Source of the DNA: Termitomyces sp. T153
Lineage: Eukaryota > Basidiomycota > Agaricomycetes > Agaricales > Lyophyllaceae
DNA length: 64,000 bases
Direction of reading: 5' to 3'
NCBI GenBank assembly: GCA_018296165.2
Contig: JACKQL020000062.1
Coordinates: forward strand, 248,001 to 312,000
Part shown: positions 1 to 64,000 of the stretch, in pieces
Numbering within the stretch: position 1 is the stretch's first letter
How the letters are laid out: every line of letters starts with the position of its first letter
Program-made: the position numbers and the translations under genes
Notes under the pieces: model-generated
What the model was told of the DNA's origin: nothing
Database searches by the model: none
Seen by the model: only the letters and a program-made list of their open reading frames with translations

Positions 1-467
1 TTCCAAGGTATTCCCTGCCCTTGTTAAGAGCGGCGCCTTCAGCACCTTTGTCAGTAATCAGCTTGGCCTCTGGCGCAACGATCTTGACAAACCCCTCGAG
101 CTCCAACTCTTTGATGGAAGCCCCACCATGACAAGGATCACTCAATACCACAACAACACCCTCACCCTCAACAATGACCTGCAGTTTTAGGCCTGGCTCC
201 TTGTCACCCAATTACCTCTGCCAACTCCAATTGTGCTCAGACTCCCGTGGCTGCAAGACGTCAACCCCGACATTGACTGGAAGGACCTCACCATGCAATT
301 TCCCGGCCCCAAAGCGAGTTTAGCAGCCACCATCCCCCTCCGCCTCCAGTCTATCCCGGACCTCAACGTCTCCCATCCTGCCGCCAGCACCTCCGGAGCA
401 ACCCAGAGTCCCTCAACCTCCAATGACAACCCCAACAAAGAAGGAGATGCCACTCCACCTTGGTCAC
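1..467 (+). pseudogene. Element D pol fragment: second retropepsin-like module, degenerate
   Basis: Reading from base 2 gives the second protease module seen intact in A3 (about 60840-61240), with the same PLELQLFDGS and PIVL-PWL landmarks. The active-site Asp of the DSG motif is replaced by Lys (VKSG). A nonsense codon (TAG at 188-190) follows the DNDLQF-like stretch. The fragment ends exactly at the target duplication GTCAC (463-467), where element A1 begins, and continues at 17504. It is a dead relic with no expected product. Confidence 0.85.
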
Positions 468-1466
468 TGTCAGGTTCCGCTGATGACGGGGGCTCAGTAC
501 ACTGGCGAGTCCTTACTAGGCGGACGCAATGTCCTGCGCTTATAACCAGGCATCTGGAGTTGGAGCGGAGGTGGGGAAAGCTTGCAAGGGGATCCCTAGG
601 AGGAGCGGCCCGAGCAAGTCCTGAGTGGTCCGGAGGAGTCTAAGACCAAAGGTACTGGTCATGGACCCAGGGTGGGTGTCAGGGTTAGTTAGTGGGCGCA
701 CAAATAGATTGCAGGGTAGGCAGAGGCTTCTCAGTTGATGGAGGTGGGGTTGGAGCTGGACAGGGGATCACCGGGGCTTGATGGGTTCCAGGGTCGAGCG
801 GGTAGTGAGGTTTGGAGTTGTCGTTAAGAATGTTCAGGTCGTGGCGCATGCGCGGAGTTCGTACTGATGTAGGGAGCAAGGGAACTTTAGAGGAACAAAG
901 GAAATATGTACAGTCAAGATGAGATGGAGGCGAGACAAGACTGAGAAAAGATAGATTCAAAACCTAAAAACAGAAATAGAGACGAGACGAGAGACAAAAC
1001 ATAGGAAACCGGTAAATGTAATATCAAGACTAAAGTTTGAGGAGTTATTCTATGACTTATATACCGACTACTGGGTACCTCCGAGGGCGGCGGATATGAT
1101 GGCAGGGGTCGACGGAGCTGTGTGGAGTCAACGGGTGTCAGGTACAATCCAAGGTCGGGCCACGGCGGTATTCTGATGGGATCAGTTGGGGGCACAGCCA
1201 CTCCGGGGACGTCGTGACACTCCGGGACGGGTTGGGTAAACTAGGGTAGGGGGTTGGGGACGTATGACGTGGCCAGGAACAGTGGGGGAAGGTTTCAGGG
1301 GGTGTGTTGATGGCTACGGAGAGGGAGTTGCCGTCGGGGTTTGCCAGAGAAGCGTCAGAGTTATCCAGTGTGGGCGCGAAAGTGTGGGCGGGGTTCAGGG
1401 GAGTTAGATGGGAAATTGGGAGGGGTTGGGAGCAGTGTCTAGGGAGCTAGGGAGCGGGTTGTGACA
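468..1466 (-). repeat. A1 3' LTR (A-type)
   Basis: About 1.0 kb LTR matching 16514-17498 throughout. On the minus strand it starts TGTCACAACCCGCTCCC and ends GAACCTGACA. It carries the GTATATAAG TATA element and the AGTCTTGATATTA start region. At its 5' (right) border it abuts a purine-rich tract (reverse complement of 1467-1483, GAAGGGGGGGTGA) that fits the polypurine tract priming plus-strand synthesis. Confidence 0.88.
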
Positions 1467-1679
1467 TCACCCCCCCTTCAGCGTCGAGACCCTTGAGACG
1501 TGGGGAGCGAGTTGGGGATCAGTAGGGCGTGGGAATCAAAGTTGATCAATATTGATCAAACTGCAGCAAGCAGCGGCAGCGTGGGGAAGGAAGTCGAGGT
1601 GTGGCCGCCGTTTGTCAGGGGCCCCTTCTTAAGTTATTAAAAAGGGTGGACGCACCCGGAAGTCTGCCAGCTTGTTGCA
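1467..1679 (+). promoter_or_regulatory. Leader/probable promoter of the antisense accessory gene, A1 copy
   Basis: The 213 bp between the 3' LTR and the antisense ATG resemble the corresponding segments of B1, B2, D, F and G although they encode nothing on pol's strand. Shared blocks are the C-rich PPT complement, a GTCGAGACCCTTGAGACG-like block, an AATATTGATCA core (here a perfect 18-bp palindrome TTGATCAATATTGATCAA at 1542-1559), and an ATTAAAAAG TATA-like box about 45 bp before the ATG. Promoter function is inferred from conservation and position. Confidence 0.5.
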
Positions 1680-2188
1680 ATGTCTTCTTCAGCTTATTCT
1701 CCCACAGCATCTAGGTCACCGTCCCCGCCTTCCCAGCCGTCGTCCTCCGAAGATTCAGAGGGTCACCGAGATTGCTGTTGGGTCGAGGCAATGTACCGTA
1801 GTCGTGAGTGCAGTCCATCCCATATACCCCAGAACACTGATTGTTCCTTTGCAGAGTTGTCCGCGGCCGTAGCTGGTCCCTCAGGGCCACCATCTGGCAC
1901 GGATGCAACGCAGCCACCGGTGGGCGTGGTCACTTCTATGCGCTCCAAGTCTGGCATTTGCTCGGGAGTGGTCCAGCTTGTCCCAGAGGGTTCGAGGGTA
2001 GTACAGGTGGAGGTGACGCCGGAGCAGTTTGCCGAGGCGGTGGGTCGGGCGAGGGGTCCCCCCACCCTTGAGTGGTGTCAGGCGGCGGCCCCGGTGAGTG
2101 GCCACTTAGCTTCATGTTTCTCGGACCAACATGCCCCTGCAGTGTGCATCTTGTACCCGACAAGGGGAGCAATGTGAGTTTGAGAAAC

Positions 2189-3345
2189 TGTCACAACCCG
2201 TTCCCCAAAACCCCGCACATCGCCCATCAACCCCCTGAACCCCAAAAAACCCCCAACGCTCCGCCGAACCTCCGCCCATGCCCCGCGCCTACTTCGGCTA
2301 ACTCCGACGCCTCCCCAGCTAACTCCGACGGCCCCCTGGCCAACTTCGGTGCCTGCCCTGCAGCCACTGACACTTACCCTGGGCTTCCCAAACCCCGAGA
2401 ACCACCCCCACTGTTCCCGATCTTCGCCACCCATCATCAACTCAACACCCTGGTTCCTCCGACCTATTCTGGAGTATCACAACAACCTCGGGGCAACCCG
2501 CATTCTCCAATGATCCCATCAACATATCAGCGCGGCACAATCTTTGATCACAACTGACACCCGCCCACTCCGTCAAGCCCCGCCAAGCCCCGCCGCCACA
2601 GCCGACGTACCCCGAAGTCCTCTGGTAGTCAGTATATAAGTCATTGAGTAGCTCCTCGTACTCTAGTCTTGATATTGCTTAACGTTACCTATGGTCTGAT
2701 TGTTTTCTTTTCGTGTTTTGTGTTTCGTGTTTTGTGTCTCATTCTCCTTCCTCTCAGTCTCCCGGTCTTATCTCAGTCTCCCTGTCTTATCTCAGTCCCC
2801 CGGTCTTGTCTTGTCTCCATTTCGTTATCATTCTCGTTATTGTTTCATATCTCCACTCGAATCTACTCTTGTTCCATATCGTCTCGTCCAACGCTGTCTC
2901 GGTGACTCCGTCCGACCGTTGTGCCCAAGTCTTCATCAACCCTAACGACCTCACAAACTCCGCGATTACGATTACGAACCCCGACACTCCTTTACCAGGT
3001 CCGAACCTCACTCTTCGCTCGGTCCCAGACTCCATCAGCTCCAAATGATCTCCCATCAAACCCCGGCTCCGTTCCCATTGATCACACAGCCACCTACTCC
3101 CTTGCTTCCGCGAATCTCCCATACGGCCTTCTGCCTGAACCCCGCCAAGACCGTCTCATTTCCTCACAATCCGACTTCTCCGGACCTTCCCGGATCTGTC
3201 TGGATCACATCCCCCCAACTACCCGCACAAGCCACCAGGACCCGGAACGCCTTCAAGTATTTGGTTACCAGTGCAAGGGGATCACGCCCGCCTAGTAAGG
3301 ACTCGCCCAGTGCAGCTGAGCCCCCGAGGTCAGCGGAACCTGACA
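2189..3345 (+). repeat. B1 5' LTR (B-type)
   Basis: 1157 bp, from TGTCACAACCCGTTCCCC to GAACCTGACA. The U3 part contains about 21-bp repeats around GTTAGCCGGGGAGGCGTCGGA (here in complement, CTAACTCCGACGCC). TATATAA lies at 2633-2639. A run of CTCAGTCTCCCGGTCTTAT-like repeats occurs near 2750-2810. It is most similar to the other B LTRs in the window and only partly to A-type LTRs, chiefly at the ends and the TATA/start region. Confidence 0.88.
2633..2676 (+). promoter_or_regulatory. B1 LTR core promoter and predicted transcript start
   Basis: TATATAA at 2633 is followed 32 bp later by AGTCTTGATATT (2665-2676). The reverse complement of this 12-mer lies directly behind the LTR at 3347-3358. 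Position relative to TATA and the complementarity together suggest the RNA begins at or very near 2664-2666. Confidence 0.6.
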
Positions 3346-3358
3346 TAATATCAAGACT
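3346..3358 (+). other. B1 primer-binding site, self-priming type
   Basis: TAATATCAAGACT immediately follows the LTR end. It has no tRNA 3'-end complement (no TGG start) but matches the complement of the predicted 5' end of the element's own RNA over 12 nt, as in the Tf1 self-priming mechanism. Confidence 0.65.
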
Positions 3359-5816
3359 CTACCTTACCCCGTCCGTGATGCCCGCATTATCTCCGCACAC
3401 ACAATCAAATAACTCCAATGTCTATGGTCTACCCGTGCCGGGGAACCCTTATGATTTGTACGGCCCTGCCCAATTTGCCAAGGCACATTGAGTCGCGGAT
3501 CCGACACCAAACGTCCCCTCCGCTCCAGTTACTTTCATACAACGGCTCCCCCCATGGACACCCTCCCCAACTCACACCCAACTCCCAACCCCTCGCGCAA
3601 ACCATCAAATCATCTTCCACCCCACTCTTACACTCTCCGCCAACTCTGCTCTCTCGCACAAAGTTGGCCCCGACATCACCCAAAGAATAACATCCTAAAG
3701 CCTGGCGACCATCTGATCAAACGAGCAACAAGGTCTCCGGCACCACGCCAGCCCTCCGACCAACAATAACACCAACTCGCCACAGAACAGTCACCCACTG
3801 CGCGAGGATCGCCAGCTACAAAGAGACCACTGAGAACGCGCTTCCCTGAAGCCCGCCTGTGGATCCACCGGCCCACCAGCAACCCCGCAGACTGATGAAC
3901 GCGACTAATCACCAACAACGTCACCGAACCCTATTATCGACCCCCTCCAAGGAACTAAACCCTCCGACAACTAGCCCCGAAACCACCGAAATCAAGCTCA
4001 ACCCCACAACCCCAACCATCGAACAAGAACCTCAGACCTAGGCTATGCTCCAACCCCATGACCTGCTTCCGGACCTCGATCGATCGGCTGTCACCTCCGC
4101 CCAACAAATGAAGGGGCCCCGACTCCCCCGACCCGACCCCGACAACCCTGGAACAAGACCAAAACATCCCCGAGCCTCTAGACGTTAATAAGGAGAACCA
4201 CGGCACCCCACTCCCAACCAGGGACAACTCCGGACCACGCCGCTATTTCGCCACCCCTCCCCACACAATCCGGAGCCCCGACAATGAGGACCCTGGATGC
4301 CAAAACCCCATGCCACCCCCAGCTTAAACTCCACCACCAGACTATGCTACCTCCCACGAAGGAATCCCCAGCATAGGAGCCACCCCGAACTAACTAGGAA
4401 AAAGGACCCTATACGAAGTAGTTCCCTAAGTACTCTAAATTTGCTGACATGTTCATATAAGGGAGGGAGAAGCCCCACCATCATCCAGAAAACAACGATG
4501 GGCCGTTTAAGCGACCCGACGACCCAAAGGGCACGCGCTCCGATATCCTCAAAGGACCTCCCCTGGTTTGATGACCCAAACAACCCTGCGCCAGCCCAAA
4601 ACTGTCCCACCCAGACCCCTCCAAACCCTTGAACACAGCTCCGGACCCTGGTGACACGACTCCAGGGCCTCCGCTCCGACCACAACAATTGACCAAGAGA
4701 ACTCATGGCACCAGCTTGACAATGATGCCCTGGTAGCCCCAACTCCGCGACAGAAATCACCACCCACTCCAAATCCCGCCCCTACACCGGAATATGTCTG
4801 CCCAAACAGGGACCACATCACCGGAGCCTCCAGAAAAGCGGGCAGTGCCTCTCCCCACTGCCACCCCCACACTTGCAACAATCTCCGGGCCGCTCCAGAA
4901 CACAAATGAAGAGTAGCCTCGACCCTGCCGCATCTCCCGGGGAGCCCCACTCCAGTGCCTCCCCGCGGCCGACCTCCCCGCTGCCCCAACAACCATGAAC
5001 AACCAACAAATCCCCACCAAGTAACCCTTGAGTCGACTCCGGGACCACCCACTTCTTCCCGATGAAGGAACCACCGACCCCCAAACCTCCGAACTCGAGA
5101 AAGTATTAGAAATACGTAAGACCCCCTTTGTCCGCCTCGGGCTTACCTTTGGTCAGGAGAGCAATATCACGTAGATGATCTGGAACCCCAAATTTCGGCC
5201 CCGGACCTGAAGGAACTGGTTGGGACTGATCACCCCGCATCCTACCCCCTCGGTCATCAACACTCCAGAGCACACCAAAGCGCCACCCGAAGCATGCCCG
5301 CCCACAGATGCAACACTCCGGAACACAACCTCGACCCGGACCAACTATACCGCGAGGACGAACCTCGCCCCACCGAACCCCGCCAATGAAAAAAGGCCCC
5401 GCCGCCCTCGCCACCAGTGCCGGCATAAGGGCCAGACCATGGGGAGACCCCCATTACCCCCCGCCAACCGCACTGCCAAGACAACTAAAGCCCTGAACCT
5501 GTTGGGCACCATGAAAGATTCGAAGGCCCACCCTCCACTACCAATACGGCGCACGTCCCCTACACCCCCAGTCGGAATTTCCGAGAATCGAACTCAATGA
5601 CACCGCCCGAAATGCTGGGAACCCCCACCGGAGAACTCCCACCACCCCCGCCAGACCTCGGGAGCCCTCCTGCGATGCCCTGCCCCATCCCGACAAACCC
5701 TGGGACTAGCCAGCGCAGACGGCACTAGCGGGCGTAACCCCCGCCTCTGGACTCACTAGGGATTCAACTCCCTCTCACACCCCTGCGTGTTTTGCTTACT
5801 TCGCCCTCATACAAAA
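3359..5816 (+). pseudogene. B1 internal region: decayed gag-pol relic, no functional ORF
   Basis: A short ORF from ATG 3378 (MPALSPHTQSNNSNVYG) stops after 37 codons, and the same stop occurs in B2. Further shared stops in all frames show the region was already non-coding when the family spread. Recognisable anchors to A-type pol are the protease-RT linker near 4415-4465 (GAAGTAGTTCCC ... GCTGACATGTTC), an integrase TYFWPG-like stretch near 5140-5175, and the conserved post-pol segment (GGGCGTAACCCCCGCCTCT, about 5733-5751). The rest is proline-codon-rich sequence with no recognised domain. Confidence 0.6.
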
Positions 5817-5941
5817 CTAAAATCCCACTTCACATGCCCAGGGACCAAGAAAGGACATGTTTGCGTACAAAAAATTATATATACAATAGGCGGGGGAGGC
5901 AGCAAGTCCGAGAGCGACAAGAAACGAGGCCCACACCCATC

Positions 5942-7072
5942 TCACTCCCTCCCCGGACCCCCCGGCAACCCAACCCCCAGGTCGACCTCCATCTGGGCCC
6001 GCACCACTGCTAAGATCTCCGCCAACCCCGGCAATGCCTCCCCCGCGTCGGCTGCCACCTCCCACCATGACCCCGGGGCCACCGCATTGCGCCGCCAATG
6101 CCCTGCCAACAACCTCTCCAATCGCGCCATCCCCTGCTGCAACTCCGGAGGCTGGACTGCGGACTCCTGCATCAACCCGTCCTGAATCGACGCGAACGCT
6201 GCGGAGGCACCGTCCAAGAGGACCCAATGCTCCCGCACCCAGCCTAAACCCAGAAAATGAACCGTCAATAACGAACAGAGGAACGGGAGACAACTCATGA
6301 AGGATCCCCGCGCGACCCAAGGCGGCCTCATTGGCCAACCAATCCTCCCTCCGCCTCGCTGCCTCCAGCTCCACCCACAACACATCCCCCTCCGGAACTC
6401 GTCCCCGCCCCTCCGCTTCCCCCGCAGGCTGCCCCTCCACCTGCGCCAGACGCTCCCACAAACCCTGCACCTCTAGCGCTCGCTCCGTCGCCACGCACAC
6501 TGAAGTATTCCTCTCCCGCTCCATCACTTCCTTCTCCGTCCGTGCCGCGTCACGATCCTCCCTTGCCCGTTGGAGCTCACCCTCCCATACTGCCAACGAC
6601 GTCGTTAAGGCCTCCACCTGCTTGCAAAGGAAGACCTCCGTGATCAAAGGAATCAGCGCGGGGGGACTTGACGACCGTTCTGAGGGGATGCCCGGGACAG
6701 GAGAAAAGAGGGAGGACTCTGGGGGCCCCGCTGACAACTCGCGCCCATGCGGCCTCTTGCTGGGTCCCGCCCCTGAGGGCGGGGAAGCCCGACGCTTCCC
6801 CCGAACCATCGCCGAGGATGCCCCCTTCCCCTTTGGCAACGCGGGGCAAAACTTGGTCTGTTGCGGAACCCCCAGAAAATCCACTACCACTACCATGGAC
6901 GACTCTAAGAGAGCCCCGTCAATCATCCCGAAAAGAAAGGTCGACAACACTCACAATTCCGGTCCCTGACACTACCCCGGCGCCGACGCTCGAACTCCTC
7001 ACCCCCACTGTCGTACACCACCACCTCGTCCAAATCGATGGGAGAGACTACTGGAACGCTGGGGGAAGACAT
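5942..7072 (-). pseudogene. Antisense accessory gene of B1 (coiled-coil form, lacks Cys cluster)
   Basis: Minus-strand exons 7072-6955, 6904-6317 and 6243-5942, separated by 50- and 73-bp GT/AG introns, total 1008 nt (335 codons plus stop), exactly the length of the B2 gene. The order is an acidic start (DEVVVYDSGGEEFE), a basic patch (GKRRASPP, GPSKRPHGRE), a long charged coiled coil (LQRAREDRDAARTEKEVMER), and the C-terminal domain shared with the A form (EHWVLLDGAS, LLAGHWRR, PGSWWE). One lesion is visible: the exon 1/2 junction makes TAG where B2 has CAA, consistent with a C-to-T change at a CpG. The six-cysteine exon of A-type genes is absent. Confidence 0.7.
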
Positions 7073-7283
7073 GACAAAATTTGGGAAACCCCGGGGCACG
7101 CCCAAAGCTTTTAATTGATCGAGGAGGACCCTGACGAAACGGCGGCCACGCTTCGACTTCGTCTCCCACGCCGCTATCACTCGCTGCGGATTGATCAATA
7201 TTGCTCGGCTTCAACTCCCATGCCCCGCCGATCCCCGCCCTGCCCCCGCGTCTCGAAGGGTCTCAATGCTGAAAGGGGCGTGA

Positions 7284-8414
7284 TGTCACGACCCGTTCCC
7301 CGAAACCCCGCACATCGTCCATCAACCCCCCGAACCCCCAAAGGGACCCCCAACGCTCCGCTGAACTTCCGCCCATGCCCTGCGCCTACTTTGGCTAACT
7401 CCGACGCCTCCCCGGCTAACTCCGACGGCCCCCTGGCCAACTTCGGTGCCTGCCCCACAGCCACTGACACTTACCCTGGGCCTCCCGAGCCCCAAGAACC
7501 ACCCCCGCTGTTTTACTCTTTGCCACCCATCATCAACTCAACACCCTGGTTCCTCTGACCTATTTCGGAGTATCACAACAACCTCGGGGCAACCCGCATT
7601 CTCCAATGATCCCATCAACGTATCAGCGCGGCACAATCCTCGATCACAACCGACACCCACCCCCTCTGTCGAGCTCCGCCAAGCCCCGCCGCCACAGCTG
7701 ACGTACCCCGAAGTCCTCCGGTAGTCAGTATATAAGTCCTCGAGTAGCTCTTCATACTCTAGTCTTGATATTGCTTAACGTTACCTATGGTCTGATTGTT
7801 TCCTTTTCGTGTTTCGTGTTTCGTGTCTCATTCTCCTTATCTCAGTCTCCCAGTCTTATCTCAGTCTCCTGGTCTTGTCTTGTCTCCATTTTGTTATCAT
7901 TCTCGTTATCGTTTTGTACCTCCACTCGAATCTACTCTTGTTCCATATTGTCTTGTCCGACACTGTCTCGGTGACTCCGTCTGACCGTTGTGCCCAAGTC
8001 TTCATTAACCCTAACAACCTCACAAACTCCGCGATTATGATTACGAACCCTGACACTCCTTTACCAGATCCAAACCTCACTCTTTGCTCGGTCCCGGACT
8101 CCATCAGCTCCAAATGATCTCCCATCAAACCCCGGCTCCGTTCCCATTGATCACACAGCCACCTACTCCCTTGCTTCCGCGAATCTCCCATACGGCCTTC
8201 TGCCTGAACCCCGCCAAGACCGTCTCATTTCCTTACAATCCGACCCCTCCGGATCTTCCCGGATCTGTCTGGATCACATCCCCCCAACTACCCGCACAAG
8301 CCACCAGGACCCGGAACGCCTTCGAGTGTTCGGTTACCAGTGCAAGGGGATCACGCCCACCTAGTAAGGACTCGCCCAGTGCAGCTGAGCCCCCGGGGTC
8401 AGCGGAACCTGACA
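7284..8414 (+). repeat. B1 3' LTR (B-type)
   Basis: 1131 bp, TGTCACGACCCGTTCCCC to GAACCTGACA, preceded by the purine-rich GAAAGGGGCGTGA (7271-7283). It differs from the 5' LTR at scattered sites, some of them C/T or G/A, and by the number of internal short repeats, so B1 is not a very recent insertion. The first five bases after it (GAAAC) repeat the bases before the 5' LTR. Confidence 0.88.
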
Positions 8415-9834
8415 GAAACCTGCATCGGGGGTACGGCGGGACACGTCAGTGTGCCTTCCGTGCCGCAAACGGCACAAGAAGTGCTCCGTCACCCTGAGTT
8501 GGTGGGCTGTCTGCGTTGCGGCAGAGCAAGGGTGGGATCAAGGTTGGGTCGCAGCGCAGCTGGAGGAAGGGCGGAAGGGCAGGGTGTCGGGGAGGGGCTC
8601 TGGGGCTGGGGAAGGGGAACGGGTTAGCGCGCCTGTCATGAAGGTGGGCCCCCCGCGGGGTGGACAGAGGGAGGGAGCCCCTTCCACGCAGGAGAAAGGG
8701 AAACGGAGAGCGTCCCCTTCACCCGAGGCGGGTCCCAGTAAGCGGGCGCAGGGCGAGCAGGTAATGGGGGGCCCCCCTAGTTCCGTGGTGTACTCCCCTA
8801 CATCCGGAGCCCCCGTTGAGCAGTCCGCGGATAGGTCGTGGTTGGTTGTGGAGGCCTATCTGCGGTGTTGGGTAGAGGGCTTGGAACAGTTGTTGGTCGC
8901 ACGTGAGGAGGAGATTCAGGGGTACGGGAGGAGAGGGACGGGGCTCAACGGGAGTTGGACGGGGTTCGGAGGGAATGGGACCTGGCACGGAAAGACAAGG
9001 ACGTCGCCGTTGGGACTGCCACAGAGCGATTATCTCATCTGCAGGAGTTGGAGGTGTGGACGGTGCATTTGCAGGCCTGGGCGGAGGCGGCGGAGGTGGC
9101 GACGCAGCAGGCAGGAGGCTCAGGGGTGCGGGAGACCCAGCAGGGTTCAAGCACTGGGGAAGTCCAGGCGGCGGCGGAGAGGGTGCGGCGGTGGGAGGAA
9201 TGGCTTGCCAACAAGGTGGCCTTGGGCCAGTGAGGAGTGCTCCATGAGTGGTTTCCCCGCTTTTGTCTCCTAAGCGCTAATTCAGGTTCCACAGACTGGG
9301 CCAGGGAGCATCGCATCCTTCTCGACGGAGCATCGGCAGCGCTGGGGTCCATCCATGATGAGTTGGCAAGGATGCCCGGAGACCTTCCGCTAGAGTTGGG
9401 TCAAGGGGTTACGCAGATGGGGCGTCTGTTGGCAGGGCATTGGCGGAGGGTGACAGCAGATCCCGGAGCATGGTGGGAGATGGTGACGGACGTGGGAGAA
9501 CTGCTTCCTGGGCAACCCGAGGTTCTGGCGGCGGTAGTGGCACAGTTGGAGGTGTTTATGGTGGGAAGGGTAGCGGGGTTAGGGTTGGAGGAGGAGAGAG
9601 AGTGAGGGGAATTTGGACCCCGTCGTTGACTTGTTCTCTGCCCCTTCTTGTTCGAGTATATATATGTACACTGCTTGTTCCTATACAGTCTCTGGTCCTT
9701 CTGCTGAGAGTGGGAAGTTTCAGATAGAGTGAGGAGAGGAGTAAGTGGAAACATGTAGGAGAGTACTGGTGGGAGTTGAATCCCTGGTGAACCCAGAGGC
9801 GGGGGTTATGCCCACTATTGCCATCTGTGTTGGG

Positions 9835-12800
9835 TCAGTCCCGGGGGTTCCGGGGCTTGGCGGGATTCCGTCGGTGGAAGTTCTGGAGTTTGTCGGGGGC
9901 TCTGTCGAGGTTCTTTCGGGGTTCACACGTGTCGTCCTCAGGTCCGTAGCCTTTCCAGTGGACCAAGTACTGGAGTCAGCCGCGAACTACCCAGGAGTCG
10001 AGGATCTCGTCAACCTTGTAGTGATATTCGTCCTCGACTTTGACAGGGGGCAGTCGGCTGGGGCGTTGGCCGGGGAAGGGGTCTGGAGTGTGCCTTTCAA
10101 GGAGTCGAACGTGGAACACAGGGTGGAGGCCCTTCAGGCCTGGAGGCAGGTCAAGCTTGTAAGCGTGGGTGGAGACCTTCCGGAGGATCTTGAATGGGCC
10201 GAGGCGTTTGTGGTCAAGTTTGATGGAAGGCCTCCGGGTCTTAAGATTTTGTCGGTTGAGCCAGACCAAGGTGCCGGGGGGCCAGTCAGGGGTCAGCTTG
10301 CAATGGGCATTGGCGTGCTTGGAGTAGGCTTGGTTGGCGGTGTCAATCTTGTTCCGGAGGAATTGGTGGAGGGATCAGAGGTCCTCGGCGACTTCGTGGG
10401 CAACGTGGGAGGGGATGTCTTTGAGGGACAGCATGAGTCGAGGATTGTAGCCCTTGTTGGCATAAAAGGGGGAAACTCCGGTGGCGGAGTGAGGCGTGTT
10501 GTTGTAGGTGAATTCGGTGAGGGGAAGCTCCACGTGCCAGTCGTTCTGTAAATAGTTAACGTAGAGGCAAAGATACTGTTCTAACATCTGGTTTACGCAC
10601 TCGGTTTGTCCGTCGGTTTCTGGGTGGTAGGCGGTAGAGAGGCTGGTTTTGATCTCAAGTGCCTTGCACAGCGATTGCCAAAAATGAGATATGAATAGGG
10701 GTCCACAGTCGGAGACGATGTTGTTGGGAAGTCTGTGTTTGGAGAATACATGTTCTAGAAATAGTTTGGCGAAATCTGGGGCGGTGTCAGTGGTGTGGCA
10801 GGGAATGAAGAGGGCTTGTTTGGTAAGGCGGCAGACGACAATGAGGATTGCGTCGAAACCTTTGGAGTCAGAGAGTTTGATGATATGATCCATTGATATT
10901 GAAGACCAGGGGCGGCGACTGATGGGGAGGGGTTTCAGTAATCCGTGGGGGCGATGGTGGGGTACTTTGGCCCGTAGGCAGGGTTTGCAGGCTCTTACGT
11001 ATTGCGTGACGTCCTTCTTCATTCCTGGCCAAAAATAAGTCTGGGAGATGAGTTGAAGGGTCTTACGAATTTCTGGGTGCCCCCAGAGTTTGTGATCGTG
11101 GTGCTGCCGGAGTATGTCGAGGCGAATGGACTTGTGGTCCGGGGCGTAGATTCGTCCACTCCGGAGCAGCAGGCGGTGGTCTGGGGATAGCAAAAAGGGG
11201 TTGTCTATGCTCGACTTGTTGGGGTTGTTGCGGGGGTCATGCTGATTGAAGAAGGGGTCCGGGGGTGAATTCCTGATTTGCTGGAGGATTCCTTCTTCGT
11301 TTAAAATCAGCACAGCATGTAGATGTTCGGGTGGAATTACCACTCGATGGTTGAATGCATTTCATTTGGTTTTGAACGATTTCTTTGGATACACGTTGGG
11401 TCTCCAATTGAGGGTGTCGGGCTTTGCACCGAGTCGCCCAGGGCGGTAGTGAATGGTAAAATCGTACTCCGAAAGGGTTTTGGACCATCAAGCCTGGCGG
11501 CAGCTGAGCTGTTTCGTGTTCGTGAAATATTGCAGGTTGTTGTGATCGGAGTAGACTTGGATGCGGTGCGGAAACCCTTCGAGGTAGGCCCGCCACTGAC
11601 GAAAGGCTTCGACAATCGTGAGGAGTTCCTTGTCATAAATGTTGTAGTTGAGTTCCGCTGGGATCATTGATCGGGTGTAGAAGGCGACGGGGCAGAGATC
11701 CTTGCCCCCCGAGTTCGACTGGGAGAGTATCCTGGCAATAGCGTAGTCAGAGGCGTCACATTCAAGCACGATCAGTAGGAAGGGGTCAAAATGGCGGAGG
11801 ACCAGAGCGGAGGTGAAGGCCTTCTTCAGGAGGAGGAATACGCTCTGGCACTTGCTGTCCCAATCCCAAGGGGTGTCCTTCCATGTGAGTCAGTTGAGGG
11901 GTTTGGTGATCCTGGAGTAGTTGTCAATGAAGCGGCGATAGAAGTTAGCAAACCCCAGGAATGACTGTACCTCCTTGACGTTCCGCGGGGAGAGCCAGTT
12001 GAGTATTGTGTTGACCTTGGTGGGGTCCATGCACACACCATCAGGGGTGACGATGACCCCGAGATATTCAACTTCCACTGTGTGGAATGAGCACTTTTCG
12101 GGTTTAGCATGAAGGTGATATTCTTGAAGTCGTTCCAGGACATGGCGGACGTGCTCCGAATGCTCCGCCGGCAAATTCGAGTAGATCAGGATATCGTCCA
12201 AATATATGATGACAAAGACGTCATTCATGTTGTGGAAGATGTCGTTCATGAAGTACTGGAAGGTGGCGGGGGAGTTAGTCATTTCGAAGGGCATTACGAG
12301 ATACTCAAAGAGGCCGTAGTGGGTGCGAAAGGCGGTCTTCCATTCATGTCCCAGGGCAATCCAGACGTTGTTGTAGCCGGAACAAAGGTTGATTTTTGTG
12401 TAAATCTTGGCGCTGCAAAGGCAATCAACAAGGTCTCCGATTAAGGGCAGGGAGTACCGGTTCTTTTTGGTGACTTTGTTGAGTCCCCGATAATCCACAC
12501 AGAGTCGGAGGGATCCGTCTTTTTTCTTGGCAAACAGAACCGGGGCGCCAGCCGCAGAGATCAAGGGACGTATGAAACCTTTGCCAAGCATGTCGTCAAG
12601 GTATTCCTTCAGGGCCCGGAGCTCGATTTTGGACATGTTGTAGATCTTGCCAAACGGGGGTGAGGTACCTTCTTCAAGGTTGATCTGGTGGTCGTAGGAG
12701 TGGTGCGGAGGGAGTTCCTTGGCACTTCCTTCGAAGAACACATCAGCAAACTTATGATACTCCAGAGGAACTACTTCGGATAGGATCTGTTCCTCCATCT

Positions 12801-13914
12801 TTTTTTCTGGCGTGGTAGTCCCTGCGCGGAGGTATTCCTCAGGTAGGGCTGGCATGACTTGCAACTGGAAGGCGGGGGTGCCTTCTCGTAGGAGGCACGC
12901 GAAGGGGACAGCGCCGATGATTTTAATGTCGAGGTTTCCAGAGTCGGTGGGGTTGGGTACCGTAGGTGTAGCAGTCGGGTCCAGGGTGGCATTGGGGTCA
13001 GGGATAGACTGGAAGCGGAGGTGGATGGCGGCCGCTAAGCTTGCTTTGGGGCCGGGGAATTGCATGGTGAGGTTCTTCCAGTTGATGTTGGGATTGACGT
13101 CTCGCAGCCACGGGAGTCCAAGCACGATCGGGGTCGACGGGGGTAGTTGGGTAACAAGGAGTCGGGCCTGGAACTGCAGGTCGTTATCGAGGGTGAGGGT
13201 GTTGTCGTGGTACTGCGTGATTCTTGTCATGGCGGGGCTCCCGTCGAAGAGTTGGAGCTCGAGGGGTTTGTCGAGGTCGTTGCGTCGGAGGTCGAGTTGG
13301 TTGCTGATGAAGACACCAGAGGTGCCGCTGTCTACGAGGGTGGGAAGTACCTTGAGCGAGCCGTCAAGTTGGACATAGATGACGAACAATCGTGCAGACC
13401 TAGAGCGAAGTTGCGGCAGGGTCTGGAGTTGGTTGACCATGGTCTCGGAGCTCTCGGAGGGGGGTGAGACATGGAAGGGTACCAGTCCAGAGTCGGTGGG
13501 GTTGTCCCGGTTGAGGCGTAGGGTGAGACTGGGCCAATCAACGCGGGGATTGGTGGAGCGGAGCCATGAGAACCCTAAGACAATGGGGGCGGAGGGGTGT
13601 AATTTTGTGACAAGTAGTCGGAGTTCTTGCTGTTGTCCGTCGGCAAAGGTCAGGGTTGTTTCTAGGCAATGAGTGATGTCTCCTGCTGGGGTAGAGTCTC
13701 CATCAAAGAGTTTGAGGGGGATCAGGGTGGGGAGGCGGCAGAGGGGTTGTGGGGCGAGCGCTGCCAGGGATTCATCAACAAAGTTATTGGTGGTGCCGCT
13801 GTTGACTAGTGTGGGGATGGGTTTGTTGGTGAAGGGGAGAGTGGTGCGGAGGAGGAGGTTTGTGGAGGAGTGGGAGGGGAGGTGTGCTGGGAGGTTGTTC
13901 AGGGCGAGCATCAT
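9835..13914 (-). pseudogene. A1 pol: tandem protease, RT, RNase H, integrase, chromodomain; nearly intact
   Basis: From ATG 13914 the first block is open for 674 codons (to 11890). It has two protease modules (first DSG changed to NSG, second DSG intact), then RT with [24 protein letters not shown] intact, and YLGVIVTPDGV. A stop precedes the RNase H part (DASDYAIARILSQ). The integrase (open 11343-10375) has its HHCC zinc region, the MDH catalytic Asp, DCGPLF with the second Asp intact, and HPETDGQTE. The chromodomain (about 10050-9890: [14 protein letters not shown] ... [14 protein letters not shown]) has one stop. Pol ends at TGA 9837-9835, about 230 bp from the convergent end of the antisense gene. 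Confidence 0.88.
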
Positions 13915-13985
13915 TGCGTGGAGGAGTGTGGCTGGGGCGGAGAAGACGTCGGGATATGGTCCACGGTCTAGTGCGTCTTCCAGAC

Positions 13986-16481
13986 CTAAACTGCCGATTT
14001 GTTTTCCATGAACTGGTAGTTACAGTCTTCTCTGTCAATCGTCCACACGGCGTGTCCCATCACCTGTTGTTTAGGGCAACTGCGAATAAAGTGTCCCTGC
14101 TCACCACATAGGATGCACACGCCCTCCTTCCGTTGTTTCTCCTGCATTTCCTCCGGCACGTCGATCCACGGGCTGTCCTGGATTCTGTTTGCGCATAAGG
14201 CTTCCTGATCGTCAGCGGGGTCCGGGATGTCGTCGCAATCGTCGGGGTTGGTATCCAGGGGTACTGGGGTGTCATGGAGGTCGGCGGCGTTGAGCTGGGC
14301 GGGTGGGCGCTGCCCCGGGGGTTGGTTAGTGTTGGGGACTCCTCGGCCCAGAGGGAAGCAGGGTGCGGGGTTAGCAGGGTTAGTGGGGATTGAGGATCGG
14401 ATGCCATTGGTTGCTCCGGCCTGCCAGTTGGTGTTACCGGAGGTGTTCCATGAGGTCCAGAGCGCTGTGTTTTCACTGCGGTCTTTCCAATAACGTTGGT
14501 CGACCTGGGTAACGAGCGCCTTGTACCCGTCATAGGTGCTTTGTTTGGGCGCGAGGCGAAGGACGTCCTTGATCCGTTGGGGCAGGGCACGACGGAGGGC
14601 AAACTGGAGGGTGTTGTAATTCCAGCCGGTCTTGTAGGCCTCTCGTTTGAATCGTACGATGAAGGTCGTGAAGCGTTCGTTGTCGCGCATTTGGAGGTTG
14701 AAGAGATTTTCCTCCACCTCCGCTACAGTGTCAAAGATGCCAAACTTACTTGAGAACTCTTGAGTGAAAGCGAGCCAATTGGAGAGTACGGGATTGTTTG
14801 GGTCGAACCAGAGTAGCGCAGTGTAGTGGTCAAAGGCGATGCCCTGTAAGTATGATGCGGCAAAGGCCACTCGTGAGCTCTCAAGCTGAAAAGTGATGGG
14901 CTTAGCTTGAAACATAGTTAAACACTGGGTCAGGAAGATTCACCACTTCCGAGGGTCGTGGCCAGTGAAGGGTTCAGGCTTCTGGATGTCAAGCTTTCCT
15001 TCCCAGGCCAGTGCGTCACGGGTATCGTCCTGTGAATTTTGAGTTTGAGGTGGGGGTCCGGTGTTGTAGTAGTAGTAGTAGTGATTTCTGTTTCCGTGCT
15101 GGGGGGGGAAAGCTGTCCATCGCCAGGCCCCATCCTCCCGGGGGTCCGCCATTGGGTGGTTCTCCACTGGGGTTTTGACCCACACTACCCGGGGCAGGTC
15201 CTGGGGCCCATCGAGGGGGAGGGGGTCCTCCAGGATTCGGGGGTCCAAAATAGTTGACATCAGTGGGGGGATTAGGCATCGGGGCGGGCAGGGGGTAAGA
15301 GGGGTTGATGGAAAGAGGAGGTTGGGGCGCCCCGGGGCCCATGGGCTGTCGCAGGGGAACTGGGGCATTGGGACGGGGCGGAGGGGCATTGCTATGAGGG
15401 GCGCGGAGATCGAAGTGGGGGGGTCGGTCTCGTTGGGGCCCATTGCGCGGGGGGTGTTCGTCGGCAGGGTTGCCCGGCTCGTTGATGTAGGAGAGGGTCC
15501 TGTTGTTGTCGTCGATGCGTAAGGGTGGTTGTTGGGAATGGAGTTTGGGGGTGGCAGGTTGGTCCCAGGTTTGGAAGGCGCTGGGCACCGAGCTGGCCTG
15601 GGGCCGGGCGGAGAGAGCCAGGGTATAGGCAGCGGGTTGGTCGAACAACCCCCCCATGGGGTTGAGGTTCCTCAAGATGCTGGAAGCCGCATTGAGTTCT
15701 TCCTGCTGACAGGGAATGGAAGATGGGGCTTTGTTTTGTGTCCCGACGGGTTCCTCGCGTTGCACGTGGAAGGAACGGGCGGGATCCAGAGAGTCTTCAA
15801 AGGGGCGGGGGTTTGGGCTAGTGTGAATTTCTTTGACCAAGGCGCGGAGCTCGTTCCATAAGTTGTCATTGATGCCCAGGGTGCCTTGCATATTCTCTGG
15901 GAGGTTCCCTTGTAGGTAGCGTTCGTGGAAGTTGAGGAGTCAATCTGCCCAGACCTCTGGAGTTGCGGAGGCATCGGGGTAGCCTAGGTTGGTGAGGAGG
16001 GTGCGGGTACACCTTGCGAATTCCACAGGGGACAGGTGGAGGAAGCGGAGGACTTTGTTGCGTTGCTGGGCGTAGGCTTTGATCCTTTGCTGCCTAGGAG
16101 AAGAAGGGGTTTGAGCGGCGAACGGTGGGCGGGGGGGAATAGTTATCCGTGGCCTCCGGAGGGACTGGGGCTGCAGCAGAGATTGGGTACGCATAGTAAT
16201 GGGCAGGGGGAGGTAGGCGGGGTTGGGGGTGCTGCGGAGTATCCTCTGGGGTGATATGGGGGTTGTTGCTATCAGCGTGGAATGCGGGAGGGCGGCGCCG
16301 GGGGTATTCCCTGGCTGATGGAGGCGTAGGAACACCTGGTTGGGGTCAGGGTCCAATGACGGGGCATATTGGTCCATGAAGGGACCCTGTAGAATGGGGC
16401 ATAGGAATTTTCTAGTATGGGCCGGCCATAGGTGTTGGTTGGGTAACCGACAGGGTTGTACGTGGGGTTAAACGCAGACAT
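13986..16481 (-). pseudogene. A1 gag, frameshifted
   Basis: Starts at ATG 16481 (MSAFNPTYNPVGYP), 20 nt after the primer site, and ends at TAG 13986. It aligns throughout with the intact 836-aa gag of A3: Tyr/Pro-rich N-terminus, Pro-rich middle, a capsid-like domain (FQLESSRVAFAASYLQGIAF), and a CCHC zinc knuckle CILCGEQGHFIRSC. Frameshifts break it near 16370, 15900 and 15000, and a TGA occurs at the LLDFH position. Not expected to give a full product. Confidence 0.85.
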
Positions 16482-16500
16482 CGAGAACGGGGTAAGGGGG

Positions 16501-16513
16501 AGTCTTGATATTA
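16501..16513 (-). other. A1 primer-binding site, self-priming type
   Basis: On the minus strand TAATATCAAGACT follows the LTR end directly. It is the exact reverse complement of AGTCTTGATATTA within the LTR (17077-17065), which starts 32 bp after the start of TATATAA (17109-17103). The 13-nt match equals that of A3. Confidence 0.68.
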
Positions 16514-17498
16514 TGTCAGGTTCTGCTGACGACGGGGGCTCAGTACACTGGCAAGTCCTTACTAGGCGGACACAATGTCCTGTGCTTATAACCAGGCGTC
16601 CAGAGTTGGAGCGGAGGTGGGGAAAGCTTGCGAGGGGATTCCTAGGAGGAGCGGCCCAAGCAAGTCCTGAGTGGTCTGGAGGAGTCTAAGACCAAAGGTA
16701 CTGGTCATTGACCCAGGGCGGGTGTCAGGGTTAGTTAGTAGGCGCACAAATAGATTGCGGGGTAGGCGGAGGCTTCTCAGTTGATGGAGGCGGGGTCGGA
16801 GCTGGACAGGGGATCACTGGGGCTTGATGGGTTCCAGGGTCGAGCGGGTAGCAAGGTTCGGAGTTGTCGTTAAGAATGTTCAGGTCGTGGCACGTGCGCG
16901 GAGTTTGTACTGACATAGGGAGCAAGGGAACTTTAGAGGAACAAAGGAAATATGTACAGTCAAGATGAGATGGAGGCGAGACAAGACTGAGAAAAGATAG
17001 ATTCGAAACCTAAAAACAGAAATAGAGACGAGACGAGAGACAAAACATAGGAAACTGGTAAATGTAATATCAAGACTAAAGTTCGAGGAGTTATTCTATG
17101 ACTTATATACCGACTACTGGGTACCTCCGAGAGCGGCGGATATGATGGCGGGGGTCGACGGAGCTGTGCGGAGTTGACGGGTGTTGGGTACAATCCAAGG
17201 TCGGGCTGCGGCGGTATTCTGATGGGATCAGTTGGGGGCGTGGCCGCTCTGGGGACGTCGTGACACTCCAGGATGGGTCGGGTAAACTAAGGTAGGGGGT
17301 CGGGGACATATGATGTGGCCAGGAATGGTGGGGGAAGGTTTCAGGGGGTGTGTTGATGGCTACGGAGAGGGAGTTGCCGTTGGGGTTTGCTGGAGAAGCG
17401 TCGGAGTTATCCAGTGTGGGCGGGGTTCAGGGGAGTTAGACGGGAAATTGGGAGGGGTTGGGAGCAGTGTCTAGGGAGCTAGGGAGCGGGTCGTGACA
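16514..17498 (-). repeat. A1 5' LTR (A-type)
   Basis: 985 bp in minus orientation, ending in TGACA at 17494-17498 (+ strand) and followed by the GTCAC duplication. It is closely similar to 468-1466; the two differ at scattered single bases and by a short indel in the GCGGGGTT block. TATATAA is at 17109-17103. Confidence 0.88.
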
Positions 17499-17863
17499 GT
17501 CACCCTCAATCACATTATGACAGCTGCCTCCCAACATACCCTGGAATTAATACAAAGGCCCATGGTATCCTAACCAGCAACGCTCGAGGTCCCCAACCAA
17601 CTCCACCACCACTCCGGACTCATCCGCTACCACTCTGATGTCCAACTCTGACAACCCCAGAAGCCTCGACATTAAAATTGTCTGCGCCGTTCCCTTTGCA
17701 CGCCTTTTACAAGACGGCACCCCCACCTTCCAGTTATAAATCATGCCAGCCCTACCCAAGGAGCACCTCCGCACAGGGACCACCGCGCCAGAGAGCAAGA
17801 TGGAGAAACAGATCCTATCCGAAGTAGTTTTCCCAGAGTATCATGAGTTTGCTAACATGTTCT

Positions 17864-18990
17864 TGTCAGGTTCCGCTGACCTCGGGGGCTCAGCTGCACT
17901 GGGCGAGTCCTTACTAGGCGGGTGTGATTCCCCTGCATTGATAACCGAACACTCGAAGACGTTCCGGGTCCGGGTGGGTTGCGCAGGTAGTTGGGGAGAT
18001 GTGATCCAGACAGATCCGAGGAGGTCCAGAGAAGTCGGGTCATGGGGAAACAAGACGGTCTTGGCGGGGTTCAGGCAGAAGGCCGTACGGGAGATTTGTG
18101 GAAGCAAGGGAGTAGGTGGCTGTGTGATTGAGGGGGACAGAGCCAGGGTTTGATGGGAGATCATTTGGAGCTGATGGAGTCCGGGACCGAGCGAAGAGTG
18201 AGGTTCGGACCTGGTAAAGGAGTGTCGGGGTTTGTAATTGTGATCGCGGAGTTCGTGAGGTCGTTAGGGTTGACAAAGACTTGGGCACAATGGTCTGACG
18301 GAGTCACCGAGACAGCGTCGGATGAGACAATATGGAACAGGAGTAGATTCGAGTGGAGATACGAAATGATAATGAGAACGATAACGAAATGGAGACAAGA
18401 CAAGACCGGGAGACTGAGATAAGACCGGGAGACTGAGATAAGACCGGGAGACTGGGATACGAAACACGAAACACGAAAAGGAAACAATCAGACCATAGGT
18501 AACGTTAAGCAATATCAAGACTGGAGTACGAAGAGCTACTCGATGACTTATATACTGACTACCGGAGGACTTCGGGGTACGTCGGCTGTGGCGGCGGGGC
18601 TTGGCGGGGCTTGACGGAGTGGGCGGGTGTCGGTTGTGATCGCAGGTCGTGCCGCGCTGATACGTTGATGGGATCGCGGGTTGTTCCGAGGTTGTCGTGA
18701 TATTCCGGAATAGGTCGGAGGAAGCAGGGTGTCGAGTTAATGATGGGTGGGCGAAGATCAGGAATAGCGGGGGTGGTTCTCGGGGTTTGGGAAGCCCAGG
18801 GTAAGTGTCAGTGGCTGCGGGGCAGGCAACAAAGTTGGCCAGGGGGCCGTCGGAGTTAGCCGGGGATGTGTCGGAGTTAGCCGAAGTAGGCGTGGGCATG
18901 GGCGGAAGTTCGGCGGAGCGTTGGGGGTCCTTTTGGGGGTTCGGGGGTTTGATGAACGATGTGCGGGGTTTCGGGGAACGGGTCATGACA
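17864..18990 (-). repeat. Solo B-type LTR in D pol (TSD GTTCT)
   Basis: 1127-bp minus-oriented LTR, TGTCAGG to TGACA in + coordinates, between GTTCT at 17859-17863 and 18991-18995. It contains three copies of the roughly 20-bp repeat AAGACCGGGAGACTGAGAT (about 18400-18450) and the TATA/start region. It has no internal sequence, so it is the product of LTR-LTR recombination. Confidence 0.9.
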
Positions 18991-20007
18991 GTTCTCTGAA
19001 GAGAGTGCCAAAGAACTTCTCCCGCACCACTCCTATGACCACAAGATCAACCTTGAAGAAGGTACCTCACCCCCGTTTGGCAAGATCTACAACATGTCTG
19101 AGGTTGAGCTCCAAGCCTTGAAGGAATACCTTGACGACATGCTCAGCAAGGGCTTCATATGCCCATCAATCTCTGCTGCCGGCACTCCGGTTCTGTTCGC
19201 CAAGAAGAAGGATGGGTCCCTCCGACTCTGTGTGGATTATTGGGGACTCAACAAAGTCACCAAAAAGAACCGGTATCCCCTCCCCTTGATCAGAGACCTC
19301 ATTGATTGTCTCCGCAGTGCCAAGATTTACACAAAGATAGACCTCCGCTCTGGCTACAACAATGTCTGGATCACTCCAGGACATGAATGGAAGACCACCT
19401 TTTGCACCCGCTATGGCCTCTTTGAGTACCTCATAATGCCCTTCAGAATGACTAACTCCCCTGCCACTTTCCAGTACTTCATGAACAACATCTTCCATGA
19501 CATGAATGACATTTTCGTTATTATATACCTGGACAACATCCTGATCTACTCAAATTTGCCGATGGAGCATCTGGAGCATGTCCACCACGTTTTAGAATGA
19601 CTCCAAGAGTACCACCTTCATGCCAAACCCGAGAAATGCTCCTTCCACATGATGGAGGTTGAATATCTCAGAGTTGTTGTCACCCCTGATGGCATGCGCA
19701 TGGACCCCACCAAGGTCAACGCAGTACTCAACTGGCCCCCGCCATGGAACGTCAAGGAGGTACAGTCATTCCTGGGGTTTGCTAATTTTGATTGCCATTT
19801 CATTGACAACTACTCTGGGATCACCAAACCCCTCAACCGACGCACGTGGAAGGACACCCCTTGGGATTGGGACAGCAAGTGCTAGAGCGTATTCCTCCTC
19901 CTGAAGAGGGCCTTCACCTCCACTCCAGTCCTCCACCATTTCAACCCCTCCCTGCCAATCATGCTCAAGTGTGATGCCTCCAACTACGCTATTGCCGAGA
20001 TACTCTC

Positions 20008-21218
20008 TGTCAGGTTCCGCTGACCTTGGGGGCTCAGCTGCACTGGGCGAGTCCTTACTAGGTGGGCGTGATCCCCTTGCACTGGCAACCAAACACTCGA
20101 AAGTGTTCTGGACACTGATTGCTTGTGTGGATAGTCGGTGGGATGTGATCTGAACAGGTCCAGGGAGGTCCGGAGAAGTCAGATTGCGAGGAAACAGGAT
20201 GGGCTTGGCAGAGTTCAGGCAGAAGACCATATGGGAGATTTGTGGACGTGAAGGAGTAGGCGGCTACGCGATCAATGGGGGCGGAGCTGGAGTTTGATGA
20301 AAGATCAATTGGAGTTGATGGAGTCCGGGACTGAGCAAAGAGCGAGGTTCGGACCTGGTGAAAGAGTGTTGGGATTCATAATTGTAATTGCGGAGTTTGT
20401 GAGGTCGTTAAGTTTGAGGAAGATTTGGGCACAACGGCTGGACAAAGTCACTGAGACAGCATCGGACAAAATGAGATGGGGTCGAGATGGAACAAGAGTG
20501 GATTCGCACGGAGATATGAAACGATAACGAGAATGATAACAAAATGGAGACAAGACAAGACCGGGAGACTGAGATAAGACCGGGAGACTGAGATTAAGGA
20601 AAATGAATCACGAAACACGAAACACAAAACACAAGAAGGAAACAATCAGACCATAGGTAACGTTAAGCAATATCAAGACTAGAGTACGAAGAGCTACTCG
20701 ACGTCTTATATACTGACTACTGGAGAACTTCGGAGTACGTTGGCTGCAGCGGCGGGGCTTGGCAGAGCTCAATGGAGTGGGCGGGTGTCAGTTGCGATCA
20801 AGGGTCAGGCCACGCTGATATGTTGATGGGATCATTTAGGAATGCAGGTTGCCCCGAGGTTGTTGTGATACTCCGGAATGGGTTGGAGGAACCAGGGTGT
20901 TGAGTTGGTGATGGGTGGTGAAGATTGGGAACAGCGGAGGTGGTTCTCAGGGTTCGGGAGATCCAGGGTAAGTGTCAGTGGCTGCAGGGAAGGCGTCGAA
21001 GTTGGCCAGGGAGCCATTGGAGTTAGCCAGGGAGGTGTCGGAGTTAGCCGGGGAGGCATCGGAGTTAGCCAGGGAGGCATCGGAGTTAGCCGGGGTTGCG
21101 TCGGGGCTAACCAAAATAGGCGCGGGGCATGGGCGGAAGTTTGGCGGAGTGTCAGGGGTTTTGGGGAATTGGCAGGTTGCTAGACGATGTGCGGGGGTCC
21201 AGGGGACGGGTCATGACA
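20008..21218 (-). repeat. Solo B-type LTR in D RNase H region (TSD CTCTC)
   Basis: 1211 bp, flanked by CTCTC at 20003-20007 and 21219-21223. It is longer than its relatives because the GGAGTTAGCC(A/G)GGGAGGCATC unit is expanded to about five to six tandem copies at 21005-21110. It is also more A/T-substituted at CpG sites than the other solo LTRs, suggesting greater age. Confidence 0.9.
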
Positions 21219-23338
21219 CTCTCCCAGTCAGACTTGGGGGGCAAAGATCTCTGTCCTGTTGCCTTTTACATCTGATTGATGATCCCAGCGGAACTCAACT
21301 ACAACATCTACAACAAAGAACTCCTCGCGATCATTGAAGCCTTCCATCAGTGGCAGGCCTACCTCGAGGGGTCCCCACACCACATCCAAGTATACTCCAA
21401 CCACAACAACTTGCAATACTTCACAACCACAAAACAGCTCAGCTGCTGCCAAGCCCAATGGTCTGAAACCCTCTTGGAGTATGACTTCACCATCCACTAC
21501 CACTCCAGGCGACTCAGCGCAAAGCCCAACACCCTCACTCAAAGATCCGACGTGTACCCAAAGAGGTCATTCGAAGCCAAACGGAATGTATTCAACCATT
21601 GAGTGGTAATCCCCCCCAAACATCTACATGCCATACTGATTTTAAATGAAGAAGGAATCCTCCAACAAATCAGAAATTCACCCCCGGACTCCTTCTTCAC
21701 CCAGCATGACCCCCACAACATCCCTGACAAGTTGAGTGCCGGGAACCCCTTTTTGCTGTCTCTGGACCACTGCCTCCTGCTCCAGAGTGGACAAATTTAT
21801 GCTCCGGACCACAAGTCCATCTGCCTCGACATACTCTGGCAGCACCACAATCATAAGCTCTGGGAGCACCCAGGAATTTGTAAGACCCTTCAACTCATCT
21901 CCCAGACTTACTTTTGGCCAGGAATGAAGAAGGATGTCACGCAATACATAAGGGCCTGCGAACCTTGCCTCCAGGCTAAGGTACCCCGTCACCACCTCCA
22001 CGGATTATTGAAACCCCTTTCCGTCAGCCGCCGCCCCTGGTCCTCCCTATTGATGGATCATATCATCAAACTCCCCGATTCCAAAGGTTTTAACACAATC
22101 CTCATTGTCATTTGCTGCCTCACCAAGCAAGCCCTCTTCATCCCTTGCCACACCACTGACAATGCTCTGGAGTTTGCCAAACTGTTTCTCAAACATGTAT
22201 TCTCCAAGCATGGACTTCCAGATGACATTGTCTCCAACCGTGGACCCCTGTTTGTATCCCACTTTTGGCAATTGCTATGCAGAGCACTCAAGATCAAAAC
22301 CAACCTCTCCACCGCCTATCACCCGGAGACCAATGGACAAACAAAACAAGTGAACCAGACGCTGGAGCAGTATCTCCGCCTATATGTTAACTATTTACAG
22401 AATGACTGGCGCGCAGAACTCCCCCTCACCAAATTCACCTACAACAACACACCCCACTCTGCCACCGGAGTCTCCCCCTTCTATGCCAACAAAGGCTACA
22501 ACCCCCAACTCACCCTGTCCCTGAAAGACATCCCCTCCCATGCTGCCCACAAAGTCGCCGAGGACCTCCGATCCCTTCACCAATTTCTCTGGGACAAGAT
22601 CAACACCGCCAATCAAGCCTACTCCAAACATGCCAATGCCAAATGTGACCCCACCCCTGACTGGCCTCCCGGCACCTTGATTTAGCTTGATCAACGCAAC
22701 CTCAAGACCCGGAGGCCCTCCATCAAATTAGACCACAAGTGCCTCAGTCCTTTCAAAGTCCTCCAGAAGGTCTCCACATACACCTATAAACTCGACCTAC
22801 CTCCGGGCTTGAAAGGCCTCCACCCCATGTTCCATGTTTGACTCCTCAAAAAACATGCCCCGGACCCCTTCCCCGGCCAGTGCCTCAGCCAACCACCCCC
22901 CATCAAGGTCGAGGATGAGTACCACTACGAGGTTGACCAGATCCTTGACTCCCACTTGGTCTGCGGACAACCCCAGTACTTAGTCTGCTGAAAGGGCTAC
23001 GGACCTGAGGACGACACATGGGAGCCCCAAAAAAACCTCGATGGAGCCCCCAACAAACTCTGGGACTTCCATTGACAACACTCCACCAAGCCCTGGGACC
23101 TCTGGGACTAGCAAGTGCAGATGGCATCAGTGGGCGTAACCCCCGCCTCTAGATTTATCAGGGATTCAACTCCTACAAGTACCCCCCCTATGTGTTTTCA
23201 CTTACTTGCCCCTCACTCATTCTGAAAACTTCTCATGCTCAGCAGAAGTGCAGGGAGTCCAATGTTAACAAGGCTACAAGTATAAAATATAGGAATAGGG
23301 GAGCGTGGGGCAATGAGACACCGGAACCCAGAAGGCCC

Positions 23339-26154
23339 CTACTCCCCCTCCTCCTCCAAACCCACTGCTATCCTTTCTACCAGATCCACCTCCAGCTGCG
23401 CTACTACTGTTGCCAGAACTTTGGGATGCCCCAGGAGCTGCTCTGCCACATCCATTGCCACCTTCTACCATGCTCTGGGGTCCGCCATTGCCCTCTGCCG
23501 ATGTCCCACTAGCAGACGCCCCATCTGCATGACCCCCTGCCCCAACTCTGGCAGGAGATCCCCAGGCATCCTCGCCAACCTGTCATGGATGGACCCCAGC
23601 GCTGCTGATGCTCTGTCGAGGAGGATGCGATGCTCCTTGGCCCAGTCTGCAGAATCGAATGTCAGCTCATAGTAAACAGGAGATGAAGGGAGCACTTACA
23701 GAGCACTCCCTGCCACCCAAGGCTGCCTTGTTGGCAAGCCACTCTTCCCTCCACCGCGCCCTCTCTGCCGTCGCTTGGGTCACCTCCACACTGGACCCCC
23801 ACTAAGTCCCCCGCGTTCCCGACCCCTCCAATCATTGCCCCGCCACCTCTGCCCGCACCTCCAATAGCCTCATGTGCACTCGCAGCTCTTGAAGCTGCAA
23901 CAGTCACTCTGTGGCAGTCCCCACGGCAATATCTTTATCCCTACACGCCAATTCCCATTCCTTCCGAGCCTTATCCAGTTCCCTCCAAAGCCCAAACCTC
24001 TCCTCCCCCACCCTACAGATTTCCTCCCCACATGTGGCCAACAACCTCTCCAACTCCTCCGCCTGACGCTGCAGGAAAGCCTCAGTGACCAACCATGACT
24101 CTCCCGCAGACTGCTCAACCCAGGCCCCAGAAGTCAGGGAATACACCATAGGATCCAGAGGGCCTGCCATTGCCGGCTCCCCCCATGCCCGCTTGCTAGG
24201 CCCTGCCTCTGGCAAGGAGGACGCCCTCTGTTTACCCTTGTCATGTGTCGCAGGGGCCCCCTCCCTCCGCCCACCCTGTGGAGGCCCAATCTTCATTGGG
24301 GGCCGCCCCGCGCCAACTCCCCCCTCTACCCCAGAACCCCTTCCTGAGACCCTACCCCTCTGACCCTCCTCCAACTGCACTGCAACCCACTCATGGTCCC
24401 ACCCCTGCTCTGCCGCAATGCAAGCGGCATGCCAATTCAGAGTGACAGAGCACTTCTCATGCCATGAGTGACACGGGAGACACACTGATGTGTCCTGCTG
24501 CACTCCTGGCATGGGCTCCTCAAACTCGCACTGTTCACCCCGCCAGGTACAGGACATGCACAAGAAACATGGGTTAGCTCAATAGGGAAGGGACATGCCA
24601 ATGATGCACTGGGGCCACCACCTGACACCACTCCAACGTCAGGGGACCTCTTGCTTGCCCCGTGGCCTCTGCAAAGTACTCCAGCATCACGTCTGCCTGC
24701 ACAACTCTTGACTTCATAGGGACAGGGTGGATCACCCTGGGGATCATACCAGACCTGGAACAAGAAGCAAGGACCATTTTCCCTGCTGACTGCACTGGAG
24801 CCTCCCCTGATGTAAGCCTCAAGGGACCCGCCACCACTGCTGACAACTCTGATGGAAATTATTCAAGCACTTCAGCCACAACAAGCAAGAGACGGTACTT
24901 ACGACTACAGTACATTGCCTGCACCTGCCTATGGTCTCACCAACCCTCAGAGTCATCTGAGAAAGAAGTCGAGGTATGTGCCAATGGGGAGGGGGTGTCA
25001 GGTTCCGCTGACCTCGGGGGCTCAGCTGCACTGGGCGAGTCCTTACTAGGCGGGCGTGATCCCCTTGCACTGGTAACCAAACACTCGAAGACATTCCGGG
25101 CCCTGGTGGCTTGTGCGGGTAGTTGGGGAGATGTGATCCAGACAGATCCGGGAAGGTCCGGAGAAGTCGGATTGTGAGGAAATGAGACGGTCTTGGTGGG
25201 GTTCAGGCAGAAGGCCGTACAGGAGATTCGTGGAAGCAAGGGGGTAGGTGGCTGTGTGATCAATGGGAACGGAGTCGGGGTTTGATGGGAGATCATTTGG
25301 AGCTGATGGAGTCTGGGACCGAGCAAAGAGTGAGGTTCAGACCTGGTAAAGGAGTGTCGGGGTTCGTAATCATAATCGCGGAGTTCGTGAGGTCGTTAAG
25401 GTTGATGAAGACTTGGGCACAATGGTTGGACGGAGTCACCGAGACAGCGTCGGACGAGACGATATGGAACAAGAGTAGATTCGAGTGGAGATACGAGACA
25501 ATAACGAGAATATTAGTGAAATGGAGACAGGGCAGGACCGGGAGACTGAGATAAGACCGGGAGACTGAGATAAGAGAACAAAACACGAAACACGAAAAGG
25601 AAACAATCAGACCATAGGTAACATTAAGCAATATCAAGACTAGAGTACAAAGAGCTACTCGATGACTTATATACTGACTACCGGAGGACTTCGAGGTACG
25701 TCGGCTGTGGTGGTGGGGCTTGGCGGAGCTCGACGGAGGGGGTGGGTGTCGGTTGTGATCGAGGATCATGCCGCGCTGATACGTTGATGGGATCATTGGA
25801 GAATGCGGGTTGCCCCAAGGTTGTCGTGATACTCCAGAATAGGTCGGAGGAACCAGGGTGTTTAGTTGATGATGGGTGGCGAAGATCAGGAACAGTGGGG
25901 GTGGTTCTTGGGGTTCGGGAGGCCCAGGGTAAGTGTCAGTGGCTGCAGGGCAGGCACCAAAGTTGACCAGGGGGCCGTCGGAGTTAGCCGGGGAGGCATC
26001 AGAGTTAGCCGAAATAGGCGTGGGGCATGGGCAGAAGTTGGGCGGAGCGTTGGGGGTTTTTTTGGGGGTTCGGGGATTGATGGGCGATGTGCGGGGTTTC
26101 GGGGAACGGGTCGTGACAGGGGGATGCTGCTGGAGAATACACAGAAGACAACAT
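23339..26154 (-). pseudogene. Antisense accessory gene of D (Zn2Cys6-like plus coiled coil), decayed
   Basis: Minus-strand start ATG 26154 (MLSSVYSPAASPS). Exon 1 is interrupted by the solo LTR 24996-26118 and ends at 24903 before GTAAGTACC. Exon 2 is 24848-24610 (239 nt, as in A1 and G). Exon 3 begins near 24560 with CMSCTWRGEQC and CLPCHSWHEKC, keeping C-x2-C-x6-C-x15-C-x2-C-x6-C. The coiled coil (LLATCGEEICRVGEERFGLW ...) follows, and the last exon runs from about 23650 to TAG 23341-23339 with EHRILLDRAS and LLVGHRQR. An in-frame TGA in exon 1, a lost AG acceptor before exon 3 and further stops show it is dead, yet the cysteine spacing is unchanged. Confidence 0.75.
24996..26118 (-). repeat. 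Solo B-type LTR in D antisense gene (TSD GGGGG)
   Basis: 1123 bp between GGGGG at 24991-24995 and 26119-26123, in the first exon of D's antisense gene. It contains two copies of the AAGACCGGGAGACTGAGAT repeat (about 25545-25575). A long minus-strand open frame passing through it (26330-25293) is an accident of LTR composition. Confidence 0.88.
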
Positions 26155-26363
26155 TGGAAAAGTTTGGGAACCCCAGAGTATGTCTGATCCTTTTCAATGA
26201 CTAGGAAAGAACCCTCTGAGTGGCAGCCATGCTTTGACTTTGTTCTCCACGCTGCCACCACTACTGTGGTCTGATCAATATTGCTTGACTTTGATTCCCA
26301 TGCCCCACTGATCCCTGAACTGCACCCCACATCTCGAGGGTCTCAACGCTGAAGGGGGGGTGA

Positions 26364-28481
26364 TGTCATGACCCGCTCCCTAGACCCTGACACCACCCCC
26401 AACCCCCCCAATGCTCTGCCAAACTCCCCAACCCTCACCCACCCTCCACACCCACTTTGGGCAACTCCGACACTTCCTTGGCAGTGTCAGGGTCCGCTGA
26501 CCTCGGGGGCGCAGCTGCACTGGGCGAGTCCTTACTAGGCGGGCGTGATTCCCCTGCATTGGTGACCGGACACTCAAAGACAATCTGGGTCCTGGTGGTT
26601 TGCACGGGTAATTGGGGAGATGTGATCCAGACGGATCCGGGAAGGTCCGGAGAAGTCGGATTGTGGGGAAATGAGACGGTCTTGGCGGGGTTCAGGCAGA
26701 AGGCCGTACGGGAGATTTGCGGAAGCAAGGGGGTAGGTGGCTGTGTGATCAATGGGGGCGGAGCCGGGGTTTGATGGGAGATCATTTGGAGTTGATGGAG
26801 TCCGGGACCGAGCGAAGAGTGAGGTTCGGACCTGGTAAGGGGTGTCGGGGTTCGTAATTATAATCGCGGAGTTCGTGAGGTCGTTAGGGTTGATGAAGAA
26901 TTGGGCACAAGGGTCAGACGACGTCACCGAGACGGCGTTGGACAAGACATTATGGAACAAGAGTAGATTCGAGTGGAGGTACGAAACGATAACGAGAACG
27001 ATAACGAAAAGGGGACGAGACAAGACCGGGAGACTGAGATAAGATCGGGAGACTGAGATAAGATCGGGAGACTGAGATAAGACCGAGAAACTGAGAGTAA
27101 GGAGAAAAAGACACGAGAACGAACACGAAACACAAAAAGGAAACAATCAGACCATAGGTAACGTTAAGCAATATCAAGACCGGGGTACGAAGAGCTACTC
27201 GATGACTTATATACTGACTACCGGAGGACTTCGGGGTACGTCGGCTGTGGCGGCGGGGCTTGGCGGGGCTTGACGGAGCGGGCGGGTGTCGGTTGTGATC
27301 GAAGATCGTGCCGCGCTGATACGTTGATGGGATCGCGGGTTGTTCCGAGGTTGTCGTGATATTCCGGAATAGGTCGGAGGAAGCAGGGTGTTGAGTTAAT
27401 GATGGGTGGGCGAAGATCAGGAATAGCGGGGGTGGTTCTCGGGGTTTGGGAAGCCCAGGGTAAGTGTCAGTGGCTGCGGGGCAGGCACCGAAGTTGGCCA
27501 GGGGGCCGTCGGAGTTAGCCGGGGAGGTGTCGGAGTTAGCCGAGGTAGGCGTGGGCATGGGCGGAAGTTCGGCGGAGCGTTGGGGGTCCTTTTGGGGGTT
27601 CGGGGGTTTGATGGACGATGTGCGGGGTTTTGGGGAACGGGTCGTGACAGGCAGACCCCGACAGCTCCTTGATCAACTCCAACACCTTCTTTGCAGCAGT
27701 TGATGCATCCCCTGAATTCCCCTGGACTCCTGAGGCTTTCCCTGACCCCAGAACAATCTGCTGTCCAACTGATCCCATCAGAATGTCACTGCGGCCCGCT
27801 CCAAGATTGCACCCAACAACCATTGACTCCACGCAGTTCTGTCAAGCCCGCCGCCATATCCTCTGCCCTCTGGAGCCACCCAGTAGTAGGTATATAAGTC
27901 ATAGAGTAACCCCTAGTACTTTAGTCTTGATATTGCATTTACCAGTTTCCTATGTCTTGTCTTTCGTCTCATCACTGTCTCTATTTTTAGTTTCAAATCT
28001 ATCTCTGTTCTTTGTCTTGTCTTGCCTTGTCTCTGCCTCATCTTGACTGTGTATATTTCCTTTGTCTTCCTAAGTTCCTTTCATCTCCAACAACAGTATG
28101 AACTCCGTGCACATGCTACGACCTGAACATTCCTACAACAACCCTGGACCTTGCCCCTGCTTGGCCCAGGAACCCCTCATGTCTTGGTGATCTCCCTTCA
28201 AACTCCGGCTCCGCCCCCATCAACTGCAAAGCCTCCGCTTACCCCGCATTCTATTTGTGTGCCCACAAACTTGTTCCAGCACCCATCCAGGTTTGACGAC
28301 TAGTATACTTGGTCTTAGGCGCCCCCAAGCCACTCCAAACTTGCTCAGACTGCCCCCTAGCTCCCCCTCGCAAGTCCCTCCGTGCCAATACTGGATGCTT
28401 GGTTATAAGTGCAGGACATCGCATCTGCCTAGTAAGGACTCGCCAGTGTAGCTGAGCCCCCGTTGTCAGTGGAACCTGACA
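26364..28481 (+). repeat. Element D 3' LTR (A-like, split by a solo LTR)
   Basis: Begins TGTCATGACCCGCTCCC after the purine tract GAAGGGGGGGTGA (26351-26363). It runs to 26484, is interrupted by a solo B LTR, and resumes at 27655 after the duplicated GGCAG. GTATATAAG lies near 27890 and AGTCTTGATATTG about 32 bp downstream. It ends GGAACCTGACA at 28481. Related to A-type LTRs but clearly diverged and CpG-poor. Confidence 0.82.
26485..27649 (-). repeat. Solo B-type LTR in D 3' LTR (TSD GGCAG)
   Basis: 1165 bp, flanked by GGCAG at 26480-26484 and 27650-27654. It has four to five GACCGGGAGACTGAGATAA-type repeats (about 27020-27095), more than the other copies. The U3 half is nearly the same as that of the 17864-18990 solo LTR (shared bases in the region around 27180-27640), so these two are close relatives. 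Confidence 0.9.
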
Positions 28482-28903
28482 GACTCTAGCTCCATTATAA
28501 ACTCTGTACATATCTCTGTTCACACATTTACAACCCCATACATTCATAATTAACCCTGGACCTTACTCTTTGCTTGGCTCTAGAACTCATCAACACTAAT
28601 TGATGCCCCATCAATCTCTGGCCCCACTCCCATCACTCATGTGGCCTCTGCTTGCCCCACACACTCAGTACTTGCCTCTGGACTTGTGCCTAAAGTACCC
28701 CCAAGCCTAACTCCCCTCATATCTTATCTGAGATTTCCCCAGACCACCCTGGACTTGCTTGGACTACTTTCCTTAGCTTATCCTCACAAGTATCTGAAGT
28801 CCAGACCTCTCCAGAATGCCAGGTTATAAGTGCAGGATGTTGCATCCACATAGTAAGGACTTGCCCAGTCAAGCTGAGCTCCCATGGTCAGTGGAACCTC
28901 ACA
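28482..28903 (+). repeat. Decayed LTR 3' portion
   Basis: Retains the U5-end landmarks of the A/B LTRs: a TTATAAGTGCAGGATGTTGCA block near 28824, TAGTAAGGACTTGCCCAG, and GTCAGTGGAACCTCACA at the end. The upstream half is missing and CpGs are gone. Element D appears to have inserted into it. Confidence 0.6.
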
Positions 28904-29704
28904 GACAGAGGCAATGAGCATCCTAAAACTTGAAGGGAGGAGCTCAGCCTTTTTGATGAAGATATAAGAGGTGGTGGTTGTGGTAGGGCAATCTTTCTTC
29001 CTTAGCCTGAAGCATGCACATGCAGCTGAGCTCAGTTGAGGTAGCATCAATGCAGATGATAGACATCAGATAAGAACCACCTGCTGAGTGGCCTCAGTGG
29101 TTTTGTGAAGGTGGGTGGTGGCTTGTAGGGAGGAATGTATGTCAATGAAGTTGGTGAAATTATTGTTGTAGATGTCATGATGTGGCAGTTAGTGTATGAA
29201 ACCTCATGTAGAGCAGTTAGAATGGAATTGAGCCTATCAACAGTGATGACATTCCAGTCCCTTGTAGCAGCCGGAACAGCCAAGTAACACATTCACTAGA
29301 GCCCGATCCCGCAAGCACGGGTGATGGTTGTTGTTGTTGTTGTTGTTTGTGGTGGAGGTAGATATCAAAATAGTAAAATAATATAGTAATGAGTAATATA
29401 GTAGTAAGTAATATAGTGTTCATTCTCGGATCATTACCCCTTTTGAATTATGAACTTGGAATTTGCATACTCATTCCTTCAAAAGCATCACTTGGGTCGG
29501 AGGCTGTTATAAAATGTTTACAGACATATGACTATCTAATTCTTCCACTGTTGAAGTAGCGGGCTCTGCGACCGGACAGGCACCTTACGGATTTATTTTA
29601 AACAAATCGGCTCATCATCTATTATTAGGTCAGCTGCGAGAGAACTTCTTCAATCGGTGTCACGTGCATGATTCTCTTAGTTTCCTCAAGCCTATCTCTT
29701 GAGA
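28904..29704. other. Intergenic region before the host gene island
   Basis: About 800 bp without a gene I can support. It holds a (TTG)7 run near 29325-29348, a short AT-rich stretch with repeated TAATATAGTA (about 29375-29415), and from about 29500 the likely 5' flank of the FHIP-like gene. A minus-strand frame at 29292-29047 has no recognisable domain. No tRNA was seen. Confidence 0.5.
29325..29348. repeat. (TTG)n microsatellite
   Basis: Seven consecutive TTG/GTT units; the other strand reads CAA. Confidence 0.9.
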
Positions 29705-32700
29705 ATGGACTATTTTTCCAAGTTTCTTCGTTCCGGTAACCCTTCGCCATCACAGGCACCTGTTGATCATGCTCAGGAATTTCAGAAATCTTGGGATATA
29801 ATCAAGGTCGGCTTTCGGCATACATCGTCATACTACAACTGAACTATCATGGTAGAACACATTGGATTACCCAGACGAGCGCCAATTATCACGAGGAATA
29901 AAGTCTACTAGTGTACCAGCTCACTTACAGTCTCTGGTTGATGCATTGGTTTGGGAGTCGACGAGAACAGAAGCAGGGTATCTTATTCGAAGTAATCAGT
30001 CACCCACGCGAAGTTTCTGACAGCTGGGTAGGGGCACTGGCGCATGTCTTGAGTATCTCTTGAAGAATGGTAGGCCTCATCAATTTGCTAAGAAGAGTCG
30101 ACCTTCTTTGACACCTAGTCACAGATGTACTGGGGTCTCTTGTTCGACTCAGTGAGACTGATCGTCCGTCTGGAATTCAAGCCGAGGTGCTTCGTGCAGT
30201 GCAGAACATGGTAGTCCAAATGGACGAACAATTTCTTGTTCATTCTGCTGTCCACAGAGCCGTCCTTAGACTGCTCCGCAACTGTGTCGGAGACGATATC
30301 CAAGAGCAACTGGACGGACGTAAGGTCATGGGAGCGGCAAAAAGTTCCGTGCAAAGTCGACCGTCAGAATATGAGCAAGATCGTAAGTTACTACTTTCCG
30401 TGTCGAGCTGCATGAGCTTAGTGCATTTGATAGTGGTCAATTTACTTTGTATCCTGTGCAGCCGCATTCGAACATACCGCGAACTACTAATGATATTCTT
30501 TCATGATAAACATTGGTATCATTCTGAACCGCTGTTTTCTGTTGAAGAACTGGACGAAGACGAAGATGAGGACACTACGGACACTTCGTTCATTCGTGGA
30601 CCATCTCCTACTTCCTCAGAAACAACCATCAAAACTGCCCCCCCATCTTCATCCAAGAAGGTCGAATACGAATTCTTGCTTTTTAACTACCTCCTCCGAT
30701 TCGTTCACCGTGAAGGACAGATTGGTGACTTTGCTCGGGCAGGTTTGCTATTCCTCATAGACGTGGCGATGTCATTCGGAGAACCCCATTCAGAAGCGAG
30801 TAATTCGTCATCAGAAAACATACATCCAGATCCAGTTGAAGATGCTGCACTTGCTTTGGCAGAATACATTCTTGACGGAGATTTCTCTGAAGTGCTTGGT
30901 GCCGGGTTAGGAGCAGTATACTCGCTTCTTCCAACCAAGTTGGCTTTTTATACGCCTTCTGTCTTTGCCGAGCCTCCAGGAAATGTTATGACCATTGGAG
31001 GTATTGCGCTCGAATCTATTGAAGAAAAAGAGAGACAGGAAGCAAGGAAGGAGAAGTCGTATGCGTTGGGTGTTGAGGATGCCTCTAATCCAGAGTTCAA
31101 AGCACGCATTGACCACTTCCTAAAATTGCTTGAATTTCTGCAGGACGTCTTACGTAGGAACGATGTCTCAGGCTCCCTGGACGCATCTTCTCTTGTTGGG
31201 GCTGCTATTGGCCAGTCGATTCTTGATGCGGTACGGCTGATCTTCCTCGAGAATGTGCTGTATCCCACTATCCTGGAATGTTCCGACGCCGATGGAAGTG
31301 CTGTTGCAGTCATGTCGTACATTGAAGTCATGATCAGGACGCTATATCCCGGACGACTGGCCGACACCATTGTCGATTTTCTACTCAGTGAAGACAATGA
31401 CGAAGTTCGCTTGAAACAGCGATCGTTTGCAAAAATGACGTCAAACAGTGAAGATACAATGTCCGACTTGTCGAATAGACAGAACGCGTTGCGACGGAGA
31501 AAGAGTAGCGCGATGGTCCTCCTTGAAATGGAAGCTCCTACGTCGAGGAAACAATCTGAATATTTCACATCTATGGGTCGCTTTACTCTGCGAGATCTCA
31601 TTCTGACAAATCTCAAATCAATATCCCAGTCCACTGCGACATCCGCTCTGCAGCTCCTACAATCTATGCTTCTTCAACATCCGCGGATAACCATAGAGCG
31701 AGTCTTGATGGTCACACCTGACCCTATGGCCACTAGCTTCCCTTATCCGTCAATGGCCACACTAGAGACATCATACCTGTCAGGGGATCACGAAGAGAGT
31801 ACTTTTATCTGTTCAGGAGCTGAAAGTGAACCAAAGTCAGGTTCTTATACCGGCGCTTCTCAGTTCTTTCAGCCTGAAATAACCTTCTCAACCCACGAAC
31901 GTGAAATGGAACTGTATCTTACGCTTGTTTCTCGTGTTGATCAATCGCATCGCAGTGATACCTTCAGCACCGGATATGAACACTATCTGGCTGATGCTCT
32001 TGTTTCTATTCAAAGTCAGTCTGCCTATCGTGATGACCTTAGCGAACCAGACACTCGACGGAAGTATAAGCATAGACTCAATGTCAATGATCCTGTACTA
32101 ACAATTGTCCTCGAGTCTCTGAGGAGGTTTTTCTCTAACACCCCCGAATATAATATTGCTCTCAGTGGTGTGCTGGCCGCGCTAGCTATCCACCCTGATC
32201 GATCCTTAGCAGGCTGGTTAACGTTTGGAACAAACGACGCACATCCACAGACAGTACCGGTAGTCGAGGGCACAACCTTGACCGGCAATAATGGTGACGA
32301 CCGCTCAATTGACTTCTTGATAGAAACAAAATTGGCCAGCGATTCTAATTTCCTTCCTGCGTCCAGTATGAACGAAAAGTCTCGGCCGGTCATATACACG
32401 ATCTTCCATGGTCTTGTCACTCAGCTAGAGCACTATCGAACCACTGTACAGAGCTTCGATAAATTTCTCCTAGAACGAAGGCAGGGATTACTTTTCTCTG
32501 AAAACATGACGGATGCCCTTACTGTTTCGTCGGATATCTTGGAGGAACCAATAATCGATTTGTCAACGGAAAATCCGCCACTTCCACTCCCCAAGTCTAA
32601 GATAAGACTATCTACCGCCAGTTCCCTCGTCTCGTTCTTGACTCCAAAGAAGAACAAGATTGAACCGCTCCCTGTCACACTTGAGTCTTCTAGAAAAATC

Positions 32701-33048
32701 ACGAGAGGCATTGCGAGTCCATTTGGTCGTCATTATCAGGACACCGGATCTATCATGGTAGAGCCTCTCATTGTACCTATCCCACTTCCAAACCCTTGGG
32801 TGTCAGCACAATCGACGAGATGGGCGGGAATTGAAGATGATGTATTTACATGTTCGAGATGGAATGATGATATACCACAAACGTCAAATTTAGGAGACGA
32901 ACCTCACGCGGGATCCATGAAACCTGGCAACGTCACACTTTCTCGACTATTGGATAATGTTGTCATACTGGAAGAAAGTATCAAAGAACTTGTAGCAATC
33001 ATACATGCACGGAGGAGTTTAGGGATAGATTCTATTTGTTACCTCTGA
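29705..33048 (+). CDS. FHIP/RAI16-like protein (FTS-Hook-interacting protein family)
   Basis: Likely core subunit of the FTS-Hook-FHIP complex, which links dynein to early endosomes. Inferred exons are 29705-29806, 29856-29977, 30032-30069, 30125-30382 and 30422-33048 (introns 49, 54, 55 and 39 bp, all GT/AG, all frame-preserving), giving 1048 aa, a plausible length for the fungal family. Family landmarks: an N-terminal SVPAHLQSLVDALVWE, TGACLEYLLKN over the exon 3 boundary, LCSRIRTYRELLMIFFHDKHW, and the very typical NYLLRFVHREGQIGDFARAG. An acidic loop DEDEDEDTTD and a Ser/Thr-rich loop occur in the middle. The 39-bp fourth intron is a multiple of three without a stop, so retention would add 13 residues. 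The gene is intact and CpG-normal, unlike the flanking transposons. Confidence 0.85.
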
Positions 33049-33173
33049 CTATAATTCTCCAGCCAATTAACTACTCTATTATACAGAGTCCATTTGCTCC
33101 AACTATCTGCCGGAAAGTGCTTGATGATCATCGGTCAGAATTAGAGAACTGGTGTTCGAACTTCGCACTGTCC

Positions 33174-34289
33174 CTACTTCGCTTTCCTCCGAGTCTTAGT
33201 TTCCGTCTTCGCTTGAGATTCAAACGTACTTGACGGCAACTTCGCCTTGGTTCCAAAGAGACTGGCTTGTAACTTTTCAAATTCCTCATCGTCGATATCT
33301 GGAGGTTGTGGTGCTCCCTTTCGTATCTTCTTGGTCGGCAAACCCTCACCCTCTGCTTCATTCACAGCCCTACCCCTCTTTTTAGCTTGCCCTCGGGCTT
33401 TAGATGTAGGCTCTGTATATTTTGCGGCAAGTCCGTCGAAGAAGCTGTCCATGTTTTTCTGCTTTTTCTTCAGAATGAGTGTCTGAAGCACAGAGTGATC
33501 TTCCTCATCATCTTTTCCGTCCGTCCGTTTCTTTCCTTTCCCCTCGGTCTTCCACTTTCCTTTTTTGCCCCTGCCATAGAATTCATCCCAGACCCCCAAC
33601 TCCTGTGCAAGCCGTTCTGCTTCCTCGGCTTCCTTTTCCCCCTGCTTTCGTCGAAAAAGCTTGGCATTCTCGTCACTGACGCTGTTGTCCCAATTGTCAA
33701 GCATTGGCAAAGTTCCTTTCGCAATCAAGTCAGAGATTATAACAATGAATCGTGCTTCGTCTTCGTTAGTTGAATGGGGTATATGATTCATGATTTCTCC
33801 TATAGAACCACCAGTACTGGTGTACGCCGCAGCAAGGTCTTCAATCTCTTCACTCGAACCTTTGAAAACTTTGTCAGCTCAAGAAGGTTACGGGTCAATG
33901 AAGTCACCTTGGTATTCTTTCTTTATTTCATCGAGCTTTCCACGTGTAACGCGTTCGAACATGGCCTCAAAGTACGCCTCCCATCCGTCGTCTCCAGCGG
34001 CAAGTTCAAATCCTTCGTCTGTTCTTCCAGTTTGGTCATATCGAAGCCGCCTTGTCTCGTCGCCCAAGACAGCATAAGCGAATCCAACTTGCTGGAATTT
34101 GATCGAGGCCGCTGCCTTATCCATGTCACTGGCAGTCGCGTGTTTGTCAGGATGGTGAACGAGAGCAAGGCGTCGATAGGCCTTCTTGATAGCATCTGTT
34201 TTGGCATCACTAGTAACAGAAAGAACCTCATAGAGGTCGACAGTGTCCTGGTCAGGAAAGAATTGAACGATGGGATCCTCCTGGTCCAT
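33174..34289 (-). CDS. DNAJC9-like J-domain protein
   Basis: Type III Hsp40 co-chaperone; animal DNAJC9 is a nuclear histone co-chaperone that recruits Hsp70. Two exons, 34289-33908 and 33859-33174, separated by a 48-bp intron (phase 1), give 355 aa. The J domain spans about residues 17-90, with the catalytic HPD at 46-48 (LVHHPDKH) and IKKAYRRLAL before it. A helical DNAJC9-type middle region follows (GSSEEIEDLAAAYTSTGGSIG, then LPMLDNWDNSVSDENAKLFR). The C-terminus is Lys/Arg-rich (KKGKWKTEGKGKK, TKKIRKG), consistent with nuclear location. It converges with the FHIP-like gene (125 bp between stop codons). Confidence 0.88.
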
Positions 34290-34547
34290 TGGGGATGGTT
34301 GAAAGTCAAGACGTGTTAGTCACGTGTTAGTACTTTGGCGGCGACGTCTCTCAACCTGGGCCATAACTTTCAAGCTGATCGATTCATGGGTCGACTAACG
34401 AGCCTGACCGCTAGTTAACCACACACTACACCATCAGGGCACCTTCGTTGGAAATCCCGCTCTCCCACTCTTACTAGGTTGCTCAATCTTGACTTATTCT
34501 TTCCCTTCCTGTGTAATGCAAATGTCAATGATTATTTTCCACTATTC

Positions 34548-35179
34548 TTAGCCTATCTGATTTCCAAAGCCTTCTAATTGCGATCCGTACTGGTTTAAAC
34601 CAGCACACCATAACTTGAACCACACCATCGCAAAAATGAGGCCATGAGTCACTCCTACAATGACCTGCGGCCACGTATGGTGGCCGAGCCATATCCGTGA
34701 CCACACCACCATAATACCGTATAGAAGACACAACACCGCAAGGAACATCCGCGTACATACAGATAATGGGAAAGATCTATGGGACGACAGGTACACACAA
34801 GCAAGGGAAATGTAGACTGCGTAGTAGCTGATTGTGGCTGAATGCGTGCTGGGCATACTGTAAAGGATCGTTATGATAAAAACACTTGTGAAAAAAAAAC
34901 ATACCCATAGGTGGTCCTCTGCTTTGATGTCTGGTTGACTGGACGGGGCTGACGAATGGCTTTTTTCAAAAATTTGACAGAAATAGTGCACATGAGAGCG
35001 CCAAAGGCAAAGTATACGACTGCCACAGATTGAGTGAGGATTATTACAAAACTCGTTAGTCCTGTTACGATCAGGTTGGTCTGATCAAGGTGAATTGAGA
35101 CGGTGAAAGTAAGCAATACAGATTTGCAAGCCAACGCACACGGTCAAGAAATGACATCCACCACGGACGACGCCGACAT
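34548..35179 (-). CDS. PAP2-superfamily membrane phosphatase, dolichyldiphosphatase-like
   Basis: Inferred exons 35179-35156, 35080-34905 and 34857-34548 (introns 75 and 47 bp) give about 169 aa. The three PAP2 signature blocks are present in order: K-x6-RP (KKAIRQPRP), PSxHS (MPSTHSATISYY, formed at the last exon junction) and SR-x5-H (SRIWLGHHT, followed by WPQVIVG). These carry the phosphate-binding and catalytic His residues. The HTWPQV block and size suggest a dolichyl-diphosphatase-like ER enzyme that recycles dolichyl pyrophosphate for N-glycosylation, but a related lipid phosphatase is possible. Several hydrophobic segments are evident. The 8-codon first exon is the least certain part; the true start could lie upstream. 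Confidence 0.72.
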
Positions 35180-35630
35180 GTCTGCATCATCATTCAAAAT
35201 TCACGGATGCAGATGAAATGTAATACTTCAAGCACATGGAAGGATTCATCAAAAATTTGATGTCCGAAGTCCATCTTCAAATAACAAATCTATGGTGTAC
35301 TCATCTGATACATTTACTGATAAATATCAAATAGTCCTAAATGCACTTTGATACAATAAATGGTATGGGTAACTCTGCGAACAATGATCATATCTCCATA
35401 GGACAGATAGTAGGTATGTGGAGGGCATGAGATTCCAGCAAGTATGGAGGTTATGGTTGATCTTGAGAAGATCCAATTATATTACTATCACTCGATCGAA
35501 ATACGTGATGCCACTGGGACTCCAGCCGTGTAGGATGATGGTTGTTGACTCATGTTATTCATCTTCGATTCTGCACTATGAATTTTTGATGGGCGCGTTG
35601 GTATCGCTATACACAGGTACGACAAAATTA

Positions 35631-37488
35631 TCAGATCATGCCGCGAAATAAGGGCAGTGAAACCCTCTCACTATTGACTTTCGACGCCAACAAACCCTTG
35701 TCAAAGTCTACAAAGCAACGAAGGCCGACAACCAATGTGGCGAATAAAAGAAGGAACGCAACGATAGCTATTGCGAGCGTTAAAGATGAACGCGGAGGAA
35801 AAGGGATTAAACCCACTGAAGGTTGTGAGTGTCGCCCTGGTAGTTTCGTACTGACTCCGCGATGACGGCTCGTAGAAACGGACGAGTTTATACACTGGGA
35901 CAAAAGAACATTAGAAGAGCCTCATGAAAACGATAGTAATACTCACAAACTAGATACATGCACCATGAGCATAAGTTACCGTTGAAGATATAGAGGAAAA
36001 CTCTTACAGTAGGTGAGTGCAGCCAGCATCATAACGAAAGAAATTGACATGATCCTACGCAAACGTTGAAGATTAAAAAAGTATGTAGGTGAGAATAGCC
36101 TACCACTTGATTTCCCTCTGTACAGCAACGCCGCATAAAATCAAAAGGACGAGCACAATGGGGATTGCCGCAATAGTAACACCAAATTCCGCCGAATTCT
36201 TCTGCAACACCAAGATGAGAAGCTGCGAGCTCGTTAGAAAGACGGAAAATTCAGGTAAAAGATGGGTTATTCACCTGCATGGTAACCCCAGTGAAGCAGA
36301 AAAAGTCAAATTTGAGGAGACAGATCATGATTTGGTACCATTGATACATGGCTGGTATTTTGCGTTGAGAGTCGAAAAAGTATAAGTTGAGTTGAAATCC
36401 TACTCTTCATCTTTCGGTCGGCCCCAACAACATGAAAGATGGCCCAACTACATATCAAATCAACGCATGGCGCAAGTCAAGAGAGAGAGAGAATTATACT
36501 TACCCGAATTCTCCGTAAAGCTGCTTGATCCAAAAAAGCATGACGAGCCACGAGGCACCTATGATACAAGGAGCCACTATCAAGAAAGGCTCCACGCTCT
36601 TCCAGAGCGTTCCGGAACCCCCACACTTCTACAGCACCATGAACAACGGCGTCAACGAACCATTGCAGAAATAAAATGATGCTAACGAGGAAACTTCTAG
36701 TTCCATCACAATTCGGCAATTGAACCAAAGCGGTTCTTGTTTGATGAACCTGAAGCGCAGCAAAGACCATGAGAGCCAGGTGGAACACTAATAACGGACG
36801 TGTCATTTCACATTGTCACGGAAAAGGACCGCCTTACAAAGGAGACCGAGCAATTGAATAACATTTCGTAGCCGAAGAGCATCGAAGGCAATAAAGAGCT
36901 CAAAAATTCTAAATCAGGCGTCAGTAAGTTCGATGTGCACAAGGAAACAGTATCAACTCAGCCAGAGCAAACAGCGCCAAGTAACATGGCAGCGTCTGTA
37001 ATGAACGATGAACAGAGTAATACTGAGAAAAAGACAGATAGAGTAGTCACTTTGTACCGTGGTATATGAAAGTCGACCTCTACGTCGACCTGTATAGTGG
37101 TGAGAACATCCCACGTCGTTGTGGTGGGCTACGCACCTTTCTAAATGTGATTCCAACCATGATCAGCACTACAATTGCCTCTAAAGCATACAAGTCATCT
37201 CAGCAAGGATGTGTGGCTGTACAATTTACGGCTCACGAAGAATTACTAAATTGTTCGTTGTAAGCAAGTGAAGCTACAGAGATGGTGATCGGTGAGGTCC
37301 ATACCTGTAAGAATGAAAGCCCGTTGGGCTCGTGTAGCGAGAAGGGGTTCAACGGCCATAGAACCAGGGGGAATAGAAAAGAATGAGGTGCGGTAAGGGC
37401 TTTCACAGGCTATACGTTCTGTTAAATTTGTAGATTCCGGTGTAAGAGAGATAGGTTTTCGTGTAAGAGATAGATTTGCCGCCATCAA
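35631..37488 (-). CDS. UPF0658-family Golgi apparatus membrane protein
   Basis: Intron-rich: 12 exons on the minus strand (37488-37305, 37180-37137, 36995-36958, 36908-36838, 36787-36687, 36628-36504, 36447-36404, 36351-36275, 36222-36104, 36054-36008, 35894-35817, 35767-35631). All have GT/AG ends and consistent phase, giving 354 aa. Hydrophobic segments alternate with short loops. Characteristic stretches are LFALAEIFELFIAFDALRLR, FHLALMVFAALQVHQTRTAL, MYQWYQIMICLLKFDFFCF and VGLRCFVDFDKGLL near the end. The family is fungal, polytopic and Golgi-located in fission yeast; its biochemical role is not established. No single long open frame exists, so the gene is easily missed. Confidence 0.8.
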
Positions 37489-38290
37489 GACACTGCCGCC
37501 TCCTGGCTAAGCGCTTAGTCAGCGCTACTTTTGGACTGGAATGTGTCTAGTCTGGATCAATCAGAAGAACCCCCTTCGTGAGTCTATTGATTATGTCCGC
37601 TTGCACCTGACCAGTCAAATGGGCTTTGGAATTGACTGGGTCAGTCATTTGGTTGGCGAAAATTCAAGGGGGTCAGTCGGCTAATTCCGTATTGGGATCA
37701 TATCTACGAGGTAGGGTCCGTGCCTTTGGCACGGGCCTGTAGCTCTTGCTACATTCCCTCGATATTCTAACTCAATGCTGAGATCCAGACCCAACTTCAG
37801 TACATTCATTTGGTTAGGTCTTTGTATCTTGTCAACTCAATGCTGAGATCCAGACCCCACCTCAGTTTGTCCACTTGAGTCTGTCATGTTATTGATAAGA
37901 GTTTCCAATAAAGTAAGCAAGATTGTCATATGAATGGAGCATTCCTATTCATCCCTTTCACTATGCCAACTTTAGTCTTTCTTATTTCAATCAATCTGTT
38001 GATAGTCCTGTCATTGTCAATGTCAGTAGATGTAAGTCTTTACTGTGATTTCAATTATATTTCACTCAGTTAAATGAACCTTCCTTTATAAGTATTCCAT
38101 GTGAATTCCAGACCAAACCTCACTTCACTCAGTTAGGTTTTCAATCCTTTCAACTCTGATGTCATCACAAACTCCATGCATACATTACAACCCTCTAAAC
38201 ATTTATAAGTTAACTCCAGACCTTGCCTTACACTCAGTCCTGAGACCCATCACTCTTAACTGATCCCCCATTAAACTCTGGCTCCTGTAA
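37489..38290. repeat. Intergenic repeats and LTR remnant right of the gene island
   Basis: No gene seen. It contains two small hairpins (CCGTGCC-TTT-GGCACGG near 37720-37736 and GTAGC-TCTT-GCTAC near 37739-37752), a roughly 30-bp direct repeat AACTCAATGCTGAGATCCAG (about 37768 and 37838) with a weaker third copy, and from about 38160 an LTR-like end (AACTCCATGCATACATTACAACC ... CTGATCCCCCATTAAACTC) resembling the U5 half of the D LTR. Confidence 0.5.
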
Positions 38291-38699
38291 GGGCAACCTC
38301 CAGAGCAGCAGATCTAAGTCATGCAGCTAGCAGAGGGGAATCTGAAGTATATTAGCAAGTAGACAAAGATACAAGCAGTCACTAATCACTTAGCAGAGGG
38401 GAATCCAAAGAGAACAAGTCTAAGGATCTCTGCTGCTTGGTGTGGTGCATCAGCAGGCATTGGAGGCATGGGAATGACTGTACAGAAGGCTGGAGCTAGC
38501 TCTAATCCTAAGAAGATGATTGGTGAGGTAATACAGAAAGTTCTGCAGGTCTCTAGAGATCTCCAGAGTTCTGGAACAAGCCCCAGAGATATTGAACAAG
38601 CTGTGGAGATGCTGGAACAAGTTGTGGAGGTTGGAAATGGAGGTAATGGAAGTCCCTTGACATCACCCCCCTCTAGCAGATGGCATCTCAATGTGTGGG
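38291..38699. other. Presumed 3' part of element E, no recognisable gene
   Basis: Follows the chromodomain of E on the minus strand. It holds a 60-bp-spaced direct repeat AGCAGAGGGGAATC (38330 and 38390). A plus-strand frame (38468-38716) with a heptad-like IEQAVEMLEQVVEV segment sits where other elements carry their antisense coiled-coil gene, but I cannot show homology. Confidence 0.3.
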
Positions 38700-40208
38700 G
38701 TAGAAAAAATCCTTGATTGCTCTGTCCACTGGTGAAATAGGATAGATTCCTCATATGGCATGCAAAGCATTTGGGTGCTTCCTGTGGAACTCCTTGATGA
38801 GCCCTGGGGCATGTACATTCTCCTGCAGTTCCCATGAGATGTCCTCAATCCTGTATCCCTTGCACTTCACCTTGTATTGTAGTCATTGCTGGAATAAACA
38901 ACTATTCAGGATTTCCTCCACTTCATACTCCTCATTACTGTCAACCACCACCAGAGGTGGTGGAGGCAGCAGACATCATCCCAGAATAGAATCCCTTGGG
39001 GCCAGAGTCAATTTGATTATGTTAAACATGGGATGAAGCTGGCACATCTCTGCAGGGAGCCAGAGTTGGTAGGCTAGGGGCCCTACCTGTTGTTCTACCA
39101 TGGGAGGTCCTAGTTGGCAGTGCAACAGCTTTTTCAAAGGTTGGGTAGTCATAATATTAGAGGCATCCAGGTAGACTCAATTCCTGGGCTAGTATTTGCA
39201 CTCCAGGGCCCTTCCACAGTTGTAGTATTGTGCTATGTCATCCTTTGCCTTCACCAGAGCCACTTGGGCCTCCTCCTATGACTTCTTCATTCAGTCCACA
39301 AACTTGTTTAATGCTTTGTTCTCTGAGGGCTGGGCCCAGAGTTCAAAGCCCATGCATGGGTGTTGTCCAGTGTTGAGGAAGAATGGGGAGAATTGGGTAG
39401 AAGCATGAATGTGGTTATTGTATTGGAACTCAGCATCAGGAAGGAGTTTGTCCCAGTCATCCTGGCACTTGTTGCAGAAGAGGCAGAGATACTGCTCCAA
39501 CTCCTGGTTTATGTGTTTGGTCTGGCCATTGGACTGTGGGTGGTAGGCAGTAGAGGTGTGAAGCTTCATGCCAAGTAGTTGATAGAGTTCCCTGGTGAAG
39601 TCCACTACAAATTGCAGCCCCCAGTCAGAGACATAGGTGTCAGAGAGGCCATGGAGCTTCCAGACATTCCTCTGGTACAGGTTTGTGGTGCTCATGGTGG
39701 AGCAGGTGGTGTGAGTCAGAATGAAGTGCATTCACTTGCCATACAGGTCCACTACCACCATGATTGTGTCATAACCATGAGCATCAGGGAGCTCTATAAT
39801 GAAATCCACTAAGGCAATGCTCCATTGCTCTGCAGGCATGCGCAACAGTCCAGAGAGGAGGTGGCACTGAAGCTTGGTCTGGAGACAGAGATTGCATGTA
39901 CTAGTGTAGGACCCAATATACAGGGACATCTGGAAGCCACCAGTAATTCCATAATACTAGCTCCAACATCTTCCATTGTGCAGAGTGCCCAGCAATGCAA
40001 GAGTCATAGTGTTGCTCTACAATCCTTAGTAAAAAATGTTAGGCACAAAGATACAATTCTGGAAGGTCAAGATCCTATTCTAAAGGGCCCATTTGTCTGC
40101 ACAGACCAATTTGACACCCATGGTATGTCCCCACTTTAGTGCCTGAGCTGCCTGAGCAATGAGTTCCTCCTGCTGACCATTCCAATTGCCCCACTGGATG
40201 TCCCAGAG
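38700..40208 (-). pseudogene. Element E: integrase and chromodomain fragment of another Ty3/Gypsy family
   Basis: Minus-strand fragment: integrase zinc-region end (CNLCLQTKLQ), core (VDFIIELPDAHGYDTIMVVVD, SDWGLQFVVDF, YHPQSNGQTKHINQELEQYL), a C-terminal GPLAYRLQLPAEM-like segment, and a chromodomain (NEEYEVEEILNS ... YKVKCKGYRIEDISWELQENV). Protein identity to the A/D/G family is low, so this is a different chromovirus lineage. Several stops and no LTR of its own are visible. The right edge is the F LTR insertion at 40209. Confidence 0.8.
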
Positions 40209-41343
40209 TGTCAGGTTCCACTGACCATGGGGGCTCAGCTACACTGGGCAAGTCCTTACCAGGCAGACATGATTCCCTCTACTGACAACTGGGCATGCAG
40301 AGGCATCCCAAAACACTGGGGACTTGTGAGGATAGTTGGTGGAGATTGATAGGGATGTCTGGAGGAGTAGAGGACAAGCTGCCAGAAGGGAGATGGGCTT
40401 GGTGGGGTTCAGGCATAAGTCTGTATGTGAGGATTGCAGGTGCAGAGGAGTCAGAGACTACATGAGTGATGGAAGTGGAGCTGGAGTTTGATGGGGGATC
40501 GACAGAGGTGGATAGAGTTCAGAGCCAAGCATGTAGCAAGGTCTGGAGTTGGTTCAAGAGTGTTGGGGATTTGTAATTGTAATTGTGGGGTTTGTGAAGA
40601 TGTTAAAGGTTGGAAAAGATAGGAACATGATGGATGGACAGATCAAACAAGATGAGATGGAGTCAAACAAAATGAGATGGAGTCAAGACAAGATGGAGAT
40701 GAGAACAAGAATAGATTCAGGCAGAGATACAAAACAATAACAAAATGATAACAGAATAGAGACAAGACAAGACTGGGAGACTGAGAGTAAGAAAACAAGA
40801 CATGGAACACAAAACACAAGAGAGAAACAATCAGACCATAGGTAACATTAAGCAATATCAAGACTAGAGTATGAAGAGCTACTCTATGTCTTATATACTG
40901 ACTATTGGGGAGCTCTGGGGAACATTGGCTGTGGCAGCAGGGCTTGGCAGAGCTCAATGGAGTCAATGGGTGTTGGTTACAATTGGAGGGTGGGCCACAT
41001 TGATATGTTGATGGAATCAATTGGTGATGTGGGCCGTTCCAAGGTCATCGTGATACTTCAAAGTAAGTTGGAGGAACTAGGGTGTCAAGTTGATGACATG
41101 TAATGGGGTCAGGCATAGTGGGGGAATGGTCTCAGGAGCTCAGGAGATCCAGGGGAAGTGTCACTGACTGCGGGGAAGACATCAGAGTTGGCCAGGGGGC
41201 TGTCAGAGTTAGCCAAAGATGCGTTGGAGTTAGCTGGAGTAGGCATGGAGCACTGTGGAAGTTTGGTGAGGTGTCGGGGGAGGTTCTGGGGGGGCGGGGG
41301 GTCATTGGATGATGTGCAGGGGTCCAGGGAACAGGTTGTGACA
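40209..41343 (-). repeat. Element F 3' LTR (B-like, old)
   Basis: TGTCAGGTTCCACTGACC to GGGAACAGGTTGTGACA, 1135 bp, minus orientation, followed on the right by the C-rich PPT complement. Structure and internal blocks match B-type LTRs, but CpGs are largely lost. TATA-like TTATATAC lies near 40890. Confidence 0.8.
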
Positions 41344-41562
41344 TCACCCCACCTTTCAGTGTCAAGACTCTCAAGACGCAGGGTGCAGGTCGGGAATTGG
41401 TGGGGGCATGGGAGTCGAAGCCAAGTAATATTAATCAATCTGCAGCAAGTGATGGTGGCATGGGAGGCGAAGTCAAAGCGTGGTTGCCGCTTTGTCAGGG
41501 GGTTCTTCCCAATCAATTAAAAGACTTGGACATACCCCAGGGTTTCCCCAAAAATTTCTTCC

Positions 41563-42490
41563 ATGTCCTCCTCCAATCACTCAGCTCCATGGTTTTCCAA
41601 TGCAGATGAGGTGGTGGTGTATGACAGCAAGGGGGAGGAGTTTGAGTGCCAGTGTCAGGTCAGTGCCATGTACTGGGGTCATAAGTAGTGTCTACTTGTT
41701 TTTTTGGGGTAATTGACAGAGTTTTGCAGGGTGGGTTGCAATGGTGTTGGGCTCTTCTGGGGGCTTTACTTGAGAGAGGGGCTCGGGATGGACTAGAGTT
41801 CATCCCACAGAGTTGAGTTTGGCGGTGGGGGGTGGGGAGGGAGTTCCACAGGCACAGCAAGTTCTGCAGGCAGAGGTGATGGTGGAGGAGTTCACAATGG
41901 TGTTGGTGTAGGCTTGGGGCCCCCCAATGCTGGAGTGGTGTTTGAACCAGGCCCCAGTAGTTTTCAAACCCTTTTGGTTGCATTTACTAATTGTTTAGTT
42001 GTAGTGTACCCTTTGTGCTTGGCAGGGTGAGCTGTGCGAATTTGATGGGCCCTTCATGGGCTCACAACATGATACCTCTGTGTGCCTTCCATGCCACGTA
42101 AAGCATGAGAAGTGCTCAATTTTGTTGGAGTGGTGGGTGGCATGCATTGCTGCAGAGCAGGGGTGGGATGAGGGTTGGGTGCGGGGGCAACTGGGCAAGG
42201 CATGGAAGGCCAGGATGTTGGGGGAGGGGGGTGCGGGGCAACCTGCAGTGAAGGTGGGACCTCCATGGGGTGGGCAGAGGGAGGGGGTGCTGGCAGCAGT
42301 GGATAAGGGGAAGCAGAGGGCCTCCCCACTGTTAGAGGCGGGGCCCAGCAAGAGGCCACGGGGACACGAGTTGATGGCCATAGTGGGATTAGGGTAATCT
42401 TTCATTTGTGCTCCAGAGTGGTCTGGAGGTTGCTATGAATGGGAGCGGGGTAGGTCTTGGCACTGTGGGGTGATCAACTAAGTTTATAAT
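41563..42490 (+). pseudogene. Antisense accessory gene of F, truncated
   Basis: ATG 41563 (MSSSNHSAPWFS) leads into DEVVVYDSKGEEFE, which matches the first exon of the B-type antisense gene. The middle exon (about 41830-41960: VLQAEVMVEEF ... PPMLEWC) and the exon beginning about 42006 match the A-type gene. The cysteine cluster is complete (CTLCAWQGELC, then CLPCHVKHEKC, spacing C-x2-C-x6-C-x15-C-x2-C-x6-C). A basic SKRPRGHE patch follows, then a stop (42394-42396) and truncation by the G LTR at 42491. F thus joins features of both forms. Confidence 0.65.
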
Positions 42491-43425
42491 TGTCAGGTTC
42501 TGCTGATGACAGGGGCTCAGCTACACTGGTAAATTCTTACTAGGTGGATGTGATGTCCTGCGCTTATAACTAAGCATCTGGGATTGGTACAGAGGGGAGG
42601 GACTTGTGAGGGGGAGCTAGGGGGGGCAGTCCAAGCAAGTCCAGAGTGGTCCGGGGATGTCTAAGACCAAGTATATTAGACGTTGAACCTGGACAGGCAC
42701 TGGAACAAGTTCATGGGTGCACAAATAGAATGCGGAGTAAGCAGAGGCTTTGTGATTGATGGGGGTGGAGCCAGAGTTTGACAGGAGATCATCAAGGCAT
42801 GATGGGTTTCTGGGCCAAGCGGGGAGTGAGGTCCGGAGTTGTCATAAGAATGTTCAAGTCATAGTGTGTGCACAGAGTTCATACTGATGTTAGAGATGAA
42901 AGGAACTTAGGAAGACAAAGGAAATATACACAGTTGAGATGAGACAGAGAAAAGAGATAGATTTGAAACTAAAAATAGAAACAGTGACAAGATGAAAGAT
43001 GAGACATAGGAAACCAATAAATGCAATATCAAGACTAAAGTACCAGGGGTTACTCTACAACTTATATACATACTACTGGGTGGTTCCAGAGGGCAGAGGA
43101 TATGGCAGCAGGCTCAACAGAACTGCGCAGAGTCAATGGGTATCAGGTGCAATCTTGGAGCAGGCTGTGGTAACATTCTGATGGGATCAGTTGGAAAGTG
43201 GATTGCTCCGGGGTTGGGAGAAGTCTTGGAAGTTTAGGGGAATTCAGGAAATGCATCAACTGCTGCAGAGAAGGCATCAGAGTTGATCAAGGAGCTGTCA
43301 GGGTTTGCCGAGGAAGTGTCAGAGTTGCTCAAAGTGGGCGCAGAGGGTGGGCAAGGGTTGGGGAGTTTGGCGGAGCATTGGGGGGGCTGGGAGTGGTGTC
43401 AGGGTCTAGGAAGCGGGTCATGACA
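42491..43425 (-). repeat. Element G 3' LTR (A-type)
   Basis: 935 bp, TGTCAGGTTCTGCTGATGAC to GCGGGTCATGACA. It is A-type by its U3/U5 blocks, with a polypurine tract complement (TTACCCCCCCTTC) on its right. It interrupts F; the base run before it is ATAAT, but no second copy of a duplication can be found because G is truncated. Confidence 0.8.
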
Positions 43426-43755
43426 TTACCCCCCCTTCAGCATCGAGACCCTTGAGACGCGGGGCACAGTTCAGGGATTGGTGGGGTGTGGGAATTGAAG
43501 TTGAGCAATATTGATCAGACTGCAGTAGTGGTGGCAGCGTGGAGAACAAAGTCAAAGCATGGCCACCACTCATCAGGGAGTTCTTCCCAAGTCATTGAAA
43601 AGGGTCAGACATACTCTGGGGTTCCCAAACTTTCCCAATGTTGTCTTCCATGTATTTTCCAGCAGCATCCCCATCCTCATTGGCACATATCTCGACTTCT
43701 TCCTCAGAGGACTCTGAGGGTTGGCGAAACTGTAGGTGGGTGCAGGCAATGTACC

Positions 43756-44899
43756 TGTCAGGTTCCGCTGACCTCGGGGGCTCAGCTGCACTGGGCGAGT
43801 CCTTACTAGGCGGGCGTGATCCCCTTGCATTGGTAACCGAACACTCAAAGACATTCCGGGCACTGATGGCTTGTGCGGATAGTTGGTGGGACGTAATCCG
43901 GATGGATCTGGGGAGGTCCGGAGAAGTCGGATTGCGAGGAAACAAGACGGTCTTGGCGGGGTTCAGGCAGAAGACCATATGGGAGATTTGCAGAAGTGAA
44001 GGAGTAGGTGGTTGTGTGATCAATGGGAACGGAGCCAGGGTTTGATGAGAGATCATTTGGAACTGATGGGGCCCGGAACCAAGCGAAGAGCAAGGTTCAG
44101 ACCTGGTGAAGGAGTGTCGGGGCTCATAATTGTAATCGCAGAGTTCGTGAGGTCGTTAGGCTTGAGGAAGACTTTGGGCACAACGGTTGGACAAAGTCAC
44201 TGAGACAGCGTCAGATGAAATGGAATGGAGTCGATATGGAACAGGAGTAGATTCGAGTGGGGATACGAAACGATAATGAGAACAATAACGAAATGGAGAC
44301 AAGACAAGACCGGGAGACTGAAATAAGACCGGGAGACGGAGAGTAAGGAGAACAAGACATGAAACACGAAACACGAAAAGGAAACAATCAGACCATAGGT
44401 AACGTTAAGCAATATCAAGACTAGAGTACGAAGAGCTACTTGATGGCTTATATACTGACTACCAGAGAACTTCGGGGTACGTTGGCTGCGGCGGCGGGGC
44501 TTGGTGGAGCTCGATGGAGTGGGCGGGTGTCGGTTGCGATTGAGGATTGGGCCGCACTGATACGTTGATGGGATCATTGGGGAACGTGAGTCGCCCCGAG
44601 GTTGTCGTGATACCCCGGAATAGGTCGGAGGAACCAGGGTGTTGAGTTGATGATGGGTGGCGAAGATCGGGAACAGCAGGGGTAGTTCTCGGGGTTTGGG
44701 AGATCCAGGGTAAGTGTCAGTGGCTGCGGGGAAGGCACCGAAGTTGGCCAGGGGGCCGTCGGAGTTAGCCGGGGAGGTGTTGGAGTTAGCCGAAATAGGC
44801 GCGGGGCATGGGCGGAAGTTCGGTGGAGCGTCGGGGGTTTTTTGGGGGTTCGGGGGGTTGATGGGCAATGTGCGGGGGTTCAGGGGGTGGGTTGTGACA
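43756..44899 (-). repeat. B2 3' LTR
   Basis: 1144 bp, B-type. On the right it is followed by the PPT complement (TCACCCCCCCTTCAGCATCG). Confidence 0.88.
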
Positions 44900-45110
44900 T
44901 CACCCCCCCTTCAGCATCGAGACCCTTTGAGACACGGAGGCAGGACGGGGATCGGCGGGGCGTGGGAATCAAAGCCAAGCAATATTGATCAATCCGCAGC
45001 GAGTGATAGCGGCATAGGAGACGAAGTTGAAGCGCGGCCGCCGCTTCGTCAGGGTTCTCCTTAATCAATTAAAAGCTTTGGACGTACCCCCAGATTTCCC
45101 AAATTTTGTC
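44900..45110 (+). promoter_or_regulatory. Leader/probable promoter of B2 antisense gene
   Basis: Equivalent to 1467-1679 of A1. It has GCAATATTGATCAATCCGCAG (the half-conserved palindrome core, about 44980-45000) and CAATTAAAAG (about 45066-45075), a TATA-like box about 40 bp before ATG 45111. Promoter function is inferred. Confidence 0.45.
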
Positions 45111-46241
45111 ATGTCTTCCCCCAGCGTTCCAGTAGTCTCTCCCGCCGATTTGGACGAGGTGGTGGTGTATGACAGTGGGGGTGAGGAGTTTGAGCATTGG
45201 CGCCGGGAAAGCGTCAGGGACCGGAGTCGTAAGTGTTGTCGACTTTTCTTTTTGGGATGATTGATGGAGCTCTTGTAGAATCGTCCGTGGTGGTGGTGGT
45301 GGATTTTCCGGGGGTTCTGAAACAGACCAAGTTTTGTCCCGCGTTGCCAAAAGGGAAGGGGGCGTCCTCGGCAATGGTTCGGGGGAAGCGTCGAGCCTCC
45401 CCGCCCTCAGGGGTGGGACCCAGCAAGAGGCCGCGTGGGCGCAAGTTGTCGGCGGGGCCTCCGGAGTCCTCCCTTTTTTCTCCTGTCCCGGGCGTCCCCT
45501 CAGAACGGTCGTCAAGTCCCCCTGCGCTGATTCCTTCGATCATGGAGGTCTTTCTTTGCAAGCAGGTGGAGGCCTTGATGACGTTGTTGGCAGTACAGGA
45601 GGGTGAGCTCCGACGGGCAAGGGAGGATCATGATGCAGTGCGGACAGAGAAAGAAGCGATGGAGCAGGAGAGGAACACTTTGGTGCGCGTGGCGATGGAG
45701 CGAGTGTTAGAGGTGCGGGGCTTGCAGGAGCGTCTGGCGCAGGTGGAGGGGCAGCCCGCGGGGGAGGCGGAGGGGCGGGGACAAGCTCCCAAGGGGGATG
45801 CGTTGTGGGCAGAGCTGGAGGTGGCAAGGCAGAGGGAGGATTGGTTGGCCAACAAGGCCGCTTTGGGGCGCGTGGGGATCCTTCATGAGTTGTCTCCCGT
45901 TCCTCCGTTCGTTACTAACGGTTCATTTTCTGGGTTTAGGCTGGGTGCAGGAGCATTGGGTCCTCTTGGATGGTGCCTCCACGGTGTTTGCGTTGATTCA
46001 GGACGGGTTGACGCAGAGGTCCGCAATTCAGCCTCTGGAGTTGCAGCAGGGGATGGCGCAATTGGAGAGGTTGTTGGCGGGGCATCGGCGACGCAATGCA
46101 GTGGCCCCAGGGTCGTGGTGGGAGGTGGCGGCTGACGCGGGGGAGGCATTGCCGGGGTTGGCGGAGATCTTAGCGGTGGTGCGGGCCCAGATGGAAGTCG
46201 ACCTGGGGGTTGGGTTGCCGGGGGGTCCAGGGAGGGAGTGA
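45111..46241 (+). CDS. Antisense accessory gene of B2 (coiled-coil form), 335 aa
   Basis: Exons 45111-45228, 45279-45866 and 45940-46241 (1008 nt). The first intron is 50 bp with GTAAGT/TAG and joins the frame cleanly. The protein has an acidic N-terminus (VVVYDSGGEEFEHW), a basic nuclear-signal-like patch (KRRASPP, GPSKRPRGRK), a long coiled coil with Glu/Arg-rich heptads (about residues 150-235), and the conserved C-terminal domain (EHWVLLDGAS, LLAGHRRR, PGSWWEVAADAG). It has no cysteine cluster. The second intron's donor reads GG where B1 has GT, so correct splicing of this copy is doubtful. The length is identical to B1. It is convergent with the element's own sense transcript. Function is unknown; self-association is likely from the coiled coil. 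Confidence 0.68.
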
Positions 46242-48759
46242 GATGGGTGTGGACCTTGTTTCTTGTTGCTCTCGGACTTGCCGCCTCCCTTGCCTGGTTG
46301 TATATAATTTTTTTTTGTACGCAAACATGTCCGTTTCTTGGTCCCTGGGTGTGTGAAGTGAGGTTTTAGTTTGTGTGAGGGCAAAGTAAGCGAAACACAC
46401 AGGGATGTGGAGAGGGAGTTGAATCCCTAGTGAGTCCCAAGGCGGGGTTGTGCCCGCTAGTGCCTATCTGTGCTGGTTAGTCCCGGGGTTTGTCGGGATG
46501 GGGCGGGGCATCGCGGGGAGGATTCCCAAGGTTCGGCGGGGGTGGTGGGAGTTCTCTGGTGGAGTTCCATGGCATTTTGGGGCAGTGTTATTGAGGTTGA
46601 TTCTCAGAGTTTCCGACCAGGGGTGTAGGGGTGTTCTTTGTCTGTGGCGGGGATGTGCGCTGTACTGGTATCGGAGGGTGGACCTTTGAATCTTTCACGG
46701 TGCCCAGCGGGTTTGGGGCTTTGGTTGTCCTGGCAGTGCAGTTGGCGGGGGGGTAATGGAGGTCTCCCCATGGTCTGGCCCTTATGCCGGCACTGGTGGC
46801 GAGGGCGGCGGGGCCTTCTTCATTGGCGGGGTTTGGTGAGGCGAGGTTCGTCCTCACGGCATAGTTGGTCCGGGTCGGGGTCGTGTTCTGGAGTGTTGCG
46901 TCTGTGAGCGGGTATGTTTCAAGTGGTGCTTTGGTGTGCTCCGGAGTGTCGATGACCGAGGGGATAGGATGCGGGGTGATCAGTCCCAACCAGTTCCTTC
47001 GGGTCCGGGGCCAAAATTTGGGGTTCCGGATCATCTACGTGATATTGCTCTCCTGGCCAAAGGTAAGCCCAAGATGGACAAAGGGGTCTTACATATTTCT
47101 GATACTTCCTCGAGTTCGGAGGTCTGGGGGTTGGTGGTTCCTTCATCGGGGAAGAAGTGGGTGGTCCCGGAGTCGACACAAGGGTCACTCGGTGGGGATT
47201 TGTTGGTTGTTCATGGTTGTTGGGGCGGCGGGAGGTCGGCTGCGGGGAGGCACTGGAGTGGGGTTCCCCGGGAGTTGCGGCAGGGTCGAGGCTACTCTTC
47301 ATTCATGTTCTGGAGCGGCCTGGAGATTGTTGCAAGTGTGGGGGTGGCAGTGGGGGGAGGCACCGCTTGCTTTTCTGGATGCTCCGATGATGTGGTCACT
47401 GTTCGGCGGACATATTCCAGTGTAGGGGCGGGATTTGGAGTGGGTGGTGATTTATGTCATGGAGTTTGGGCTACCAGGGCATCATTGTCGAGCTGGCGCC
47501 GTGAGTTCTCTTGATCAAATGTCATGGTCGGAGCGGAGGCCCTGGAGTCGTGTTGCCAGGGTCCGGAGCTGTGTTGAAGGGTTTGAAGGGGTCTGGGTCG
47601 GGCAGTTTTGGGCTGGCGTGGGGTTGTTTGGGTCGTCAGGCCAGGTGGGGGAGGTCCTTTGAGGATATCAGAGCGTGTGCCCTTTGGGTCGTCGGGTTGC
47701 TTAAATGGCCGATTGTCGTTTTCTGGGTGATGGTGGGGCTTCTCCCTCCCTTATATGAACATGTCAGCGAATTTAGAGTACTTAGGGAACTACTTCGTAT
47801 AGGGTCCTTTTTCCTATAGTTAGTTCGGGGTGGCTCCTATGCTGGGGATTCCTTCGTGGGAGGTGGCGTAGTCTGGTGGTGGGGTTTAAGCTCGGGGGTG
47901 GCATGCGGGGGGTTTTGGCGTCCAGGGTCCTCATTGTCAGGGGCTCCGGATTGTGTGGGGGAGGGTGGTGAAATAGCGGCGTGGTCCGGAGTTATCCCTT
48001 GTCGGGGTGCTGTGGTTCTCCTTATTAACGTCTAGAGGCTCGGGGATGTTTTGGTCTTGTTCCGGGGTTGTCGGGGTCAGGTCGGGGGAGTCGGGGCCCC
48101 TTCATTTGTTGGGCGGAGGTGACGGCCAATCGATCGAGGTCCGGAAGCAGGTCATGGGGTTGGAGCATAGCCTGGGTCTGAGGTTCTTGTCCTGTGGTTG
48201 GGGTTGTTGGCGATTAGTCGCATCGGTCTGCGGGGTTGCTGGTGGGCCGGTGAATCCACAGGCGGGCTTTGGGGAAGCGCGTTCTCAGTGGTCTCTTCGT
48301 AGCTGGCGATCCCTGCGCAGTGGGTGACTGTTCTGTGGCGGGTTGGCGTTATTGTTGGTTGGAGGGCTGGCGCAGTGCCGGAGACCTTGTTACTCGTTTG
48401 ATCGGATGGTCGCCAGGCTTTAGGATGTTATTCTTTGGGTGATGTCGGGGTCAACTTTGTGCGAGAGAGCGGAGTTGGCGGAGAGTGTAAGAGTGGGGTG
48501 GAAGATGATTTGACGGTTTGCGCGAGGGGTTGGGAGTTGGGTGTGAGTTGGGGAGGGTGTCCGTGGGGGGAGCCGTTGTATGAAAGTAACTGGAGCGGAG
48601 GGGACGTTTGGTGTCGGATCCGCGACTCAATGTGCCTCGGCAAATTGGGCAGGGCCGTATGAATCATAAGGGTTCCCCGGCACGGGTAGACCATAGACAT
48701 CGGAGTTATTTGATCGTGTGTGCGGGGATAATGCGGGCATCACAGACGGGGTAAGGTAG
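46242..48759 (-). pseudogene. B2 internal gag-pol relic
   Basis: Minus-strand counterpart of 3359-5816, with the same early stop after MPALSPHTRSNNSDVYG (48700-48590) and other shared stops. It has the pol-linker anchor near 47770-47820, a TYFWPG-like anchor near 47050, and the post-pol block near 46440. No domain-bearing frame is longer than chance expectation. Confidence 0.58.
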
Positions 48760-48772
48760 AGTCTTGATATTA
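48760..48772 (-). other. B2 primer-binding site, self-priming type
   Basis: Minus strand TAATATCAAGACT directly after the 5' LTR end, complementary over 12 nt to the start region of the B2 LTR (about 49428-49439). Confidence 0.63.
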
Positions 48773-49906
48773 TGTCAGGTTCCGCTGACCCCGGGGGCTC
48801 AGCTGCACTGGGCGAGTCCTTACTAGGCGGGTGTGATTCCCCTGCATTGGTAACCAAACACTCGAAGACGTTCCGGGTCCGGGTGGGTTGCGCGGGTAGT
48901 TGGGGAGATGTGATCCAGACAGGTCCAGGAAGGTCTGGAGAAGTCAGATTGTGGGGAAACGAGACGGTCTTGGCGGGGTTCAGGCAGAAGGCCATACGGG
49001 AGATTTGCGGAAGCAAGGGAGTAGGTGGCTGTGTGATCAATGGGGATGGAGCCGAGGTTTGATGGGAGATCATTTGGAGCTGATGGAGTCCGGGACCGAG
49101 CAAAGAGTGAGGTTCGGACCTGGTAAAGGAGTGTCGGGGTTCGTAATCGTAATCGCGGAGTTCGTGAGGTCGTTAGGGATGATGAAGACTTGGGCACAAT
49201 GGTCTGACGGAGTCACCGAGACAGCGTCGGACGAGACGATATGGAACAGGAGTAGATTCGAGTGGAGATACAAAACGATAACGAGGATGATAACAAAATG
49301 GAGACAAGACAAGACCGGGAGACTGAGATAAGACCAGGAGACTGAGATAAGACCGGGAGACTGAGAGTAAGGAGAATGGGACACGAAACACGAAAAGGAA
49401 ACAATCAGACCATAGGTAATGTTAAGCAATATCAAGACTAGAGTACGAAGAGCTACTTGATGACTTATATACTGACTACCGGAGGACTTCGGGGTACGTC
49501 GGCTGTGGCGGCGGGGCTTGGCGGGGCTTGACGGAGTGGGCGGGTGTCGGTTGCAATCGAAGATCGTGCCGCGCTGATACGTTGATGGGATCGCGGGTTG
49601 CCCCGAGGTTGTCGTGATACTCCGGAATAGGTCAGAGGAACCAGGGTGTTGAGTTAATGATGGGTGGCGAAGATCGGGAATAGCGGGGGTGGTTCTCGGG
49701 GTTCGGGAAGCCCAGGGTAAGTGTCAGTGGCTGCGGGGAAGGCACCGAAGTTGGCCAGGGGGCCGTCGGAGTTAGCCGGGGAGGCGTCGGAGTTAGCCGA
49801 AATAGGCGCGGGGCATGGGCGGAAGTTCGGCGGAGCGTCAGGGGTTTTTTGGGGGTTCGGGGGGTTGATGGGTGATGTGCGGGGGTTCAGGGGGCGGGTC
49901 GTGACA
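48773..49906 (-). repeat. B2 5' LTR
   Basis: 1134 bp, B-type, minus orientation. It carries three GAGACTGAGATAAGACCGG-like repeats (about 49318-49365). TATA and the start region are present near 49465 and 49435. Confidence 0.88.
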
Positions 49907-51714
49907 GTACCATAGTCATAAGTACTGTCTCTTGCTTGTTGTGGCTGGAGTGCTGATTAAGTCCCATCAGAGTTGTTGGCAGTGGTGGTGGGCCTCTCGA
50001 GGCTTTTGTTAGGGGAGGCTCCAGTGCAGTTGGCAGCAGAAGTGGTCCCCACTTCTTGTTCCAGGCCTGGTATTGCCCCCAGGGTGGTCTGCTCCATCTC
50101 TACGGGGTTGAGAGTCATGCAGGCGGACATGACACCAGAGTACTTTGCAGAGGCTGTGGGGCAAGCAAGAGGTCCTCTGATGTTAGAGTAGTGTCAGGCA
50201 GTGGCCCCAGTGCATCATTGGCATGTCCCTTCCTTATTAAGCTAACCCACATCTCTAGTGCACATCCTGTACCTGGCAGAGTGAACAGTGTGAGTTTGAG
50301 GAGCCCATGCCAGAAGTGTGGTGGGACACATCAGTGTGTCTCCCATGTCGCTTGCAGCATGAGAAGTGCTCTGTCACTCTGAGTTGGCATGCTGCTTGCA
50401 TTGTAGTGGAGCAGGGGTGGGACTGTGAGTGGGTTGCCACACAGTTGGAGGAGGGTTGGAGGGGTAGGGTCTCAGGGAGGGGTTCTGGAGTAGAGGGGGG
50501 AGTTGGCATGGGGCGGCTCCCTATGAAAGTTGGGCCCCTGTGAGGTGGGTGGAAGGAGGGGGCCCCTGCAATGCACAACAAGGGTAAGTGGAGGGCGTCC
50601 CCCTCACCGGAGGCAGGGCCTAGCAAGTGGGCATGGGGGGAGCTGGCAATGGCAGGCCCTCTGGGTCCCACGGTGTATTCCCTGGCTTCCGGAGCCTTGG
50701 TCAAGCAGTCTGCAGGAGGGTCGTGGTCAGTTGCCAAGGCTTTCCTGCAGCGTCAGGTGGAAGAGTTGGAGAGGTTGTTGGCCACATGCGGGGAGGAAGT
50801 TCGTAGAGTGGGGGAGGAGAGGGACAGGCTTCGGAGGAAACTGAATGGGGCTTGGAGAGAATGAGACTTGGCATGTAAAGATAAGGACATTGCCATGGGG
50901 ACTGCCATGAAGCAACTGTTGCAGCTTCAAGAGCTGCAAGCACGTATGGGGCCATTGGAGGCGTGGACGGAAGTGGTAGGGCAACAATCAGAGGGGTTGG
51001 AAGTGTGGGAGACTCAGCGGGGGTCCAGTGTGGAGATGACCCAAGCGATGGCAGAGAGGGTGTGGTGGCAGGAAGAGTGGCTTGCCAACAAGGCAGCCTC
51101 AGGGTGGCGGGGAGTGCTCAGTAAGTGCTCTCTTCATCTCCTGTTTACTACGAGCTGATATTTGATTCTGCAGACTGGGCCAGGAAGCACTGCATCCTCC
51201 TTGACAGAGTGTCAGTGGCACTGGAGTCCATCCATGACAGGTTGGCAAGAATGCCCAGGGATCTCCCACTGGAGTTGGGGCAGGGGGTCATGCAGATGGG
51301 GCGTCTGCTGGCAGAACATCAGTGGAGGGCAATGGCAGACCCTGGAGCGTGGTGGGAGGTGGTGATGGACATGGCAGAGCCGCTCCTGGGGCATCCCGAA
51401 GCTCTGGTGATGGTAGTAGCACAGCTGGAGGTGGATCTGGTGGGGAGAATAGCAGAGGTGGAGTTGGAGGGGGAGGGGGAGTAGGGGCTTTCTGGACTCT
51501 GGTTTCTTGTTGCTCTGCGCTCCCCTATTTCTGTATTTCTTCCTTGTAGCTTTTGTGAATATTAGACTTCTTGTACTTCTGCTGAGTGTGAGAAGTTTTC
51601 AGAATGAGTGAGGGGCAGAGTAAGTGAAAACACGTAGGGGGGGGTACTTGTGGGAGTTGAATCCCTGATAAATCCAGAGGCAGGGGTTATGCCCACTGAT
51701 GCCATCTGTACTTG

Positions 51715-54286
51715 CTAGTCCCAGGGGTCCTAGGGCTTGGTGGGGTGTTGTTGATGGAAGTCCCAGAGTTCATTGGGGGCTCCATCGAGGTTTTTTCAGA
51801 GCTCCCACGTGTCATCCTCAGGTCTGTAGCCCTTCCAGCAGACTAAGTACTGGGGCCATCTGTGGACTAAGCGGGAGTCGAGGATTTGGTTGACCTCATA
51901 GTGGTACTCATCCTTAACTTTGATGGGGGGTGGTTGGCTGGAGTGCTGGCTGGGGAAGGGGTCTGGGGCATGTTTTTTGAGTCAAATGTGGAACATAGGG
52001 TGGAGGCCTTTTAAGCCCAGAGGTAGGTCAAGTTTGTAGGCGTGTGTGGAGACCTTCTGGAGGACTTTGAAAGGACTGAGGTGTTTGTGGTCTAGTTTGA
52101 TGGAGGGCCTCCAAGTCTTGAGGTTGTGTTGATTGAGCCAAACCAAGGTGCCGGGGGGCCATCAGGGGTGGGATCACATTGGGCATTGGCATGTTTGGAG
52201 TAGGCTTGATTGGCAGTGTTGATCTCATCCCAGAGGAATTGGTGAAGAGATCGGAGGTCCTCAGTGACTTCATGGGCGATGTGGGAGTGGATGTTCTTCA
52301 GGGACAGGGTGAGTTGTGAGTTGTAGCCTTTGTTGGCATAGAAGGAGGAGACTCCGGTGGCAGAGTGAGGCATGTTGTTGTAGGTGAATTTGGTGAAGGG
52401 GAGTTCTGCATGCCAGTCATTCTGTAAATAGTTAACGTATAGGCGGAGATACTGCTCCAGCATCTGGTTCACTTGTTCTGTTTGTCCATCGGTCTCTGGG
52501 TGATAGGCAGTGGAGAGGCTGGTTTTGATCTTGAGCGCCTTGCATAGCAATTGCCAAAAGTGGGATACAAACAGGGGTCTGCAGTCAGAGATGATGTCAT
52601 CTGGGAGTTCATGCTTGGAGAATACGTGTTTGAGGAATAGTTTGGTGAACTCTGGAGCATTGTTGGTGGTGTGGCAAGGGATGAAGAGGGCTTGCTTGGT
52701 GAGGCAGCAAACAACAATGAGGATTGCGTTGAAACCTTCAGAGTCCAGAAGTTTGATGATATGATCTATTAATAGGGAGGACCAGGAGCAGCAGCCAACA
52801 GGGAGGGGTTTCAATAATCCATGGGAGCAGTGACAGGGTACCTTGGCCTGGAGGCAAAGTTTGCAGGCCCTTACGTATTGCATGACGTCCTTCTTTATTC
52901 CTGGCCAAAAGTAAGTCCAGGAGATGAGTTGAAGGGTCTTATGAATTTCTGGGTGCCCCCAGAGCTTATGGTCATGGTGTTGCCAGAGTATGTCAAGGTA
53001 GATGGACTTGTGGTCCAGAGCATAAATTTGTCCACTCCAGAGCAGGAGGCAGTGGTCTGGAGATAGCGAAAAGGGGTTCTTGGTGCTCAACTCATTGGGG
53101 TTGTTGCAGGGGTCATGCTGGGTGAAGAAGGAGTCTGGGGGTGAATTTCTGATTTGCTGGAGGATTCCTTCTTCATTTGAAATCAGCACAGCATGTAGAT
53201 GTTTGGGGGGGATGACCACTCAATGGTTGAATGCATTCCATTCAGCTTCAAATGACTTCTTTGGATACACGTCTGACCTTTGAGTGAGGGCATCAGGCTT
53301 CGCGCTGAGTCACCCGAGGCAGTAGTGGATGGTGAAGTTGTACTCCGAGAGGGTTTTGGACCATCGAGCTTGGCAGTGGCTGAGCTGTTTGGTGGTCATG
53401 AAGTATTGCAGGTTGTTGTGATTGGAGTATACTTGGATGTGGTGTGGGGACCCCTTGAGGTAGGCCTGCCACTGATGGAAGGCTTCAACAATTGCAAGGA
53501 GTTCTTTATTGTAGATGTCTTAGTTGAGTTCTGCTGGAATCATCAATCAGGTGTAAAAGGCAATGGAACAGAGATCTTTGCCCCCTGATTCGACTGGGAG
53601 AGTATCCTGGCAATAGCATAGTTGGAGGTGTCACATTCAAGCACAATTGGCAGGGAGGGGTCTAAATGGCAGAGGACTGGAGCAGAGGTGAAGGCCTTCT
53701 TCAGGAGGAGGAATACGCTCTGGCACTTGCTGTCCCAATCCCAAGGGATGTCCTTCCATGTGAGTTGGTTGAGGGGTTTGGTGATCCCAGAGCAGTTGTC
53801 AATGAAACAGCAATAAAAGTTAACAAACCCCAGGAATAACTGTACCTCCTTGACATTCCATGGTGGGGGCCAGTTGAGTATTGTGTTGACCTTGGCAGGG
53901 TCCATGCGCACACCATCGGGGGTGACAATAACTCCAAGATATTCAACCTCCATTGTGTGGAAGGAGCATTTCTTGGGTTTGGCATGAAGGTGGTACTCTC
54001 GAAGTTGTTCTAAGATGTGGTGGACATGCTCTGGATGCTCCGTCAGTGAATTCAAGTAGATCAGGATGTCGTCCAGATACACAATAATGAAAATGTCATT
54101 TATATTGTGGAAGATGTCATTCATGAAGTACTGGAAAGTGGCAGGGGAGTTAGTCATTCCAAAGGGCATTACAAGGTACTTAAAGAGGCCATAGTGGGTG
54201 CAAAAGGTGGTCTTCCATTCATGTCCCGGAGTGATCTGGACGTTGTTGTAGCTGGAGTGGAGGTCTATCTTTGTGTAAATCTTGGA
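51715..54286 (-). pseudogene. Element G pol: RT (partial), RNase H, integrase, chromodomain
   Basis: RT palm to thumb from about 54286 (open 54169-53543: [37 protein letters not shown]), RNase H start (DTSNYAIARILSQ), integrase open 53219-52092 (TYFWPGIKKDVMQYV, SDCRPLF, HPETDGQTEQ), and a chromodomain near 51960-51840. A frameshift in the integrase C-terminus and several transition-derived stops disable it. The native stop is TAG 51717-51715. Confidence 0.83.
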
Positions 54287-56177
54287 CTAATCCAAACATT
54301 CACCTAGCGCTATGGGAGTTCTTTGAGCTTCTCAACAGGGTTCTCCAGCGAATGAAATATTGCAGTGGCACTTTTTCTGGTCACAAACTTGTTCTTTGCA
54401 CCCCAACTTTTAAGATTCTAGGTCATGTTTGCACTCCTAGCAGACGAATCCCTGATGAAAGTCACTTAGCCCTAATTGAGCAGTGGGGCCCTTGCAAGTT
54501 GCTATCGGAGGTCTGAGCCTTTTTGGGCACAGTTGGGGTACTTAGAATTTTTGTCAAGAACTTTGCCCATTGAGCCAACAATCTAACAAAACTTACTCAT
54601 GTTGGCGTCCCTTTCAAGTATGGCCCTGACCAGATAAATGCTCAACATGACCTCGTGAAAGCCTTACAAAATGCTAAGCCCCTAGTTCCTATTGACTATG
54701 AATTGCCTGACCCTGTCATCCTAGTGGTAGACACCTTGTACATAGCGGTCAGATATTACCTTTGCCAGTGCACTAGTGACAATCGCAAGGAACGCCACTA
54801 CAACCGCTTTGGATCGATTACACTAAACGACAAAGAAGCCAGATTCAGTCAGCCCAAGTTGGAACTCTATGGCCTTTATCAAGCACTACAAGCTTTACGG
54901 ATGTACCTCATTGGTGTTAGGAACCTTATCATCGAAGTCGACGCTTGCTACATTAAGGGTATGCTTCAGAACCCTGACATCCAGCCTTCCACTAGCATGA
55001 ACCACTAGATTGTGGCAATTTTGATGTTTCACTTCAAGCTGGTCCACGTCGAAGGAACTTTCCATGGCCCCAATGGTCTTTTGCGATGCCTGCCACAGCC
55101 TGGCGACCCTCCAGCTGATGATAGTGACAGCTCCATGTATGAGGATTGGATAGATTGTTTACATGGGTTCATTCACCAAGTTCAGCTACCACTGCCACTA
55201 CTTCGCCAAGTTTCCACAGCTTCCCATCGCCTACCTCTTCTGGCTGAGTATGATTATTCGCATCCTTTAGCGACTTTCACCAGTGACACCGGCACTGCCC
55301 CCTGGTTAGCGACCAGTGATGATATTTAGCCTCTCTGAGATGATGGCACTACTACTTATAGCAATGTACCTTGCAGTGCCAAAGCTATTGCCAGTGACGC
55401 TCGCATACTTCTAGTTGAAAAATGGCTTCACAATCTTGTCAGACCTGAGGGCCTTAGCAACAAAGACTATGCCACTTTCGTTCACTATGCCTCTATGTTC
55501 TTCACTACTAGAGGCAAACTTTGGCGAAGAAGTCGAGATGTCGCTCATAAGCTGTTCATGCCTATCGCTAGCTGCTTACGGGTCTTGAAAGCCACGCATG
55601 ACAACTTGGGTCATAGAGGACTTTTTGCTACTCGCTCAGCCCTTTTAGAACAATTTTGGTGGCCTCAAGTTAGCGCTGATATAGTATGGTACCTTTGGAC
55701 TTGCCACCTCTGCCAAATACACCAGACAACCAAAGTTCTCATCCTGCCAACTGTCACTACGCCAGCGCCCTTGTTCAGCAAGATATATGTGGACACCATG
55801 TTCATGCCTCCCTCCAATAAGTTCAAATATATCATTCAAGGACGTTGTTTGCTAACTCATTACTCTGAGTTTTGTATGCTTGCCAGAGAAAACACCAAAG
55901 CTATCGCTAGGTGGCTGTATGAAGATGTCATCTGCTGTTGGGGAGTGCTTAGTGAAATAGTTACTGACAATGGACCTCCCATCCTAAAGGCAGTTACCTA
56001 CTTGGCAAAGAAGTATAACTTGCACCACATCTGAATCTCTGGTTACAATAAGCGTGCTAATGGAATAGTAGAGCAGCCCCATTTTGATGTTTGCCAAGCC
56101 CTCTTCAAAGCGGTTGATGGTGATCAGTCCAGGTGGAGTACTGCTACTTACTCTGTATTTTGGTCAGAACGGGTTAC
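54287..56177 (+). pseudogene. Element H: pol fragment of a different Gypsy lineage
   Basis: Plus-strand RT C-terminus (GHVCTPSRRIPDESHLALIE), an RNase H-like part (EVDACYIKGML), an integrase zinc region (HDNLGHRGLFATRSALLEQF, CHLCQIHQ), and a core with VDTMFM and TDNGPP. The protein differs strongly from the A/D/G and E pols and shows no chromodomain before it is cut by the LTR at 56178. Stops occur at 55006, 55327 and 56032. Both ends are breakpoints; no LTR of its own is visible. Confidence 0.75.
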
Positions 56178-56718
56178 TGTCATGACCCGCTCCCTAGACA
56201 CTGCTTCCAACCCCTCCCGATTTCCCATCTAACTCCCCTGAACCCCGCCCACACTGGATAACTCTGACGCTTCTCCGGCAAACCCCGACGGCAACCCCAA
56301 CTCCCTCTCCATAGCCATCAACACTCCCTCTGAAACCTTCCCCCACCGTTCCTGGCCACGTCATACGTCCCCGACCCCCTACCCTAGTTTACCCAACCCG
56401 TCCCAGAGTATCACGACATCCCTGGAGTAGCCGCGCCCCCAACTGATCTCATCAGAATACCGCCGTGGCCCGACCTTAGATTGTACCCAACACCTGTCGA
56501 CTCCGCACAGCTCCATCGACCCCCGCCACCATATCCACCACCTTCCGAGGTACCCAGTAGTCGGTATATAAGTCATAGAATAACTCCTCAAACTTTAGTC
56601 TTGATATTACATTTACCGGTTTCCTATGTTTTGTCTCTTGTCTCATCTCTATTCCTGTTTTTAAGTTTCGAATCTATCTTTTTTCCTCAGTCTCGTCTTG
56701 TCTCCATCTCATCTTGAC
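56178..56718 (+). repeat. A-type LTR, left part, interrupted by A3
   Basis: TGTCATGACCCGCTCCC start, GTATATAAG near 56565 and AGTCTTGATATTACATT about 32 bp later. It is then cut after CATCTTGAC, where A3's LTR begins; the sequence expected next (TGTACATATTTCC) must lie to the right of A3, outside the window. GTTAC precedes it. Confidence 0.82.
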
Positions 56719-57706
56719 TGTCACGACCCGCTCCCTAGATCCCTAGACACAGCCCCCAACCCCTCCCAATAACTCCCCGGAACCCCGCCCACACTTTCGA
56801 CGCCCACACTGGGCAACTCCGACGCTTCTCCGGCAAACCCCGACGGCAACTCCCTATCCGTAGCCATCAACACCCCCTTGAAACCTTCCCCCACCGTTCC
56901 TGGACACGTCATACGTCCCCGACCCCCTACCCTAGTTCACCCGACCCATCCCGGAGTGCCACGACGCCCCGGAACGGCCGCGCCCCCGACTGATCCCATC
57001 AGAATACCGCCGCGGCCCGAACTTGGGTTGTACCCAACACCCGTCGACTCAGCACAGCCCCGTCGACCCCCGCCATCACATCCGCCGCCCTTGGAGGCAC
57101 CCAGTAGTTGGTATATAAGTCATAGAATGACTCCTCGGACCCTAGTCTTGATATTACATTTTACCGGTTTCCTATGTTTCGTCTCTCGTCTCGTCTGTAT
57201 TTCTGTTCCTAGGTTTCGAATCTATCTTTTCTCAGTCTCGTCTCGTCTCCGTCTCGTCTCGACTGTACATATTTCCTTTGTTCCCCAGAAGTTCCCTTGC
57301 TCCCTACATCAGTACGAACTCCGCGCACGCGCCACGACCTGAACATTCCTAACGACAACCCCGGGGCTCACTACCCGCTCACCCCGGAACCCATCAAGCC
57401 CTGGTAATCCCCTATCCAACCGACCCCGCCCCTCCGACAGCCGAGAAGCCTCCGCCTACCCCGCAATCCCCTCATGCGTCCGCTAACAAGCTCCGACACC
57501 CACCCCGGGTCAACGACCAGTACCTCCGGTCTTAGACCCCTCTGAATCACTCCAGGCCTACTCGGGCCGCTATCCCTAGGGGCCCCTCGCAAGCCTTCCC
57601 CACCTCCGCTCCAACCCCGGGCGCCTGGTTATAAACGCAGGACATCGCGTCCGCCTAGTAAGGACTCGCCAGTGTACTGAGCCACCGTCGTCAGCGGAAC
57701 CTGACA
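56719..57706 (+). repeat. A3 5' LTR (A-type)
   Basis: 988 bp, TGTCACGACCCGCTCCC to GGAACCTGACA. It retains CpGs that are TpG/CpA in the G, D and 56178 copies, so it is a useful reference for the undecayed LTR. Confidence 0.9.
57112..57156 (+). promoter_or_regulatory. A3 core promoter and predicted transcript start
   Basis: TATATAA at 57112-57118. AGTCTTGATATTA at 57144-57156 begins 32 bp after the TATA start and is the exact reverse complement of the primer site at 57707-57719. Confidence 0.65.
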
Positions 57707-57719
57707 TAATATCAAGACT
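57707..57719 (+). other. A3 primer-binding site, self-priming type
   Basis: TAATATCAAGACT immediately after the LTR; 13-nt perfect complement to the predicted RNA 5' end. No tRNA-like TGG start. Confidence 0.7.
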
Positions 57720-57738
57720 CCCCCTTACCCCGTTCTCG

Positions 57739-60249
57739 ATGTCTGCGTTCAACCCCGCGTACAACCCAGTCGGTTACCCAACCGACGCCTACGGCCGGCC
57801 CATATTGGAAAACTCCTACGCCCCATTCTACCCGGGCCCCTTCACGGACCAATACGTGCCCCGTCACTGGACCCCTGACCCCAACCAGGTGTTCTACGCC
57901 CCCTCCATCAGCCAGGGAATACCCCCGGGCTGGCGCCGCCCTCCCGCATTCCACGCCGATGGCAACAACCCCCGTATCAACCCCGGAGGATACTCCGCAG
58001 CACCCCCCAACCCCGCCTACCTTCCCCCCGCCCATTATTATGCGTATCCAATCCCCGCTGCAGCCCCAGCCCCTCCGGAAGCTACGGATAACTATTCCCC
58101 ACCCCGCCCACCATTCGCCGTTCAAACCCCTCCTTCCCCCAGGCAGCAGAGGATCGAAGCCTACGCCCAGCAACGCGACGAAGTCCTCCGCTTCCTTCGC
58201 CTGTCCCCTGCGGAATTCGCAAGGCGTACCCGCACCTTCCTTACCAGCCTAGGCTACCCCGACACCTCCGCAACCCCGGAGGTCTGGGCGGACCGACTCC
58301 TCGACTTCCACAAACGCTACCTGCAAGGGAACCTCCCGGAGAATACGCAAGGCACCCTGGGCCTCGACGAGAACTTACGGAACGAGCTCCGCGCCTTGGT
58401 CGAAGAAATCCACATTAGCCCGAACCCCCGCCCCTTCGAAGATCCCCTGGACCCCGCCCGCTCCTTCCACGTGCAACGCGAGGAACCCGTCGGGACACGA
58501 AACGAAGCCCCATCTCCCGTTCCCCGCCAGCAGGAAGAACTCAACGCGGCCTCCAGCATCTTGAGGAATCTCAACCCCGCGGGGGGGCTGTTCGACCAAC
58601 CCGCCGCCCACACCCTGGCCCTCTCCGCCCGGCCCCGGGCCAGCTCGGTGCCCAGCGCCTTCCGAACCTGGGATCAACCCGCCATCCCCAAAATCCGCTC
58701 CCAACGACCGTCCCTACGCGTCGACGACGACAACCGGACCCTCTCCTATATCGACGAGCCGGGCAACCCCGTCGACGAACACCCCCCGCGCAACGGGCCC
58801 CAACGAGACCGACCCCCCCATTTCGACCTCCGCGCCCCTCGTAGCAATGCCCCTCCGCCCTGTCCCAACGCCCCAGTCCCCCCGCGACAGCCCCTGGGCC
58901 CCGGGGCGCCCCGACCCCCTCTGTCCGCCAACCCCTTTCGTCCCCCGCCCGCCCCGATGCCTAACCCCCCCAACGACATCAACTATTTCGGACCCCCAAA
59001 TCCCGGAGGACCCTCTCCCCCTCGATGGGCCCCAGGACCCGCCCCGGGTAGTGTAGGTCAAAACCCCGGTGGGGGACCACCCAATGGCGGACCCCCAGGA
59101 GGATGGGGCCTGGCGATGGACAACTTCCCCCCCCAGCGCGGAAACGGAAACAACTACTACTACTACTACAACGCCGGACCCCCACCCCGAACTCAAAATT
59201 CGCAGGACGACACCCGCGACGCACTGGCCCGGGAAGGAAAGCTCGACATCCAGAAGCCCGAACCCTTCACCGGCCACGACCCCCGGAAGTGGCGAATCTT
59301 CCTGACCCAGTGCTTAACTATGTTTCAAGCTAAGCCCATCACTTTTCAGCTTGAGAGCTCACGAGTAGCCTTCGCCGCATCATACTTACAGGGCATCGCT
59401 TTCGACCACTACACCGCACTACTCCGGTTCGACCCAAACAATCCCGTACTCTCCAATTGGCTCGCTTTCACTCAAGAGTTCTCGAGTAAGTTTGGCGTCT
59501 TTGACACCGTAGCAGAGGCGGAGGAAAATCTCTTCAACCTCCGAATGCGTGACAACGAACGCTTCACGACCTTCATCGTACGGTTCGAACGAGAGGCCTA
59601 CGAGACCGGCTGGAATTACAACGCCCTCCGGTTCGCCCTCCGTCGTGCCCTGCCCCAACGGATCAAGGACGTCCTTCGCCTCGCGCCCAAACAAACCACC
59701 TACGACAGGTACAAGGCGCTCGTTACCCAGGTCGACCAACGTTATTGGGAAGATCGCAGCGAAAACACGGCGCCCCGGACCTCATGGAATACTTCCGGTA
59801 ACACCAACTGGCAGACCGGAGCAACCAATGGCATCCAACCCTCCATCCCCGCTAGCCCTGCTAACCCCGCACCCCGCTTCCCTCCGGGCCGAGGAGTCCC
59901 CAACACAAATCGGCCCCCGGGACAGCGACCACCCGCCCAGCTCAACGCCGCCGACCTCCACGACACCCCAGTACCTCCGGATACCAATCCCGACGACCGC
60001 GACGACATCCCGGACCCCGCCAACGATCAGGAAGCCCTATGCGCAAACAGGATCCAGAACAGTCAGTGGATTGACGTGCCGGAAGAAACGCAGGAGAAAC
60101 GACGGAAGGAGGGCGCATGCATCCTATGTGGTGAGCAGGGACATTTTATTCGCAATTGCCCTAAACGACAGGTGATGGGACGCGCCGTGTGGACGATCGA
60201 CGGAGAAGACTGTAACTACCAGTTCACGGAAAACGAGTCGGCGGTTTAG
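57739..60249 (+). CDS. gag: A3 Gag polyprotein, 836 aa, intact
   Basis: Structural protein that packages element RNA in virus-like particles. It starts at the first ATG after the primer site (MSAFNPAYNPVGYP). Residues 1-120 are Tyr/Pro-rich, and about 300-480 are very Pro/Gly-rich with a Tyr run (YYYYY, near 474). The capsid-like helical domain is about 503-675 (KPEPFTGHDPRKWRIFLTQC, FERFTTFIVRFEREAYE-type helices). The zinc knuckle CILCGEQGHFIRNC (C-x2-C-x4-H-x4-C) lies at about 794-807. It ends TAG 60247-60249. Pol lies in the -1 frame relative to Gag and overlaps it by about 34 nt before its first ATG. Gag is unusually long for this group because of the Pro-rich insert. Confidence 0.92.
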   Translation: MSAFNPAYNPVGYPTDAYGRPILENSYAPFYPGPFTDQYVPRHWTPDPNQVFYAPSISQGIPPGWRRPPAFHADGNNPRINPGGYSAAPPNPAYLPPAHYYAYPIPAAAPAPPEATDNYSPPRPPFAVQTPPSPRQQRIEAYAQQRDEVLRFLRLSPAEFARRTRTFLTSLGYPDTSATPEVWADRLLDFHKRYLQGNLPENTQGTLGLDENLRNELRALVEEIHISPNPRPFEDPLDPARSFHVQREEPVGTRNEAPSPVPRQQEELNAASSILRNLNPAGGLFDQPAAHTLALSARPRASSVPSAFRTWDQPAIPKIRSQRPSLRVDDDNRTLSYIDEPGNPVDEHPPRNGPQRDRPPHFDLRAPRSNAPPPCPNAPVPPRQPLGPGAPRPPLSANPFRPPPAPMPNPPNDINYFGPPNPGGPSPPRWAPGPAPGSVGQNPGGGPPNGGPPGGWGLAMDNFPPQRGNGNNYYYYYNAGPPPRTQNSQDDTRDALAREGKLDIQKPEPFTGHDPRKWRIFLTQCLTMFQAKPITFQLESSRVAFAASYLQGIAFDHYTALLRFDPNNPVLSNWLAFTQEFSSKFGVFDTVAEAEENLFNLRMRDNERFTTFIVRFEREAYETGWNYNALRFALRRALPQRIKDVLRLAPKQTTYDRYKALVTQVDQRYWEDRSENTAPRTSWNTSGNTNWQTGATNGIQPSIPASPANPAPRFPPGRGVPNTNRPPGQRPPAQLNAADLHDTPVPPDTNPDDRDDIPDPANDQEALCANRIQNSQWIDVPEETQEKRRKEGACILCGEQGHFIRNCPKRQVMGRAVWTIDGEDCNYQFTENESAV

Positions 60250-60320
60250 GTCTGGAAGACGCACTAGACCGCGGACCACATCCCGACGTCTTCTCCGCCC
60301 CAGCCACACTTCTCCGCGCA

Positions 60321-63300
60321 ATGATGCTCGCCCCGGACAACCCCCCAGCACACCTCCCCTCCCACTCCTCCACAAACCTCCTCCTCCGCACCACTCTCCC
60401 CTTCACCGACAAGCCCATCCCCACACTAGTCGACAGCGGTGCCACCGATAACTTTGTTGACGAATCCCTGGCAGCGCTTGCCCCACAACCCCTCCGCCGT
60501 CTCCCCGCCCCGATCCCCCTCAAACTCTTTGACGGAGACTCTACCCCAGCGGGAGATATCACTCATTGCCTAGAAACGACCCTGACCTTCGCCGACGGAC
60601 AACGGCAAGAACTCCGGTTACTCGTCACAAAATTACACCCCTCCGCCCCCGTCGTCTTAGGGTTCTCATGGCTCCGCTCCACCAACCCCCGCGTCGATTG
60701 GCCCAGTCTCACCCTACGCCTCGACCGGGACAACCCCGCCGATTCCGGGCTGGTACCCTTCCATGTCCCACCCCCCTCCGAGAGCTCCGAGGCCACGATC
60801 AACCAACCCCGGACCCCGCCGCAACTCCGCTCTAGATCCGCGCGATCATTCGTCATCTATGTCCGACTTGGCGGCTCGCTCAAGGAGCTTCCCGCCCTCG
60901 TAGACAGCGGCGCCTCCGGTGTCTTCGTCAGCAATCAACTCGACCTCCGACGCAACGACCTCGACAAACCCCTTGAGCTCCAACTCTTCAATGGGAGCCC
61001 CGCCACGACAAGAATCACGCAGTACCACGACGACACCCTCACCCTCGACAACGACCTGCAGTTCCAGGCCCGACTCCTCGTTACCCAACTACCCCCGTTG
61101 ACCCCGATCGTGCTCGGACTCCCGTGGCTGCGAGACGTCAACCCCGACATCAACTGGAAGAACCTTACCATGCAATTCCCCGGCCCCGAAGCAAGGTTAG
61201 CAGCCGCCATCCACCTCCGCTTCCAGCCTATCCCGGACCCCGACGCCACCCCGGATCCGACTGCTACATCCACAGGACCCGACCCCGTCGACTCCGGAAA
61301 CCTCGACATTAAAATCATCGGCGCCGTCCCCTTCGCGCGCCTCCTACGGGAAGGCACCCCCGCCTTCCAGTTGCAAGTCACGCCGGCCCTACCGGAGAAA
61401 TACCTCCGCGCAGGGACTATCACGCCAGAAAGGAAGACGGAGGAACAGATCCTATCCGAAGTAGTTCCCCCGGAGTATCATGAATTCGCTGACGTGTTCT
61501 CCGAAGGAAGTGCCAAGGAACTCCCTCCGCACCGCTCCTACGACCACCAGATCGACCTCGAAGAAGGCACCTCACCCCCGTTTGGCAAGATCTACAACAT
61601 GTCCGAAATCGAGCTCCGGGCCCTGAAGGAGTACCTCGACGACATGCTCGGCAAAGGTTTCATACGTCCCTCGATCTCCGCGGCTGGCGCCCCGGTCCTG
61701 TTCGCCAAGAAAAAAGACGGATCCCTCCAACTCTGTGTGGATTATCGGGGACTCAACAAAGTCACCAAGAAGAACCGGTACCCCCTCCCCTTAATCGGAG
61801 ACCTTGTTGATCGCCTTCGCAGCGCCAAGATTTACACGAAAATCGACCTTCACTCCGGCTACAACAATGTCCGGATCGCCCCGGGGCATGAATGGAAGAC
61901 CGCCTTTCGCACCCGCTACGGCCTCTTTGAGTATCTTGTAATGCCCTTCGGAATGACTAACTCCCCCGCCACCTTCCAGTACTTCATGAACAACATCTTC
62001 CACGACATGAACGACGTCTTTGTCATCGTGTATTCGGACGATATCCTGATCTATTCGAATTCGCCCGCGGAGCATTCGGAGCACGTCCGCCGTGTCCTGG
62101 AACGGCTCCGAGAGTATCACCTTTATGCTAAACCCAAAAAGTGCTCATTCCACACAGCGGAAGTCGAATATCTCGGGGTCATCGTCACCCCCGATGGTGT
62201 GCGCATGGATCCCGCCAAGGTCGACGCAATACTCAACTGGCCCTCCCCGCAGAACGTCAAGGAGGTACAGTCATTCTTGGGGTTTGCTAACTTCTATCGC
62301 CGCTTCATCGACAACTACTCCGGAATTACCAAGCCCCTCAACCGGCTCACAAGGAAGGACACCCCTTGGGATTGGGACAGCAAGTGCCAGAGCGTATTCC
62401 TCCTCCTGAAGAAGGCCTTCACCTCCGCTCCGGTCCTCCGCCATTTCGACCCCTCCCTACCAATCGTGCTCGAATGTGACGCCTCCGACTACGCTATCGC
62501 CGGGATACTCTCCCAGTCGAACTCGGAGGGCAAGGATCTCCGCCCCGTCGCATTCTACACCCGATCAATGATCCCCGCGGAACTCAACTACGACATTTAC
62601 GACAAGGAACTCCTCGCAATCGTCGAAGCCTTCTGTCAGTGGCGGGCCTACCTCGAGGGGTCCCCGCACCGCATCCAAGTCTACTCCGACCACAACAACC
62701 TGCAATATTTCATGACCACGAAACAGCTCAGCCGCCGCCAGGCTCGATGGTCCGAAACCCTTTCGGAGTACGATTTTACCATTCACTACCGCCCCGGGCG
62801 ACTCGGCACAAAGCCCGACGCCCTCACTCGAAGACCCGACGTGTATCCGAAGAAATCGTTCGAAACCGAACGAAATGCATTCAACCATCGAGTGGTAATC
62901 CCACCTGAACATCTACATGCCGTGCTGATTTTAAACGAAGAAGGAATCCTCCAGCAAATCAGGAATTCACCCCCGGACCCCTTCTTCAACCAGCACGACC
63001 CCCGCAACAACCCCGACGAGTCGAGCGTAGACAACCCCTTTTCGCTATCCCCGGACCACCGCCTGCTGCTCCAAAGTGGACGAATCTACGCCCCGGACCA
63101 CAAGTCCATTCACCTCGACATACTCCGGCAGCACCACGATCACAAGCTCCGGGGGCACCCAGGAATTCGTAAGACCCTTCAACTCATCTCCCGGACTTAT
63201 TTTTGGCCAGGAATGAAGAAGGACGTCACGCGATACGTGAGGGCCTGCGAGCCCTGCCTACGGGCCAAAGTCCCCCGCCATCGCCCCCACGGACTACTGA

Positions 63301-64000
63301 AACCCCTCCCCGTTGGTCGCCGCCCCTGGTCTTTGATATCGATGGATCATATCGTCGAACTCCCCGATTCCAAAGGTTTCGACGCAATCCTGGTCGTTGT
63401 CTGCCGCCTTACCAAGCAAGCCCTCTTTATTCCCTGCCACACCACTGACACCGCCCCGGATTTCACCAAACTATTTTTAGAACACGTATTCTCCAAACAC
63501 GGGCTTCCCGACGACATCGTCTCCCACCGTGGGCCCCTATTCGTGTCTCATTTCTGGAAATCGCTGTGCAAGGCGCTCGAGATCAAGACCAGCCTCTCTA
63601 CCGCCTATCACCCGGAAACCGACGGGCAAACCGAGCGCGTAAACCAGACGTTAGAACAGTACCTTCGCCTCTACGTTAACTATTTACAGAACGACTGGCG
63701 CGCGGAGCTCCCCCTCGCCGAATTCACCTACAACAACACGCCTCATTCCGCCACCGGAGTTTCCCCCTTTTACGCCAACAAGGGCTACAATCCCCAACTC
63801 ACACTGTCCCTCAAGGACATCCCCTCCCACGTTGCCCACGAAGTCGCCGAGGACCTCCGGTCCCTCCACCAATTCCTCCGGGACGAGATCGACACCGCCA
63901 ACCAAGCCTACTCCAAGCATGCCAACGCCCGCCGCCAGCCGACCCCCGACTGGCCCCCCGGCACCTTGGTCTGGCTCGACCGACAAAATCTTAAGACCCG
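60321..64000 (+). CDS. pol: A3 Pol polyprotein: tandem retropepsins, RT, RNase H, integrase (3' end outside window)
   Basis: From ATG 60321 I read an open frame to the window edge (1226 codons). Two retropepsin-like modules: DSG at 38-40 with VVLGFSWL, and DSG at 195-197 with IVLGLPWL. The RT begins near residue 400 ([38 protein letters not shown]). The catalytic box reads YSDD at 571-574 where A1 and G have YLDD. RNase H begins about 720 (DASDYAIAGILSQ, DKELLAIVEAF). The integrase zinc region is about 935-985 (H-x-H ... CEPCLRAK); the first catalytic Asp is D1009, the second position is His1069 (SHRGPLF) where A1 has Asp, and HPETDGQTE is present. Thus the frame is open but RT and integrase carry doubtful residues. 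The frame also opens about 100 nt upstream of the ATG, so Pol may be made by -1 shifting or by reinitiation. Confidence 0.9.
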   Translation, partial: MMLAPDNPPAHLPSHSSTNLLLRTTLPFTDKPIPTLVDSGATDNFVDESLAALAPQPLRRLPAPIPLKLFDGDSTPAGDITHCLETTLTFADGQRQELRLLVTKLHPSAPVVLGFSWLRSTNPRVDWPSLTLRLDRDNPADSGLVPFHVPPPSESSEATINQPRTPPQLRSRSARSFVIYVRLGGSLKELPALVDSGASGVFVSNQLDLRRNDLDKPLELQLFNGSPATTRITQYHDDTLTLDNDLQFQARLLVTQLPPLTPIVLGLPWLRDVNPDINWKNLTMQFPGPEARLAAAIHLRFQPIPDPDATPDPTATSTGPDPVDSGNLDIKIIGAVPFARLLREGTPAFQLQVTPALPEKYLRAGTITPERKTEEQILSEVVPPEYHEFADVFSEGSAKELPPHRSYDHQIDLEEGTSPPFGKIYNMSEIELRALKEYLDDMLGKGFIRPSISAAGAPVLFAKKKDGSLQLCVDYRGLNKVTKKNRYPLPLIGDLVDRLRSAKIYTKIDLHSGYNNVRIAPGHEWKTAFRTRYGLFEYLVMPFGMTNSPATFQYFMNNIFHDMNDVFVIVYSDDILIYSNSPAEHSEHVRRVLERLREYHLYAKPKKCSFHTAEVEYLGVIVTPDGVRMDPAKVDAILNWPSPQNVKEVQSFLGFANFYRRFIDNYSGITKPLNRLTRKDTPWDWDSKCQSVFLLLKKAFTSAPVLRHFDPSLPIVLECDASDYAIAGILSQSNSEGKDLRPVAFYTRSMIPAELNYDIYDKELLAIVEAFCQWRAYLEGSPHRIQVYSDHNNLQYFMTTKQLSRRQARWSETLSEYDFTIHYRPGRLGTKPDALTRRPDVYPKKSFETERNAFNHRVVIPPEHLHAVLILNEEGILQQIRNSPPDPFFNQHDPRNNPDESSVDNPFSLSPDHRLLLQSGRIYAPDHKSIHLDILRQHHDHKLRGHPGIRKTLQLISRTYFWPGMKKDVTRYVRACEPCLRAKVPRHRPHGLLKPLPVGRRPWSLISMDHIVELPDSKGFDAILVVVCRLTKQALFIPCHTTDTAPDFTKLFLEHVFSKHGLPDDIVSHRGPLFVSHFWKSLCKALEIKTSLSTAYHPETDGQTERVNQTLEQYLRLYVNYLQNDWRAELPLAEFTYNNTPHSATGVSPFYANKGYNPQLTLSLKDIPSHVAHEVAEDLRSLHQFLRDEIDTANQAYSKHANARRQPTPDWPPGTLVWLDRQNLKT

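Follow-up and report, generated by a model that had tools for sequence, protein, structure and literature searches.

In this 72-Mb fungal genome, the chromodomain Ty3/gypsy elements of types A and D/F bear a convergent gene in antisense orientation, situated between pol and the 3' LTR. The fungus is probably an agaricomycete, as suggested by one Peroxidase_ext match that has no counterpart in 14 control genomes. Judged from its sequence, it is a conserved, spliced, protein-coding accessory gene, encoded antisense in a large group of chromodomain Ty3/gypsy elements and in their non-autonomous relative B. Comparisons within A, between A and D/F, and within B show that the antisense frame is under purifying selection. 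We infer that the gene is transcribed and spliced. The antisense protein seems to matter to the elements, perhaps as a regulator, because selection preserves the gene even in a family without replication genes.

The A-type gene consists of four exons and three short introns, and encodes 514 amino acids. Its ATG lies 214 nt from the LTR, which its leader joins, as shown by leader alignment. The predicted protein starts with a Ser/Pro-rich exon 1, followed by a cysteine module, a basic patch, a coiled coil and a C-terminal domain. With the genes of the young A-type copy L034 and the young B copy L061 as tblastn queries, the gene was found in A1, B1, B2, D and F, and in truncated form in G. Thus, the conserved spliced antisense gene that a previous sequence-only reading had described in these six copies was recovered, as were its leader adjoining the 3' LTR, basic patch, coiled coil and common C-terminal domain. 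The exon 2 length of 239 nt given there was correct for A1 and D, and also applies to F, but the exon measures 227 nt in G. The features of the window (the whole stretch of 64,000 nucleotides that was analysed) are as follows.

468..17505, minus strand: A1 Ty3/gypsy element; LTR pair 468-1472 / 16514-17505, 92.5% identical; gag-pol on the minus strand.
1467..1679, plus strand: A1 leader between 3' LTR and ATG, a putative promoter of the antisense gene; contains CAATATTG at 1547 and, about 40 nt upstream of the ATG, a TATA-like box rich in A/T.
1680..1803, plus strand: A1 antisense exon 1, Ser/Pro-rich; donor GTGAGT.
1855..2093, plus strand: A1 antisense exon 2, with a length of 239 nt, between GCAG and GTGAGT.
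2143..2188, plus strand: A1 antisense exon 3, first part, with the first CxxCx6C; split by B1, GAAAC target duplication.
2189..8413, plus strand: B1, non-autonomous LTR element inside the A1 antisense gene; LTR pair 91% identical.
5942..7072, minus strand: B1 antisense gene, three exons; one stop and an AT second donor in this copy.
8414..9243, plus strand: A1 antisense exon 3, second part, encoding CLPCRKRHKKC, a basic patch and a coiled coil; its last donor is a decayed ATGAGT.
9295..9605, plus strand: A1 antisense exon 4, C-terminal domain with EHxxLLDGAS, LLAGHxRR and PGxWWE; stop at 9603-9605.
23336..26154, minus strand: D antisense gene; a B-type solo LTR (24996-26119) interrupts exon 1, low end of the gene approximate.
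41563..42343, plus strand: G antisense gene in truncated form, with a B-like exon 1 of 118 nt and the six-cysteine exon.
43638..51484, plus strand: F antisense gene; exon 1 from 43638, B2 inserted near the end of exon 1, remainder at 49967-51484.
43756..49907, minus strand: B2, second non-autonomous B element, inside the F antisense gene; LTR pair, GTACC duplication.
45111..46241, plus strand: B2 antisense gene; free of stops, with AT at the second donor.

Profile searches of elements A yielded RVT_1, Integrase_H2C2 and rve matches, and A1 itself matched reverse transcriptase (RT), integrase and, weakly, protease. At the pol end of L034, the one A locus scanned, a Chromo match of 63.1 bits (cut-off 25.1) was detected; elements A hence combine the RT, integrase and C-terminal chromodomain of Ty3/gypsy chromoviruses. 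The C-terminus of pol was located on the opposite strand in all 30 A loci tested. Likewise, an RT was listed 1.5-4.5 kb past the antisense stop on the opposite strand for 106 of the 150 scored places of the C-terminal domain, and on the same strand for none. Being antisense, past pol, ahead of the 3' LTR and present in many copies, the gene of elements A has the arrangement of an aORF-3R. Whole-genome searches with the A1 and B1 domains gave at least 150 significant places each (1207 and 1193 first-look candidates), far more than expected by chance. These places were 74-100% identical to the A1 domain (A-like) and 86-100% to the B1 domain (B-like). Since the difference between A and B exceeds that within each list, the two can hardly overlap, which amounts to at least 300 places.

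All six GT/AG splice sites are present in 28 of 34 A loci, the exceptions being GT to AT changes or gaps, and are kept by only 2 of 12 D/F copies. In cleanly aligned D/F copies, divergence from A is 0.20-0.37 in exons and 0.37-0.65 in introns, and the recurrent exon gap between A and D/F is 9 nt long and keeps the frame. Splice sites, reading frame and cysteines are retained between families that differ by 37-65% in their introns. The introns would survive retrotransposition because the genomic RNA is sense, so that antisense introns look reversed to the spliceosome. An early stop common to many D/F copies was considered as a lineage feature and rejected, as it reflects recurrent CGA to TGA decay. 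The leader is also conserved across A, B and D/F (alignment of nine leaders; 72% identity over 210 nt between A and B). Part of it is the sense-strand polypurine tract; with its A/T box and CAATATTG, it is a putative antisense promoter.

Element B is non-autonomous and retains the antisense gene except for the cysteine module; comparison of its copies shows that this gene is under purifying selection. B1 and B2 show no pol match and a gag match only at the 5' end, and the pol C-terminus was found within about 1.5 kb of the antisense gene in none of 20 B loci. The sequence-only reading had put the gene after pol and before the 3' LTR in all elements that keep this region, which is wrong for B1 and B2; here the aORF-3R position downstream of pol does not apply. 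The absence of gag-pol in B was overlooked at the time. With LTR pairs, 5-nt target duplications and no gag-pol, B resembles LARD-like non-autonomous elements, but its interior is not non-coding, as it holds a spliced antisense coding sequence. This sequence comprises 1026 nt including the stop when spliced at the sites conserved among B copies, and not the 1008 nt given for B1 and B2 before. The start of the B2 gene at 45111 was placed correctly. That splice sites restore the frame holds for the family but not for each window copy, as B1 contains a stop under the 1026-nt model and both B1 and B2 have AT at the second donor. Of 23 distinct copies (22 picked by protein similarity), 20 have a stop-free coding sequence, as do 4 of 12 old copies picked by DNA; only 2 of these 12 have neither stop nor gap.

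Antisense dN/dS was 0.21-0.34 in 15 A and D/F copies, each compared with L034, and 0.06-0.26 in 9 of 10 B pairs; it was not near 1, the outcome that the sequence-only reading had named as evidence against the gene. For pol, dN/dS was 0.09-0.23 in seven A copies, and among near-identical young copies the ratio was 0.76. Between A and D/F, codon position 3 was about twice as variable as positions 1 and 2. Private and shared changes were compared at non-CpG sites, with a neutral N:S expectation of 2.4-2.5. In A, N:S was 70:45 for private vs 29:68 for shared changes (p = 9e-6), and in B 52:48 vs 17:55 (p = 0.0003). The test was not significant for D/F alone (p = 0.09) or for B2 together with the 12 old B copies chosen by DNA (p = 0.52). 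Counts including CpG sites (B: all p = 0.017, protein-picked p = 0.0009, DNA-picked p = 1.0; A: p = 0.003; D/F: p = 0.027) were discarded because they are confounded by recurrent CpG changes, and were therefore repeated without these sites. Most A and B copies were chosen by protein similarity of the last exon; the result stands without it (B exons 1-2, p = 0.0006; A exons 1-3, p = 0.00006). For exon 4, 6 to 54 of 100 shuffles were as low in four of nine pairs (L011, L079, L029 and L076). Taken together, the pattern of change indicates that what selection retains is the protein.

A six-cysteine module in the protein, C-x2-C-x6-C-x15-C-x2-C-x6-C, escaped the sequence-only reading. All seven cysteines are conserved in 34 of 34 A loci and, per position, in 10-12 of 12 D/F copies; the six cysteines are present in 11 of 12 loci picked with the module of G. 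Two C-x2-C-x6-C halves, as in the Pfam family Zn_clus (PF00172), occur in A, D/F and G. The pattern is Zn2Cys6-like with its halves swapped: the first half corresponds to profile positions 13-35 and the second to 2-15. Neither the canonical half order nor a score above the Pfam cut-off of 21 bits was found among the matches listed (16.9, 14.4, 13.1 and 11.9 bits; best E 0.0019). The module is present in 19 of 33 alignment rows, and Zn_clus matched 16 of the 33 at E up to 10. In general, Gal4 possesses a zinc cluster followed by a basic stretch and a coiled coil. The A protein resembles such fungal Zn2Cys6 proteins in its two halves and in the basic stretch and coiled coil that follow, but differs in the opposite order of the halves, the 15-residue linker and the score below cut-off. 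In the protein, the module (not in B) is followed by the basic patch and a long helix with a heptad pattern, the a/d positions of which are hydrophobic at a fraction of 0.73 (as high in 0 of 2000 shuffles). In two structure predictions (mean pLDDT 57 and 55) the long helix is the only confident part. AlphaFold confidence is about 50 in the cysteine part, for which a binuclear zinc fold is a candidate. No further transcription-factor domain was matched in Pfam. A sequence search of solved structures with the cysteine part (104 residues) matched two RAP-domain chains over most of its length (E 0.0012 and 0.0029), taken as chance; for the C-terminal domain, nothing under E 0.4 was found.

Antisense accessory genes are already known from Grande, Retand and Boty (brtn), and the gene described here belongs to this kind. 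HBZ, an antisense nuclear regulator, is spliced and contains a bZIP with a zipper-type coiled coil. It resembles the presumed nuclear regulator described here in being antisense and spliced and in having a coiled coil; it differs by its bZIP and its promoter in the 3' LTR, whereas A has a cysteine module before the coiled coil and a leader inside the element. Nuclear localisation is described for the human T-cell leukaemia virus proteins HBZ and APH-2 (PMC11963269), whose antisense promoter lies within the 3' LTR (PMC7264820). Plant aORF-3R genes include maize Grande gene23, rice RIRE2 and Retand (PMC7264820; PMC11963269). The Grande gene is driven by an upstream promoter of its own and its product is nuclear; Retand encodes TRP28, which is predicted to bind DNA, and some clusters have Smc-like matches (PMC7264820; PMC11963269). 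Retand clusters without GAG, AP or RH-INT in Table 1 still have TRP28 (PMC7264820; PMC11963269), but no cluster in that table lacks all of gag-pol, unlike B. Moreover, Retand is a non-chromovirus lineage, unlike A, and its TRP28 domain (PF04195) was not matched in the present protein at E up to 10. The relevant sections of these papers describe no introns for plant aORF-3R genes, whereas A has them. Boty-like elements of Botrytis cinerea and Sclerotinia sclerotiorum carry the antisense gene brtn (Zhao et al., 2011, as cited in PMC7264820 and PMC8365987), and the Boty pol includes a chromodomain (PMC4227169). By description, Boty is, like A, a fungal LTR element with a chromodomain in pol and an extra antisense gene, but its host is an ascomycete. 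This ascomycete precedent (cited in PMC7264820) was missed by the sequence-only reading, which knew of no description of this fungal gene. No description of a comparable gene in basidiomycetes was found in searches of an open-access library, which is weak evidence of novelty.

On balance, we favour the reading that this is a true spliced antisense protein-coding gene whose product is probably an element-encoded nuclear dimeric regulator. Transcription would proceed from the conserved leader, immediately internal to the 3' LTR, and the host would splice the transcript. The protein would enter the nucleus via its KGKRRASP...GPSKR patch, dimerise through the coiled coil and, with the cysteine module (a Zn2Cys6-like binuclear cluster with halves swapped), bind element DNA, most likely the leader or LTR. 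Bound there, it may tune element transcription or shield copies from silencing. Because the B protein lacks the cysteine module and keeps the dimerisation and C-terminal parts, it would act on the full-length protein as a partner, decoy or modulator. It is tempting to speculate further, with considerable doubt, that the full-length protein is a Gal4-like factor with a circularly permuted zinc cluster, and that the only recognised gene of its gag-pol-less relative, devoid of the DNA-binding module, is kept by selection for interfering with or hitching onto this factor. If true, a regulator and a counter-regulator would coexist within one mobile-element family, with selection acting copy by copy.

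It is possible, albeit unlikely, that the protein is real but acts at a later step than transcription, for instance in nuclear import, the packaging of RNA or the targeting of integration, together with the chromodomain integrase. The basic patch and coiled coil would suit nuclear import or particle roles, the chromodomain at the pol C-terminus implies that targeting belongs to the life of the element, and B, which without gag-pol must borrow proteins, yet retains the gene. However, the conserved cysteine module resembling a DNA-binding domain and the conserved leader point to regulation at the DNA level, and the protein has no Pfam match to packaging proteins. Antisense transcription was proposed to act through double-stranded RNA or interference with sense transcription in plant elements (PMC7264820). 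That the RNA itself is the agent here and the protein incidental is improbable, as selection tracks codons, introns are more diverged than exons, the recurrent exon gap is in frame and dN/dS is low. Host-like splicing and the similarity of the cysteine module to a fungal domain might suggest a captured host gene, a passenger of no use to the element; this is very improbable for a gene that occurs in several diverged families, was selected before insertion and is retained in B. Finally, an artefact of sense-strand constraint or high G+C content is hardly credible: sense frame -2, which shares third positions with the antisense frame, also has a low ratio in exon 3 (0.26-0.47; for L015 equal to the antisense ratio, 0.26), but in intact L034 only the antisense frame stays open across exon 3, the other five frames hold stops in this exon in every pair tested (stop-bearing codons per pair: 3-8 in frame -2 vs 0-5 in antisense, with an antisense excess only in decayed L076, 5 vs 3), and introns and exon joins fit the antisense gene alone. 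Complementary sense-strand constraint, which the earlier reading had named as a possible refutation, was thus rejected as the source of the similarity.

The existence of antisense accessory genes in LTR elements is established, but their role lacks an explanation. If the fold is confirmed, the swapped order of the zinc cluster would be unusual for a very large family of fungal DNA-binding proteins. Retention of the gene by gag-pol-less B is difficult to reconcile with a protein that is freely shared, which suggests that the benefit of the antisense protein is tied to the copy or lineage encoding it. In this way, the old question of what antisense genes do for retroelements becomes directly testable.

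In this analysis, the window (C62:248001-312000 of a 72 Mb genome in 307 contigs) was found to consist of LTR elements nested within one another. A gene antisense to gag-pol is carried by the copy A1, and further copies lie in B1, B2, D and F, with a truncated one in G.

Features of the window
468-1472 and 16514-17505, - strand: LTRs of A1 (Ty3/gypsy), with gag-pol domains in between (LTR pair, domain search)
Adjoining the 3' LTR of A1, + strand: A1 antisense gene, opposite gag-pol, broken by B1
2189-8413: B1, with a GAAAC duplication, inserted into the A1 antisense gene
30112-33048: host gene frame (978 aa; domains: RAI16-like, DUF5917), in the window's lower-G+C part
55339-56034, + strand: 231-aa frame carrying Integrase_H2C2

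Within the window, each of the three antisense genes of A/D/F type is interrupted by B-type sequence, either an element or a solo LTR (2189-8413, 24996-26119, 43756-49907); the break lies in exon 3 of A1 and in exon 1 of D and F, and a separate 5-nt duplication marks each insertion (GAAAC, GGGGG, GTACC). Certain young genomic copies outside the window still have the whole gene. In L034, a young intact A copy, exon 1 (124 nt), intron 1 (51), exon 2 (239), intron 2 (49), exon 3 (871) and intron 3 (51) are followed by exon 4; all three donors read GTGAGT, acceptors end in CAG, and the product is predicted at 514 residues. Intron 3 measures 53 nt in the D/F copies measured and the last B intron 55 nt, therefore the frame is kept only if the introns are removed. 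Being antisense may be what allows a spliced gene to travel in a retroelement, because introns read backward would stay in the genomic RNA. Three loci whose gene is interrupted by LTR insertions (L009, L066, L068) were excluded from the splice-site counts: six canonical sites are present in 28/34 A loci, and only 2/12 D/F copies keep all six. In D/F the chief fault, a GT-to-AT change found at donor 1 in four of 12 copies and at donor 3 in four of 12, is what CpG decay would give. Heavy CpG decay is typical of methylated repeats; across loci L009-L079 it turned GTGAGT donors preceded by C into ATGAGT and CGA codons into TGA, independently in many copies.

Exon 3 begins with C-x2-C-x6-C-x15-C-x2-C-x6-C. 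The seven cysteines of this start are all kept in 34/34 A loci, 33 of which were chosen by the opposite end of the gene, and the six cysteines are kept in 11/12 loci read that were found with the module of G. By eye, the G-module loci sort into G plus at least two more groups; the diverged loci L098-L105 carry the same module at 56-68% identity to that of G. The second part of the Pfam Zn_clus profile matches the first half of the module and the first part its second half, under the Pfam cut-off wherever bits were shown, and thus the halves look swapped. Such an order is conceivable, given that the canonical domain is built from two similar halves. Compared with Zn2Cys6 (PF00172), the half spacing is alike but the order differs and the fold is putative; from its sequence, the module may be described as Zn2Cys6-like with swapped halves. 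It is followed by a basic patch (KGKRRASP...GPSKR) and a long helix, confident in structure prediction, with hydrophobic a/d heptad positions (0.73 in A, 0/2000 shuffles; 0.63 in B, 2.3% of shuffles). The C-terminal domain has no relatives in Pfam or among solved structures.

The sequence-only reading had looked to dN/dS across copies for a check, and whole-CDS values are well under 1 (0.21-0.34, 15 copies against L034). For pol, seven A copies gave 0.09-0.23, and D and F gave 0.14. Among cleanly aligned copies, A and D/F differ by 0.20-0.37 in exons versus 0.37-0.65 in introns, and by about 0.2, 0.24 and 0.44 at codon positions 1, 2 and 3, with a recurrent 9-nt gap in exon 3; alignments of copies with broken ends or insertions (e.g. 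L072-L075) are poorer and contain other gaps. With 100 context-preserving shuffles per pair (L040 left out for gaps), exon 3 dN/dS in the antisense frame was 0.22-0.28 in the comparisons with four D/F copies and with two intermediate ones, each under all of its shuffles, and 0.26-0.39 for three closer A copies (0-3/100 as low). Exon 4 gave 0.11-0.26 for four D/F pairs (0-3/100) and 0.14 for L015 (0/100); in weaker pairs, 6 (L011), 10 (L079), 15 (L029) and 54 (L076) shuffles per 100 were as low. Sense frame -2, which has third positions in common with the antisense frame, is also low in exon 3 (0.26-0.47) and holds 3-8 stop-bearing codons per pair; in L034 exon 3 the antisense frame is the only one open throughout. 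Near-identical young copies gave 0.76 (36 pairs), which is what one would expect if selection works in the multiplying lineage and stops at insertion. With CpG sites excluded and a neutral expectation of 2.4-2.5, non-synonymous:synonymous counts were 70:45 for private and 29:68 for shared changes in A, and 52:48 and 17:55 in B; this test gave p=0.09 for D/F alone and p=0.52 for DNA-picked B plus B2 alone. Against L061, a young B copy, nine B copies gave 0.06-0.26 and one very close pair 0.49.

The gene had been placed between pol and the 3' LTR in every element keeping this region, which holds for A and fails for B: the pol C-terminus lies opposite the gene in 30/30 A loci tested (L009-L038; the L034 pol end has a chromodomain) and near it in 0/20 B loci tested, and a gag-pol search of B1 and B2 gave no pol and, for gag, a weak match at its start only. 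We scored 150 places with the A C-terminal domain against 150 RT places listed. At least 106/150 have an opposite-strand RT 1.5-4.5 kb past the stop, 100 of these 106 at 2.4-2.5 kb (rounded); among the RT matches listed, 0/150 have a same-strand RT in that range and 44/150 have none at that position. The C-terminal domain recurs ~2.5 kb from the contig start in several A contigs (e.g. C10, C112, C289) and ~3.6 kb in several B contigs (e.g. C39, C98, C256), which suggests assembly breaks within these repeats.

The B coding sequence (1026 nt) is stop-free in 20/23 distinct copies, 22 chosen by protein similarity plus B2; among 12 older copies picked by DNA beside the gene, four are stop-free, two of these also gap-free. 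From the basic patch onward, the A protein is 49% identical to that of B (281 residues aligned). Besides the cysteine exon, G has an exon 1 resembling that of B, each 118 nt long (DEVVVYDSKGEEFE in G, DEVVVYDSGGEEFE in B). Going by this one truncated G copy, the simplest reading is that B would derive from an ancestor like G that lost gag-pol and, in frame, the cysteine module.

Between LTR and ATG, the A leader spans 214 nt and the B leader 210 nt, and their identity (72%) is above that of the adjoining LTR (66%) and the introns (44-53%). CAATATTGATCA is unchanged in all nine aligned leaders (A, B, D/F), the G version being TAATATTAATCA, and an A/T-rich TATA-like box lies ~40 nt upstream of the ATG. 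The sense-strand polypurine tract falls within the leader, therefore reverse transcription may account for part of its conservation.

Antisense accessory genes are established in plants and in Boty (PMC7264820, PMC11963269, PMC8365987, PMC4227169, PMC5408684). In the open-access literature searched we found no report on basidiomycetes, on a cysteine module or on a relative keeping only the antisense gene; these features may be new in a gene of a known kind. Rival accounts of the antisense protein are weaker than the main explanation. Since selection acts on the gene of B, which is without gag-pol, B is the strongest functional hint for the antisense protein and suggests that it benefits the copy or lineage making it.
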